This document shows positions 1-40,052 of a stretch of 40,052 nucleotides of DNA, one piece after another. The notes under the pieces are model-generated. The model ran no database searches, had not been told where the DNA came from, and was given only the letters and a program-made list of their open reading frames with translations. The position numbers and the translations under genes were made by a program. The DNA is from a virus, in IMG/VR virus record IMGVR_UViG_3300025327_000081, positions 1-40,052 of that record; one strand, given 5' to 3'. Each line of letters begins with the position of its first letter. The first letter of the stretch is position 1.

Positions 1-374
1 CTCTGCGCTCCCCAGTCGAAAACTTTTTCACCACCCCTCCTATTGACTTCGCCGGCGGTCTTCCGCGAGTGGCAGGCATGGCAGAGAGACTGGAATGGCC
101 CCGAATAGAACTCCTGTTCGTTGCTCCATCCTTCCACGTGGTCCACATCCGTGGCCTCGGTGTAGATGTTCGCACGCAAACACTCCGCACACCATGGATC
201 CCTGGCCAGTTGTATCCTGCGGATGGATTGCCAGCGCCGCGTGTTGTACAGGCGCTGGCGTTGTGGGTCGTGGTACACATCCGGCTCAGCCTGGCGGTGT
301 GCGTCGCACCGTCCGGCCTTGACCAGGCTGGGGCATCCAGGATACGAGCAAGGGCGCAAGGTAGCATAGGGCAT
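1..374 (-). CDS. HNH endonuclease, 3' end beyond window
   Basis: Reading leftward from an ATG at 374 gives MPYATLRPCSYPGCPSLVKA and onward, open to the window edge (124 codons seen). Two zinc-type pairs occur at the N-terminus and in PWCAEC, then DVDHVEGW (the HNH His) and SLCHACHSRKT, the standard phage HNH pattern. Such proteins lie just upstream of the small terminase subunit in HK97-type phages and help DNA packaging cleavage. The start overlaps the upstream gene's stop as TGATG, so translation is probably coupled. A parS-like 16-mer (167-182) lies inside the coding sequence. The lack of a stop at base 1 fits the gene being cut by the contig end. Confidence 0.9.
   Translation of the reverse strand, partial: MPYATLRPCSYPGCPSLVKAGRCDAHRQAEPDVYHDPQRQRLYNTRRWQSIRRIQLARDPWCAECLRANIYTEATDVDHVEGWSNEQEFYSGPFQSLCHACHSRKTAGEVNRRGGEKVFDWGAQ
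167..182 (+). promoter_or_regulatory. parS-like 16-bp palindrome, site 1
   Basis: The sequence is TGTTCGCACGCAAACA, one base (position 12) different from the fullest copy at 6793. This copy lies inside the HNH gene, so it is the weakest of the five members. See the finding on dispersed sites. Confidence 0.5.
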
Positions 375-697
375 CAGGTCACCTGAGATAAATTCTTCAC
401 CAGGTAATCATATTGCCCATTCACGCCATCGCTCGTGCCATAGGAGGCCTGGATGATGACCCGCCGGGTCTCATAGGCATGGGCATCATTCAGGATGGCG
501 TTCGCCGCAGGAGGGATGCTGATCTCCGGCGCAGAGGAGATCGGCGTGATATTCGCCTCCGTCTGTACCACCGTCCCACTATCCAGGTCGATGACCTGCC
601 AGGTCGCCGAGGTAGGCGCCTGCGCCGCGCCGCTCTTATCTTTAAACGTCACGGTCAGGTAACAAGTGGTTTCTTCCGGAATGATGCTGAGCGCCAT
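374..697 (-). CDS. Small structural protein, unknown (107 aa)
   Basis: It starts MALSIIPEETTCYLTVTFKD. The alternating polar and hydrophobic pattern and the phrase ATWQVIDLDSGTVV suggest an all-beta, immunoglobulin-like fold. It sits between two small unnamed late genes and the HNH gene and is coupled to HNH by a TGATG overlap. Small beta proteins here are often virion decoration or tail-tip parts, but I cannot assign a family. Its place in the late operon makes a particle role the best inference. Confidence 0.7.
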   Translation of the reverse strand: MALSIIPEETTCYLTVTFKDKSGAAQAPTSATWQVIDLDSGTVVQTEANITPISSAPEISIPPAANAILNDAHAYETRRVIIQASYGTSDGVNGQYDYLVKNLSQVT

Positions 698-698
698 A

Positions 699-899
699 TC
701 AATTCAGCCTATATTCGATAGCCCGCTGCCTGAGCGAGAAAGTCATCGACCACTGCGCCGGGCTGAAGGCCATGGACCGCTGCGCCATGGAAAACATGAT
801 CGTCACGATCATCGCGGTGCCGGCGATCGTCATCCCTCCAGAAAGGCCGCCAAAAGCCTGGCCGAAGCTAGTGATGGTGCGCAATCTCTTTGCCGCCAT
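699..899 (-). CDS. Small late protein with hydrophobic segment (66 aa)
   Basis: The product MAAKRLRTITSFGQAFGGLS has a basic N-terminus followed by a glycine-rich hydrophobic stretch (GGMTIAGTAMIVTIMFSMA) long enough for one membrane span. Its first residues resemble those of the next gene upstream (basic start, then a phenylalanine-glycine-glutamine motif, SFGQAF versus EFGQMF), so the two may be diverged copies. Tightly packed in the leftward late operon. Function unknown. Confidence 0.6.
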   Translation of the reverse strand: MAAKRLRTITSFGQAFGGLSGGMTIAGTAMIVTIMFSMAQRSMAFSPAQWSMTFSLRQRAIEYRLN

Positions 900-900
900 A

Positions 901-1110
901 CTAAGACCTCCACCGGTAGAGCATTTCCACTAGGGCCAGGAACGGCAGGATCAGGTTCCACCGCCCGCGGAACCCCACCGCGGTGGGGATGCCGAACAGC
1001 CTGTGCACGAACGGCTGCCCGGCCGAGACGGGCGTGAAGCTCCCCGAAACCATATAGGGGGAGAACATCTGCCCGAACTCCGATCTACCCCGGCCGCGCT
1101 TGTTTGCCAT
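901..1110 (-). CDS. Small late protein (69 aa)
   Basis: Starts MANKRGRGRSEFGQMF, with a basic head and a hydrophobic C-terminal half (LILPFLALVEMLY). Its start overlaps the stop of the large fibre-like gene by one base, as expected for a coupled operon member. It shares the basic-then-FGQ layout with the 66-aa protein downstream. Function not recognised. Confidence 0.6.
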   Translation of the reverse strand: MANKRGRGRSEFGQMFSPYMVSGSFTPVSAGQPFVHRLFGIPTAVGFRGRWNLILPFLALVEMLYRWRS

Positions 1111-2684
1111 TAGACACCTGCCGCCAACTCATCCACCGGGTCCAGGGTCGCGTCGGTGGTCACCGTCTGGCTCATGTGGACGGTTATAGCATCCGTTCTA
1201 AATACCTGGAGCGTCCCGGCATTATCACGGATGCGGCTAACCGCCTTCAGGATGGCGGTGGTCAGCGAATGGACCGCTGCCGTGGCCTCCACCTGGTCGA
1301 TGTCGCGTTTGAGAATGGCGTCGGCGATCTCGTTGGCTGCATCCGCGGCGAGCTCACTCGCTCCGATGGCATCCGCGCCAATGTCGGCTGCTGCCAGGAC
1401 GAACCCAAGAGCCGTCAAGTTACGTGTGACGCTGGACCACACCTTGTCAGCGGCTGCCTGAGCGAACTCGCTCGAGCCGATGGCGTCGGGGGCGATGGCC
1501 CCCGCGTCGATGGCGCCGGCGGCGAACTTGGCTGCCGTAAGGGCCGCCGCCGCGATCGCATCCGCATCGATGGCGCCAGTCCCTATCGCCGCCGCGTCGA
1601 TGGCCCCCGCGGCGAAGCTGGCCGCAGCAATGACCGCCGCCGCCATCGCTCCTACGTAGCTGTCCACCCGGCCGGATTGGAGCGCGTTCGGAGCGCTGCC
1701 CAGCCACAGCCGCAGGTCCACCCCGCCGGCCGGCAGGATTTCGTACGTCTGTGTGGATACCGCCTGGGTGGTAGCCGGGGTGAACGTGATGGTGTCCGAT
1801 GCCGGAGTGAAGCCCGTGATCAGGCGCACCTGCCCAGCGATGGTCCCACTCGTGAACAGGATCAAGCAGCCCTTCCAATAATCGGCGTCGGCTTCCGTAC
1901 GGGCCGCATCCACCATCGTGGTGGTCGAGCCGGAGTCGGAGGCGCCCGAGGCCAGCGAGCGCAGTTCGGTCACCGCGTCGGCTGCCAGAGCATCCGCATC
2001 GATGGCGCCTGTCCCGATGTCTGCTGCTCCCAGGGCAAAGCCCAGGGCGGTCAAATTGCGCGTGACTGAAGACCAAACTTTATCTGCAGCCGCCTGGGCG
2101 AACTCGCTGGAGCCGATGGCATCCGCGGCAATCGCGTCCGCATCGATAGCCCCTGCGGCGATCTTGGCGGCCGTGATCGCGTCTGCCGCGATCGCTCCGG
2201 CGTCGATGGCGTTATCGGCGATGGCGTCTGCATCGATGGCCCCCGTGGCAATGGCGGCCGCGTCGATGGCGCCGGCTGCGAAAGCCGCCGCCCCAATCGC
2301 CCCGGCCTGGAATGAGCCCACCTCCACCCCGCCGTTGGCGTCCACATCCATGCTGCGGCCCGTCGTGGTCGGCCAGGCCAGGTCCACGAGCTGGCGCGTG
2401 ACGGTGTACATCACGTTCACCGCCGTCTTCGCCCCGGCCGTGCCGGTCTTCGTGATCGTCGCTACGATGTCGGCGTTCATTTCGGTGCTCGTCAGCGTCA
2501 GGTAGTAGACTCCCGAGCTGGTTGCGATTTCCGTCGCCTCGTTGGTGCAGTCCGTGAACGTGCCGTGGTCCTTTGCGACCTCGGAATCCGGCGTGGATGC
2601 GGCCGTGACCAGGTCGCCGTCCGCGTCGTAGATCGGGAACTGAACCTCGAACGCCGCGTTCTTCTTGGGGGGCCAATCAGACAT
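1110..2684 (-). CDS. Repeat-rich tail fibre-like protein (524 aa)
   Basis: The start MSDWPPKKNA is chosen because GGAGG lies 5 nt before this ATG; an in-frame ATG four codons earlier lacks that spacing. The N-terminal 110 residues are beta-rich. Two blocks follow (about 125-220 and 345-440), each made of tandem AGAIDADAIA-type pentads and closing with the near-identical QAAADKVWSSVTRNLTALGF. Between them is a beta domain with a GQVRLITGF stretch. A short helical tail and a beta end close the protein. The A-(I/L)-x-x-A pentads resemble trimeric fibre or coiled shafts in phage structural proteins. It is probably a virion appendage; the receptor is unknown. Confidence 0.75.
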   Translation of the reverse strand: MSDWPPKKNAAFEVQFPIYDADGDLVTAASTPDSEVAKDHGTFTDCTNEATEIATSSGVYYLTLTSTEMNADIVATITKTGTAGAKTAVNVMYTVTRQLVDLAWPTTTGRSMDVDANGGVEVGSFQAGAIGAAAFAAGAIDAAAIATGAIDADAIADNAIDAGAIAADAITAAKIAAGAIDADAIAADAIGSSEFAQAAADKVWSSVTRNLTALGFALGAADIGTGAIDADALAADAVTELRSLASGASDSGSTTTMVDAARTEADADYWKGCLILFTSGTIAGQVRLITGFTPASDTITFTPATTQAVSTQTYEILPAGGVDLRLWLGSAPNALQSGRVDSYVGAMAAAVIAAASFAAGAIDAAAIGTGAIDADAIAAAALTAAKFAAGAIDAGAIAPDAIGSSEFAQAAADKVWSSVTRNLTALGFVLAAADIGADAIGASELAADAANEIADAILKRDIDQVEATAAVHSLTTAILKAVSRIRDNAGTLQVFRTDAITVHMSQTVTTDATLDPVDELAAGV

Positions 2685-3084
2685 GCTTGCCTCCACGCCG
2701 GAACAGTCCGGCGACTCTTTCGCCCACCGTCTTCGGCCTGGCCGTGGACGGTGTCTTCTGGACCTCGACGATGGTCCCCGCTTCGGCCTTGTGCTCCTCC
2801 CTGACCCTCACGGTGCGCAGCCAGGATTCCTCTTCAAGGAGCTCCACGTTCTCGACGAGGGAGGGCCTGAGGTTAGACACGCGCACCGCCTGCTTACCCT
2901 CTTCTATGGAGAGCCGGGCCTGGTCCGTGCCCTCCCTCACGTCGTACTTCACCGTGATGAACAGGGAGTCCACCTTGTCGCTGGGATCCGCCTGCTCTAC
3001 GCCGATGACCTGCGCGACGAACGTTCCCTTGCGCTTGTGCGTGATGCGGTAGACTTTGCCGACCTCCACCTGAAGTATGTGCAT
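2677..3084 (-). CDS. Unknown late protein (135 aa)
   Basis: Starts MHILQVEVGKVYRITHKRKG from an ATG that overlaps the upstream stop as TGATG. The first 65 residues look like a small beta barrel (GKVYRITHKRKGTFVAQVIGV); the rest is charged, with an acidic helix (LVENVELLEEESW) and a basic, disordered C-terminus. Its stop runs 8 nt into the fibre-like gene, so expression is coupled. No family recognised; location suggests an adapter or accessory factor for the fibre. Confidence 0.7.
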   Translation of the reverse strand: MHILQVEVGKVYRITHKRKGTFVAQVIGVEQADPSDKVDSLFITVKYDVREGTDQARLSIEEGKQAVRVSNLRPSLVENVELLEEESWLRTVRVREEHKAEAGTIVEVQKTPSTARPKTVGERVAGLFRRGGKHV

Positions 3085-3806
3085 CAGTTGTGCCCTCCCG
3101 GGCGGTCCCGCCGCCCGCTGCCCGTGGGGATGCCCCACGTCCGTGCTTGAGTAGGTTGGCCGGCCGGCGCGCCGCCGGTCTCCGTGATCGCCAGGCCGAT
3201 GATAGTGGCGTCGTCGGCGGTGTCCGAAGTGTAGCCCGCGGTCACATCCGCCGTACCGATGGTATCGTAGGTGAACACGCCCGCCGTCGCCACCCCGTAA
3301 TCGTCCTGGTACCTGTTGGTCCAGCTCGCCAGGGGAGTAATCATGCTCGGGGTCTGCCTCCCTGAAAAGTATCCAAGGCAGCAGAAGCAGTCCAGGCCCC
3401 CCAGGCTCAGCGTGAAGGAGGGGTCGTCTATGGCGGTGGAGTTGATCGAGTTGTCGGCATCCTGTACGACCAGGTCGGCGGCCGCGGTGAGGGTGATGCA
3501 AACGGCCGCCTTGGGGTCGGCGCCGCTGACGGTGACGACAACGGTCTGGTTGCCGGTCGGCACGCTGGAGAGCAGCGTGTAGGCGTACACTACGTCGGGT
3601 TCGCCGCCCGTCTTCCCGATGGGGCTCGCTGGGGCCTCGACCATCGCCGATCCGCCGTAAGTCACGCCGCTTACCTCGTCCGTGCCGCCGCCCTGCTGGA
3701 TGACGTACACGATCGCGCCGCGGGGCGTCCCGGCGGGCGTGTGCGTCCAGGACAGATCCCCTGTGCCCGGAGTCGCATTGGATATAGCGTCATAAGCGGC
3801 GGTCAT
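3084..3806 (-). CDS. Beta-rich virion protein, probably exposed (240 aa)
   Basis: The ATG at 3806 overlaps the upstream stop as ATGA and has GAGGG before it. The protein starts MTAAYDAISNATPGTGDLSW and reads as a beta-sandwich rich in Thr, Ser and Gly: WTHTPAGTPRGAIVYVIQQG, then VVYAYTLLSSVPTGNQTVVV and later AIDDPSFTLSLGGLDCFCC. This pattern is common in phage and metagenome proteins that decorate capsids or tails. The C-terminal 30 residues are low-complexity and basic. Exact role unknown. Confidence 0.7.
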   Translation of the reverse strand: MTAAYDAISNATPGTGDLSWTHTPAGTPRGAIVYVIQQGGGTDEVSGVTYGGSAMVEAPASPIGKTGGEPDVVYAYTLLSSVPTGNQTVVVTVSGADPKAAVCITLTAAADLVVQDADNSINSTAIDDPSFTLSLGGLDCFCCLGYFSGRQTPSMITPLASWTNRYQDDYGVATAGVFTYDTIGTADVTAGYTSDTADDATIIGLAITETGGAPAGQPTQARTWGIPTGSGRRDRPGGHN

Positions 3807-3970
3807 CTTGCCCTCGCCAAAATCGCCACGAGCGCCCCGCCCACCAGGAACCCATGCAGCCACCACAGCGCCGCCCAGGCCCAGGCCGGAATACATACCC
3901 GGCGCCTGGCGAACCCCGGCAGAACCGGGGTACACAATCCGCGCAGCTCGGCCAGTGGATCCACGCTCAT
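3803..3970 (-). CDS. Single-span membrane peptide (55 aa)
   Basis: This short gene runs from ATG 3970 (overlapping the endolysin stop as ATGA) to TGA 3803-3805 (overlapping the next start as ATGA), so it is locked into a coupled chain. The product is MSVDPLAELRGLCTPVLPGF, then ARRR and a tryptophan-rich span ending LVGGALVAILARAR. One transmembrane helix is likely. Next to the endolysin, a lysis accessory role (small holin, antiholin or spanin subunit) is plausible but unproven. Confidence 0.65.
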   Translation of the reverse strand: MSVDPLAELRGLCTPVLPGFARRRVCIPAWAWAALWWLHGFLVGGALVAILARAR

Positions 3971-4980
3971 CCCGGCTCCACCCCACCTGGTGTTTCGGCA
4001 GGCTCCATATACCGGCTCGCCCCGCCCTGCACGCACGCCCAGGCTCGCCCGCCCTGGTAATCGATCTCCACCCAGGCCGATGCGCCGGCGATATCCTGCA
4101 CGACCACGTGGTCGCCGGCCGAGAGTGAACCAATCGACGCGTAGACCGTGCCCGGCCCGGTGCGCACGTTCAGCCGGCTGGCGATCACCCGCATGCGCAG
4201 GCCCTGATCGGGTGGGGGTGGAGGCGGTGGGGGGCTTCCCGGCCAGGCGAACTCGGCGATCACCGGCCACAATTCGGGCAGCCGCTGCCGGGCGAACCAC
4301 CACTCCCAGAAATTGCAGCCCTGCACCAATATCTTGGCCTTCTCCAGGAACTCGGCCACGTCGCCGGGCGTCGCCGCCCAGCCGTTCCACTTGTACGCCG
4401 CCCCGGTGGGCACTACCGGCATATCCGGCTTCAGCGACTGGTATTCGCCCAGGCAGCGCTCGAGCTGCGCGCCCGGGTTGTGCGCCTGCTCCCAGTACAC
4501 CTGGGGCATGGCGAAATCGCAGAAGGTCAGGAACTCGTGGAAGGGGAACTCCCGGTGCAGCGAGGGGTAGCGGTACGAGCTGAGCGCCAAGGGCAGGTAC
4601 GGCAGCGCCCGCCGCAAGAGAGTCATGTAAGTGATGGCCGGCCCGGACATGCCCGGCGCCTTGAATTCCACCTCGGCGTTGACTACGAACCCATCCAGGC
4701 CCAGGTCGAGCGCCTGCCGGCTGGCGACCCCCGCCTCCAGCGCCGGCGACTGGCCGAAGATATATTGCCAGCCCCACGCCCGGATCCCTACCGCGTGCAG
4801 CGCCGCGACCAGTCCCGGTAGATCCGAGGCCGCGTTATAGCGGTAGATCCCGTTGGCCACCTTGATCAGCACGTGCGTCAGCCCGGCCGCCTGCGCCTCG
4901 CCGGCGATCGCCTGCACATTTCCGCCTTCGCAGTAGGGGATTTTCCAGGTGAAAAAGCCTTTGCCTGTGAGGATGCTCAT
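3967..4980 (-). CDS. Endolysin: TIM-barrel glycosidase-like plus SH3 domain (337 aa)
   Basis: The N-terminal about 245 residues read as a glycosidase-type barrel: GLTHVLIKVANG, IRAWGWQYIFG, GFVVNAEVEFK, FAMPQVYWEQ and MPVVPTGAAYKW follow the strand order of GH25-like and related barrels. A run of eight prolines forms a linker. The C-terminal 60 residues match a bacterial SH3 domain (SRLNVRTGPGTVYASIGSLS), which binds cell wall. The protein should cut peptidoglycan for release. It lacks a signal peptide, so it would need a holin. Start and stop overlap the neighbouring genes by 4 nt each. The family of the barrel is inferred by eye. Confidence 0.82.
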   Translation of the reverse strand: MSILTGKGFFTWKIPYCEGGNVQAIAGEAQAAGLTHVLIKVANGIYRYNAASDLPGLVAALHAVGIRAWGWQYIFGQSPALEAGVASRQALDLGLDGFVVNAEVEFKAPGMSGPAITYMTLLRRALPYLPLALSSYRYPSLHREFPFHEFLTFCDFAMPQVYWEQAHNPGAQLERCLGEYQSLKPDMPVVPTGAAYKWNGWAATPGDVAEFLEKAKILVQGCNFWEWWFARQRLPELWPVIAEFAWPGSPPPPPPPPDQGLRMRVIASRLNVRTGPGTVYASIGSLSAGDHVVVQDIAGASAWVEIDYQGGRAWACVQGGASRYMEPAETPGGVEPG

Positions 4981-5399
4981 TGTGGTTTCAGCGGCCCGGT
5001 TTGCGGCTTCCCGCCCAGGGCAATGACCTGTTCGGAGAGTCGCCCGATGGTGCGGTCATCGTCTTTTTTCTGGCGGGCCATCTCGTAGTTCTTCTCACGC
5101 CATTCGGCGGCCTGCTGTTCGGTCGTGCGGCGCCGCTCACGCTCTTCGTCCAGGCGCTTCTCGACGGTTTCCTTCTCGGCCTCGGATTCCTTCAGCGCCT
5201 CGGTCAGCTCCGCAATCCGGTCGCTCAGGTTGCGGATCAACGTCTCCGAGGCCTGCCTGGCCGAGTCTGTATCTCTCTTGAGATTGGCCGCAACGGCCAC
5301 CTTGCGTTCATCCCGCCGCTTAACGAACATAGGCACCAGCGCGACGGCGGCAGTGGTAGCGGCTCCGATGATGGCGACGATGACGGTTTCCCAGTTCAT
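4977..5399 (-). CDS. Membrane-anchored coiled-coil protein, spanin-like (140 aa)
   Basis: One N-terminal hydrophobic helix (VIVAIIGAATTAAVALVPMF) is followed by a basic stop-transfer (KRRDERK) and about 90 residues of heptad-like coiled coil rich in Glu, Arg and Lys. This is the layout of Rz-type inner-membrane spanins and of some holin-associated proteins. It sits between two holin-like genes and the endolysin, as Rz-like genes often do. No embedded lipoprotein Rz1 partner was identified. In a host with one membrane a spanin would not be needed, so the role is uncertain. Confidence 0.6.
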   Translation of the reverse strand: MNWETVIVAIIGAATTAAVALVPMFVKRRDERKVAVAANLKRDTDSARQASETLIRNLSDRIAELTEALKESEAEKETVEKRLDEERERRRTTEQQAAEWREKNYEMARQKKDDDRTIGRLSEQVIALGGKPQTGPLKPQ

Positions 5400-5408
5400 T
5401 ACCAGTAA

Positions 5409-5702
5409 TCATGTTCGAAAAAGCAATTTCTCGTAGGCAAGCATGATCATCACGCCCAGGATCAGGAAGGCGGCTTGCAGGCGGATGAGCACGGACCAAA
5501 AAGTAAAATCGATCCGGAGCGGGACGCCCAAATCACGGGCGAACACGAAGGCGTAGAAGACCAGAATGTGCAGGAGCCAGGTCACAGGTGGGATAGCATA
5601 CGGCCACTGGGCAGGGCTGCGCCGGACGTACAGGAGCGAGAAGGTCAGCGCCGCCAGGACTACGACCACCACGGCGATCTGCAGCGCCTGCTGGGTGGTC
5701 AT
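5409..5702 (-). CDS. Holin-like membrane protein (97 aa)
   Basis: MTTQQALQIAVVVVVLAALT begins the first of three hydrophobic spans (about 7-25, 38-57, 68-90), separated by short basic or polar turns. Size and topology fit a small holin or antiholin. The gene starts with an ATGA overlap with the other membrane gene upstream and is followed by the coiled-coil protein and endolysin. Which of the two membrane proteins is the holin cannot be told from sequence. Confidence 0.65.
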   Translation of the reverse strand: MTTQQALQIAVVVVVLAALTFSLLYVRRSPAQWPYAIPPVTWLLHILVFYAFVFARDLGVPLRIDFTFWSVLIRLQAAFLILGVMIMLAYEKLLFRT

Positions 5703-5977
5703 GTGGGTTTCGGCTTATTGCTCGCCAGATCGTGGATCAGGTTCGAACCGCCGCCGATCACAACGGTGGACAGCATCCGCCCCACCAGCAGGTTGGGGAT
5801 GTAATCGGCGAACAGGTTGATCTCCGAGAACCAGCCGATCAGCCCGCCCACGACCAGGCCGACGTACAAAAGGAAAAACGTATCGATCCCGAACCGCTTG
5901 AATGCCGGGCTGATCAGGTATTCGATCACCCGCTCGGCAACCAGGGCCAGGAAACCGGCGATAAGAAATTTCTCCAT
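5699..5977 (-). CDS. Holin-like membrane protein (92 aa)
   Basis: Starts MEKFLIAGFLALVAERVIEY. The ATG follows AGGA within the end of the 39-aa ORF. Hydrophobic segments lie at about 3-20, 33-52 and 67-80; the middle one (FLLYVGLVVGGLIGWF) is glycine-rich. It is the first sizeable gene after the late leader and terminator, as the holin S is in lambda. Overlaps the next membrane gene by 4 nt. A holin is the best inference. Confidence 0.65.
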   Translation of the reverse strand: MEKFLIAGFLALVAERVIEYLISPAFKRFGIDTFFLLYVGLVVGGLIGWFSEINLFADYIPNLLVGRMLSTVVIGGGSNLIHDLASNKPKPT

Positions 5978-5980
5978 CGC

Positions 5981-6100
5981 TCATTCCTGCCAGTAGGTAA
6001 ACCGGCCGGCGCCGATTCGAACGCGCTGCACGGCCTTGGGCTGCTGGAAGGCTCCCCAGCGTACCCAGCGACGAATATTGGCAAAAAGTAATAGTTTCAT
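5981..6100 (-). CDS. First ORF after the late terminator (39 aa)
   Basis: ATG 6100 is preceded by AAGGACACC and encodes MKLLLFANIRRWVRWGAFQQ, ending FTYWQE at TGA 5981-5983. It is basic and tryptophan-rich, and its end lies 3 nt before the holin-like start, whose SD it contains. It may be a small lysis-timing peptide or just a leader that couples ribosomes to the holin gene. Confidence 0.5.
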   Translation of the reverse strand: MKLLLFANIRRWVRWGAFQQPKAVQRVRIGAGRFTYWQE

Positions 6101-6129
6101 GGTGTCCTTTCTTTCGTAGATCGGCTTAA

Positions 6130-6247
6130 ACCAAAACCGGGGCGAAATCCGTTATTTACGGATTTCGCCCCGGTGGGATACCACACAGCCAGGCGAAGGC
6201 GAGGGTGCGCCTGCGGACCGCAAGGCACGGACTTCGCCCCGAAACTA
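6130..6247 (-). ncRNA. Late leader RNA (lambda 6S-like)
   Basis: Between the promoter at 6254-6282 and the terminator at 6136-6174 there is no ORF but about 110 nt of GC-rich sequence. Its 5' part holds GGGGCGAAGTCCGT (about 6217-6230), nearly the same as the terminator's left arm GGGGCGAAATCCGT. The copy could pair with the terminator's right arm and break the terminator. Layout matches the lambda late leader. Ends are estimated from the promoter and U-tract. Confidence 0.6.
6136..6174 (-). terminator. Strong intrinsic terminator before lysis genes
   Basis: Perfect 17-bp inverted repeat (6136-6152 with 6158-6174) around a 5-nt loop. On the minus strand the stem is followed by TTTTGGTTT, a U-tract. 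It lies between the late promoter and the lysis genes, so late expression needs read-through. Confidence 0.85.
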
Positions 6248-6253
6248 CCTCAC

Positions 6254-6282
6254 AGTATACAGGTCATTTGTTCTAGAGTCAA
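6254..6282 (-). promoter_or_regulatory. Probable late promoter
   Basis: On the minus strand: TTGACT (6277-6282), 17-nt spacer, TATACT (6254-6259). Near-consensus sigma70 promoter located 24 bp past the stop of the 139-aa gene and upstream of the leader and terminator. Confidence 0.8.
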
Positions 6283-6305
6283 CGGACGAATGTCATATTC
6301 CCCTA

Positions 6306-6725
6306 TCAAGGATGCAAGGCGGTGGTCGAGCTGTCCGGCAGCGGCTTGATCTCATCCGTCTTGCCCGTCCTGGCCCGCACGTCGATGGTGGAGACGATCG
6401 AGCGGATCCGCCCGTGCTCCACGCTCAGCAAGATGGTGCCGAAGCCGTAACCCATCACCGTGCCCAGCTCGCCGGCCAGCGGCTCCAGCCAGGCGCCCAG
6501 GATCTCCGCCAGGCCGCCCGTCGAACGCAGTGACGGGACGCCCTGGGGAGGCTCGAACGCCCTGGCCGCCAGCGGGTTGAAGATCGCCCGGCCTGGCCTG
6601 AGCCAGCGCACCTGGTTCTTCTCGACGCGGACTTCCAGGTGGCCGAAGCCCTGGACGATCACCCGGACCAGCTCCTGGCACAATTGAACTTGTTGGATTG
6701 GATTGAGCAGGTTATCAAGGTCCAT
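6306..6725 (-). CDS. Unknown protein upstream of late promoter (139 aa)
   Basis: The start MDLDNLLNPIQQVQLCQELV (ATG 6725) is preferred because the longer frame would run through the promoter and operators. An early amphipathic helix is followed by a mixed segment (HLEVRVEKNQVRWLRPGRAI) and a beta-rich second half with VMGYGFGTILLSVEHGRIRS. No strong SD is visible. It lies on the same strand just upstream of the late promoter, the position of the antiterminator Q in lambda, but I see no sequence likeness to Q. A regulatory role is an inference from position only. Confidence 0.65.
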   Translation of the reverse strand: MDLDNLLNPIQQVQLCQELVRVIVQGFGHLEVRVEKNQVRWLRPGRAIFNPLAARAFEPPQGVPSLRSTGGLAEILGAWLEPLAGELGTVMGYGFGTILLSVEHGRIRSIVSTIDVRARTGKTDEIKPLPDSSTTALHP

Positions 6726-6761
6726 CGTTGCAGCAGTGTAGATGCAAGGAAGCTTGATCGC

Positions 6762-6790
6762 ATTATACACCACGCGAATCCGGCCAATTC
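6762..6790 (-). promoter_or_regulatory. Promoter for the 139-aa gene
   Basis: Minus-strand TATAAT at 6762-6767 with GAATTG at 6785-6790, 17 nt apart. The -10 is perfect, the -35 weak. The parS-like site (6793-6808) starts 2 bp upstream of the -35. Confidence 0.5.
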
Positions 6791-6792
6791 GG

Positions 6793-6808
6793 TGTTCGCA
6801 CGCGAACA
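6793..6808 (+). promoter_or_regulatory. parS-like 16-bp palindrome, site 2
   Basis: TGTTCGCACGCGAACA: 7-bp inverted arms around AC, the fullest copy. It lies in the divergent region between the leftward 139-aa gene and the rightward early genes. It shares the TGTT...AACA ends and 16-bp length of bacterial parS. Confidence 0.75.
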
Positions 6809-6810
6809 AT

Positions 6811-6836
6811 TTCGCTTTCCGATGTCGGAAGGCGAA
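6811..6836. promoter_or_regulatory. Near-perfect 26-bp palindrome, probable operator
   Basis: Arms 6811-6822 and 6825-6836 (TTCGCTTTCCGA and TCGGAAGGCGAA) pair at 11 of 12 positions around TG. It sits in the divergent region between the two transcription arms, 2 bp from the parS-like site. A repressor or activator binding site is likely; the ligand is unknown. Confidence 0.6.
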
Positions 6837-6937
6837 TATCCAACTCTCCTCAAAATGACTCGCCCCTGTTAAAATTATCCTGTCATACATGGCTCAACTC
6901 ACTTCGTTGAGCACGTATTACGAAAGTGAAGGGAGCG

Positions 6938-7723
6938 ATGGACGAAAAAATTCTCGGACAATTCCTCGAAAAACTGGAGCGAATCGCCGCCGCCGTCGAG
7001 AGCCTGGCCAGGGACGGCGCCCCGCAGGCCCCCAACTACGTCAAGCCGCTCGGCGATTACCGCCAGTTCGACTGGTCGAGCATCGCCGCCTCCGTGGTTC
7101 AGCAGGATGCCGACGGCCCCACCCACGTCGAATGGGGCGGCTACTTGTGGAACCGCCGATCGCCGGCCAATAAGTTCGACCCGGCCATCTGGTACAGCCG
7201 CGCCCAGGGCCGGGATGAACAGGGCAATGTCGCCTACCTGCGCCTGATCACCTTCAAGCCCCTCAAGGATTCCGACCCGGTGCCCGATAAGGTGGCCCAG
7301 GCTGCTACCCGGCAGCCGGCAGCGCCCGCAGGCCTGCCTGCGCAGGCAGGACCCACCGGCGAGATCCAGCTCACCCTCGACCAGGCCCCAGCCGCAGCGG
7401 CTGCGCCCGTGGCCAGCATCGCCATTCCCGGCGACGCCACCGCCTTTATCGACCGGGCGCGCTACCTGCAAGAAGCGAAACAGACCCACAACCTCAGCCC
7501 CGAGGCCGCCGAGCGCATCGCCACAATTTTCGGCGTGCGCACCGGCCAGGCCGATCACGCGCCCGCCCTGGCCTACCTGCCCTTCTTCGGCCAGGCGAAG
7601 AAGCTGGGCCTGGACTTCGCCGCCGCCCGCGCCATCCTGGAAGAGTCCGTCATGGATCTGGATGCCGCTCTGCAGGTGCTCGCCCGGCAGCACACCCCGC
7701 CGGCCGCCGGCGCGCGCGAGTGA
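6938..7723 (+). CDS. Unknown early protein (261 aa)
   Basis: ATG 6938 follows AAGGGAGCG; the upstream in-frame GTG lies before this SD and is rejected. A short helix (ILGQFLEKLERIAAAVESLA) leads into a compact domain at about 30-115 (FDWSSIAASVVQQDADGPTH, then VEWGGYLWNRR, AIWYSR, YLRLITFKPL), rich in Trp and Tyr as in small DNA- or ligand-binding beta domains. An Ala-Pro linker is followed by a helical C-terminus with a UBA-like look (LDFAAARAILEESVMD). First gene of the rightward arm. A single-strand DNA-related role is possible but unproven. Confidence 0.75.
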   Translation: MDEKILGQFLEKLERIAAAVESLARDGAPQAPNYVKPLGDYRQFDWSSIAASVVQQDADGPTHVEWGGYLWNRRSPANKFDPAIWYSRAQGRDEQGNVAYLRLITFKPLKDSDPVPDKVAQAATRQPAAPAGLPAQAGPTGEIQLTLDQAPAAAAAPVASIAIPGDATAFIDRARYLQEAKQTHNLSPEAAERIATIFGVRTGQADHAPALAYLPFFGQAKKLGLDFAAARAILEESVMDLDAALQVLARQHTPPAAGARE

Positions 7724-7726
7724 TCT

Positions 7727-8026
7727 ATGGCATCCCGCCAGTGCGACCCGCATTATGACCCTCCGCTGGACGCCGGCATTGAGCGCGCCGTAAGGATCCT
7801 CAATCAAGCGGGCATCGAAACGTACGAATCTTGCGAAGGAGGCTCTGGGCATGCCTACCCAGAGCCTACCATTCGTTTTCACGGAGAACGTGCAGACGGT
7901 TTTCGGGCCTTATCGGTTGCATTACAAAACAACCTTCCAGTGAGCGGGCTGAAACGTGTTTGGTGCATCGTTGATGGCGAACCCACCGGGCCAACCTGGG
8001 AGCTCACGTTCTTCGTGAAGGCTTAG
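7727..8026 (+). CDS. Unknown early protein (99 aa)
   Basis: The product reads PPLDAGIERAVRILNQAGIE, then TYESCEGGSGHAYPEPTIRF and VWCIVDGEPTGPTWELTFFV. The ESCEGG-x-GH-x-EP-x-IRF block looks like a conserved small-phage-protein signature, perhaps metal or nucleic-acid binding through Cys and His. Starts 3 nt after the previous stop. Its end overlaps the convergent gene at 8023 by 4 nt. Function unknown. Confidence 0.8.
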   Translation: MASRQCDPHYDPPLDAGIERAVRILNQAGIETYESCEGGSGHAYPEPTIRFHGERADGFRALSVALQNNLPVSGLKRVWCIVDGEPTGPTWELTFFVKA

Positions 8027-8184
8027 CGCCCTTTCTGATTAAGATCGGCGCATTCTTGGCATAACGGTTTCCCGCCCGTGCCATCTCTCCGATTCTCCTT
8101 CTCGATATTATTGCCCGTATTGCAGTTGGTGTTGTTGTGATGCACGGACTGCTTAATCGAGTGGAAGGGTGATGTTTTCGGCAT
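8023..8184 (-). CDS. Small zinc-finger-like protein (53 aa)
   Basis: Start MPKTSPFHSIKQSVHHNNTN at ATG 8184 is set by AAGGAGG eight bases upstream; the longer frame would place that SD inside the gene. HH, NC and a C-terminal KPLCQEC give a possible Cys/His metal site. The segment NTGNNIEKENRRDGTGGKPL looks like a conserved small-protein motif. It runs against the early operon. Confidence 0.65.
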   Translation of the reverse strand: MPKTSPFHSIKQSVHHNNTNCNTGNNIEKENRRDGTGGKPLCQECADLNQKGR

Positions 8185-8291
8185 CGTTTCGTCCTCCTTT
8201 CTGATCACCAAGATTTCGAGAAACTGCTCTACGCAGCTTCCAATACCATCACTTCGCCAGGTGATGGGTGATCTCGATCTTCAGCAAAGCC

Positions 8292-8320
8292 TTGACAGGG
8301 GGACTCGCGGCCTATATACT
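8292..8320 (+). promoter_or_regulatory. Consensus promoter for small RNA 1
   Basis: TTGACA (8292-8297), 17-nt spacer, TATACT (8315-8320). Followed within 55 bp by an intrinsic terminator and no ORF. Confidence 0.8.
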
Positions 8321-8326
8321 AGCAAT

Positions 8327-8404
8327 AGGTAGCAAAACAGGCAGCGATCCCATCCTGCCGCTACTGTCCATCTTGCCGCCAGTGGTCGCTGGCGGCTTTT
8401 CGTT
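8327..8404 (+). ncRNA. Candidate small RNA 1 (about 78 nt)
   Basis: Predicted from promoter to terminator. Two hairpins: GTAGC...GCTAC enclosing GGCAG...CTGCC (about 8330-8364), then the terminator stem. No start codon with an SD. The gap 8185-8660 holds no convincing gene, only this unit, small RNA 2 and the HTH promoter. Target unknown; ends estimated. Confidence 0.55.
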
Positions 8405-8405
8405 T
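8375..8405 (+). terminator. Intrinsic terminator of small RNA 1
   Basis: Perfect 8-bp stem GCCGCCAG/CTGGCGGC with a 6-nt loop, followed by TTTTCGTTT. Confidence 0.8.
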
Positions 8406-8437
8406 CGCGCATTATACCGCGAACATTGATATTCTCG

Positions 8438-8467
8438 TTGTGGAAAATCGAACGGATAAGCTATAAT
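8438..8467 (+). promoter_or_regulatory. Promoter for small RNA 2
   Basis: TATAAT at 8462-8467 with TTGTGG at 8438-8443 (18-nt spacer). Just upstream, TTCGCG/CGCGAA arms (8404-8409, 8418-8423) form a possible operator. Confidence 0.6.
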
Positions 8468-8473
8468 CGGTGG

Positions 8474-8541
8474 GGTTGGGAGTTCTTACTCCCGTTCATC
8501 TTCCTGGAGGGCGTTGCCGGCGCTCTCCAGGTTTTTGTTTT
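8474..8541 (+). ncRNA. Candidate small RNA 2 (about 68 nt)
   Basis: Starts GGGGTTGGGAG and contains a 5-bp hairpin GGGAG-TTCTTA-CTCCC, an unpaired CGTTCATCTT stretch, then the terminator hairpin. The 60-codon frame across it crosses the terminator and lacks an SD, so it is not taken as a gene. Tandem position with small RNA 1 suggests related use. Ends estimated. Confidence 0.5.
8503..8541 (+). terminator. Intrinsic terminator of small RNA 2
   Basis: Stem 8503-8513 with 8521-8531 (11 pairs including one G-T), 7-nt loop, then TTTTTGTTTT. Confidence 0.85.
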
Positions 8542-8611
8542 CTCTAGCAGATGGAGAAACGGCCTTGCGATTCTGCAAAGCCTTTCACGATATATAGATG
8601 TATATTAGTCA

Positions 8612-8640
8612 TTGACTTAATTGGGAATCTCATATAGAAT
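8612..8640 (+). promoter_or_regulatory. Promoter for the HTH gene
   Basis: TTGACT (8612-8617), 17-nt spacer, TAGAAT (8635-8640), 20 bp before the HTH start. The surroundings are AT-rich compared with the rest of the genome. Confidence 0.7.
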
Positions 8641-8660
8641 CAAAAAAACAAGGAGGTTCG

Positions 8661-8894
8661 ATGCTAAACACCATGCCACGGACCGTTCGTCTAACGGTCG
8701 CTGAACTTCTCGAAAAGAAGGGTTGGTCTACAGCGAAATTCGCTGAAGAGGCACACCTCAATTACAATCAGGCTTTAAATATTCGCCGCGGAGCCTATAA
8801 TCGCATCGATCTTGATACGATTGCCCGGATATGTGAAGCTCTGGAAATTGAGCCAGGTGAGCTTTTCATTTTCGAGAATTCAGAGACCCCATAA
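8661..8894 (+). CDS. XRE-family HTH regulator (77 aa)
   Basis: AAGGAGG lies 4 nt before ATG 8661. Residues 10-72 form a Cro/CI-type five-helix domain: LTVAELLEKKGWSTAKFAEE, the recognition helix region YNQALNIRRGAYNRID, and the closing TIARICEALEIEPGELF. No dimerisation or protease domain follows, so it is Cro-like in size. It has its own promoter and sits beside the integrase region, so it may set the lysis-lysogeny choice or control the integrase. The palindromes at 6811 and the dispersed 16-mers are possible targets. Confidence 0.85.
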   Translation: MLNTMPRTVRLTVAELLEKKGWSTAKFAEEAHLNYNQALNIRRGAYNRIDLDTIARICEALEIEPGELFIFENSETP

Positions 8895-9003
8895 AACGAA
8901 CGGCCCGGCGCTCAGCACCGGACCGTCGCACCAACCCTTCCCCCGTATTCCGGCAAAGAAACCGGGCGAAGGGCCGCACAACCGACCATAAGGAGATCGG
9001 ACT

Positions 9004-9342
9004 ATGCCAACTCAAACCGATTCACTGTCCCCCGCCCAAAAGCTTCTCGGAGAATTGCGCGCCGCTGGCTGCGAATTCTCCTTAGCCATTTTTTACGGTA
9101 ATCTGGTCGCGCCTTTCGGCGTCGAAAAGGTGCGCCGGGCGCTGGAGACCTACCAGGAGCTTGCCCAGAAAGGCGTCGAGCTGCATGCCTTGGAGATCAT
9201 CCTGCGCGGCTTCCGTCACGGTGCATTTCGTCCCATAGAGTCGGATCTCGCCGTAGGAGCGCCAGGCCTTTCTCCAGCGCATGGATCGATGGCCCAAAAT
9301 CGAGCTGATGGCCTTGGCTCATCCAGCTCTCTTGCTCCTTGA
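9004..9342 (+). CDS. Unknown protein (up to 112 aa)
   Basis: AGGAGA precedes ATG 9004. The first about 80 residues look like a helical domain (AQKLLGELRAAGCEFSLAIF, then VEKVRRALETYQELAQKGVE). After about residue 80 the sequence turns low-complexity because the frame overlaps the convergent gene at 9197-9469. Either both genes are real and their ends overlap, or this one is extended or damaged at its 3' end. Function unknown. Confidence 0.6.
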   Translation: MPTQTDSLSPAQKLLGELRAAGCEFSLAIFYGNLVAPFGVEKVRRALETYQELAQKGVELHALEIILRGFRHGAFRPIESDLAVGAPGLSPAHGSMAQNRADGLGSSSSLAP

Positions 9343-9469
9343 TTTCAGCCTGGACCAGCGAGACCAGATCGACTGGGGCAACTTCCAACTCCTCCTGCCC
9401 ACTGGCGAGCTTGATGAAGATTTTCCCATCTTCCAGGCGGACCGATAGACCTAATTTTGCAGCATTCAT
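9197..9469 (-). CDS. Unknown protein (90 aa)
   Basis: ATG 9469 follows AAGGTG. The protein begins MNAAKLGLSVRLEDGKIFIK, a short beta hairpin, then has a helix (VDLVSLVQAEIKEQESWMSQ) and another helical stretch. Convergent with, and overlapping by 146 bp, the gene at 9004. It lies between the early arm and the attP-integrase unit. Function not recognised. Confidence 0.6.
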   Translation of the reverse strand: MNAAKLGLSVRLEDGKIFIKLASGQEELEVAPVDLVSLVQAEIKEQESWMSQGHQLDFGPSIHALEKGLALLRRDPTLWDEMHRDGSRAG

Positions 9470-9513
9470 CTCAGCACCTTAACAACCTATTTCAATCCCC
9501 TCGATGGGGCCAG

Positions 9514-9555
9514 TGGCGAGGGTGGGACTTGAACCCACAACCAAGGGCTTATGAG
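9514..9555 (-). other. Probable attP core: 3' half of tRNA(CAU)
   Basis: On the minus strand the 42 bp read as anticodon loop CTCATAA, 3' anticodon stem GCCCT, variable loop, T arm GTGGG-TTCAAGT-CCCAC, acceptor CCTCGCC and discriminator A. All distances fit a tRNA. The 5' half is missing: the next bases upstream do not pair with GCCCT. A lone tRNA 3' half beside an integrase gene is the usual attP core, restoring the host tRNA on integration. CAU means tRNA-Met or the lysidine tRNA-Ile. Confidence 0.85.
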
Positions 9556-9560
9556 AACAC

Positions 9561-9593
9561 GCAGACCAATGTCCTATAAAGACATTGGTCTGC
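9561..9593. repeat. Perfect 13-7-13 inverted repeat next to attP
   Basis: Arms GCAGACCAATGTC and GACATTGGTCTGC flank CTATAAA. No U-tract follows on either strand, so a plain terminator is unlikely. The 13-bp arms around a 7-bp centre have the shape of a tyrosine-recombinase core site. It lies 6 bp from the tRNA half and 30 bp from the integrase stop. Confidence 0.75.
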
Positions 9594-9623
9594 AAAAAGC
9601 AAAAAAAGACGAGCTGAGTACTC

Positions 9624-10628
9624 TCAGCCAAGGTCCGGCATGTGCCGGTCGTACTCCCGCTGGCGCTCGTCATCCGCGAACTGGCCGTAGTAGCGGTCCG
9701 TCACGCTCACGTTCTTATGCCCCATGAGCTGCGCGATCACCCCCAGGCTCATCCCCTGCTGGGCTAAGAGCCGCCCGAAGCGGTGCCTCCACTGGTGCGG
9801 GCTGAAATTCTTCTTCACCCCCGCCAGGATTGCAAACCGCTTGACCACCTGGTAGATCCCGCTCTCCCCCAGGGCCTGCCATTCCCCCCCGTTGACCTTC
9901 CCCAAGAACACGTGCTCATCGGCGATAGCCGTGCGCACCGCCAGCCATCCCTGCATCGCTTCCAGGGCGCTGGGCGTCATATACACCGGCCTTTCTTCGT
10001 CGAACTTCTCCCGTACGATGGCCCGCCGGTTCCTCGGCTCCGGCTCATCCAGCGCCAGGTCATCCAGCAGCAGCCCGGCCATCCCCCCCAATCTCGCCCC
10101 GGTACTCTCCAGGAAGCGCAAGAGCGCGTAGTCCCTCTCTCGCATCTCGGAATCTTCCCCCCCACGTTTCGCCAAAGCCAGGATCCGGCTCACATCCCCA
10201 TCCGCGATCCCCTTCCGGCCCGTCCTGGGTAAACGCGGAAATGCCAGCTTCCGGGCCGGGTCGGCCGGGACAATCCCCTGCTCCTCGAGCCACTTGAAGG
10301 ATACCTTGGCTGCCCGCACCAGGCTGTGCAGGTACGATGGCGAGAGTCCGCCCTTCGTTTTCGGATGCGAGCTCTTCCCGCCCCAGCGCAGCTTGCGCCC
10401 CTGCTGGCCCGCATACCACTCCAGCAAATCCGACTCCATCACCCCCACCGCCGGCGCGCCCGGCCCGAGCGTAGCCGAAAGCCCGGCCAGGCGCTTGCGG
10501 TACCATTGCACCGTCTTGGGGGATTTCCCCACCAGACCCAGGCGCAAAAACGTCTCCAGCGCCTGGGAGACCGTCGGCTGCTGCGCAGAATCGACAGCCG
10601 CCACCTTGGAAACACGATTGGTTTTCAT
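9624..10628 (-). CDS. int: Tyrosine recombinase / phage integrase (334 aa)
   Basis: Starts MKTNRVSKVAAVD after GGAGGGACGA. A helical core-binding domain (about 20-125) precedes the catalytic domain. Visible catalytic residues: R179 in GARLGG, H278 and R281 in HQWRHRF, H304 in LMGHK, and Tyr in DRYYG (313 or 314). This is the full set for strand exchange. The gene ends next to the tRNA-half attP, as is usual. It should integrate the phage into a host tRNA(CAU) gene. It is transcribed against the early operon. Confidence 0.95.
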   Translation of the reverse strand: MKTNRVSKVAAVDSAQQPTVSQALETFLRLGLVGKSPKTVQWYRKRLAGLSATLGPGAPAVGVMESDLLEWYAGQQGRKLRWGGKSSHPKTKGGLSPSYLHSLVRAAKVSFKWLEEQGIVPADPARKLAFPRLPRTGRKGIADGDVSRILALAKRGGEDSEMRERDYALLRFLESTGARLGGMAGLLLDDLALDEPEPRNRRAIVREKFDEERPVYMTPSALEAMQGWLAVRTAIADEHVFLGKVNGGEWQALGESGIYQVVKRFAILAGVKKNFSPHQWRHRFGRLLAQQGMSLGVIAQLMGHKNVSVTDRYYGQFADDERQREYDRHMPDLG

Positions 10629-10736
10629 TCGTCCCTCCGACGAGTTGCCCTTTCAGGCAATAAAAACGGCCAGCCTTGCCCGGCTGACCGCTTCGAACTG
10701 GCAAATTTGATTGCCAGCACCCTCGCCGGGGGAGTG

Positions 10737-10765
10737 TTGAGTGTGATGCCCATCCACGATAATAC
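10737..10765 (+). promoter_or_regulatory. Possible rightward promoter after int
   Basis: TTGAGT (10737-10742), 17-nt spacer, TAATAC (10760-10765). It would serve the operon beginning at 10837. Nearby, a minus-strand TATAAT (10782-10787) could serve int, and TTCAGGCAAT occurs twice (10647, 10805). CTGAAC/GTTCAG arms at 10790-10809 may be an operator. Confidence 0.45.
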
Positions 10766-10836
10766 ACTACCCCCGGCTCCAATTATACCCTGAACCGCTT
10801 TTCGTTCAGGCAATGATGCAAAAATGGAGCCAAAAA

Positions 10837-11493
10837 ATGTCTACAATCTACATCATCCAACCTGATGACGACGCCCGCAAAGACGCCATCAACGCGCTGA
10901 TGGACTCCCTGGATAAACTCTATCCGGATGAGATCATCACCCACCAGGCCATCGCCATCAAAACCGAAATCCCCGCAGTCATCCAGTTACTCACCAGCCT
11001 GGTCTCCCCTGTCCAGGCGACCCATCCGAGTACTCTCGGACCCCTAACCGAAGCCGGCGCGCCCCCCTCCCCTGATGAAAAACCCAAGGCGCGCCGGCAG
11101 CCCCCCGCTTCGCAGGCCGCCGCCAAGGGCGGCTCCTATAAGCGCAAAGAGAAGCCCGATCCGGGCGGCTCGGCCGCGCCGGTCGCTGGCCCCTCGAGCT
11201 TCCCCGCCGCCTCGGTCAAGGACCTGCTCGACGAGCTGGACGCCCAGGCCCACCAGCTCGCCCCCGCCGGCGATCCTGCCGCCGAAGAAGCCAGAGAAAA
11301 AAATGCTTCGGCCTCCCAAGTCGCACGGTGGAAAATCCTGGACTCCGGCAAGGAGCTATCCGATCTCCACTACGTCCTGAAGAACCGCAAGCTGGCCCCC
11401 GGCGCCCGGGTGCGCAACAAAACACGCGGCCTGTACGAAGTGATCGAGAAGACCAATGGCCAGGGCCTGACCCTGCGCCGGCTGGCGTCGTGA
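10837..11493 (+). CDS. Unknown early protein (218 aa)
   Basis: ATG 10837 (MSTIYIIQPDDDARKDAINA) has GGAG 7 nt upstream; an ATG 8 codons earlier is less well placed. The N-terminal 75 residues are a compact alpha/beta unit, followed by a long Pro-, Ala- and Lys-rich disordered linker (about 80-150) and a C-terminal 65-residue domain (WKILDSGKELSDLHYVLKNR, then GARVRNKTRGLYEVIEKTNG) with a small beta-barrel look. First gene of the replication arm. Role unknown. Confidence 0.7.
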   Translation: MSTIYIIQPDDDARKDAINALMDSLDKLYPDEIITHQAIAIKTEIPAVIQLLTSLVSPVQATHPSTLGPLTEAGAPPSPDEKPKARRQPPASQAAAKGGSYKRKEKPDPGGSAAPVAGPSSFPAASVKDLLDELDAQAHQLAPAGDPAAEEAREKNASASQVARWKILDSGKELSDLHYVLKNRKLAPGARVRNKTRGLYEVIEKTNGQGLTLRRLAS

Positions 11494-11508
11494 GCTGAGG
11501 GGGATGCC

Positions 11509-11829
11509 ATGAGCGACCATCGCCGCCAGAGATCCGGGATCATCTACCTGATCCACTTCGAGACCAAGCTGCACCACGCCCAGCACTACCTCGGCTTCGC
11601 CGTCGACCTGAACTTCCGCCTCAACCAGCACCACGCCGGCAACGGCTCGAAGCTCATGGCCGCCGTCCACAACGCCGCCATCGGCTGGATCGTCGCTCGC
11701 ACCTGGCGCGGCAGCCGGGACTTCGAGCGCCGGCTCAAGAATCTCCACGCCGGCCCCCGCCTGTGCCCCATCTGCCGGGCGAACCTGGGCATCCATGCCA
11801 AATCCGATTCGCGGCAACTCGCCTTTTAG
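11509..11829 (+). CDS. GIY-YIG-like nuclease domain protein (106 aa)
   Basis: The phrase GIIYLIHF then HAQHYLGFAVDLNFRLNQHH matches the GIY-(x10)-YIG strand pattern with variant residues (GII-YLI and YLG), followed by RTWRGSRDFERRLKN where the family has its helix with Arg and the Glu. A C-terminal CPIC pair could bind zinc. GIY-YIG proteins cut DNA, and small ones are common in phages. The core Tyr residues are partly replaced, so activity is uncertain. Confidence 0.7.
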   Translation: MSDHRRQRSGIIYLIHFETKLHHAQHYLGFAVDLNFRLNQHHAGNGSKLMAAVHNAAIGWIVARTWRGSRDFERRLKNLHAGPRLCPICRANLGIHAKSDSRQLAF

Positions 11830-11839
11830 GGAGGCCAAC

Positions 11840-12238
11840 ATGGAAAAAACTACAGAACGCATGTACAGCGGCTTGGACTGGCTGGAAAAGAACCTTCCTC
11901 ACCGCAAAGGCCGCGATAATATCATTTCCCCTTTGGGCCGGAAAGTGGCCGACCTGCTGGGCGATCTCTTCTACGGGATCTACCACATCAACAAAGAAGC
12001 CATGAACGTGGACTGGTCGAATGAGCGCTGGATCCAGATCACCCTGCCTGATCATGGTTGGAGCACGTTCGACTTTGCCAACCTGACCCGCTTCGTGCTG
12101 CTTTGCCATCAACATGGCATCCGGGGCACCATCGAGGCCGCAGCCTACCGATATATCCGCTTTATCTTCCACGATGCCGAAAAAGCCTGCGGTCGGCCAC
12201 ACCCAACCATCGAAGAGGCCATCGCCCATAACCAATGA
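11840..12238 (+). CDS. Unknown early protein (132 aa)
   Basis: ATG 11840 with GGAGG 5 nt before it. The protein MEKTTERMYSGLDWLEKNLP continues with DLLGDLFYGIYHINKEAMNV and WIQITLPDHGWSTFDFANLT. Mixed helices and strands, no signal or membrane span. Not recognised. Downstream in one operon with the replication genes. Confidence 0.75.
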   Translation: MEKTTERMYSGLDWLEKNLPHRKGRDNIISPLGRKVADLLGDLFYGIYHINKEAMNVDWSNERWIQITLPDHGWSTFDFANLTRFVLLCHQHGIRGTIEAAAYRYIRFIFHDAEKACGRPHPTIEEAIAHNQ

Positions 12239-12260
12239 TCCTTCCCCATTGGAGCACACC

Positions 12261-12602
12261 ATGACCACACCCCAGAACATCCCCCCCCTCGACATCGGCC
12301 AGGTCTACCGCCGGGTCAAGATACAAACCGCCGAGCTGCGCGACCCCGATTCGGCCTACTACCTCACCCACTTCCAGGCCGTCGCCCGCCTCCTGGCCAA
12401 GGAGATCGGCGTCGAACGCTACCGGGCCTGGCACGACAAACACTTTCCGGAGGACGGCCTCGGTTTCGGAACGAAACCCCATACCTGGAAAGCCAAATTC
12501 ACCGCCGCCAATGCCGCCCTCTGGCGCATCCTGGACCGCGACGAGTCGCACCGCGAGACCCAGATCGAGCGGGAGATGCGCGTCTCGCTGGATGAGGAAT
12601 AA
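12261..12602 (+). CDS. Unknown early protein (113 aa)
   Basis: ATG 12261 (MTTPQNIPPLDIGQVYRRVK) with GGAG upstream. Mostly helical: AYYLTHFQAVARLLAKEIGV, then TWKAKFTAANAALWRILDRD. Its stop TAA overlaps the next ATG (TAATG). No known motif; a helical DNA- or protein-binding accessory factor is possible. Confidence 0.7.
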   Translation: MTTPQNIPPLDIGQVYRRVKIQTAELRDPDSAYYLTHFQAVARLLAKEIGVERYRAWHDKHFPEDGLGFGTKPHTWKAKFTAANAALWRILDRDESHRETQIEREMRVSLDEE

Positions 12603-13036
12603 TGAGCCCATTCCAATTGCCCTTCGCCGAAGATGTGAACTACTGGCAATCCGGCAAATCCCCGCCCGACGCCTGGATCGACCGCACCAAAGCTCTGGTC
12701 AAGGGCCTGGGCGGGGTCATTCTCATGGACGCATTCGGATCGGATGCCTCCGGCCGCGCCGCCTTTGCCATGCAGCTCGAGATCGGTGGAGAGCGATACA
12801 AGGTGATCTGGCCCGTGCTGCCCAGCCGCACCAAAAACGAGCGCGCCGCACGCATCCAGGCCGCTACCATGCTCTACCACGATGTCAAACAGCGCTGCCT
12901 CTCCGCCGTGGTCCTGGGCGCCCGGGCCGCTTTCTTCTCCTACCTGGTGCTGCCCGATGGGCGCACTGCCGCCGAAGTCGCCACCCCTGAGCTAGCAGAC
13001 AGCCTGCCCGCTTTATTGCGGGCTAAAAACGAGTGA
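12602..13036 (+). CDS. Unknown early protein (144 aa)
   Basis: Starts MSPFQLPFAEDVNYWQSGKS from the TAATG overlap. Contains WIDRTKALVKGLGGVILMDA, a beta run (AAFAMQLEIGGERYKVIWPV) and a helix (ARIQAATMLYHDVKQRCLSA). The layout helix, strands, helix, strands resembles small proteins of phage replication operons, but I cannot name it. Confidence 0.7.
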   Translation: MSPFQLPFAEDVNYWQSGKSPPDAWIDRTKALVKGLGGVILMDAFGSDASGRAAFAMQLEIGGERYKVIWPVLPSRTKNERAARIQAATMLYHDVKQRCLSAVVLGARAAFFSYLVLPDGRTAAEVATPELADSLPALLRAKNE

Positions 13037-13044
13037 GATACCCC

Positions 13045-13320
13045 ATGAAAACCCTCGCCATCATCGCCGATACTCTGATTGGGACCGAGCCGGACGCCAC
13101 CGTCGAGCCTGGCCACCAGGTGCTGGTCGTTGCCAACACCCCCACCGGCCAGGCCCTGGCCGGGCTGCTTGCCCCCGACCGGCCGGTCAACGATTGGGAT
13201 CAATTCATCCGCATCCCCCACGACCAGGAGGTGGACCGCCGCCTGATCTGGCTCGTGGACCTGTTCGCCCACATCCGCTTCACCGCCCCCGAGCTCTTGC
13301 AGCTCCGCCTGATCGAGTGA
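13045..13320 (+). CDS. Unknown early protein (91 aa)
   Basis: MKTLAIIADTLIGTEPDATV onward; only a weak SD precedes ATG 13045. The phrase QEVDRRLIWLVDLFAHIRFT forms a likely helix. Ends 6 nt before the replication gene. Function unknown. Confidence 0.6.
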   Translation: MKTLAIIADTLIGTEPDATVEPGHQVLVVANTPTGQALAGLLAPDRPVNDWDQFIRIPHDQEVDRRLIWLVDLFAHIRFTAPELLQLRLIE

Positions 13321-13326
13321 GACTGC

Positions 13327-14427
13327 ATGGATATCCAGCTTCCTCCCCGTTTCGTGGCGGTGCCGGCCAAAGTCATTTACTCCGACCTGGTCTCCTCATC
13401 GGATAAGGAATTCTTCCTCCGGCTGCTGGGCCTGGCCTGGGAGTATGACTATAAGCGCACCGCCGATCTCCCCTTGAAAGATCTGCTCCGGTTCCTGGGC
13501 ATTTCCCATGCCACCTTCTACCGCAAAATCGGAAAGCTGGCGAGTGAGGCCTGGCTGCTGTCCATGCCTACCCGCCCCGGCTGCGTTCGGTTCGCTTTTC
13601 CGCTTTCGCAGAATGGCCAGGGAAATGCCCAGGAACCGGCGAGTCTCAAGTTTGAGACTCGAGTCTCAAACTTGAGACTCCCTCCGGAGGATGAGGATGA
13701 GGAGGAGGATCTATTAATTAATTTAAAAGATCCTCCTCCTCCTCATCCTCCTCAGAGTCTCAAAAATGAGACAGTCTCAAAAATGAGACTCCTGCAATCC
13801 GCCGGCGTCAAGCCCGATATCGCCCAAAAGGTTGACCAGGACCCCGAAACCAGCCTCGACGATATCCTGGCCAATATCGCCTACGCCCATGATCCCAGGA
13901 TCAGCGCCCGGCAGCCGGCCATCATCCTGGGCATCAACCTGCTCAACGGCTACCGCCCGGACGCCACCTATTATGGCGATCCCGCCCGGATCCCCGCCGC
14001 CATCCTCGAGCGCGCCGGCCTGGCCAGCCTGTTGGAGCCGGACTCCAGCGATGGAGCCGAGCCCACAGATGAGCCTACGGCCTATCCACAGGTGGACCCC
14101 GGCGAACCTTCAACCGGGGTGGAGCACGTGGTCGCGCCCAGTCCGGATCTCGACCAGCTCATTTCCGGCACCTTCACTGCCCGCAAAGCCTGGCAGGCCG
14201 CCCGCGATCAGCTCCAGATGGAGCTGCCCAAGGCCGTCTTCGACGCCTGGCTCAGCCAGGCCGAGCTGCTCGCCTACCGGGATGGCGCCTTCACCATCGG
14301 CTGCCCTAATGCCTATGCCGCCATGTGGTTGGAAAGCCGGTTGACCTCGACCCTCACCCGCTTGCTGACCGGCATCTGCAACCGGTCCGCCGGCGTCCAA
14401 TTCGTAGCACTCAGCCTCGCCGAATAA
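13327..14427 (+). CDS. Replication protein: winged-helix N-terminus plus DnaA-N domain (366 aa)
   Basis: Residues 20-85 (LVSSSDKEFFLRLLGLAWEY, then LPLKDLLRFLGISHATFYRK) form a winged helix of phage replication initiators. Residues about 105-160 are a low-complexity linker dictated by repeats in the DNA (see origin). The last 75 residues match DnaA domain I: WQAARDQLQMELPKAVFDAW, then GAFTIGCPNAYAAMWLESRL and VQFVAL. DnaA domain I binds the replicative helicase and helper proteins, so the protein likely opens the origin and recruits host helicase, as lambda O does via P. parB starts 28 bp downstream, past a parS-like site. Confidence 0.85.
   Translation: MDIQLPPRFVAVPAKVIYSDLVSSSDKEFFLRLLGLAWEYDYKRTADLPLKDLLRFLGISHATFYRKIGKLASEAWLLSMPTRPGCVRFAFPLSQNGQGNAQEPASLKFETRVSNLRLPPEDEDEEEDLLINLKDPPPPHPPQSLKNETVSKMRLLQSAGVKPDIAQKVDQDPETSLDDILANIAYAHDPRISARQPAIILGINLLNGYRPDATYYGDPARIPAAILERAGLASLLEPDSSDGAEPTDEPTAYPQVDPGEPSTGVEHVVAPSPDLDQLISGTFTARKAWQAARDQLQMELPKAVFDAWLSQAELLAYRDGAFTIGCPNAYAAMWLESRLTSTLTRLLTGICNRSAGVQFVALSLAE
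13641..13791. other. Probable replication origin inside the initiator gene
   Basis: Four iterons: GAGTCTCAAGTTTGAGACTC (13641-13660), its reverse complement (13661-13680), and two shorter copies with core GTCTCAAAAATGAGAC (13755-13772, 13773-13790). Between them, a 14-bp inverted repeat (13699-13712, 13728-13741) encloses 15 bp of pure A/T (13713-13727). Palindromic iterons plus an unwinding-type AT core within the initiator's linker is the arrangement of the lambda origin. Confidence 0.82.
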
Positions 14428-14443
14428 CGTTCGCACGCGAACA
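14428..14443 (+). promoter_or_regulatory. parS-like 16-bp palindrome, site 3
   Basis: CGTTCGCACGCGAACA, with the full 14-bp core. It lies in the 27-bp gap between the initiator and parB, ending 11 bp before the parB start and just upstream of its SD (AGGAG). Well placed for ParB autoregulation. Confidence 0.75.
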
Positions 14444-14454
14444 CAGGAGCAACG

Positions 14455-16329
14455 ATGTACTATATCCCTCTCAACCTGATTGATCCGAATCCCTGGCAGC
14501 CCCGCCAGGCGTCAGACCCCGGCAAGATCCACGAATTGGCCACCAGCATCCTGTCCTATGCCAACTCCCATCCGGACACCGGCGGGCTTTTGCAGCTCCC
14601 CGCCGGTCGCCTGGTCGGACTCGACCCCGATCAGAAATGGTCAGGGGTAGACATTCAGGATATGCCCACATCCGGCGATCTGACCGGCTGGCTGATGGAC
14701 TTGGGCCTGATCTATCGCATTCAGCTCGCCTATGGCCACCGGCGGCTCGAGGCGTTCAAAGAGCTGGGTTCGAACCGCTTGCCGGTCGAGTTGGGCAAAT
14801 ACACCGACGAAGAGATGGCGACCATGGCCTGGGCGGAGAATAACGACCGCGAAGATCTGACCCCCATCGACCGGGCCTTGTTTGCCCAGAAGATCATCCA
14901 GGACTTCAACCTTACCCAGGAGAAAGCCGCCAAGAAACTCAACATGTCCCGGCCGGCCATCTCCAACCTGCTCCGCCTGCTCAAGCTGCCCGCCGATGTG
15001 CAGGCCCACCTGGCTTCCGGCCAGATCTCCCCCCGCCAGGCGGATGCCCTGCTCTCCCTGTTCAGCTTGCCCGAAGAGATTCGTAAGAAAGCGGAAATCC
15101 ATTGGGAAGAGAATGTCAAACCATCCGCCATCCTAAATGCTGCCGTCGAAGGCGAATCCTCCGAGAATACCCGCAAGCGCGTCACGCAGCTCACCGAGCG
15201 TTATGCAGAAAAGCTCAATAACGCCCCCTGGTCGCTCGCCCTGGTCTTCGCAGACTACCCCAACCGGCATGCCCCCGCCTGCTCCCAATGCGACGCCCGG
15301 CTGGATGAAGGCAACTGGAATTACTGCACCCTGCCGGAATGCTTCCGCTCTCGCTATAAAGCTTTCCAGCAGGACTACCTCCAGCGCGCCGGCCAGGTGT
15401 GCGGCATCCCGCCCCTCGAGGGAGACCGGGACCTCTACCGCACCACCTCTCTCTACAGAGAGCACGCCCAGATCCTCGCCACGAAATGCGAGAACCTGCG
15501 CCTGATCTACGAAGGCCGCCATAATGGGGCGTTTCCCCATCCGGAGGGCTTCCCCGAGGCCCGCATCCTCTGCCAGAAGCAAAACCAGTTCTGCACCTGC
15601 CTCAAGGGCCTGGAGCAAATGCAGAAAAGCGCCGCCCGGCCCCAGGCAGCCGAGAGCCAGGCCCTGCCTGACGGCAGCCAGGCTCCGGACCAGATGCAAG
15701 ATTCCGCGCTCTCTGGCCCGACTGCCGAGGAGCTGGAGGATGCCGCCCGCGTTGCCCGCGTTGCCCAGAAAGAGCGCCGCCGGCAGGTGCTCGACCTGGC
15801 CCGCCAGGCCTCCAACCTGTTCGCCGATGCCATGGACCGCGACGAGCCGGCTGCCTGGCGCCAGCTCGCCGGCAAACTCATCGGCTGGAGTCGTGTTGAC
15901 GATCTGAAAGAACTCGCCTCATCCGAGATCCGTAGGCGCATCGCCGATAAGCTGTCCGAAGAGCACAGCTACGACTACACCGGCGACTCCCGGCCCGATG
16001 ACGCCCTTCACCGCCTGAACGAGTGGCTAAAAGAGTCTGGCCTGCCCGCCCTGCGCCTGGATGGCTCCACGGCCGGGAATGACCCCCTCTCCGCCATCCT
16101 GCGCCGCTGGGGCCGCATCCAGGGCTGGCTGGAGCAGAACATCGAGACCGCCCCGCCCTATGCCATGCGCGGCAACCACGATAACCTGGAGCGCCTCAAC
16201 CTGGACCTGCATGAGCTGATCCAGGCCGGCCAGGCCCGCGCCGACGATCCGCTCCTGGCCGAGATCTACGGCGACCGTGGCTTCGCCTACTGGCTAGACC
16301 GGCTGGAGGCGCAACATGAAGAAGCCTAA
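14455..16329 (+). CDS. parB: ParB-family DNA-binding protein, enlarged (624 aa)
   Basis: Starts MYYIPLNLIDPNPWQPRQAS. CTP-binding ParB motifs: PNPWQPR (11-17), GHRR (94-97, usual G-E-R-R) and ENNDREDLTP (128-137), then an HTH (about 153-175, QEKAAKKLNMSRPAISNLLR). About 40 extra residues (45-85) split the N domain. After residue 260, where normal ParB has its dimer domain, a long C-terminus carries two Cys pairs (CSQCD...CTLPEC, then CQKQNQFCTC), likely zinc sites. It probably binds the dispersed 16-mers and works with ParA. It could instead be a ParB-like regulator. Confidence 0.88.
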   Translation: MYYIPLNLIDPNPWQPRQASDPGKIHELATSILSYANSHPDTGGLLQLPAGRLVGLDPDQKWSGVDIQDMPTSGDLTGWLMDLGLIYRIQLAYGHRRLEAFKELGSNRLPVELGKYTDEEMATMAWAENNDREDLTPIDRALFAQKIIQDFNLTQEKAAKKLNMSRPAISNLLRLLKLPADVQAHLASGQISPRQADALLSLFSLPEEIRKKAEIHWEENVKPSAILNAAVEGESSENTRKRVTQLTERYAEKLNNAPWSLALVFADYPNRHAPACSQCDARLDEGNWNYCTLPECFRSRYKAFQQDYLQRAGQVCGIPPLEGDRDLYRTTSLYREHAQILATKCENLRLIYEGRHNGAFPHPEGFPEARILCQKQNQFCTCLKGLEQMQKSAARPQAAESQALPDGSQAPDQMQDSALSGPTAEELEDAARVARVAQKERRRQVLDLARQASNLFADAMDRDEPAAWRQLAGKLIGWSRVDDLKELASSEIRRRIADKLSEEHSYDYTGDSRPDDALHRLNEWLKESGLPALRLDGSTAGNDPLSAILRRWGRIQGWLEQNIETAPPYAMRGNHDNLERLNLDLHELIQAGQARADDPLLAEIYGDRGFAYWLDRLEAQHEEA

Positions 16330-16567
16330 AGCGGCTCCCCGCCGCAGGCCCAGGTTCCACCGCGGCGAGCAGGTCCACCTGCTCCGCTTTCTCCCGCCGA
16401 TCCTGTCCGGCTCCACCGTTGCCATCCTGGAAGTGCGCGATGTGGGCCGGGAATACCGCTACCAGGTCGACTCCACCGAGTACCCGGAGAAGCCGGTCTG
16501 GGCCAGCGAAGACGACCTGGCATACCCCATGGACCCCGGCGCAGCCGGGCAGGAGCACAGCCGATGA
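16316..16567 (+). CDS. Small basic protein (83 aa)
   Basis: MKKPKAAPRRRPRFHRGEQV begins inside the last codons of parB (14-nt overlap). A basic tail is followed by a small beta-barrel-like domain (HLLRFLPPILSGSTVAILEV, then YRYQVDSTEYP). SH3- or KOW-like folds have such patterns. Coupled to the next gene by ATGA. Function unknown. Confidence 0.65.
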   Translation: MKKPKAAPRRRPRFHRGEQVHLLRFLPPILSGSTVAILEVRDVGREYRYQVDSTEYPEKPVWASEDDLAYPMDPGAAGQEHSR

Positions 16568-16692
16568 ACGCCATCCGCATCTTCATCCTTTGCATCCTGC
16601 TAGGCCGCCACATCAAACGCTACGACCTGCGCGAAGACCGCATCTGGTGCGCCCGCTGCCACTACGAGTTCTACCCCGAAGAGCGCCCATGA
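16564..16692 (+). CDS. CxxC mini-protein (42 aa)
   Basis: MNAIRIFILCILLGRHIKRY, then RIWCARCHYEFYPEE. It starts in the previous stop (ATGA) and stops in the next start (ATGA), so it is a locked operon member. A hydrophobic head and a CxxC zinc-type pair. Function unknown. Confidence 0.6.
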   Translation: MNAIRIFILCILLGRHIKRYDLREDRIWCARCHYEFYPEERP

Positions 16693-17180
16693 CCCCCGCC
16701 ATCCCCATCGACAGCCTGCCCGCCTTCCTGGAGCGCAATCGTCTGCGCCAGGAGCGGGCCGAATGGGGCTGGGAGCCGGGCGCCGAGCCGACCGTCTATG
16801 TTTCCCGTCTCCAGCCTGCCCTGCCCGGCCTTCCACCGGTGGAACAGGAGGCAAAGCCCTCACCCCCCCCTGTTCCACCCGCCCGGCCTTCGAAGCTGGC
16901 CCTGACTCTCGCCGGCATGCTGCGCCAGGCTGCCGCCCGCCCGGCCTCCGTCCAATCGAAAAATCTCTTCCGCGGCCTGCGCGTGGATATCATGGTGGGC
17001 ATCGACGGTCAGACCCGGCTCATGATCGCCAGGAAAGGCGTCTACCCGTCGGATGCCGAATGGGTCACCATCCTGTCCTACTGGCCCTATGACCCTCCGG
17101 ATATGGTCCCGGAGAAATTCGAATATAAACAGTGGCGCTGCATGCGCGCCGTCTGGCCCACTCCGGAGGTGCAGCCATGA
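16689..17180 (+). CDS. Unknown early protein (163 aa)
   Basis: Starts MTPAIPIDSLPAFLERNRLR at an ATGA overlap. A helical head, a Pro-rich linker (about 50-70), and a C-terminal beta domain (FRGLRVDIMVGIDGQTRLMI, then WVTILSYWPYDPPDMVPEKF). The last part recalls small phage proteins near partition or transfer genes; not recognised. Confidence 0.7.
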   Translation: MTPAIPIDSLPAFLERNRLRQERAEWGWEPGAEPTVYVSRLQPALPGLPPVEQEAKPSPPPVPPARPSKLALTLAGMLRQAAARPASVQSKNLFRGLRVDIMVGIDGQTRLMIARKGVYPSDAEWVTILSYWPYDPPDMVPEKFEYKQWRCMRAVWPTPEVQP

Positions 17181-17269
17181 AGCAAAGACAGTTCGAGCAA
17201 GCTTTTCTGATCGTGATCCTGGCGGCGCTGGCCCTCGTCGCGCTGGCCAAAGCCTTCCACCTGTACTAA
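17177..17269 (+). CDS. Single-span membrane mini-protein (30 aa)
   Basis: MKQRQFEQAF followed by a hydrophobic helix (LIVILAALALVALAKAF). Starts in the previous stop (ATGA). A short basic head and one span. It could be a small partner of the membrane FtsK-like motor downstream. Confidence 0.5.
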   Translation: MKQRQFEQAFLIVILAALALVALAKAFHLY

Positions 17270-17270
17270 A

Positions 17271-17319
17271 AGCCGGGCCGTTCAAGGCGGCCCGGCTGCC
17301 GGGGAGAGTGCTCCCGGCA
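17271..17319 (+). terminator. Two tandem hairpins after the mini-protein gene
   Basis: A 10-bp stem (17271-17280 with 17288-17297) then a 7-bp stem (17297-17303 with 17313-17319), sharing one base. Neither has a good U-tract, so it may be a partial terminator or an RNA-processing site between the parB and ftsK groups. Confidence 0.45.
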
Positions 17320-17352
17320 GGTTAATTGTATTTGAAAGATTGGAGAGTGCAA

Positions 17353-17817
17353 ATGACCAAACTCATTGTTTTCATCGGTATATTGGCCCTGGCCACCCTG
17401 GGCTTGCTGTCCTGGTCCGCCTCGCTGTCGAACAACGCCGTCGAGATCGCCCAGGCCCAGGCCGCTATCCAGGCCGCACGTGCGGCCCAGGACGCTGCCC
17501 AGGCCGCCCAGATCGCCGCTCGCGGCCTGTCGGCCGTGTCCGTGATCAACTCCCTGATCCTCCTGGTCCTGCTGGCCATCTGCCTGGCGCTGGTGGTGCT
17601 GCTGGGCTACTACGTCATCACCCACCGCCCCAGACCGCAGTGGGCGCCTGGCCCGAACGCCAATTTCCGCCGGGTGAACCAGCCCCGGCTGCCGCAGGCG
17701 GCCCCCACCGCCCAGGACATCCTCAATGCCATCATCTATCAGCAGGTCGCCGGCGGGAAACAAATCCAACTGTCGCAGCCTCCCGAAGAGCCGGGGGAAA
17801 GTGAGATCGAATGGTAG
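17353..17817 (+). CDS. Two-span membrane protein (154 aa)
   Basis: ATG 17353 (MTKLIVFIGILALATLGLLS) with GGAG 7 nt before. A first span at 3-20, an Ala-Gln-rich helix (QAQAAIQAARAAQDAAQAAQ), a second span (about 65-90), then a proline-rich cytoplasmic tail. Overlaps the ftsK-like gene by 7 nt, and the layout repeats that of its N-terminus (span, long Ala-rich helix, span). A membrane partner of that motor is a fair inference. Confidence 0.7.
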   Translation: MTKLIVFIGILALATLGLLSWSASLSNNAVEIAQAQAAIQAARAAQDAAQAAQIAARGLSAVSVINSLILLVLLAICLALVVLLGYYVITHRPRPQWAPGPNANFRRVNQPRLPQAAPTAQDILNAIIYQQVAGGKQIQLSQPPEEPGESEIEW

Positions 17818-19808
17818 CGCGCATCCTTCTTCTCCTGACCGTGGGCGCCCTGGTCTGGGGTGGGTGCAGCGCGCTCGTGCCGGGCGGGTCGCCATTTGGC
17901 ATCCCGCCTGCTGACCCGTCCGAGGCGGCAGTCTGGTCCGCCGACCGTACCCGGCAGGTACGCCAGGAAGGAAACCGCCAGGCAACCCTGGAAGCGGGGC
18001 AGCTTGAGCATGAGCAATCCGCCCAAGATACCCTGGACGCCAAGCAAGCCAAGCTTGACTCCGAGAAACGCGCCCTGGAAGAGGCCGCGGCCGCCCGCCG
18101 GGAAGAGTCCACCCGCGCCGCCCAGGCCCGCCTCGAGACCGCCGAAGCCACCCGCCAGCTAGCCACCATCGTGGTCCAGGAGACGGCTGCAGAGCGGGAT
18201 TGGATCGCCCAGGGCTGGACGGCTACCGCTGATAGCGTGCTCGCAGCCGCCAAGGCCACCGGCGACCAGGCCGCCGCCTGGAGGCAGGAGACCGCTGACG
18301 CGGCCGCCGTGCAGGCGCTCTCCACCGCCCAAGCCGCTCAGGCCCTGGTGGCAGCCCAGAAAGCCGAACAGGAACGGCTGAACACCGAGCGGCTCGTGAT
18401 CCGCAAATCGTTCGACGCCTGGGCGCCGTACCTGATCGGGTTGCTCATCGGGTCCGTAGTCGTGGCCGGCCTGTGGTACTGGCGCCGCCACCAGGTGGTG
18501 CCGCGCGATTCCAACGGACTCTTGCCGGGTATTCGGGTGGGCGATAGGGTGCTCGACCCAGAGCGCTCCATTCTGCCTGTTCTGGATCCGAAGATGCCGG
18601 TCCAGGCCAACCTGGCAGCCCATCTGCAGATCACCGAAAATGCCCAGAAAGTACAGGCGCTCAAGCAGCTCCAGGGGAAAGGTACTCCATCCCAGGCCCT
18701 GGGCCTGCTCAAATCCGCCCCGGCTGCATCGCCGGCTGCCAACGGCAATGGGAATGGGAATGGCGCCCACCTGCCCCCGGCGAGCTGGTCCCAGTTCGAG
18801 CGCGAGACCGGCCTGGCCATTCCGCTTGGAACGGGACCCAACGGGACTCTCCACCTTCCGGACCCGGAAGAATATCCACATCGCCTGCTCGCCGGCGCCA
18901 CGGGTGGCGGGAAATCCCGCTACGGCATTCGCCCCTATACAGCCGGCGCTCTGGGGCGCGGCTGGAATGTGGTCGCCCTGGGCGACCGCCGGCCGGTCGA
19001 TCTGAAGATCTTCACCAGCCATCCGAACTTCTACGACCTCACCCAGGACGACCCGGCCGAGATCGTGCGCTACCTGGCAGCCATCCAGGTCGAGATCAAG
19101 CGCCGGGAGGCCATGCTGTGGGATGCGGGCGCTTCCACCTGGTCGCGCCTTTCCCACCCGGATCCACGCGTGGCGATCGTGTTCGACGAGTTTGCCGCCC
19201 TCATCGATGCCTTAGAGGGGCCGACCAAGGCCAATTTCATCCGGCTGGTGAGCAATATCTCGCGCCTGGCGCGCAAGGTCGGCATCCACCTGGTGTGCGG
19301 AGTCCAAAACCCCACCGCCGACAATATCCGCCCTAGCATCAGGAGGAACATGCTGCCCGTGGCGTTCAAGGTCATCGACCAGGCCGCCAGCCGGGTCATC
19401 CTGGAATCCGATGGGGCGGAGAAACTGGTGCCGCCGCAGTACATGGCCCGCTGGACCGGACTCTGGCATGGGGTCGGGTTCGATCCCACCGATGAGCAGA
19501 TCGGCAATTACCTGGCCTCTCGCCAGGTGCCGGCCTACGACATGCCGGTATTCCTGGTCAAGCTGCCTGAGCCGGACGATCCGATCCTCCTGGAAGCGCA
19601 GGCCGAATCGGGAGTCCAGCGCCTGGCGGAGCAGATCCGCCCGGAGTGGGAGAAGGGCGCCAGCAAGCGGGCCATGGCGCGGGCCGCCGGCCGGGAATAC
19701 GCCGGCTGGTTTGCCGCCCAGATCGATAAGGCCATCGAGTATTTGAGTGCTACTACTACTTCCCTGGATGGCCAGGGTAGCGCCCCCGGGGTAGCCGGGG
19801 CGAAGTAG
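17811..19808 (+). CDS. FtsK/SpoIIIE-type membrane DNA translocase (665 aa)
   Basis: N-terminal hydrophobic segment with a Cys (WGGCS, weak lipobox) at 5-25, an Ala-Glu-rich coiled coil (about 50-195), a membrane span (206-224), a Gly-Asn linker (NGNGNGNG, about 311) and a RecA-like motor. Walker A GATGGGKS (362-369), Walker B VAIVFDE (454-460), then SRLARKVGIHLVCGVQNPTA as in FtsK/TraB motors. It likely pumps double-stranded DNA through or along the membrane. No gamma-type sequence reader domain is visible. Beside ParB and ParA it may aid partition or transfer between cells. Such motors also serve conjugation in actinomycete plasmids. Confidence 0.85.
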   Translation: MVARILLLLTVGALVWGGCSALVPGGSPFGIPPADPSEAAVWSADRTRQVRQEGNRQATLEAGQLEHEQSAQDTLDAKQAKLDSEKRALEEAAAARREESTRAAQARLETAEATRQLATIVVQETAAERDWIAQGWTATADSVLAAAKATGDQAAAWRQETADAAAVQALSTAQAAQALVAAQKAEQERLNTERLVIRKSFDAWAPYLIGLLIGSVVVAGLWYWRRHQVVPRDSNGLLPGIRVGDRVLDPERSILPVLDPKMPVQANLAAHLQITENAQKVQALKQLQGKGTPSQALGLLKSAPAASPAANGNGNGNGAHLPPASWSQFERETGLAIPLGTGPNGTLHLPDPEEYPHRLLAGATGGGKSRYGIRPYTAGALGRGWNVVALGDRRPVDLKIFTSHPNFYDLTQDDPAEIVRYLAAIQVEIKRREAMLWDAGASTWSRLSHPDPRVAIVFDEFAALIDALEGPTKANFIRLVSNISRLARKVGIHLVCGVQNPTADNIRPSIRRNMLPVAFKVIDQAASRVILESDGAEKLVPPQYMARWTGLWHGVGFDPTDEQIGNYLASRQVPAYDMPVFLVKLPEPDDPILLEAQAESGVQRLAEQIRPEWEKGASKRAMARAAGREYAGWFAAQIDKAIEYLSATTTSLDGQGSAPGVAGAK

Positions 19809-19827
19809 TAGTAGCAGTAGTAGCACT
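19746..19827. repeat. Compound inverted repeat at the end of the ftsK-like gene
   Basis: Outer arms AGTGCTACTACTACTTC (19746-19762) and 19802-19827 (with an extra 9-bp TAC/GTA unit) enclose two inner hairpins: CCCTGG/CCAGGG and CGCCCC/GGGGCG. It spans the last codons and the stop and ends before the next SD. It could form a cruciform or RNA multi-hairpin. Function unknown. Confidence 0.65.
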
Positions 19828-19841
19828 TTAGGAGCAAGACC

Positions 19842-19874
19842 ATGAGCCTGAAATATCCCTTAGGAGGTCTATGA
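19842..19874 (+). CDS. Possible 10-codon leader ORF
   Basis: AGGAGCAAGACC before ATG; codons read MSLKYPLGGL. Its stop overlaps the next start (ATGA), and the next gene's SD (AGGAGG) lies inside it. May couple translation, or be chance. Confidence 0.35.
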   Translation: MSLKYPLGGL

Positions 19875-20110
19875 AAATCGGCATGCTCTGGTTCGATAAC
19901 GATCCCAAGGCCGATCTCAAAGTAAAGATCGAGCGCGCCGCCAGCTACTACTCGAAGAAATACGGCCAGGCCCCCAACCTGTGCTTCGTTCATCCCAGCA
20001 TGGCGCCCGCGCCCAATGGCAAGCCGGACAGCATCGAGATCCGCGCTAACCGATCCGTCCGGCCCAATCATTTCTGGATCGGCGTTGCCGATCAGGCGGT
20101 GCAGCCATGA
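19871..20110 (+). CDS. Unknown protein upstream of parA (79 aa)
   Basis: AGGAGG lies 3 nt before ATG. MKIGMLWFDNDPKADLKVKI, then YYSKKYGQAPNLCFVHPSMA and RPNHFWIGV. A compact alpha/beta look with conserved-looking Trp, Asp and His residues. Overlaps parA by 4 nt (ATGA), so likely part of the same complex or pathway. Family not named. Confidence 0.75.
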   Translation: MKIGMLWFDNDPKADLKVKIERAASYYSKKYGQAPNLCFVHPSMAPAPNGKPDSIEIRANRSVRPNHFWIGVADQAVQP

Positions 20111-20892
20111 CCACCGTGATCAGCGTGGTCAATCAAAAGGGCGGCGTGGGTAAAACTACCAGCGTCGTCAACCTGGGTGATATCCTCGCCCGCATGGGCC
20201 TGACCGTGCTCATCATCGATACCGACACCCAGGGCAACTGCGCCGATCTCCTGGGCCTGCCGGCCGGGAATGAGCTGATTCGTATGCTCCACCCGGATCA
20301 GCAGCAGCCCCTGGACCAATGCATCATCGACACCGGCCGGGAGCGCTTGCAGATCATCCGCTCGGACAAAACCACCGCTCAGCTCAAATCTGCCCTGGCC
20401 GGCAATGGCCTGGCTGCCTTCGTCCTGGCGGAAGCCCTGGCGAGCTGCAAACACGATGTGGTGCTGATCGACTGCGCTCCCTCGCTCGACCTGACCATCC
20501 ACCTGGCGGTCTTGATTGCCAGCCACTGGATCCTCATCCCGGCCCACCTACAGCAGCTTGCCATCAAAGGCGTTCGGGAAGCATTTCAATCCATCGTTAC
20601 TGCCGGCCGTCATAGCGCGGTGCAGGTAACCGGCATCCTGCCCACCTTCCTGGATAACACCGAGAAAGAGAGCAAAATCCAGCTCATCAACCTGGTCAAA
20701 GCCTTTGGCGAGAAAGTCTACCCGCCGATCCCGGTGGACGCGAAAGCTAAGGAGGCCCCCCGTTTTGGGAAAACGCTCAACGAATATGCCCCTGGCTGCC
20801 GCTCCCTGTTTGGCTACAAAAACGGTGGCGGCCGCCAGGTCGGCGGATACTTGCAAGTCGCCGCCCGCCTGGTGAAGGACCTCGATCTATGA
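20107..20892 (+). CDS. parA: ParA-type partition ATPase (261 aa)
   Basis: Starts MTTVISVVNQKGGVGKTTSV: deviant Walker A KGGVGKTT at 11-18 with the signature Lys. Switch region IIDTDTQGN (36-44), Walker B VVLIDCAPSLDLT. About the usual length for a chromosomal or plasmid ParA without an HTH extension. It moves DNA-ParB complexes on the nucleoid. ATGA overlaps join it to genes on both sides. Candidate partners are ParB (14.4 kb) and the ribbon-helix-helix protein at 21.2 kb. Confidence 0.95.
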   Translation: MTTVISVVNQKGGVGKTTSVVNLGDILARMGLTVLIIDTDTQGNCADLLGLPAGNELIRMLHPDQQQPLDQCIIDTGRERLQIIRSDKTTAQLKSALAGNGLAAFVLAEALASCKHDVVLIDCAPSLDLTIHLAVLIASHWILIPAHLQQLAIKGVREAFQSIVTAGRHSAVQVTGILPTFLDNTEKESKIQLINLVKAFGEKVYPPIPVDAKAKEAPRFGKTLNEYAPGCRSLFGYKNGGGRQVGGYLQVAARLVKDLDL

Positions 20893-21167
20893 TCGAAAAA
20901 ATAGGCTCCGGTTTCGGGACGATGCAAATCGCTGCGCGGAAGCTGCGTGAGCAATACAATGATTTGGTTGCTGTTCTCAAAATTTATGAAGGTCTATCCG
21001 GAGATGTTTACTACGCAGTGACAGGAAACATCCCGGCAGAGATTGAAAATGGCAGCCGCCGTCATGTCGTGATCATCTGCGAACCCAATCAACTATCTAA
21101 CGCCGGCGCGGCTTGCAGGGCTGGCGTCCAAGACAGGCCGGAATTCTGGCTCTCGGTATGGGATTGA
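20889..21167 (+). CDS. Unknown protein after parA (92 aa)
   Basis: MIEKIGSGFGTMQIAARKLR, then LVAVLKIYEGLSGDVYYAVT and RRHVVIICEPNQLSNAG. Alpha/beta, with base use lower in GC than the flanks. Coupled to parA by ATGA. Not recognised. Confidence 0.65.
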   Translation: MIEKIGSGFGTMQIAARKLREQYNDLVAVLKIYEGLSGDVYYAVTGNIPAEIENGSRRHVVIICEPNQLSNAGAACRAGVQDRPEFWLSVWD

Positions 21168-21168
21168 T

Positions 21169-21609
21169 ATGAATAATGACAAGGATGGCTTAATCAATTT
21201 CACTGACCTGGGTGGCTTAGACCCGGCGATCAGCTCCGTCCTGGGCGGCTTCGAACGCCAGGAACAGCGCAAGTCGCTCTCTCCGGAAGAGCGCAAGAAG
21301 CTGCGCAAGAAAGAGCAGAAACAGGCGAAGGAGCGCCGGCGGATGCAGCAGCGCGCCGAAAACCGCGTGACACTCGACCTGCCCTCCGGCATGAAAGCCA
21401 GGCTCGAAGAGATTGCCAGTGAAGAGTCCATCAACGTCAGCCAGCTCGCCGCCTTCTTGATCGCCTATGCCCTGCGCGAGTACCCTGGCCTGCCCCTGTC
21501 CGAACACAAGACCAGCTCGCGCACCCCCAAACACGACTTCAACCTGGCCGCCCCCGGGGGATGGTGGAAACCCGAAAAGCCAGAAAACGAAGGGCGACCT
21601 TCGAAATAA
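21169..21609 (+). CDS. Ribbon-helix-helix DNA-binding protein (146 aa)
   Basis: The acidic N-terminus is followed by a very basic coiled stretch (KKLRKKEQKQAKERRRMQQR) and an RHH domain (about 65-105: NRVTLDLPSGMKARLEEIAS, then SINVSQLAAFLIAYAL), as in CopG and ParG-type proteins. The RHH strand RVTLDLP would contact DNA. Its own 3' end and the next 60 bp contain AAGGGCGACCT iterons, the likely target. ParA with an RHH partner and iterons is the layout of type Ib partition systems. Confidence 0.8.
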   Translation: MNNDKDGLINFTDLGGLDPAISSVLGGFERQEQRKSLSPEERKKLRKKEQKQAKERRRMQQRAENRVTLDLPSGMKARLEEIASEESINVSQLAAFLIAYALREYPGLPLSEHKTSSRTPKHDFNLAAPGGWWKPEKPENEGRPSK

Positions 21610-21663
21610 TGCAGGTCGCCCTTCAGGGTAGCCCTATAAGGGCGACGTAGAAGGGCGACCTGC
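21590..21663. repeat. AAGGGCGACCT iteron cluster after the RHH gene
   Basis: Copies at 21590-21600 (+), 21613-21623 (-), 21638-21646 (partial, +) and 21651-21661 (+). Copies two and four form perfect 14-bp inverted arms (21611-21624, 21650-21663), with an inner GCCCT-ATA-AGGGC hairpin. Likely operator or centromere for the RHH protein. No gene is seen from 21610 to 21771. Confidence 0.7.
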
Positions 21664-21771
21664 AAAAAAGCAAAGGGTGACCCATACGCCCCCAGGAAGG
21701 CCCAGGAGCGCCTTTATTGCCCTGGTGAACATCTCAATACCTTTGCTCAAAAACCCCCAAAAAGGAATCTC

Positions 21772-22005
21772 ATGACCACCCCCCGCAAACTCCTGCTTCT
21801 CCTCGCCTGCCTGATCGCCCTGGCCCTCCTGCTCTTGCTCATCCAGGATCGCCCGATGTCCTATGACCAGGTCGTGGCCTTCGCCCGCCAGACCGGCTAC
21901 CGCCCGCCCACCTGGTGGGAGTTCGAGCACCTGGACCGGGGCCAATTCCGCCGGCTGCTGAAAGACGGCCACGATTACCCCTGGCTGTTCGTCCGCTCCG
22001 ACTAA
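21772..22005 (+). CDS. Small signal-anchored protein (77 aa)
   Basis: MTTPRKLLLLLACLIALALL is a membrane anchor or signal peptide, followed by a soluble tail (YDQVVAFARQTGYRPPTWWE, then FRRLLKDGHDYPWLFVRSD). Preceded by a weak GGAAT-type SD. Last gene of the rightward arm before the two-way terminator. Function unknown. Confidence 0.65.
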   Translation: MTTPRKLLLLLACLIALALLLLLIQDRPMSYDQVVAFARQTGYRPPTWWEFEHLDRGQFRRLLKDGHDYPWLFVRSD

Positions 22006-22008
22006 TCA

Positions 22009-22037
22009 AAAGACGCCGGCGGGATGCCGGCGTCTTT
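22009..22037. terminator. Bidirectional terminator between convergent arms
   Basis: Perfect 12-bp stem (22009-22020 with 22026-22037), 5-nt loop GGGAT. Rightward RNA ends in TTTGTTTG, leftward RNA in TTTTGATT. Separates the early and late operons. Confidence 0.85.
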
Positions 22038-22052
22038 GTTTGCACGCGAACA
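22037..22052 (+). promoter_or_regulatory. parS-like 16-bp palindrome, site 4
   Basis: TGTTTGCACGCGAACA, one change (position 5) from the fullest copy, the mirror position of the change in site 1. It abuts the terminator between the convergent operons. Confidence 0.65.
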
Positions 22053-22061
22053 CTCCCCCGT

Positions 22062-22493
22062 CTATTCTTCCGGCTCCGGCTCCTGATCCTGGAACCGCTT
22101 CCCCGTCGCCTCCTGGAACTCCACCAGGAACCCTGCCAGCGCCGGACTCATCCGCACCATCAGGAATTTCGGGTGGGTCAGCCGCGCCCAGATCAGGTCT
22201 ACCGTCCACTGGCTGAGCGTGAAATCTCCCTCCCGGGAATCGTCCAGGCTGCCCACCCGCTGCGCCAGCTTCAGCCACTTCGACATCTCGGTGAGCGGGA
22301 TCCCGCCCTCCGGAGCCCAGTTCACGATCATCTCCAGCCAAAATTTATCGTGCACCTGGTCATTCGCCGCCAGGCGCCCCAGCTCCTCGAGCACCTGCTC
22401 CGGCTGGCTCTTCAGCATCTCGCGCAGATTCTGGAGCGGGATCGAGATCGACTCTCGCCCCGGCCGCCATTTGAGCTTCAATGTATAAGCCAT
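22062..22493 (-). CDS. Last late gene, unknown tail-associated protein (143 aa)
   Basis: AAGGAGAT before ATG 22493. MAYTLKLKWRPGRESISIPL, then a mostly helical sequence (NLREMLKSQPEQVLEELGRL, DKFWLEMIVNWAPEGGIPLT) and an acidic end. Follows the fibre gene. It may be a fibre chaperone or tail-tip accessory. Not recognised. Confidence 0.7.
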   Translation of the reverse strand: MAYTLKLKWRPGRESISIPLQNLREMLKSQPEQVLEELGRLAANDQVHDKFWLEMIVNWAPEGGIPLTEMSKWLKLAQRVGSLDDSREGDFTLSQWTVDLIWARLTHPKFLMVRMSPALAGFLVEFQEATGKRFQDQEPEPEE

Positions 22494-22506
22494 AAAAACT
22501 ATCTCC

Positions 22507-23922
22507 TTAGCTAAATAAGCCCAGAGCCTGCAATTTATCCGTAATCTGCTCCAGCCACAACCACACATTATCCATGTCGTAGGCCAGATTATTGATCGCC
22601 AGGCCCTCTTCCGCTCCATTATAGGTGCCGTCCGCGGTGGGATATGTGTTTTGCGTAGGGCGGAGCTGCTGCTGCCGGGTAATCGGAGTGATGTTGTAGA
22701 ATCCAACCTTCGTCCCCCGGTGGGCCAGGTCCTGGGCGACGGCCAGGCTGCCGCTCCCGGTCATGCCATCCGTGCCCGTCCCTACCAGCAGGTTCCCGGC
22801 GCCGTTTATGGTGATCACAGTGCCGTTGTTGATCTGAAAGGTAATCGCCCTCGTGGACGCCGCATTGATATACGTGTCTCCAGATGACGAATGCAGGATG
22901 CAATAGTTGCCCGCCACCCTGGTCAGGTCCGCATTCCAGAAGCTGGCGTAGGATGTCCCATGCACCGGATCCGCTCCCACCATCGCCTTGCTAAAAGTTC
23001 CTTTGCCCGTGGCAACGATTTCGCCCGCGGGCGGATCCACTGCCAGGCTTCCCACGTAGATCCCCCCGGCGACTCGTGCATCATATTCGTCTATGACAAA
23101 TGCAGTCGGTCCGCCCCTATGGGCGAACTGGATTTTTAGCGGAGTGCCCCCGATGGCATCGGTCGCCCGAGCCACATCGAAAAACAGGCCGGCTGTGGTA
23201 TCGTGGGAAACGATCGTTTTGTTATAAGTGCCGTTCCCAAATGATGTTAAATAAATCGGGTAGACAGGACTGAGAATGATTGTCTGGTTGAAAGAATGAC
23301 TGCCGGCCCAAGTCGGACTGATATTCAAATCCAGGTTATGGCTGTGATCCGATCGGGCAAAACTGCTGGCGCTGCCCTCGGCGCTCGCACCCAGATTGAC
23401 CGAATTCGCCCCCGGCGCGGCGCAGGTGATCCCATGTACGTGGTCGCTGCGCGCCGCATAATTGCTGGTTCCTTTCCCGGGGTTGGTATCGGGCGTAATC
23501 GAAATCGGATCGTCGCCGGAATAGTCGATGCTTACGCTATCTACGCCCACCGCGATCCCAGTCCCGGCTCCCACATGGAGCGTCGCATCCGCCGTCAGCA
23601 GCCCCCCGCCGGTCAACCCGCTTCCGGCCACGACCGATTTATTGAGCTGGTCGGCCCGCAGGCCCACCACGGTCTGCCCTTGACCGTTCGCCCCCAGCAC
23701 GAACGGCGCGCCCGCCACAGTCGGGTTGAACGTATGCACGGCCGTAATCGTGCGCGCCGTGGCCGTATGGACATACTGGCTGTGATCGTCGTTGGTCAGG
23801 CCCAGGAGCGAGGCGTGCAGCGTCGGGCTGGCCGGCGGCGCCGGCGTCGACAGGATCGTTTGTTGCACCTGGCGTTGGATCAACGGCTCCAGCCGCCTGG
23901 CCAGGCTGGTGAGATTATCCAT
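22507..23922 (-). CDS. Tail fibre / receptor-binding protein (471 aa)
   Basis: The N-terminal helix probably attaches to the tail. HxH-type motifs DDHSQYVH, ARSDHVHG and ARSDHSHN are typical of metal-binding trimeric fibres. A middle beta-rich region (LDLNISPTWAGSHSFNQTII) leads to a likely globular head, and the C-terminus (NAFEEG-like GAEEGLAINNLAYDMDNVWL) is a short helix. Product should recognise the host surface. Overlaps the upstream gene by 8 nt. Confidence 0.8.
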   Translation of the reverse strand: MDNLTSLARRLEPLIQRQVQQTILSTPAPPASPTLHASLLGLTNDDHSQYVHTATARTITAVHTFNPTVAGAPFVLGANGQGQTVVGLRADQLNKSVVAGSGLTGGGLLTADATLHVGAGTGIAVGVDSVSIDYSGDDPISITPDTNPGKGTSNYAARSDHVHGITCAAPGANSVNLGASAEGSASSFARSDHSHNLDLNISPTWAGSHSFNQTIILSPVYPIYLTSFGNGTYNKTIVSHDTTAGLFFDVARATDAIGGTPLKIQFAHRGGPTAFVIDEYDARVAGGIYVGSLAVDPPAGEIVATGKGTFSKAMVGADPVHGTSYASFWNADLTRVAGNYCILHSSSGDTYINAASTRAITFQINNGTVITINGAGNLLVGTGTDGMTGSGSLAVAQDLAHRGTKVGFYNITPITRQQQLRPTQNTYPTADGTYNGAEEGLAINNLAYDMDNVWLWLEQITDKLQALGLFS

Positions 23923-25453
23923 CCTGCACCCCGAACTCGAAGATGTCCTGCACCCCGCGCGGGGTCAGGATCAGGCGCTTCGAAGCCGCCTCGTATTCCG
24001 ACTGCTCGATGAACATCTTCGACGGGTCGGCCAGGCGCGTGATCGAGAGCGAGGGCGGGATGACCTCCTTCAGCCGGGTCCAGATGCCCACCGGGCACAG
24101 CTCGTTCCGCACCGGCGAGTCCGAGGCGTCGTGCAGCGAGCCGTCCCGCTGCAACAGGTAGGGCGCCGTGTTCGAAGCCGGCTCTTCCTGGATGCGCATC
24201 CTGCGCGCCTCGTTGATCGGGGCGAGCATCCGCCTGGAGTTCGAAGTGCCCATCCACAGGAGCTCGTTGAGCTCGTAGGCGCCGGTAGCGTAGCCGTCCC
24301 GGTACTGCTGGGTCAGGATCCCGCTCGTGAACGTGCCCCGGTCGACGCCGCTGATGAATTCGGCCGCCTGGCCGATCCCGTCCGCCTGGATGGCGGTATC
24401 CATCGTCGAGAGCACGCGAAACAGGAGATCCGCGTCGGGAACCCTGGGGTCGTAGTTCGCGCCGTCGTGCAGGTAGAACGCTCCATCGGCATAGCCCAGA
24501 TCCTCGCTCACCTCGGCCACGTAATAGTTGGCCGGGTCGACCGCCCCGCTCCTGGAGAGCACCAGCCAGTAGACCGTGCTGGCCGATAGGGCCACGCCGG
24601 CGCTGAGGGTGATGTCGGTCCACTCCGAGCTGGTCCCCACCGCCGTCCCGGCCAGCGTCCCGGACCCTAAGAGCGTCCCCGGCGTGCCGCCCGCGCCGTC
24701 TGCGGCGTAGAGGGCAGCGACGAAATTATCCGCCGGCGCCCCGATTTTCATGATCCGCACCGACACGCTCTTGGCGGTCCAGGGGTTGTCGAGCTGGAAG
24801 CTCTGCGCCAGCCGGGTGTTGGCTGCCACGTCGCCCAGGTTCTGGGCTGCGGAAGAGCCCGAGGGCGCGTACTCCTCCCGGCCATAATTATTGTCGTAGT
24901 AGGTCCAGCCCAGGGTATCGCCCCAGCCCCGGCAGTAGATCACCCCGCCCACCTCGCCAATGCTGGCCGCCGGCGTGATCACCGGCGTCGGGTAGCGCAT
25001 GCGCGCCAGGGCTGCGGCCCTGGCCGCCTCGGCGTGCGTCTGGTTGGATCCGTTGGTGGTGAGCAGGATCTCCCTTCTCCCGTACTCGCCGATGGACTGG
25101 GCGTCCAGGGCAAAGGCCGTCCGGGTAGTCTGCCCGGCGTTGTTTTCGTCCTGGTAGGCCACCGCCACCGCGTTGTGCATGCTGTCGATCGACACGCCCA
25201 CGTCCCAGGCCCCCAGGTTCAATTTGATCTCGGCCGCGAAGCCCCACCAGGTGCAGTCGCCCAGATCGCTGTAGATCTTGACCGGGCAGCGTACCCGGTC
25301 CACGAGCTGCCACAGCTCCAGCTCATCGCCATGCACCGGGATGACCGCCGCCAGCGGCCCCAGCAGTGCGTCGAACGAGTAGCGCTCAACGGTGTACTGC
25401 AGGATCAGCTCCGGCAGGGCCGTGAAATTGCGCTTCTGGAACATTACGTTCAC
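23915..25453 (-). CDS. Tail tip/baseplate protein with inserted jelly-roll (512 aa)
   Basis: N-terminal MNVMFQKRNFTALPELILQY and the following YTVERYSFDALLGP are in the place of baseplate-hub proteins. In the middle (about 195-325), a lectin-like jelly-roll (LAQSFQLDNPWTAKSVSVRI, then FVAALYAADGAGGTPGTLLG and STVYWLVLSRSG) is inserted. The C-terminal part returns to a hub-like fold. The insert could bind sugar on the host wall. Coupled to the genes on both sides. Confidence 0.7.
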   Translation of the reverse strand: MNVMFQKRNFTALPELILQYTVERYSFDALLGPLAAVIPVHGDELELWQLVDRVRCPVKIYSDLGDCTWWGFAAEIKLNLGAWDVGVSIDSMHNAVAVAYQDENNAGQTTRTAFALDAQSIGEYGRREILLTTNGSNQTHAEAARAAALARMRYPTPVITPAASIGEVGGVIYCRGWGDTLGWTYYDNNYGREEYAPSGSSAAQNLGDVAANTRLAQSFQLDNPWTAKSVSVRIMKIGAPADNFVAALYAADGAGGTPGTLLGSGTLAGTAVGTSSEWTDITLSAGVALSASTVYWLVLSRSGAVDPANYYVAEVSEDLGYADGAFYLHDGANYDPRVPDADLLFRVLSTMDTAIQADGIGQAAEFISGVDRGTFTSGILTQQYRDGYATGAYELNELLWMGTSNSRRMLAPINEARRMRIQEEPASNTAPYLLQRDGSLHDASDSPVRNELCPVGIWTRLKEVIPPSLSITRLADPSKMFIEQSEYEAASKRLILTPRGVQDIFEFGVQDG

Positions 25454-26805
25454 AGGTTGCGCCTCCTGGGCCGGTAATAGAGCTTCGCCGACACCGTCCG
25501 GGCGATCTCGGCCGTGTTGGCCAGGTGCGAGTGCATCAGGAAATACAATCGCTGCAATTTGTTGGGATAGACCATGATCGGCTGCCCGTAGCCCACCAGG
25601 ATGCCCAGCTTGCCGGTCCCCGAGCCATCATCGGTGTACAGTGCCCCCTCGATGCCATCGTCCATCACCCGCCGGTTCTGCTGGGTGCCGTAGCCGGCAT
25701 GGGTGATGTAGCGCCAGCCTTCCACCGGTATGGCATGCAGGAAATCGATCCCGGCGCTCAGGGTGAGGCCGGTATCCTGCCGGGCCATCAAGGTCATGTC
25801 GATGGCGTTCAGGCCGGTCTGCCCGGGCAGCCAGGGCGGCAGCCGCATCGTGAACAGGTCCCGGATCAGGATCGTGCGGTCCGGGTCCGCGCTGACCTGG
25901 GCGCTCTCCCAGATGGTGGTGGCTGTGTACACCAGCTTGAGCCACCAGCGGATGTTGGGCAGGTTGCTGAGGAATTGCACATTCCCGTCATAGAAGCGGC
26001 ATAGAATTTTGAACCCGCGCCCCCGGCAGTCGTTGAGAAAGTTGGTGCTGAGCGTCCAGGTGAATAGAGCCGAATCCGCCCCGCTGAGCAGATCCCGGTA
26101 GCGGTATTGGCCGCCCGAGCAGGAGGCATCGTTCCCCAGGCTGCCCCCCGTAGCACTTTCGCCTTCCAGGGTGGGGCCAAACGTGGAAGGGGTCGTCCAA
26201 TTCTGCCCGATCCAGATGTCATGTAACCGGTTGGTGGCGTAGTTGTTGAGCAGTTGCAGCCGGGTCGCCCCCGGCAGGTCGCCGTCCACGTCGGCCGCGT
26301 TGATGGAGACGTAATTCTCGTGGCCGGCGTCCCCATCCCAATGGTTATAGACCGTCAGCCCGCTGGTGTTGTTCGTGCCGTTGGCGTTGGTGAGCGGGAT
26401 CTGCGCCTCGGCCCCCTCCCACCACGGCGCGTGGGTCAGGACCACCGCCAGCTTGATGCGCCCACGGATCCAGCGGTTGGCCAGGCGCGAGTCGTACAGC
26501 ACCACCCCGCCGGTCACCCGCGTGCGCCAGGTCGACTCGCCGGCCACGATCGCATAATTTAGATAGATCCCGTCCGCATCCGTCTTGTGCAGCGCGGCGT
26601 GGGCCAGCGCCCGGTGGATTGGCTCGATCATGTCGTGCAGCGTGCCCCCGCCGGGGACGAGCGCCCAGGCGTCGAAGCGGTCGGTGATCGCCGCGTCCCC
26701 TTCCCTGGCCGTGTCCGGGTGGAAGCCGTCCAGGAGCACGTACCCGCCCGCCTGGAAGTTGATCGTGGTGATGCTTGCACCGCTCAATGTCAGTTGCTGT
26801 CCCAC
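25450..26805 (-). CDS. Distal tail protein (451 aa)
   Basis: First gene after the tape measure. It starts MGQQLTLSGASITTINFQAG with an N-terminal beta region like Dit-type hubs and a longer C-terminal part (TGLTLSAGIDFLHAIPVEGW, then PNKLQRLYFLMHSHLANTAE). Position fits the distal tail protein that caps the tube and holds the hub. Larger than minimal Dit proteins, so it probably carries extra domains. Assigned mainly by place. Confidence 0.65.
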   Translation of the reverse strand: MGQQLTLSGASITTINFQAGGYVLLDGFHPDTAREGDAAITDRFDAWALVPGGGTLHDMIEPIHRALAHAALHKTDADGIYLNYAIVAGESTWRTRVTGGVVLYDSRLANRWIRGRIKLAVVLTHAPWWEGAEAQIPLTNANGTNNTSGLTVYNHWDGDAGHENYVSINAADVDGDLPGATRLQLLNNYATNRLHDIWIGQNWTTPSTFGPTLEGESATGGSLGNDASCSGGQYRYRDLLSGADSALFTWTLSTNFLNDCRGRGFKILCRFYDGNVQFLSNLPNIRWWLKLVYTATTIWESAQVSADPDRTILIRDLFTMRLPPWLPGQTGLNAIDMTLMARQDTGLTLSAGIDFLHAIPVEGWRYITHAGYGTQQNRRVMDDGIEGALYTDDGSGTGKLGILVGYGQPIMVYPNKLQRLYFLMHSHLANTAEIARTVSAKLYYRPRRRNL

Positions 26806-26808
26806 CGG

Positions 26809-29412
26809 TTACCTGCCTCTCCTGCGCTGGAGCTCGTCCGCCACCACCATGGCCAGCTTGTGCATGTCGATCCCGTCCCGGACGGTGGCGTTGATCTGGA
26901 TTGGAGGCACATCGCCGCCGGCTGTCCCCTGCCGGGCGCCCTCCAGGGTCAGCTTGCCGCCTTGCAGCTTCTCGAATTCCTTGGCCAGGTCGCGCATCTG
27001 GAAATCGGCCAGCTCCCGGGCCGCTTCGCCGATGCCCCTCAAGCCCCGCTCGAACGGGGTGGGCGAGCCGGGCTTGAAGATATTGGGGATGTTCTTCGCC
27101 GCCTCGATCAGCGCGGCGATGAACTCGAGCACCTTGGTGATGATCCCGTCGATCACGTCCCGGATGCCGCCGAACCCCTCTTTGAGCTTGGACAGGACAT
27201 CCCGGATGAAGTCCTTGATCGGCCCCGGCAGGACGGTCTCGAAGATCTCGCCCAGGCGCTCCAGGATCGGGTTGAGATTATCGCTGAGCAAGCCCCAGAT
27301 CTTCGTGATGGCCTCGTGCAGGCTGATCTTCCCGGTGAGCAAGTCGATGAACGTTGAAATGATCCCGCCCAGCGTCTCGCCAATCAGCGTCCCCAGGTCG
27401 GTCAGCTTCGGGATCAGGTTATTGGCAAAAAAGTCGTAGACCGTGGTGAGGGTGACGACCAGGCTGTCAAACCAGACCATCAGCCCTTCGATCGCCTGGG
27501 GCACGTTGGTCTGCAGCCAGTTCCAGATCTCCACCAGTTTCGGAATGACCTGGGTGGTGATGAAATCGCCGGCCTTCTTCAGCGCCGGCACCAGCGTGCC
27601 GGTGAACCATTCGCTGACCGCTGCGACCGCCTTGGGGATGTTGGTTTGCAGCCACTCCCAGATCTGCTTCAGGATCGGCTCGAGCCAGGCCCACACCGCC
27701 GCGGTCTTGCCCTGGATGTCGCCCCAGTTGCCCGCCCAGGCTGCGCCCAGCAAGGCCACCGCGGCCACGATCAGCGTGATCGGGCTGGTGAGGGCGGCGA
27801 TCACCGCCGCGATCACCGGGATGACTATCCCGATGGCCGCCAGGGCGATGCCCACCGCGATCAGCGCCCCCTTGATCTCCGGCGCGTGCTGCTGCACGAA
27901 CGGGATGAGCTGCTCGGTGATGAACTTCCCCACCGCCGGGATGAGCTGGTCCCGGAAGAAGGCGATAATGGGCGACAGGGCTGCGCCGATGCCTGCGAAA
28001 GCCCCGCCGATGCCCGAGGCGATGCTCTTGAACGTGCGGATGATGTTGGCCCCGAAGGTGTTGGCGTCCTTATCCGAGGCCCCGAACAGCCTGGCCAGGA
28101 TCGCCCCGAACGAGCCGAAGCGAGTGATGGCGTCGTCGATATCGCCCGAGACGAGCGCGCCGATGGCGTCGGCCAGGATGCCCAGCGCCCGCGTGAGCGT
28201 CCGGATGCCTTCCTGCACCGCCGGCGAGGAGAGCCAGGCTTGCATCTTATCGGCCACCCGGATCAAGAGCGGGATGAACGCCCCCGCCAGCCGGGCGACC
28301 AGGCCCCCGATCCCGTCCTTCAGCCCGCCCAGCTTATCGTTCAAATCGGCCGCCGAGGCGACCGCCTCCTCCGACATAATTGCGCCCATCCGGTGGGCCG
28401 CATCCGCCATCTCCGCCGCGCCGTCCGCCCCCAGGTTGATCAGCGGCGCCAGCTCCTGGAACGATTTCCCGAACAGCTCCTGAGCCAGGATATCCCGCTT
28501 CGTTTCGTCGGTCATCTTCCCCAGGGCGGAGATCAGGTCGAAAGTGACGTCCTGCGTGGAGCGCAGCTTGCCGTTGGCGTCTTTGAGCGAGACGCCCAGG
28601 TCCCGGAAGGTTTTGGCCGCCTCCCGGTTGCCCTGCGTCGCCTCGCCGATCAGCTTCGTGGTGCGCCCGAACGCCTTGCCGATCGCCTCCACGCTCGTGC
28701 CGGTCTGCCCGGCGATGAATTTGAATTCCTGGTACTGGGTGGTCGAGATGCCCATCTTCTCGGCATTCTCGACGATCTCGTCGGAGGCCGCCGCCAGCTT
28801 CAGGATCAGCGCCCCGATGCCGGCCGCCGCCGCCCCCACCGCCGCGACCAGGCCCACGGCGATGCCGGCCGCCGCCTTGGCCACCCCGGCTGTAACGCTG
28901 CGGATTCCCGCCCCGGCGTCCTTGAGCTTGCCGCTCAGGTCCTTCATCCGCTCGCCCAGGGTCTTCGTCGAGCCGGCCGCCTTATCTTCCTGCCTGGCCA
29001 GGTCGCCGGTGGCTTTCCCCGCGCTGGCGGACTCCTTGCCCATCCCGTCCAGGGCCGTCTCGGACTGCCGGAGCTCCACCTGCATCTTGCCCAGCGTCTC
29101 GTTCTCCCGGTTGAGCTTGATCTGCAGATCCTGGGCCGCCCGGCTGTTCGCCCCTTTCTCGGCCGCCATCCGCTGGTATTCCTGCTGCAGAGCCGCTACC
29201 TTCGCCTGCTGGATGTCAAGCTGGCCGGTCAGCGACTTGATGCGCAGCTCCAGCCCGGAGGCGTCTTTGGCCCAATCCCCCAGCCCGGCCGCCGAGGCGC
29301 GGAAGCCCGACTCCAGGAGCCTCAGCTCACGGGTTGCCGTGGCGATAGCCGCTTTAAAGTCGGTGACATCCGCCCCGATTTTTCCAGAGAGCTCGTTGTT
29401 CGTATCGGGCAT
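26809..29412 (-). CDS. Tape measure protein (867 aa)
   Basis: Starts MPDTNNELSGKIGADVTDFK with AGGA upstream. A long N-terminal coiled coil (30-160), then hydrophobic segments (VGLVAAVGAAAAGIGALILK), repeated tryptophan helices (VWAWLEPILKQIWEWLQTNI) and a C-terminal helical part. Length sets tail length: at about 0.15 nm per residue, 867 aa would give a tail near 130 nm. It fills the tube and may insert into the membrane. Downstream of the frameshifted chaperone, as in most siphoviruses. Confidence 0.92.
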   Translation of the reverse strand: MPDTNNELSGKIGADVTDFKAAIATATRELRLLESGFRASAAGLGDWAKDASGLELRIKSLTGQLDIQQAKVAALQQEYQRMAAEKGANSRAAQDLQIKLNRENETLGKMQVELRQSETALDGMGKESASAGKATGDLARQEDKAAGSTKTLGERMKDLSGKLKDAGAGIRSVTAGVAKAAAGIAVGLVAAVGAAAAGIGALILKLAAASDEIVENAEKMGISTTQYQEFKFIAGQTGTSVEAIGKAFGRTTKLIGEATQGNREAAKTFRDLGVSLKDANGKLRSTQDVTFDLISALGKMTDETKRDILAQELFGKSFQELAPLINLGADGAAEMADAAHRMGAIMSEEAVASAADLNDKLGGLKDGIGGLVARLAGAFIPLLIRVADKMQAWLSSPAVQEGIRTLTRALGILADAIGALVSGDIDDAITRFGSFGAILARLFGASDKDANTFGANIIRTFKSIASGIGGAFAGIGAALSPIIAFFRDQLIPAVGKFITEQLIPFVQQHAPEIKGALIAVGIALAAIGIVIPVIAAVIAALTSPITLIVAAVALLGAAWAGNWGDIQGKTAAVWAWLEPILKQIWEWLQTNIPKAVAAVSEWFTGTLVPALKKAGDFITTQVIPKLVEIWNWLQTNVPQAIEGLMVWFDSLVVTLTTVYDFFANNLIPKLTDLGTLIGETLGGIISTFIDLLTGKISLHEAITKIWGLLSDNLNPILERLGEIFETVLPGPIKDFIRDVLSKLKEGFGGIRDVIDGIITKVLEFIAALIEAAKNIPNIFKPGSPTPFERGLRGIGEAARELADFQMRDLAKEFEKLQGGKLTLEGARQGTAGGDVPPIQINATVRDGIDMHKLAMVVADELQRRRGR

Positions 29413-29425
29413 CGCTTCCTACTTT

Positions 29426-29441
29426 GGTTCGCGTGCGAACA
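29426..29441 (-). promoter_or_regulatory. parS-like 16-bp palindrome, site 5
   Basis: On the minus strand TGTTCGCACGCGAACC, full 14-bp core. It is the only copy in reverse orientation and lies in the 55-bp gap between the tail chaperone and the tape measure. Confidence 0.7.
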
Positions 29442-29467
29442 CTACCACCGCCCAACTGCGATGGGGT

Positions 29468-30027
29468 CTATAACCATGATCCTGCTGGAGAGTCGCAGTA
29501 CACCGTCCGCGCCCGGGCGCCGGCGCGCTCGCCCCCGGTCGCGTTGAATCGCCGCAGGAACGGCAGCAGGCTCTCGACGTTCGTGGCGTCGATCTCCGCC
29601 AGGCTCCAGCCGAAGGCTTTGACCAGGGCGATCTCCAGGTCGAGCAGGGTCAGGTAGCCGTTTTCCGGGGTTGAACCTTCGGCGCCAGTTTCTTGGCGCC
29701 CTGCTTCCCCGGCAGGGTAGGGTTTGCCCCGCCCAATCCCGGCAGGTCGCCCTCCAGCCGGCTCATGATGGCCGTCAGGACGCTGAAGACCTCCGTGAAG
29801 GAGGCGCCAGCATCCAGGTCCTGGACCGTGAAGCGATCGCCATAGAAGGCTGTCACCAGGGCGTTGATGCGGTCCACGTCTTCCTCGGTCAGGTTGTCCT
29901 GGTCCAGGCCCTGCAGCCGCATGGCCGCCTTCAGGATGCCCCACGGCACGAAGCCGCGCGAGTAGGTCTCGCGCGGCTCGTCGTTTTCGTCGTACAAAGT
30001 GAGCTGGATCGGTGTTCCCAGGGCCAT
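29468..30027 (-). CDS. Tail assembly chaperone, -1 frameshift product (gpGT-like, 186 aa)
   Basis: The 125-aa gpG-like frame and the following gpT-like frame (PENGYLTLLDLEIALVKAFG, ending DSPAGSWL) overlap in the -1 register, as in lambda G-GT. Join at about 29704-29710 gives 186 residues. The fused form bridges tape measure and tube subunits. The gpT part alone has no plausible start. The frameshift signal is listed separately. Confidence 0.72.
29650..30027 (-). CDS. Tail assembly chaperone, zero-frame product (gpG-like, 125 aa)
   Basis: MALGTPIQLTLYDENDEPRE, then SRGFVPWGILKAAMRLQGLD, TEEDVDRINALVTAFYGDRF and FTEVFSVLTAIMSRL: the pattern of gpG-like chaperones (short strand head, then helices). 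Normal product of the same start as the fused form. Location between major tail protein and tape measure supports it. Confidence 0.82.
   Translation of the reverse strand: MALGTPIQLTLYDENDEPRETYSRGFVPWGILKAAMRLQGLDQDNLTEEDVDRINALVTAFYGDRFTVQDLDAGASFTEVFSVLTAIMSRLEGDLPGLGGANPTLPGKQGAKKLAPKVQPRKTAT
29681..29710 (-). promoter_or_regulatory. Programmed -1 frameshift signal
   Basis: On the minus strand GGGGAAG (29704-29710) is read GGG-AAG in frame 0 and GGG-GAA after a -1 slip, so the P-site Gly tRNA re-pairs fully. Three bases later comes a perfect 7-bp GC hairpin (29694-29700 with 29681-29687, 6-nt loop). Not the classic X-XXY-YYZ heptamer. Confidence 0.62.
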
Positions 30028-30040
30028 AGTGCCGCTCCGC

Positions 30041-30949
30041 TTAGGCCGTGGTGAAGTTGACCGCGCCCGACAGGTGCTGGCCGTAGATGTCGGTCATGTT
30101 GTAGACGATCAGGTAGGCCGTCGAGGCGCTCAGGTTCGAGGTCGGGTTGATCGTGATGATCTTTGCCGTGGCGTCCAGCGTGATGGCGCCGGCGACCACT
30201 GACCCGTCCGAGGGCAGGATCAGCGCCACGTTGTAGATGGCGCTGGCCGGCAGGGCGTTGTTGAAGGTCAGGGTCTGGTTGGCCGAGACCGAGATGCCCG
30301 TGGCCCCATCCGTAGGCACGCTCGACGATAGCGACAGGGCGGCCGGAGCGGACACGGACGGCACCTGCACCTGGCTGAACCAGCCGGTTTCGTCGAAGTT
30401 GATGGTGTCGTCGTCGCCGACGATGCGCTTCACGCTGTCGGTGATCGCGCCCAGGTCCCACTCATAAACCGTCTTGATCGCCGTGTAGGTCAGCTCCAGG
30501 GTCTTCGGCTCCGGCTTCTCGCCCTTGGTGGCCGTGTCCTCTTTCGGCATCGAAAACATGCCTTTGAGATACTGGTAATAGCGATAGCTCCCGTTCGACT
30601 TCATCGAGCGGAACGAGAGGGCGAAATAGGGCGGGATGCCGCCATTGTCGAACATCCGCCCGGAGACGGCGTCGAATTCCCGGCCGGTGATCAGCGCCAG
30701 GGTGGCCAGGTCGATGTTGGTCACCGTCAGACCGATCTTGGTGTCGCCCTCCGATGCGTTCACGTCGAAGGGTTGATCGTCGGCATACTGGATCTCGAAG
30801 GAAGTGGTCGGCTCCTGCGTGGCCTCGGCCGCCGGGGCCAGGTAGGCCGGGGTGCCGGCCGTGTAGGCGCTGGCGCTGTCCGCGGTGACCTCGGCCACAT
30901 ACAGGCTGTCCAGCCCGATTTTCGATTTATATTCTCCTGCGTTTGGCAT
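30041..30949 (-). CDS. Major tail (tube) protein with Ig-like C-terminus (302 aa)
   Basis: ATG 30949 has AGGAGA 5 nt before it. MPNAGEYKSKIGLDSLYVAE and the following beta-rich part are typical of phi13-family tail tube proteins. After about residue 200, a proline-alanine linker leads into a Big_5-type Ig-like domain (SSVPTDGATGISVSANQTLT, then ASTAYLIVYNMTDIYGQHLS). Such domains decorate the tube. The ORF continues upstream in frame into the tail completion gene without a stop, so a 423-aa fusion is also possible. Confidence 0.88.
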   Translation of the reverse strand: MPNAGEYKSKIGLDSLYVAEVTADSASAYTAGTPAYLAPAAEATQEPTTSFEIQYADDQPFDVNASEGDTKIGLTVTNIDLATLALITGREFDAVSGRMFDNGGIPPYFALSFRSMKSNGSYRYYQYLKGMFSMPKEDTATKGEKPEPKTLELTYTAIKTVYEWDLGAITDSVKRIVGDDDTINFDETGWFSQVQVPSVSAPAALSLSSSVPTDGATGISVSANQTLTFNNALPASAIYNVALILPSDGSVVAGAITLDATAKIITINPTSNLSASTAYLIVYNMTDIYGQHLSGAVNFTTA

Positions 30950-31312
30950 GTGTTTCTCCTTGCGGACGGTTATCCGTCCAAGATAGACGTATTCCAGCGC
31001 CAGGCCGAAATGCCGGGTCTGGGTGTTGTAGGGCAGCTCGTGCTGCGGGCCGCGGGTGAAGCCGGCCGCCGTCATGGCTGCATCGATGCCGGGCAGCGTG
31101 GCCAGGCCGGCGCGGTTGTAGTAGCTGATCTGCATCCTCCACGAGCGCATGGCTTCATCGTCATCCGCATGCAGCTCCGGCAGGCTGGAGATCAGGAAGT
31201 AGACCAAAAACTCATCCGGCAGGTCGGCGCCGGAGGCCGCCTGGTAGAAGCTGGCCGCCTTGGCCAGGCTCAGCCCGGTCAAAGCCGTCTCGACCGTCTC
31301 CCAGATGCTCAT
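30950..31312 (-). CDS. Tail completion protein, no stop of its own (121 aa)
   Basis: MSIWETVETALTGLSLAKAA, then LPDEFLVYFLISSLPELHAD and FGLALEYVYLGRI: the pattern of gp11/DUF3168-type tail terminators that join tail to head. Start overlaps the gp10-like stop (ATGA). The frame runs directly into the major tail protein at 30949. A TAA in the +1 frame, about 20 bp before that ATG, would be a natural end if a single base were shifted. Confidence 0.72.
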
Positions 31313-31701
31313 AAGGTCCCATCCGCCTTCAGCGAATCGCGCATTGCCTTCCGGATCTTGCGCTTATCCGCGTCCATCGTCGGGCGGACGTAGGGCTGCG
31401 CCGCCATGTTGGCCTTGCCGTACTCCTGGGCGTTGCCATAACGAGCTGTTTCGGCGTCTGCACCGATTAAGCCGACCTCGCCATAGACGAAATTGCCATC
31501 CTGCTGGACCGCCGTCTTGACCAGGTGCAATTCCAGGTTATGCGTGTCCTTGGGCACGCGCCTTACCATGCCCGCCAGGGCCACATCCTGCCCGGCATTG
31601 ATAGCCCGCGCCGCCGAAGCATTCACGTCCGCGCCCGCTTCCGAGAGCCGAAGGAGCCATTCTTCAAGACCTTTGAAATCTATCCGCGCCCGTACGGTCA
31701 T
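31309..31701 (-). CDS. HK97 gp10-like head-tail/tail protein (130 aa)
   Basis: ATG 31701 in a TAATG overlap. MTVRARIDFKGLEEWLLRLS, then INAGQDVALAGMVRRVPKDT and YGNAQEYGKANMAAQPYVRP are close to HK97 gp10-family proteins, including the EYG and QPYVRP blocks. These sit between adaptor and tail completion genes and form part of the neck or tail terminator. Confidence 0.85.
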   Translation of the reverse strand: MTVRARIDFKGLEEWLLRLSEAGADVNASAARAINAGQDVALAGMVRRVPKDTHNLELHLVKTAVQQDGNFVYGEVGLIGADAETARYGNAQEYGKANMAAQPYVRPTMDADKRKIRKAMRDSLKADGTL

Positions 31702-32045
31702 TACCCGGTCCTCATCTTGCGCACCTTCAGCTCCATATATTCGTGGCGCTCGAAGATATCGTCCACCGAGACGATCTCGTAGCGGTCGGAACCCTTGAGC
31801 ACCGCCCAGGTCGGATCCAGGCCGGCGTAGTAGCGGATCAGCGCCGTAGCCGGGGCTTCCGCCTGGATGGACTGCGCCGCCCAGACTTCCGGCCCGTGGG
31901 CGTTGGTCCACTTCGCCCACACCGTGGCGATCGTCGACCAGGTGGGCGTCTGGAAGCCGCCCGTCCCGGAAGAGACGGTCCGGCTCTGCAGAGCGACTAC
32001 CGTGCGCAGCTCGCCCGGGTTGGTGGTTTTTCCGCCCAGGTTCAC
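31701..32045 (-). CDS. Head-tail adaptor (SPP1 gp16-like, 114 aa)
   Basis: GTG 32045 overlaps the connector stop (GTGA). The sequence reads NPGELRTVVALQSRTVSSGT, then WSTIATVWAKWTNAHGPEVW and EIVSVDDIFERHEYMELKVR, a small beta barrel of the stopper or adaptor family (PF05521-like). It closes the capsid after packaging. The longer ATG-started frame is rejected because of the coupled GTG. Confidence 0.8.
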   Translation of the reverse strand: MNLGGKTTNPGELRTVVALQSRTVSSGTGGFQTPTWSTIATVWAKWTNAHGPEVWAAQSIQAEAPATALIRYYAGLDPTWAVLKGSDRYEIVSVDDIFERHEYMELKVRKMRTG

Positions 32046-32545
32046 ACGGCCTCCGGAGGGACGATGTACGCCGTGTACCATTTCTCCGACAGATCGGCGC
32101 CGGAGACCTGGTGGAGGTAATCGTCGACGGTGATGACTGTTTCGAAGGCGGCCGCCTGGCTGCCGCTAGCGCCCACCCGGCCGGTCACCGACCCGACCGT
32201 ATCGCCGATCTTGACCCCCGGCAGGGGTACGTATCCGGGGCCGCTCACACCCATGAAGGTGCGGTAGCGCAGCGCCTCTGCCCGGAGCTGCGCCAGGGCC
32301 GCCTGCAAGCCAAACCCCAGTGCTTCGCCGGCCGCCATGCCGCCGGGATCCTCGTGCCACCTCACCAGCAGCATGCGGGCCGCCGATTTCGCCAGCGGGT
32401 GGATCGTGCTGTCGCCGGTCCAATCCCGCCCGCTGGCGGTTTCGAGATACGCATCCACCTGGGGCAGCGTGTCCTGCATCAGCGGATCGTCTGTCTCACA
32501 GCGCAGCACATTGGCCGCCTCGATCACGGTCAGGATGTTGGCCAA
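32042..32545 (-). CDS. Head-tail connector protein (gp6/gp15-like, 167 aa)
   Basis: MANILTVIEAANVLRCETDD, then QVDAYLETASGRDWTGDSTI and the helical SAARMLLVRWHEDPGGMAAG follow the pattern of connector proteins attached to the portal ring. The C-terminal 60 residues (VGASGSQAAAFETVITVDDY) are an extra, glycine-rich extension. Sits directly after the coat gene, as expected. Confidence 0.75.
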   Translation of the reverse strand: MANILTVIEAANVLRCETDDPLMQDTLPQVDAYLETASGRDWTGDSTIHPLAKSAARMLLVRWHEDPGGMAAGEALGFGLQAALAQLRAEALRYRTFMGVSGPGYVPLPGVKIGDTVGSVTGRVGASGSQAAAFETVITVDDYLHQVSGADLSEKWYTAYIVPPEAV

Positions 32546-32570
32546 AGGGACCTCCTAATCGCTTAGGCGA

Positions 32571-33725
32571 TTATCCCAGCAAGATGGCGATGGACTCGGG
32601 CTTGACCGCCTTGACGCCCCAGGCCAGGCCAACTTCATAGGCAATTCGGCGGTACTGCCGGTACATGGCCACCTGGAACGAGATCCCGGTGTCCGGGTCG
32701 GTGATGGTGGTCACATCATCCGCCGCGTCGCCGCCCTCCGGCATGGCCGGCACGCGCATGACGAGCTGGATCGCCGAGCGGCTGAAGGCCAGGTTGGCCG
32801 CATAGGCGGCGCCCACGGCCACCGGGTCATTGTTAACCCACACCACCCGGATGCCGGGATTGGCCAACACGATATCCTGGTCGCCGCCGCCGGTCTGGCC
32901 GGTGGCCACAACATATTTGTTGGTGTCGCGGCCGGTCTTGGTGTTGGTCAGGATGTCGCCGGCCACCATCGTGCCGGTGCCGGTGTCCACGTGGACGGTC
33001 TTCGTGCCGATTGCATACCCGGCGGTCAGGTCCACCAGGTAGCCCGACCCGGTGCCCGCGGTGTGGGCCTTGACCTGGGCGCTCTCGCGGACGGCGAACC
33101 CCATCAGGTCCAGGAGCACCCCACGCCGCAAGAGCGAGTCGCTGCCGGCGGTATTGGCCTGCCACAGCTCGGTCAGCGTGCGCAGCGCAGCTCCTGCCGT
33201 GGTGTTGATCACCACCTGCAGGTCGCCGGTCGGCGCGCCGTTATCCTCCAGGATCTTGAGAAGCTGAGCAAGGAAAGCCAGCTTGTTGGTGCTATCGAAC
33301 GGCGTCGTGCCGGCGGTGCCATACGCCCGGCTGGCGGCCACATACAGCGCCGCCAGGTCAGTCTCGACCTCGTTGACCAGCGTCCTCATCGCCTGGGCGA
33401 ACTGGTCCCGCAGGATCGTGTTGTACAGGCTGGCCAGGCCGCGCTGCTCCTCGCCCTCCCAGTAGAAGCTGGCCGAGCGGCTTTTCGAGATTGTCATAGT
33501 GTCGGATCCCTGCGTGGTGGCCGAGGGGTCCGGGCCGGTGGCAGCCGGGGTGATGTTGCCGCCGGCAATCGCCGGCACGACGGGCCAGCGGATGGTCTGG
33601 TCTTTGGCCGCCGCCTCGCCGGAGGCGTCCAGTGTGACCGCGGGGATAAACCCGGCCAGCTCACGTAGGACGATGTCCTTGGCAGCGAAGATGGTCGGGA
33701 TCAGGTTGGTGAGTGTGTTAGCCAT
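32571..33725 (-). CDS. Major capsid protein, P22-coat-like (384 aa)
   Basis: MANTLTNLIPTIFAAKDIVL and RELAGFIPAVTLDASGEAAA are near the start of the P22 coat family, and ITKSRS-like TMTISKSRSASFYWEGEEQR, FAQAMRTLVNEVETDLAALY and SRAYGTAGTTPF continue it. The C-terminus (YEVGLAWGVKAVKPESIAIL) fits too. It has the HK97 fold and should build the shell. About 45 residues shorter than P22 coat. Preceded by a scaffold-like gene and the S49 protease; a P22-like coat next to an HK97-like portal is a mosaic. Confidence 0.88.
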   Translation of the reverse strand: MANTLTNLIPTIFAAKDIVLRELAGFIPAVTLDASGEAAAKDQTIRWPVVPAIAGGNITPAATGPDPSATTQGSDTMTISKSRSASFYWEGEEQRGLASLYNTILRDQFAQAMRTLVNEVETDLAALYVAASRAYGTAGTTPFDSTNKLAFLAQLLKILEDNGAPTGDLQVVINTTAGAALRTLTELWQANTAGSDSLLRRGVLLDLMGFAVRESAQVKAHTAGTGSGYLVDLTAGYAIGTKTVHVDTGTGTMVAGDILTNTKTGRDTNKYVVATGQTGGGDQDIVLANPGIRVVWVNNDPVAVGAAYAANLAFSRSAIQLVMRVPAMPEGGDAADDVTTITDPDTGISFQVAMYRQYRRIAYEVGLAWGVKAVKPESIAILLG

Positions 33726-33831
33726 GTGCGGACCTCCTTAGTCCAATGGTTTCCAGATTTTCAGATCGTTGGCTGAGATTTCGTTTCGGCGTGCCGAAAC
33801 GCCTCAGCTCGGGGAGGAGGAGGCGGTGTGC

Positions 33832-34197
33832 CTAATCCTCGAGACGGCCGCCGGAGCGGATGAAATTCGCCCGGTCCCCCAGCGGCATGCGCTCATAGTC
33901 GGCGCGCTTGATGATCGTCGGCTGGCTGCCTTCGGCCAGCTCGGATCGGGTGGTGGAAACGGGCACGAAGTTCTTTGCCACATCATTGGGCCGGTTGGCC
34001 CGCTGCATGGATTCGTAGAGCTCGATTGCCTTGGCATGCTTGCCTTGGGCCTCGTCCAGCGCGGGGCGCAATTCAAGCGCTTTAGCGGTGCTCTCGTCCG
34101 TTCCCTGGCGGAAGAGCGCGTCCAGCTCGCTGGCAATGCGCTGCACCTCCGCCTCCGCCGCATTCACGGCGTCGAAATAGGGTTTGAGATCAAGCAT
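33832..34197 (-). CDS. Scaffold-like head protein (121 aa)
   Basis: MLDLKPYFDAVNAAEAEVQR begins a coiled coil of about 70 residues (ELDALFRQGTDESTAKALEL), then a short end with KRADYERMPLGDRANFIRSG. It lies between protease and coat, the place of a scaffold or delta domain, and probably is cut by the S49 protease. The 106 bp between it and the coat gene hold only an imperfect TTTCGGCGTGCCGAAA palindrome (33783-33798) and the coat SD. Confidence 0.75.
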   Translation of the reverse strand: MLDLKPYFDAVNAAEAEVQRIASELDALFRQGTDESTAKALELRPALDEAQGKHAKAIELYESMQRANRPNDVAKNFVPVSTTRSELAEGSQPTIIKRADYERMPLGDRANFIRSGGRLED

Positions 34198-35215
34198 TGG
34201 ATTTTTCCTTTCCTAAGATGGTATTGACTCGTTCGCGTAGGGTCTGCGCCTCGCGTTCTTCCTCTTCCGTCAGCCGCGGCTCGCTGGAAGGCGCGGCTTC
34301 CGGGAGATTCACAGGGTTCGAAGCGGCAGCCGATCGTCGCGGAACAGTAGTTCCGGCGGCTGCCCCGCTGAATAAACGATGGACGGTCTCCTCCAGGGTC
34401 CCCACCCGGTCGGCCATCCCCAGCTCTACGGCCTGGCGGGCGCCGACCACGCGCCCCTCGCCAAAGCCGTTGCGCACGTCCTCCGGCGTGACTCCCCGGT
34501 TCCGGGCCACCGATTGGATGAACGCATCATAGGCCTCGCTCACCCGGACCTGGATGGCCCCCCGGGCTTCCTCTGCCAGCGGCTCGTACGGATTGCCCTC
34601 GACTTTGTATTTCCCCTCGCTGATCAGGGAGACCTTGACGCCGTCTTTTTCCAGGGCCGCGCTGATGTCCTTGTGGACGGCAAACACGCCGATGGAACCC
34701 ACCTCGCCGGACGGCGTGATGATCACTTCATCCGCGGCGCTCCCGATCCAATAGGCCGCCGAAGCCATCGTATGGTTTGCAACTGCAACGATCGGCTTTT
34801 GGCCGCGCGCCGCAAAGATTTGCCTGGAGAGCTCTTCGATGCCGTTGACCTGGCCGCCCGGGCTGTCCACGTCCAGCACGATGGCGCCGATTTCTGGATC
34901 GTCGGCCAATTCCGCAAACTGGGCGCCGAAACGCTCGGCGCTGGTCGCCCCGGAGACATCCGTCATCAGGTTGGCCCTGGGGAAGATGGTCCCGAACAGC
35001 GGCAAAACTGCTACGCTACGGGCGCCTGCGGCTTCCGCCTTCACCTGGCGGTCTTTCGGGCGGCGCGCCCCGTGGATCCGGGCTTGCACTTCTTCCGCAT
35101 CCAGCTTCTCCCCGGCCACGTGCCGGGCGACGATCTCCTCCAGGATGGCCAATTTATGGGGCAAAATCGCCCAGGGAGTCTCCACAAAAGCGTGCAAAAT
35201 GTAAGAATATTTCAT
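34190..35215 (-). CDS. S49-family head maturation protease (341 aa)
   Basis: ATG 35215 follows AAGGAGAATAGG; upstream frame is rejected. ClpP/SppA-like core: VAVLPLFGTIF, IVLDVDSPGGQVNGIEELSR, PIVAVANHTMASAAYWIGSA (catalytic Ser about 152) and VIITPSGEVGSIGVFAVHKD. C-terminal acidic and basic helices (LTEEEEREAQTLRERVNTIL) could guide it into the prohead. It should cleave the scaffold. The stop overlaps the scaffold-like gene by 8 nt. Confidence 0.92.
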   Translation of the reverse strand: MKYSYILHAFVETPWAILPHKLAILEEIVARHVAGEKLDAEEVQARIHGARRPKDRQVKAEAAGARSVAVLPLFGTIFPRANLMTDVSGATSAERFGAQFAELADDPEIGAIVLDVDSPGGQVNGIEELSRQIFAARGQKPIVAVANHTMASAAYWIGSAADEVIITPSGEVGSIGVFAVHKDISAALEKDGVKVSLISEGKYKVEGNPYEPLAEEARGAIQVRVSEAYDAFIQSVARNRGVTPEDVRNGFGEGRVVGARQAVELGMADRVGTLEETVHRLFSGAAAGTTVPRRSAAASNPVNLPEAAPSSEPRLTEEEEREAQTLRERVNTILGKEKSNA

Positions 35216-35216
35216 C

Positions 35217-36452
35217 CTATTCTCCTTCCAACCCTGGGTTTTCCGCAGCCGGGCCTTCGATGGGCAGAATGTTGCCGGCCATATAATGGCGGTCACCATC
35301 GGGATAGGCGCTCATGTCATCCTTCTCACGGGCTTCGTTGGGCGTCATCATCCCATTTTGGATGCGAACGGCCATCGCATCGCCTCGGGCCTTCGAGTCC
35401 ATGCGCAGCAGGCTCTCGCGAATGAATTTAAAATAGGTGTTGGCCTGCTCGCCGGCCGAGAGCCAGCGGATGCGCGCCGCTTCCTCCCACGGCACCAGGA
35501 AGGCGTCGAGCGTGCCCTGCAAATACTCGATATATTTCTGCTCGTTGGAGTTGTAGGCTTCCTTGCCCCGGTTGAGCATATGCTCCGGCAGCCCGAAGAA
35601 GTTGCAGATGTCGCGGTCGTTGGCGTCGATCGACTCCAGGAACTGGGCGTCCTTGAGCTGGATGTTGATCGGCTCGAATTTGGTGATCAGGTTGTCGAAG
35701 ACCGCCAGGCGGTAGGCATTCTCCGAGCCGCTCATCTGCGCCTCGTACTCGCCGCGCACCTTGGCCCGCGCCTCTTTGTTGAGCGTGCCCTCTACCTGGA
35801 CGTAAGCTGCCGGCAGCAAGCCCTGGGCATACAGCTTGGATTGCGTTTTGTGCGCCGCCAGTTGCCGCCCGAATGTCTGGCGGGCGAAGGTGATCACCCC
35901 GCGCCCGACAAAGCCGGTCGCATCCGGGTTGATCAGCAGGTGCAGGAGCTCGACGGCCGGGATATAGACCGGGGTTCCGTTGGAAAAGGTATGCCGGTAC
36001 CACAAGTTGCCTTCCAGGTCGAACACCGGCAGGGTGCGATCCGCCGGCAGGACCAGGAGCTGGCGCGGCCCGACGATGGGGTTCCACAAGTAGGCGTTGC
36101 CATAGAACAGCAGCCATTCGATAGCCGCCTTCTTGAATTGGAATGGCGTCCAGCCCCACAAATTCGGGCTGATCTGTAACAAGTAGGCCATATTGCGGGT
36201 GACCGCATCCGGCGCCACCTGCTGGATGCTGCGCCCGTCTCTGCGCATGACCTGCAGGGGCATCTTGGCCACGTCGTCCGAGATGATGTTTTTGGCCCGG
36301 TAGGCCGTGGCGATCGCCTGCGACCCGGCCACCGATACCCGCTCGCCCGCCTCGCTCGTATAGCCGTACGATGGCGCGTAATCCGGGCGCGGGTTGGCGT
36401 TCACATCTTCTTTCGGCTTCGGGTTGCCGCTCAACAGTTCAGTGAGGAGCAT
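35217..36452 (-). CDS. Portal protein (HK97 family, 411 aa)
   Basis: AYRAKNIISDDVAKMPLQVM, LLFYGNAYLWNPIVGPRQLL, LPADRTLPVFDLEG, VELLHLLINPDATGFVGRGV, ICNFFGLPEHMLNRGKEAYN and ALGARGDAMAV-like SKARGDAMAVRIQNGMMTPN are the order of blocks in HK97 portals. Forms the dodecameric ring for DNA passage. Ends 1 nt before the protease start. Confidence 0.95.
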   Translation of the reverse strand: MLLTELLSGNPKPKEDVNANPRPDYAPSYGYTSEAGERVSVAGSQAIATAYRAKNIISDDVAKMPLQVMRRDGRSIQQVAPDAVTRNMAYLLQISPNLWGWTPFQFKKAAIEWLLFYGNAYLWNPIVGPRQLLVLPADRTLPVFDLEGNLWYRHTFSNGTPVYIPAVELLHLLINPDATGFVGRGVITFARQTFGRQLAAHKTQSKLYAQGLLPAAYVQVEGTLNKEARAKVRGEYEAQMSGSENAYRLAVFDNLITKFEPINIQLKDAQFLESIDANDRDICNFFGLPEHMLNRGKEAYNSNEQKYIEYLQGTLDAFLVPWEEAARIRWLSAGEQANTYFKFIRESLLRMDSKARGDAMAVRIQNGMMTPNEAREKDDMSAYPDGDRHYMAGNILPIEGPAAENPGLEGE

Positions 36453-36615
36453 GTTTTACCTTCTCCAGTCCGATCATGACCGCCAGGCCAATCAGCATCA
36501 AGCCCGCGACGATCCAGGTAATAATAGCGCTCCACATCGACAGGCCGTAGAGCACGCAGCCGCCGCCCGCCAGGAGCAGCAGGTCTTCAAGATACAAGTA
36601 AAGTAGACGTTTCAT
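36439..36615 (-). CDS. Two-span membrane protein (58 aa)
   Basis: ATG 36615 gives MKRLLYLYLEDLLLLAGGGC, then SAIITWIVAGLMLIGLAVMI, two membrane helices with a short loop. Overlaps the neighbours by 29 nt (upstream) and 14 nt (portal). Small two-span proteins beside portals are common and unexplained. Confidence 0.65.
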   Translation of the reverse strand: MKRLLYLYLEDLLLLAGGGCVLYGLSMWSAIITWIVAGLMLIGLAVMIGLEKVKHAPH

Positions 36616-37150
36616 ATTTCCCAAATACGCTCACCAGCGGGCCGGACATGGCCACGAGCCGCTCCGGATGCGGGCAGAGGTTTCGTGCGTCTTCCACCCA
36701 CGGGCGCAGGTGCATCTCCATCGGGTAGTGGAAGCATGGTACATCGGGGCCGTCGAACGGGTGGCAATAGAGGGTCCCACCCTGGTATAGGTCCATCCCA
36801 CACAAAATCACCGGGTCGCATCCCATCCAAAGCGCGAACCAGGCCGCCGTGTTGGAGCTGTAGAACCCGGTCCATACATCGACATCGAAGAGCACATCGG
36901 AGGTAGGGTCCGGACTCACCCGGATAGCCTTCGCTTCACGAATGGCCGCCGCCAATTCGGGACCGTCTTCCGGCCGGTCGTTATAGACCATATAATCGGG
37001 CTGGCAGTGATAAAAAGCATGGTAATTCACGGCGATCAACAGGCAATGGGGGGGGAGCTTCGCCAAATCTGTTGGCAGGCTGGGCCCGCCGCCCAGCACA
37101 GCCGCCGCTCGCCCAACGAAATAATCTCGCAAAGTCGACATCTTCATCAT
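36587..37150 (-). CDS. DUF115-like or Rossmann-type protein (187 aa)
   Basis: ATGA overlap with the methyltransferase puts the start at 37150 (MMKMSTLRDYFVGRAAAVLG). GGGPSLPTDLAKLPPHCLLI, then VNYHAFYHCQPDYMVYNDRP and ILCGMDLYQGGTLYCHPFDG recall the glycine-rich loop and D-x-D-like core of DUF115/MptE-like and some sugar-transfer proteins. Together with the methyltransferase it could modify virion glycans or DNA. An accessory cargo pair inside the head operon. Confidence 0.6.
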   Translation of the reverse strand: MMKMSTLRDYFVGRAAAVLGGGPSLPTDLAKLPPHCLLIAVNYHAFYHCQPDYMVYNDRPEDGPELAAAIREAKAIRVSPDPTSDVLFDVDVWTGFYSSNTAAWFALWMGCDPVILCGMDLYQGGTLYCHPFDGPDVPCFHYPMEMHLRPWVEDARNLCPHPERLVAMSGPLVSVFGKYETSTLLVS

Positions 37151-37614
37151 GGATTCCGCTTTTCCAAAACGACGTTGACGTTTCCGTCCCGCGTCCAGCG
37201 CAGGTCCACGATCTTCCATGGCCTGGGCTGGTAGGTGAGATAGCGCCGGCAATCCGGGTCGAAGTGTTCGAAGGTGATCTCGTTGACCTGGTTGCAATGG
37301 GTGGGATCATGAATGAAACCATCCGAAGATCCATAAGGCGTCTCGATGTCGAGCCTGGCGCCCGGCTTCAATACCCGCCAGCATTCGTCCATGAATTCCA
37401 GGAACGGCCGGCGCGTGCCTGTCTCCGTCACGCACACGGGCGGGATATGCTCCACGATGTGCCAGGCTTTGGCCTGGTCCACACTATTGGCCTCTATCGG
37501 CCATGGGTGTACGTTCAAATCATGGATAACGTCAACTCCCGGCAGGCGCTGGATATCCATCCCAACCCAACCAGGGTCCTTATGATTCCCGCAACCAATA
37601 TCCAATTTCATCAA
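37147..37614 (-). CDS. SAM-dependent methyltransferase (155 aa)
   Basis: MMKLDIGCGNHKDPGWVGMD: the LDIGCG motif I of class I methyltransferases, then DVIHDLNVHPWPIEANSVDQ and HIVEHIP (motif IV area), RVLKPGARLDIETPYG. Substrate unknown. It lacks the DPPY of DNA adenine enzymes, so a small-molecule, sugar or protein substrate is more likely. Sits between terminase and portal with the DUF115-like gene, an unusual cargo place. Confidence 0.82.
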   Translation of the reverse strand: MMKLDIGCGNHKDPGWVGMDIQRLPGVDVIHDLNVHPWPIEANSVDQAKAWHIVEHIPPVCVTETGTRRPFLEFMDECWRVLKPGARLDIETPYGSSDGFIHDPTHCNQVNEITFEHFDPDCRRYLTYQPRPWKIVDLRWTRDGNVNVVLEKRNP

Positions 37615-37817
37615 TCTACGCCCATCATCTCTTCGTAAAGTTCTCGGGTTCGCTCGCCGCCCGCAAACCTTTTGGCAATTGGCTCAAAAACAAAAGCCAA
37701 TGCGAGGCCAGTATTGACCCCAGGTTCATCAAGCAAATCTTTGTAAATTTGCATATGTTTCTCAAAATGTCTTTGGGCTTCTTTCCATTGATCTTGTGTG
37801 ATTTCAGTCTCATTCAT
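37611..37817 (-). CDS. Small unknown protein after terminase (68 aa)
   Basis: MNETEITQDQWKEAQRHFEK, then HMQIYKDLLDEPGVNTGLAL and ERTRELYEEMMGVD. Helical; GC content is lower than the neighbours, which hints at separate origin. Coupled to the methyltransferase by a 4-nt overlap. Not recognised. Confidence 0.65.
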   Translation of the reverse strand: MNETEITQDQWKEAQRHFEKHMQIYKDLLDEPGVNTGLALAFVFEPIAKRFAGGERTRELYEEMMGVD

Positions 37818-37818
37818 T

Positions 37819-39492
37819 TCACATACCCCAATCTCCGCCCAGGATTCGGGCGCTCAGATCCAGGCTGCCCTGGTAATACCTGGCCCTGGCCATGGCGTTG
37901 ATCCAGGCTGCCACCAGGTCGATGCGCTTTGTGCGGATCACGCTCTTGCCCTTGTGCTCCTTCACGAATTTTATGTAGCCCTGGCCGTTTCGAGCGATCG
38001 CTGTGTTGCCAAAGCACCAGCGCGCCACGGGATTGGGCTCGTGCGTCATGCGGCCCAGGAGCAATTTCCCCTGGATCAGCGCCGGCGCATCGCCCTCCGG
38101 AGGCCGCCCCTTGAGTAAAACCTCGGTCAGGTTCAACGGGTCGGTGAGCGACATAAACGTCTGCGGGATATCCACACAGGCCAGGCCGGCCTGCTCCAGC
38201 CGCTGCAGCAGCATGGTGGCCATGGCCCGGTCGGAGTCCAGCTCGATCACTTTGTAGAACTTCATCATCTCCAGGATGGCCGCCTCGATCTTGGTGTAAT
38301 CGATCACGTCCCCTTCGGTAGGCGTGATCCACTTGCCGGCCGCCCACTGGTCGTAGGGCACGTGGTCGCGCTCGATGCGCTCCTTCATGCCCGCCTCCGG
38401 GATCCACGCCTGCCAGAATACCCGCCAGTCGAGCTGCTGGGCCTGCGGAGGGAAGACCGCGCACAAGGCCGACAGGTCGGTGGTGCTCGATAAGTCCAGT
38501 CCCAGGTAGCATTCCCGGCCCAGCATTTCCGAGCGGTCCCAGGTCCCGTTCGTTGCGTCGAATAAATCCACCGGCTGCCAGGTGGTCAGCTTGGTGGTGA
38601 TCCACTGGTTCAGGTCCAGCCAGCGGAATAAGCGCTCGTTGGCCGGCTTGTTTTTCGCCGTGGCCGCCGCCTCGCGCATGGAGTCGAGCGACTTGGCCGT
38701 CCCAAGTGAGGGGTTTGCTTTAAACCAATTCACCTCGTTGTAGATATCGTTGCCCTCATAGTTGAAAACAACCACGTACCAGGTGGGATCGATGATCTCG
38801 CCGGATAGGATGCGCATCGCATAATCGTGCTGCTCCCAGCCGATAGAGACCCGGTCCGGATCGTCGCCGGCGGTGGTGATGATCCACCAGATTGGCTGGG
38901 TGCGCGCCGCCCCGGCTTCGAAGGTCATTACGTCCCATAGATCTCGGTTAGGCTGGGCGTGCAGCTCGTCGAAGGCGCATGCGCTGAGGTTCAAGCCGTG
39001 CTTGGTGTAGGCTTCGGCGGAGAGCGCCTGATAGATCGATCCGGAGACTTTATCCACGATGGTCTTGGCCGAATCGGTTACTTTTGCCCGCTTGGCCAGC
39101 GCCGGCGTCAGCCCGATCATGTCCTTGGCCACCTTGTAAATGATCCCGGCCTGCTTTTTGTCCGCTGCGCAGCCGTAGATCTCCCCGGCCTTCTCCCCAT
39201 CGGCGAATGTGTGATACAGGGTAGCGCCTGCGACTAGCTCGCTTTTCCCGTTTTTCTTGGGAATCTCGATGTAGACGTAACGGTATTGGCGGGTGCCGTC
39301 TTCCTTGAGCGTGCCATATACATCCCGAACGATCTGGCGCTCCCAGGGCAGGAGCAGGAACGGCTGCCCATAGAACCGGCCTTTGGTATGCTTCAGGCTC
39401 TCATAGAACTTAATAGCCCGCTGGGACCGCGCTTCGCTAAACATGGCCACCACCATGATCAGGACCAGCAGGGAGGAGAGGGCTCTCTTCAT
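37819..39492 (-). CDS. terL: Terminase large subunit (557 aa)
   Basis: Walker A PKKNGKS (78-84), Walker B ACAFDE (171-176), then a C-terminal RNase-H-like nuclease with GLDLSSTTDL (D333, D339) and later SDRAMA. Terminase_1 / HK97 type. It cuts and pumps DNA into the prohead. ATG 39492 overlaps the small subunit stop (ATGA); the first 16 residues (MKRALSSLLVLIMVVAMF) are oddly hydrophobic, and a start at Met17 is possible. Confidence 0.95.
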   Translation of the reverse strand: MKRALSSLLVLIMVVAMFSEARSQRAIKFYESLKHTKGRFYGQPFLLLPWERQIVRDVYGTLKEDGTRQYRYVYIEIPKKNGKSELVAGATLYHTFADGEKAGEIYGCAADKKQAGIIYKVAKDMIGLTPALAKRAKVTDSAKTIVDKVSGSIYQALSAEAYTKHGLNLSACAFDELHAQPNRDLWDVMTFEAGAARTQPIWWIITTAGDDPDRVSIGWEQHDYAMRILSGEIIDPTWYVVVFNYEGNDIYNEVNWFKANPSLGTAKSLDSMREAAATAKNKPANERLFRWLDLNQWITTKLTTWQPVDLFDATNGTWDRSEMLGRECYLGLDLSSTTDLSALCAVFPPQAQQLDWRVFWQAWIPEAGMKERIERDHVPYDQWAAGKWITPTEGDVIDYTKIEAAILEMMKFYKVIELDSDRAMATMLLQRLEQAGLACVDIPQTFMSLTDPLNLTEVLLKGRPPEGDAPALIQGKLLLGRMTHEPNPVARWCFGNTAIARNGQGYIKFVKEHKGKSVIRTKRIDLVAAWINAMARARYYQGSLDLSARILGGDWGM

Positions 39493-40052
39493 GCATGCCC
39501 TTCCCCGTTCACGAAATCGGTGACATCGTCGAGGAGCTGCTCCAGCTCATCCGGAGGCGGCTCTTGCTCCTTCTTGGCCGGCGCCGTCCCCGCCCGGGCG
39601 CGCGGGGTGAGATATAAGGACTGGCTGTACTTATGCAAGAGATCTCGCTTGCGGTCCGCCCGGCCGTCCAGCCTCAACACCGCATCGAACGCGCCCACCA
39701 CCTGGACTGCCATCAGCACCGCATCGTCGAATTGGCCTGCCTCGACCAGCTTCTCGTGCGCCTTCGCCAGGAGCAGCCAGGCAGCGTAGGCGGTTTTCCG
39801 CATGGTGTCTATCTCGGCGAGCTGCTCGACCAGCATGCAGTAATTGAGCAGCAGCTCCTGGTCCAGCCGGGTCACCACCTCGCCCTCGAGGCCTGCGTAG
39901 GTGCGCATCATGCGCCGCCAGGCAGCCTGAGCGATCTCATGGCCATCCAGGCGCGCCGGCGCAGCCATCGGCAAGCTGCGCTCGGGCCGCAACTGCGACT
40001 CTCGCTCGGACCGCTGGGCCTTTTCGGCTGCGGTCTCGTGGCGTTGGATGAG
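39489..40052 (-). CDS. terS: Terminase small subunit, 5' end beyond window
   Basis: The frame stays open to the window edge (187 codons seen), starting with LIQRHETAAEKAQRSERESQ and then RPERSLPMAAPARLDGHEIA, a typical P27/HK97-type small subunit. The helical middle (WRRMMRTYAGLEGEVVTRLD, LLLNYCMLVEQLAEIDTMRK) and the C-terminal SQSLYLTPRARAG block fit. It binds the packaging site and hands DNA to TerL. The ATG within the frame (39992) would delete the conserved head, so the real start lies past the edge. Confidence 0.88.
   Translation of the reverse strand, partial: LIQRHETAAEKAQRSERESQLRPERSLPMAAPARLDGHEIAQAAWRRMMRTYAGLEGEVVTRLDQELLLNYCMLVEQLAEIDTMRKTAYAAWLLLAKAHEKLVEAGQFDDAVLMAVQVVGAFDAVLRLDGRADRKRDLLHKYSQSLYLTPRARAGTAPAKKEQEPPPDELEQLLDDVTDFVNGEGHA

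Follow-up and report, generated by a model that had tools for sequence, protein, structure and literature searches.

The Q protein contains a helix-turn-helix (HTH) and binds a DNA site, QBE, located between the -35 and -10 boxes; trp-type attenuators are composed of four segments with alternative pairings and a leader peptide. Q is used at the late-operon site of lambdoid phages (PMC6606751) and, like AlpA and P7, acts by loading onto RNA polymerase and closing its exit channel (PMC6606751, PMC9371919, PMC9378689). In HK022, the put RNAs follow the early promoters, and such structured leader RNA, made from a phage promoter, counters termination with no need for a dedicated protein (PMC9378689). 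For BglG/SacY/LicT, RAT sites are bulged stem-loops of ca. 30 nt lying over the 5' arm of a terminator, the two structures being mutually exclusive, with the regulator gene adjoining the RAT site (PMC9981650, PMC3369936, PMC1489936). In ANTAR systems (EutV/NasR), a terminator-adjacent hairpin shares the 5' strand of the terminator and acts as an antiterminator (PMC3369936).

The locus described here belongs to a virus record of 40,052 bases, analysed over its whole length and hereafter called the window. From sequence comparison we favour, with moderate confidence, a RAT-like transcription-attenuation switch at the head of the late operon, the factor of which would most likely be a DUF2292-like protein.

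With the lambdoid Q/pR'/tR' region, the locus shares a late promoter, a short leader and a terminator ahead of the lysis genes, as well as a candidate regulator gene immediately upstream and in the same orientation; it differs in that the conserved element is an RNA structure beside the terminator and in that the leaders of many relatives are only ca. 25-45 nt long. Likeness to RAT sites resides in a stem-loop that overlaps the 5' arm of the terminator and is exclusive with it, as found in a group of related leaders (family I, see below) and, by folding only, in the window; here too, a candidate regulator gene lies next to the site. The differences concern the operon, a phage late operon here and a sugar operon for BglG/SacY/LicT, and the RNA, which has another sequence and another bulge pattern (one 7/2 internal loop). 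As in ANTAR systems, the hairpin beside the terminator shares its 5' strand, but a single bulged element with a loop of 3-4 nt is involved here, whereas ANTAR has two hairpins whose loops carry A1/G4 residues. HK022 put comprises two adjacent stem-loops, ca. 70 nt in all, and acts at a distance via RNA polymerase, whereas family I has one 31-nt bulged stem-loop and the element overlaps the very terminator on which it would act. The window segments resemble trp-type attenuators in pairing as 1:2 plus 3:4 versus 2:3 (plus 1:4), although the window has no leader peptide and segment 1 was seen only in the window phage.

Late promoter, leader and terminator

The minus-strand genes of the window run from its right end downwards, beginning with the terminase large subunit (TerL) and continuing with portal, protease, major tail, tape measure and tail protein genes; a second minus-strand block holds the lysis genes (6100-3967) and further late genes. 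The early region lies on the plus strand, with ParB-, FtsK- and ParA-like genes. The features relevant to late control are as follows.

37819-39492, minus strand: TerL, first of the minus-strand genes from the right end downwards
6306-6725, minus strand: 139-aa DUF2292-like protein, candidate regulator (HMM E 0.003; hhalign E 1.4e-4)
6254-6282, minus strand: putative late promoter TTGACT-17 nt-TATACT, 10/12 to the sigma-70 consensus; equivalents at the same place in relatives
6227-6241, minus strand: segment 1, copy of the terminator left arm, CGGGGCGAAGTCCGT, 15 nt, one G-for-A relative to the left arm
6191-6198, minus strand: segment 2, CUUCGCCU, 5' strand of the putative antiterminator, 7 pairs with 6170-6164
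6173-6184, minus strand: hairpin GUGG-UAUC-CCAC, 4 bp, abutting the terminator arm; place and size of family I helix P2
6158-6174, minus strand: segment 3, terminator left arm, 17 perfect pairs
6136-6152, minus strand: segment 4, terminator right arm, 17 perfect pairs
6126-6135, minus strand: terminator tail TTTGGTTTAA
5981-6100, minus strand: first late ORF, 39 aa, RBS-like AAAGG ahead of the ATG
5699-5977, minus strand: holin-like ORF, 92 aa, by position and hydrophobic sequence, no family match
5409-5702, minus strand: second small membrane-like ORF, 97 aa, by position, no family match
4977-5399, minus strand: coiled-coil ORF, weak family matches only
3967-4980, minus strand: endolysin-like protein with an SH3 domain (SH3_3, E 9.7e-8), homologs in TerL-related phages

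The near-consensus leftward promoter at 6254-6282 and the perfect 17-bp terminator at 6136-6174, both part of the original prediction, were borne out, and the latter (6174-6136) is the longest terminator-like stem detected in the window. When the minus strand was scanned for sigma-70-like promoters, no further one occurred from 3226 to 6254; none occurred either in the 20 kb carrying the structural genes (20053-40052), so that the promoter at 6282 is the best late-gene candidate under the sigma-70 consensus. Transcription would start at about 6247, with ca. 73 nt of leader from there to the terminator and a predicted terminated RNA of ca. 115-120 nt, which fits the ca. 110 nt without an ORF proposed earlier. 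Two frames are open in this leader, one from GTG (6228-6097) and one from TTG (6223-6152), neither with an evident ribosome-binding site, and a leader peptide was rejected on that ground. The whole leader folds with z = -4.6, and its search against Rfam returned sub-threshold matches only, none at the curated threshold. The first late gene starts shortly past the terminator, with no intervening promoter in the window or in the leaders read.

Relatives were gathered through TerL and endolysin homologs, wherever the region before the lysis genes was readable. Sequence and comparison together establish that the expected pR'-leader-tR' layout is found again, where the late operon begins, in many of them, ca. 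20 related phages having a promoter, a short leader and a terminator followed by lysis genes despite unrelated leader sequences. A scan of 1.36 Mb for promoter, terminator and ribosome site gave matches before the lysis genes of G007, G013, G017, G018, G029, L156, L158, L160, L162, L163, L174 and L197; in G013, the layout is found at both contig ends, with different leaders and the same first lysis gene. Inspection of the sequence ahead of holin homologs and DUF2292-like genes added L283, L287, L292, L294, L296, L102, L168, L172, L175 and L024, while pattern searches added L115, L300 and L307. For L168, L172 and L175, the one clear promoter box is -10-like, no -35 box having passed the scan. 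Similarity searches with the leader DNA yielded short pieces and one real clue, G018. This relative has its leader, the lysis genes, the endolysin gene and TerL in succession on a single strand, and because of this order the window leader (6254-6136) is most likely the head of the late operon, the two ends of the window being unjoined in the sequence. Since the genomes with endolysin homologs are those of Anaerolineae and other Chloroflexota, the hosts of the window phage and its relatives are probably Anaerolineae, in which gene regulation has been little studied.

The terminator tails of L100, L105, L115, L097, L156, L160 and others have a common form (T4-6, G or CG, T3-5, mostly then AA) that may represent a host-specific terminator signature. 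On the plus strand of the window, noncoding DNA ahead of an HTH regulator gene (8661) holds two further promoter-leader-terminator units in tandem, at 8292-8396 and about 8440-8531; the leader at 8292-8396 is a bulged stem-loop (GGUAGC-AAAACA-GGCAG...CUGCC-GCUACU), and these units are possibly early-region attenuators or small RNAs. Also on the plus strand, DnaA_N-, ParB-, FtsK- and ParA-like genes (13327-20892) are found in this integrase-bearing phage and correspond perhaps to a plasmid-like phase or to borrowed partition genes. The tyrosine integrase gene (9624-10628) lies beside a stretch (9515-9600) that resembles the 3' half of a tRNA gene (GGTTCAAGTCCCACC, minus strand) and is a probable attachment site.

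Proposed antiterminator stem-loop and folds of the window leader

Family I comprises eight leaders with a 31-nt bulged stem-loop that occupies the 5' arm of the terminator. An outer helix, in most cases GACCY paired to GGGUC, is combined in this element with a UAGANNA-like bulge, a hairpin of 4 bp (P2) and CG. The terminator left arm doubles as the 3' strand of that helix, and the two folds are mutually exclusive. Comparison of these leaders establishes covariation of the antiterminator: 72 of the 72 cells are paired, compensatory changes affect five of the nine pairs and the covariation score reaches 0.488, against 0.265 +/- 0.039 when shuffled (0/500 shuffles for score and for cells), while slid controls were 32-72% paired. 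The clearest case is that of the sisters L097 and L300, in which an outer-helix pair is U-A and C-G, respectively; the left-arm A of L097 produces an A-C mismatch in the terminator, at the cost of one terminator base pair, with the antiterminator pair kept.

A covariance model (R1) trained on seven of the eight leaders matched only late leaders in 0.96 Mb, including that of L175, absent from the training set, at E 1e-8. Besides its lysis leader, L031 carries a second family I promoter-leader-terminator directly past TerL (5817-5936), and the presence of the element at two sites suggests that one factor would act at two places. Across 50 genomes with endolysin homologs, mostly of Anaerolineae, the model gave two weak matches (E 0.004-0.008) that were treated as chance, so that the element looks phage-borne. 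Family II displays one compensatory pair only and is too thin for use, which counts against a switch.

Model R1 found no credible match in the window leader with filters off, and this was also counted against a switch. The likeness of the window to family I is geometric (a 6-7 nt bulge, a 4-bp hairpin, CG and the left arm), the UAGANNA bulge sequence being absent. In its putative antiterminator, 6197-6191 would pair with 6170-6164 and enclose the hairpin at 6184-6173. Folding predicts this structure as the lowest-energy nascent fold until the right arm emerges and, for both the window and family I, nascent-transcript folding forms the antiterminator first and the terminator last. An energy test of left-arm capture alone gave 6/300 for the window, most other leaders being not significant and L162 and L287 negative; these tests are weak and not decisive, were unused as proof and were counted against a switch.

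The original prediction also held that the leader copies the left arm with one G-for-A change. The copy is present and has this change, but it lies at 6241-6227, some 10 nt from the 6217-6230 first given. Its core (GGGGCGAAGTCCGT) is at 6240-6227, and the 14-nt copy is the sole zero-mismatch match in the window besides the two terminator arms; such a match inside an 80-nt leader is far beyond chance. Segment 1 has two alternative partners, namely segment 2, for 8 bp, and the right arm, for 15 pairs of which one is G-U. Pairing with the right arm, as had been proposed, is possible and would lie only 3.1 kcal/mol above the ground state, the complete alternative folds of the leader having -63.5 and -60.4 kcal/mol. 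The gap was 20.4 +/- 3.4 kcal/mol in 1000 shuffled leaders, 0/1000 being as small, and rose to 19.1 kcal/mol when the copy alone was scrambled; the small gap arises because the copy itself nearly duplicates the left arm. By these energies a switch is possible in the window leader, which does not imply that it is used. Of the built-in RNA switch formerly envisaged, this possibility stands, but the conserved antiterminator pairs an upstream segment with the left arm, with the 4-bp hairpin inside. Covariation in relatives had been suggested as a check; the copy is present in none of the relatives seen and has for that reason no covariation support of its own. It is best read as a segment pairing with either segment 2 or the right arm, the former being its likelier role because right-arm pairing would be long-range and late.

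The gene upstream of the leader

The 139-aa gene had been placed where Q sits in lambda. Its position agrees with this, a related gene being conserved there, but the product resembles DUF2292 and not any Q protein. It has no match in Pfam or PHROGs, the DUF2292 model of Pfam missing it, and direct searches of viral contigs with the 139-aa and 92-aa proteins found nothing. Small genes near the promoter of relatives matched DUF2292 in Pfam (L097, 6.5e-5; L102, 1.5e-4; L115, 0.027), with the L097 neighbour alone above the curated cut-off of PF10055 (22.9 vs 22 bits). A profile built from eight DUF2292-like proteins was run against six-frame translations of the phage loci and matched only genes upstream of a late leader or of lysis genes; the 139-aa gene was its only match in the window, at the E-value listed above, and hhalign backs the likeness for the C-terminal half (E 1.4e-4, probability 52%). 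The protein is taken as a DUF2292-like match and, being only a marginal one, was counted against a switch.

The predicted model of the 139-aa protein has two helix plus beta-hairpin repeats, at low confidence, resembling the single one of the DUF2292-like family, whose model is a helix-helix-beta hairpin with no HTH visible. Fold searches with the family model gave no significant match, including none to a known RNA-binding protein, which again counts against a switch. The 139-aa protein has no Q homology and no HTH apparent in the models (its own being of low confidence), and the CAT/PRD domain is absent from it and from the DUF2292-like neighbours, unlike in BglG/SacY regulators. By its protein, the locus belongs to neither the RAT/BglG nor the Q family; in function, the analogy holds.

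Comparison further establishes a linkage between gene and leader: in nearly all phages in which a DUF2292-like gene was found, it precedes the late leader, a linkage partly biased by sampling because many loci were fetched around lysis genes. In a partly blind test, 396 genomes of the same class as Longilinea yielded three DUF2292-like matches. A leader and terminator lie directly downstream of the gene in L316, a prophage close to L102, and in L318, there with no promoter scored; in L317, no leader follows the gene, which counts against a switch. Partly blind as well, L307 was found by its RNA alone and has a same-motif gene directly upstream, with an HMM E of only 0.65. In G013 (ends L098 and L107), L162 and L024, a zinc-ribbon gene instead of a DUF2292-like gene precedes the late promoter, and this too was counted against. 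It is conceivable, though on balance doubtful, that DUF2292-like proteins form an unrecognised family of RNA-binding antiterminators that turn on the late genes of phages through stabilisation of a RAT-like stem-loop lying over the late terminator, with gene and leader changing together across phages and a zinc-ribbon protein as stand-in in some of them.

The L318 genome, of the class named above, has its DUF2292-like match at about 1404-1641; its leader shows a CGACCC/GGGUCG antiterminator and a terminator, followed by an apparent second DUF2292-like gene.

Competing explanations and the proposed switch

A protein of Q type, loading onto RNA polymerase at a DNA site embedded in the promoter and closing the RNA exit channel, would make the leader folds secondary. 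Layout and gene position are as in Q-pR'-tR', and a TANNNT-like TAGTTT, a possible -10-like pause element of the initially transcribed region, was noticed by inspection at about +1 to +6, inconsistently in the few relatives inspected. We nevertheless regard this explanation as improbable, since the relatives conserve an RNA stem-loop beside the terminator and not a promoter site, no clear direct-repeat site occurs in the promoter spacer and the helix-helix-beta hairpin of the DUF2292-like model lacks a visible HTH. Less probable again is a leader RNA that would itself bind RNA polymerase for processive, protein-independent antitermination as in HK022 put: bulged stem-loops do occur close behind promoters, among them one ahead of a terminator in the early region of the window, but the single family I element overlaps its terminator, an overlap that put does not need, and with a constitutive element late timing would have to come from regulation of the promoter. 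Finally, a terminator serving as plain insulator or small-RNA end, with late genes under an unrecognised promoter or factor and the leader likeness a remnant of terminator duplication, would suit a copy confined to the window phage among those seen, which could be a duplicated arm, but is very improbable as the first late gene follows soon past the terminator with no promoter between, and as family I covariation and the second L031 copy are unexpected of such a remnant.

In the attenuation switch that we favour, one sigma-70-like promoter would drive a short leader ending at a strong intrinsic terminator. Without a signal, only the RNA of ca. 115 nt would be made, and the lysis, packaging and structural genes would stay off. 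Before the right arm is transcribed, the leader would fold into the bulged stem-loop occupying the terminator left arm; unaided, this stem-loop would be displaced by the longer terminator helix. Late in infection, a phage factor, most likely the upstream DUF2292-like protein, would hold the stem-loop and RNA polymerase would read through. In the window, the copy at 6241-6227 would favour termination when paired with segment 2 and read-through when paired with the right arm, a four-segment arrangement resembling a trp attenuator. We infer here the window's own antiterminator, the dependence of read-through on it, the small protein as factor and the time of its action; the DUF2292-like protein probably works the switch.

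DUF2292 is mentioned by just two papers in the literature searched, and with its linkage to the late leader it gains a concrete, testable role as a candidate late-gene regulator. As an RNA switch, the window leader would be compact and close to balance. The classical activators of phage late genes are proteins loaded onto RNA polymerase at the DNA of the promoter; here an RNA fold is conserved, and its role in late control would be to disarm the terminator.
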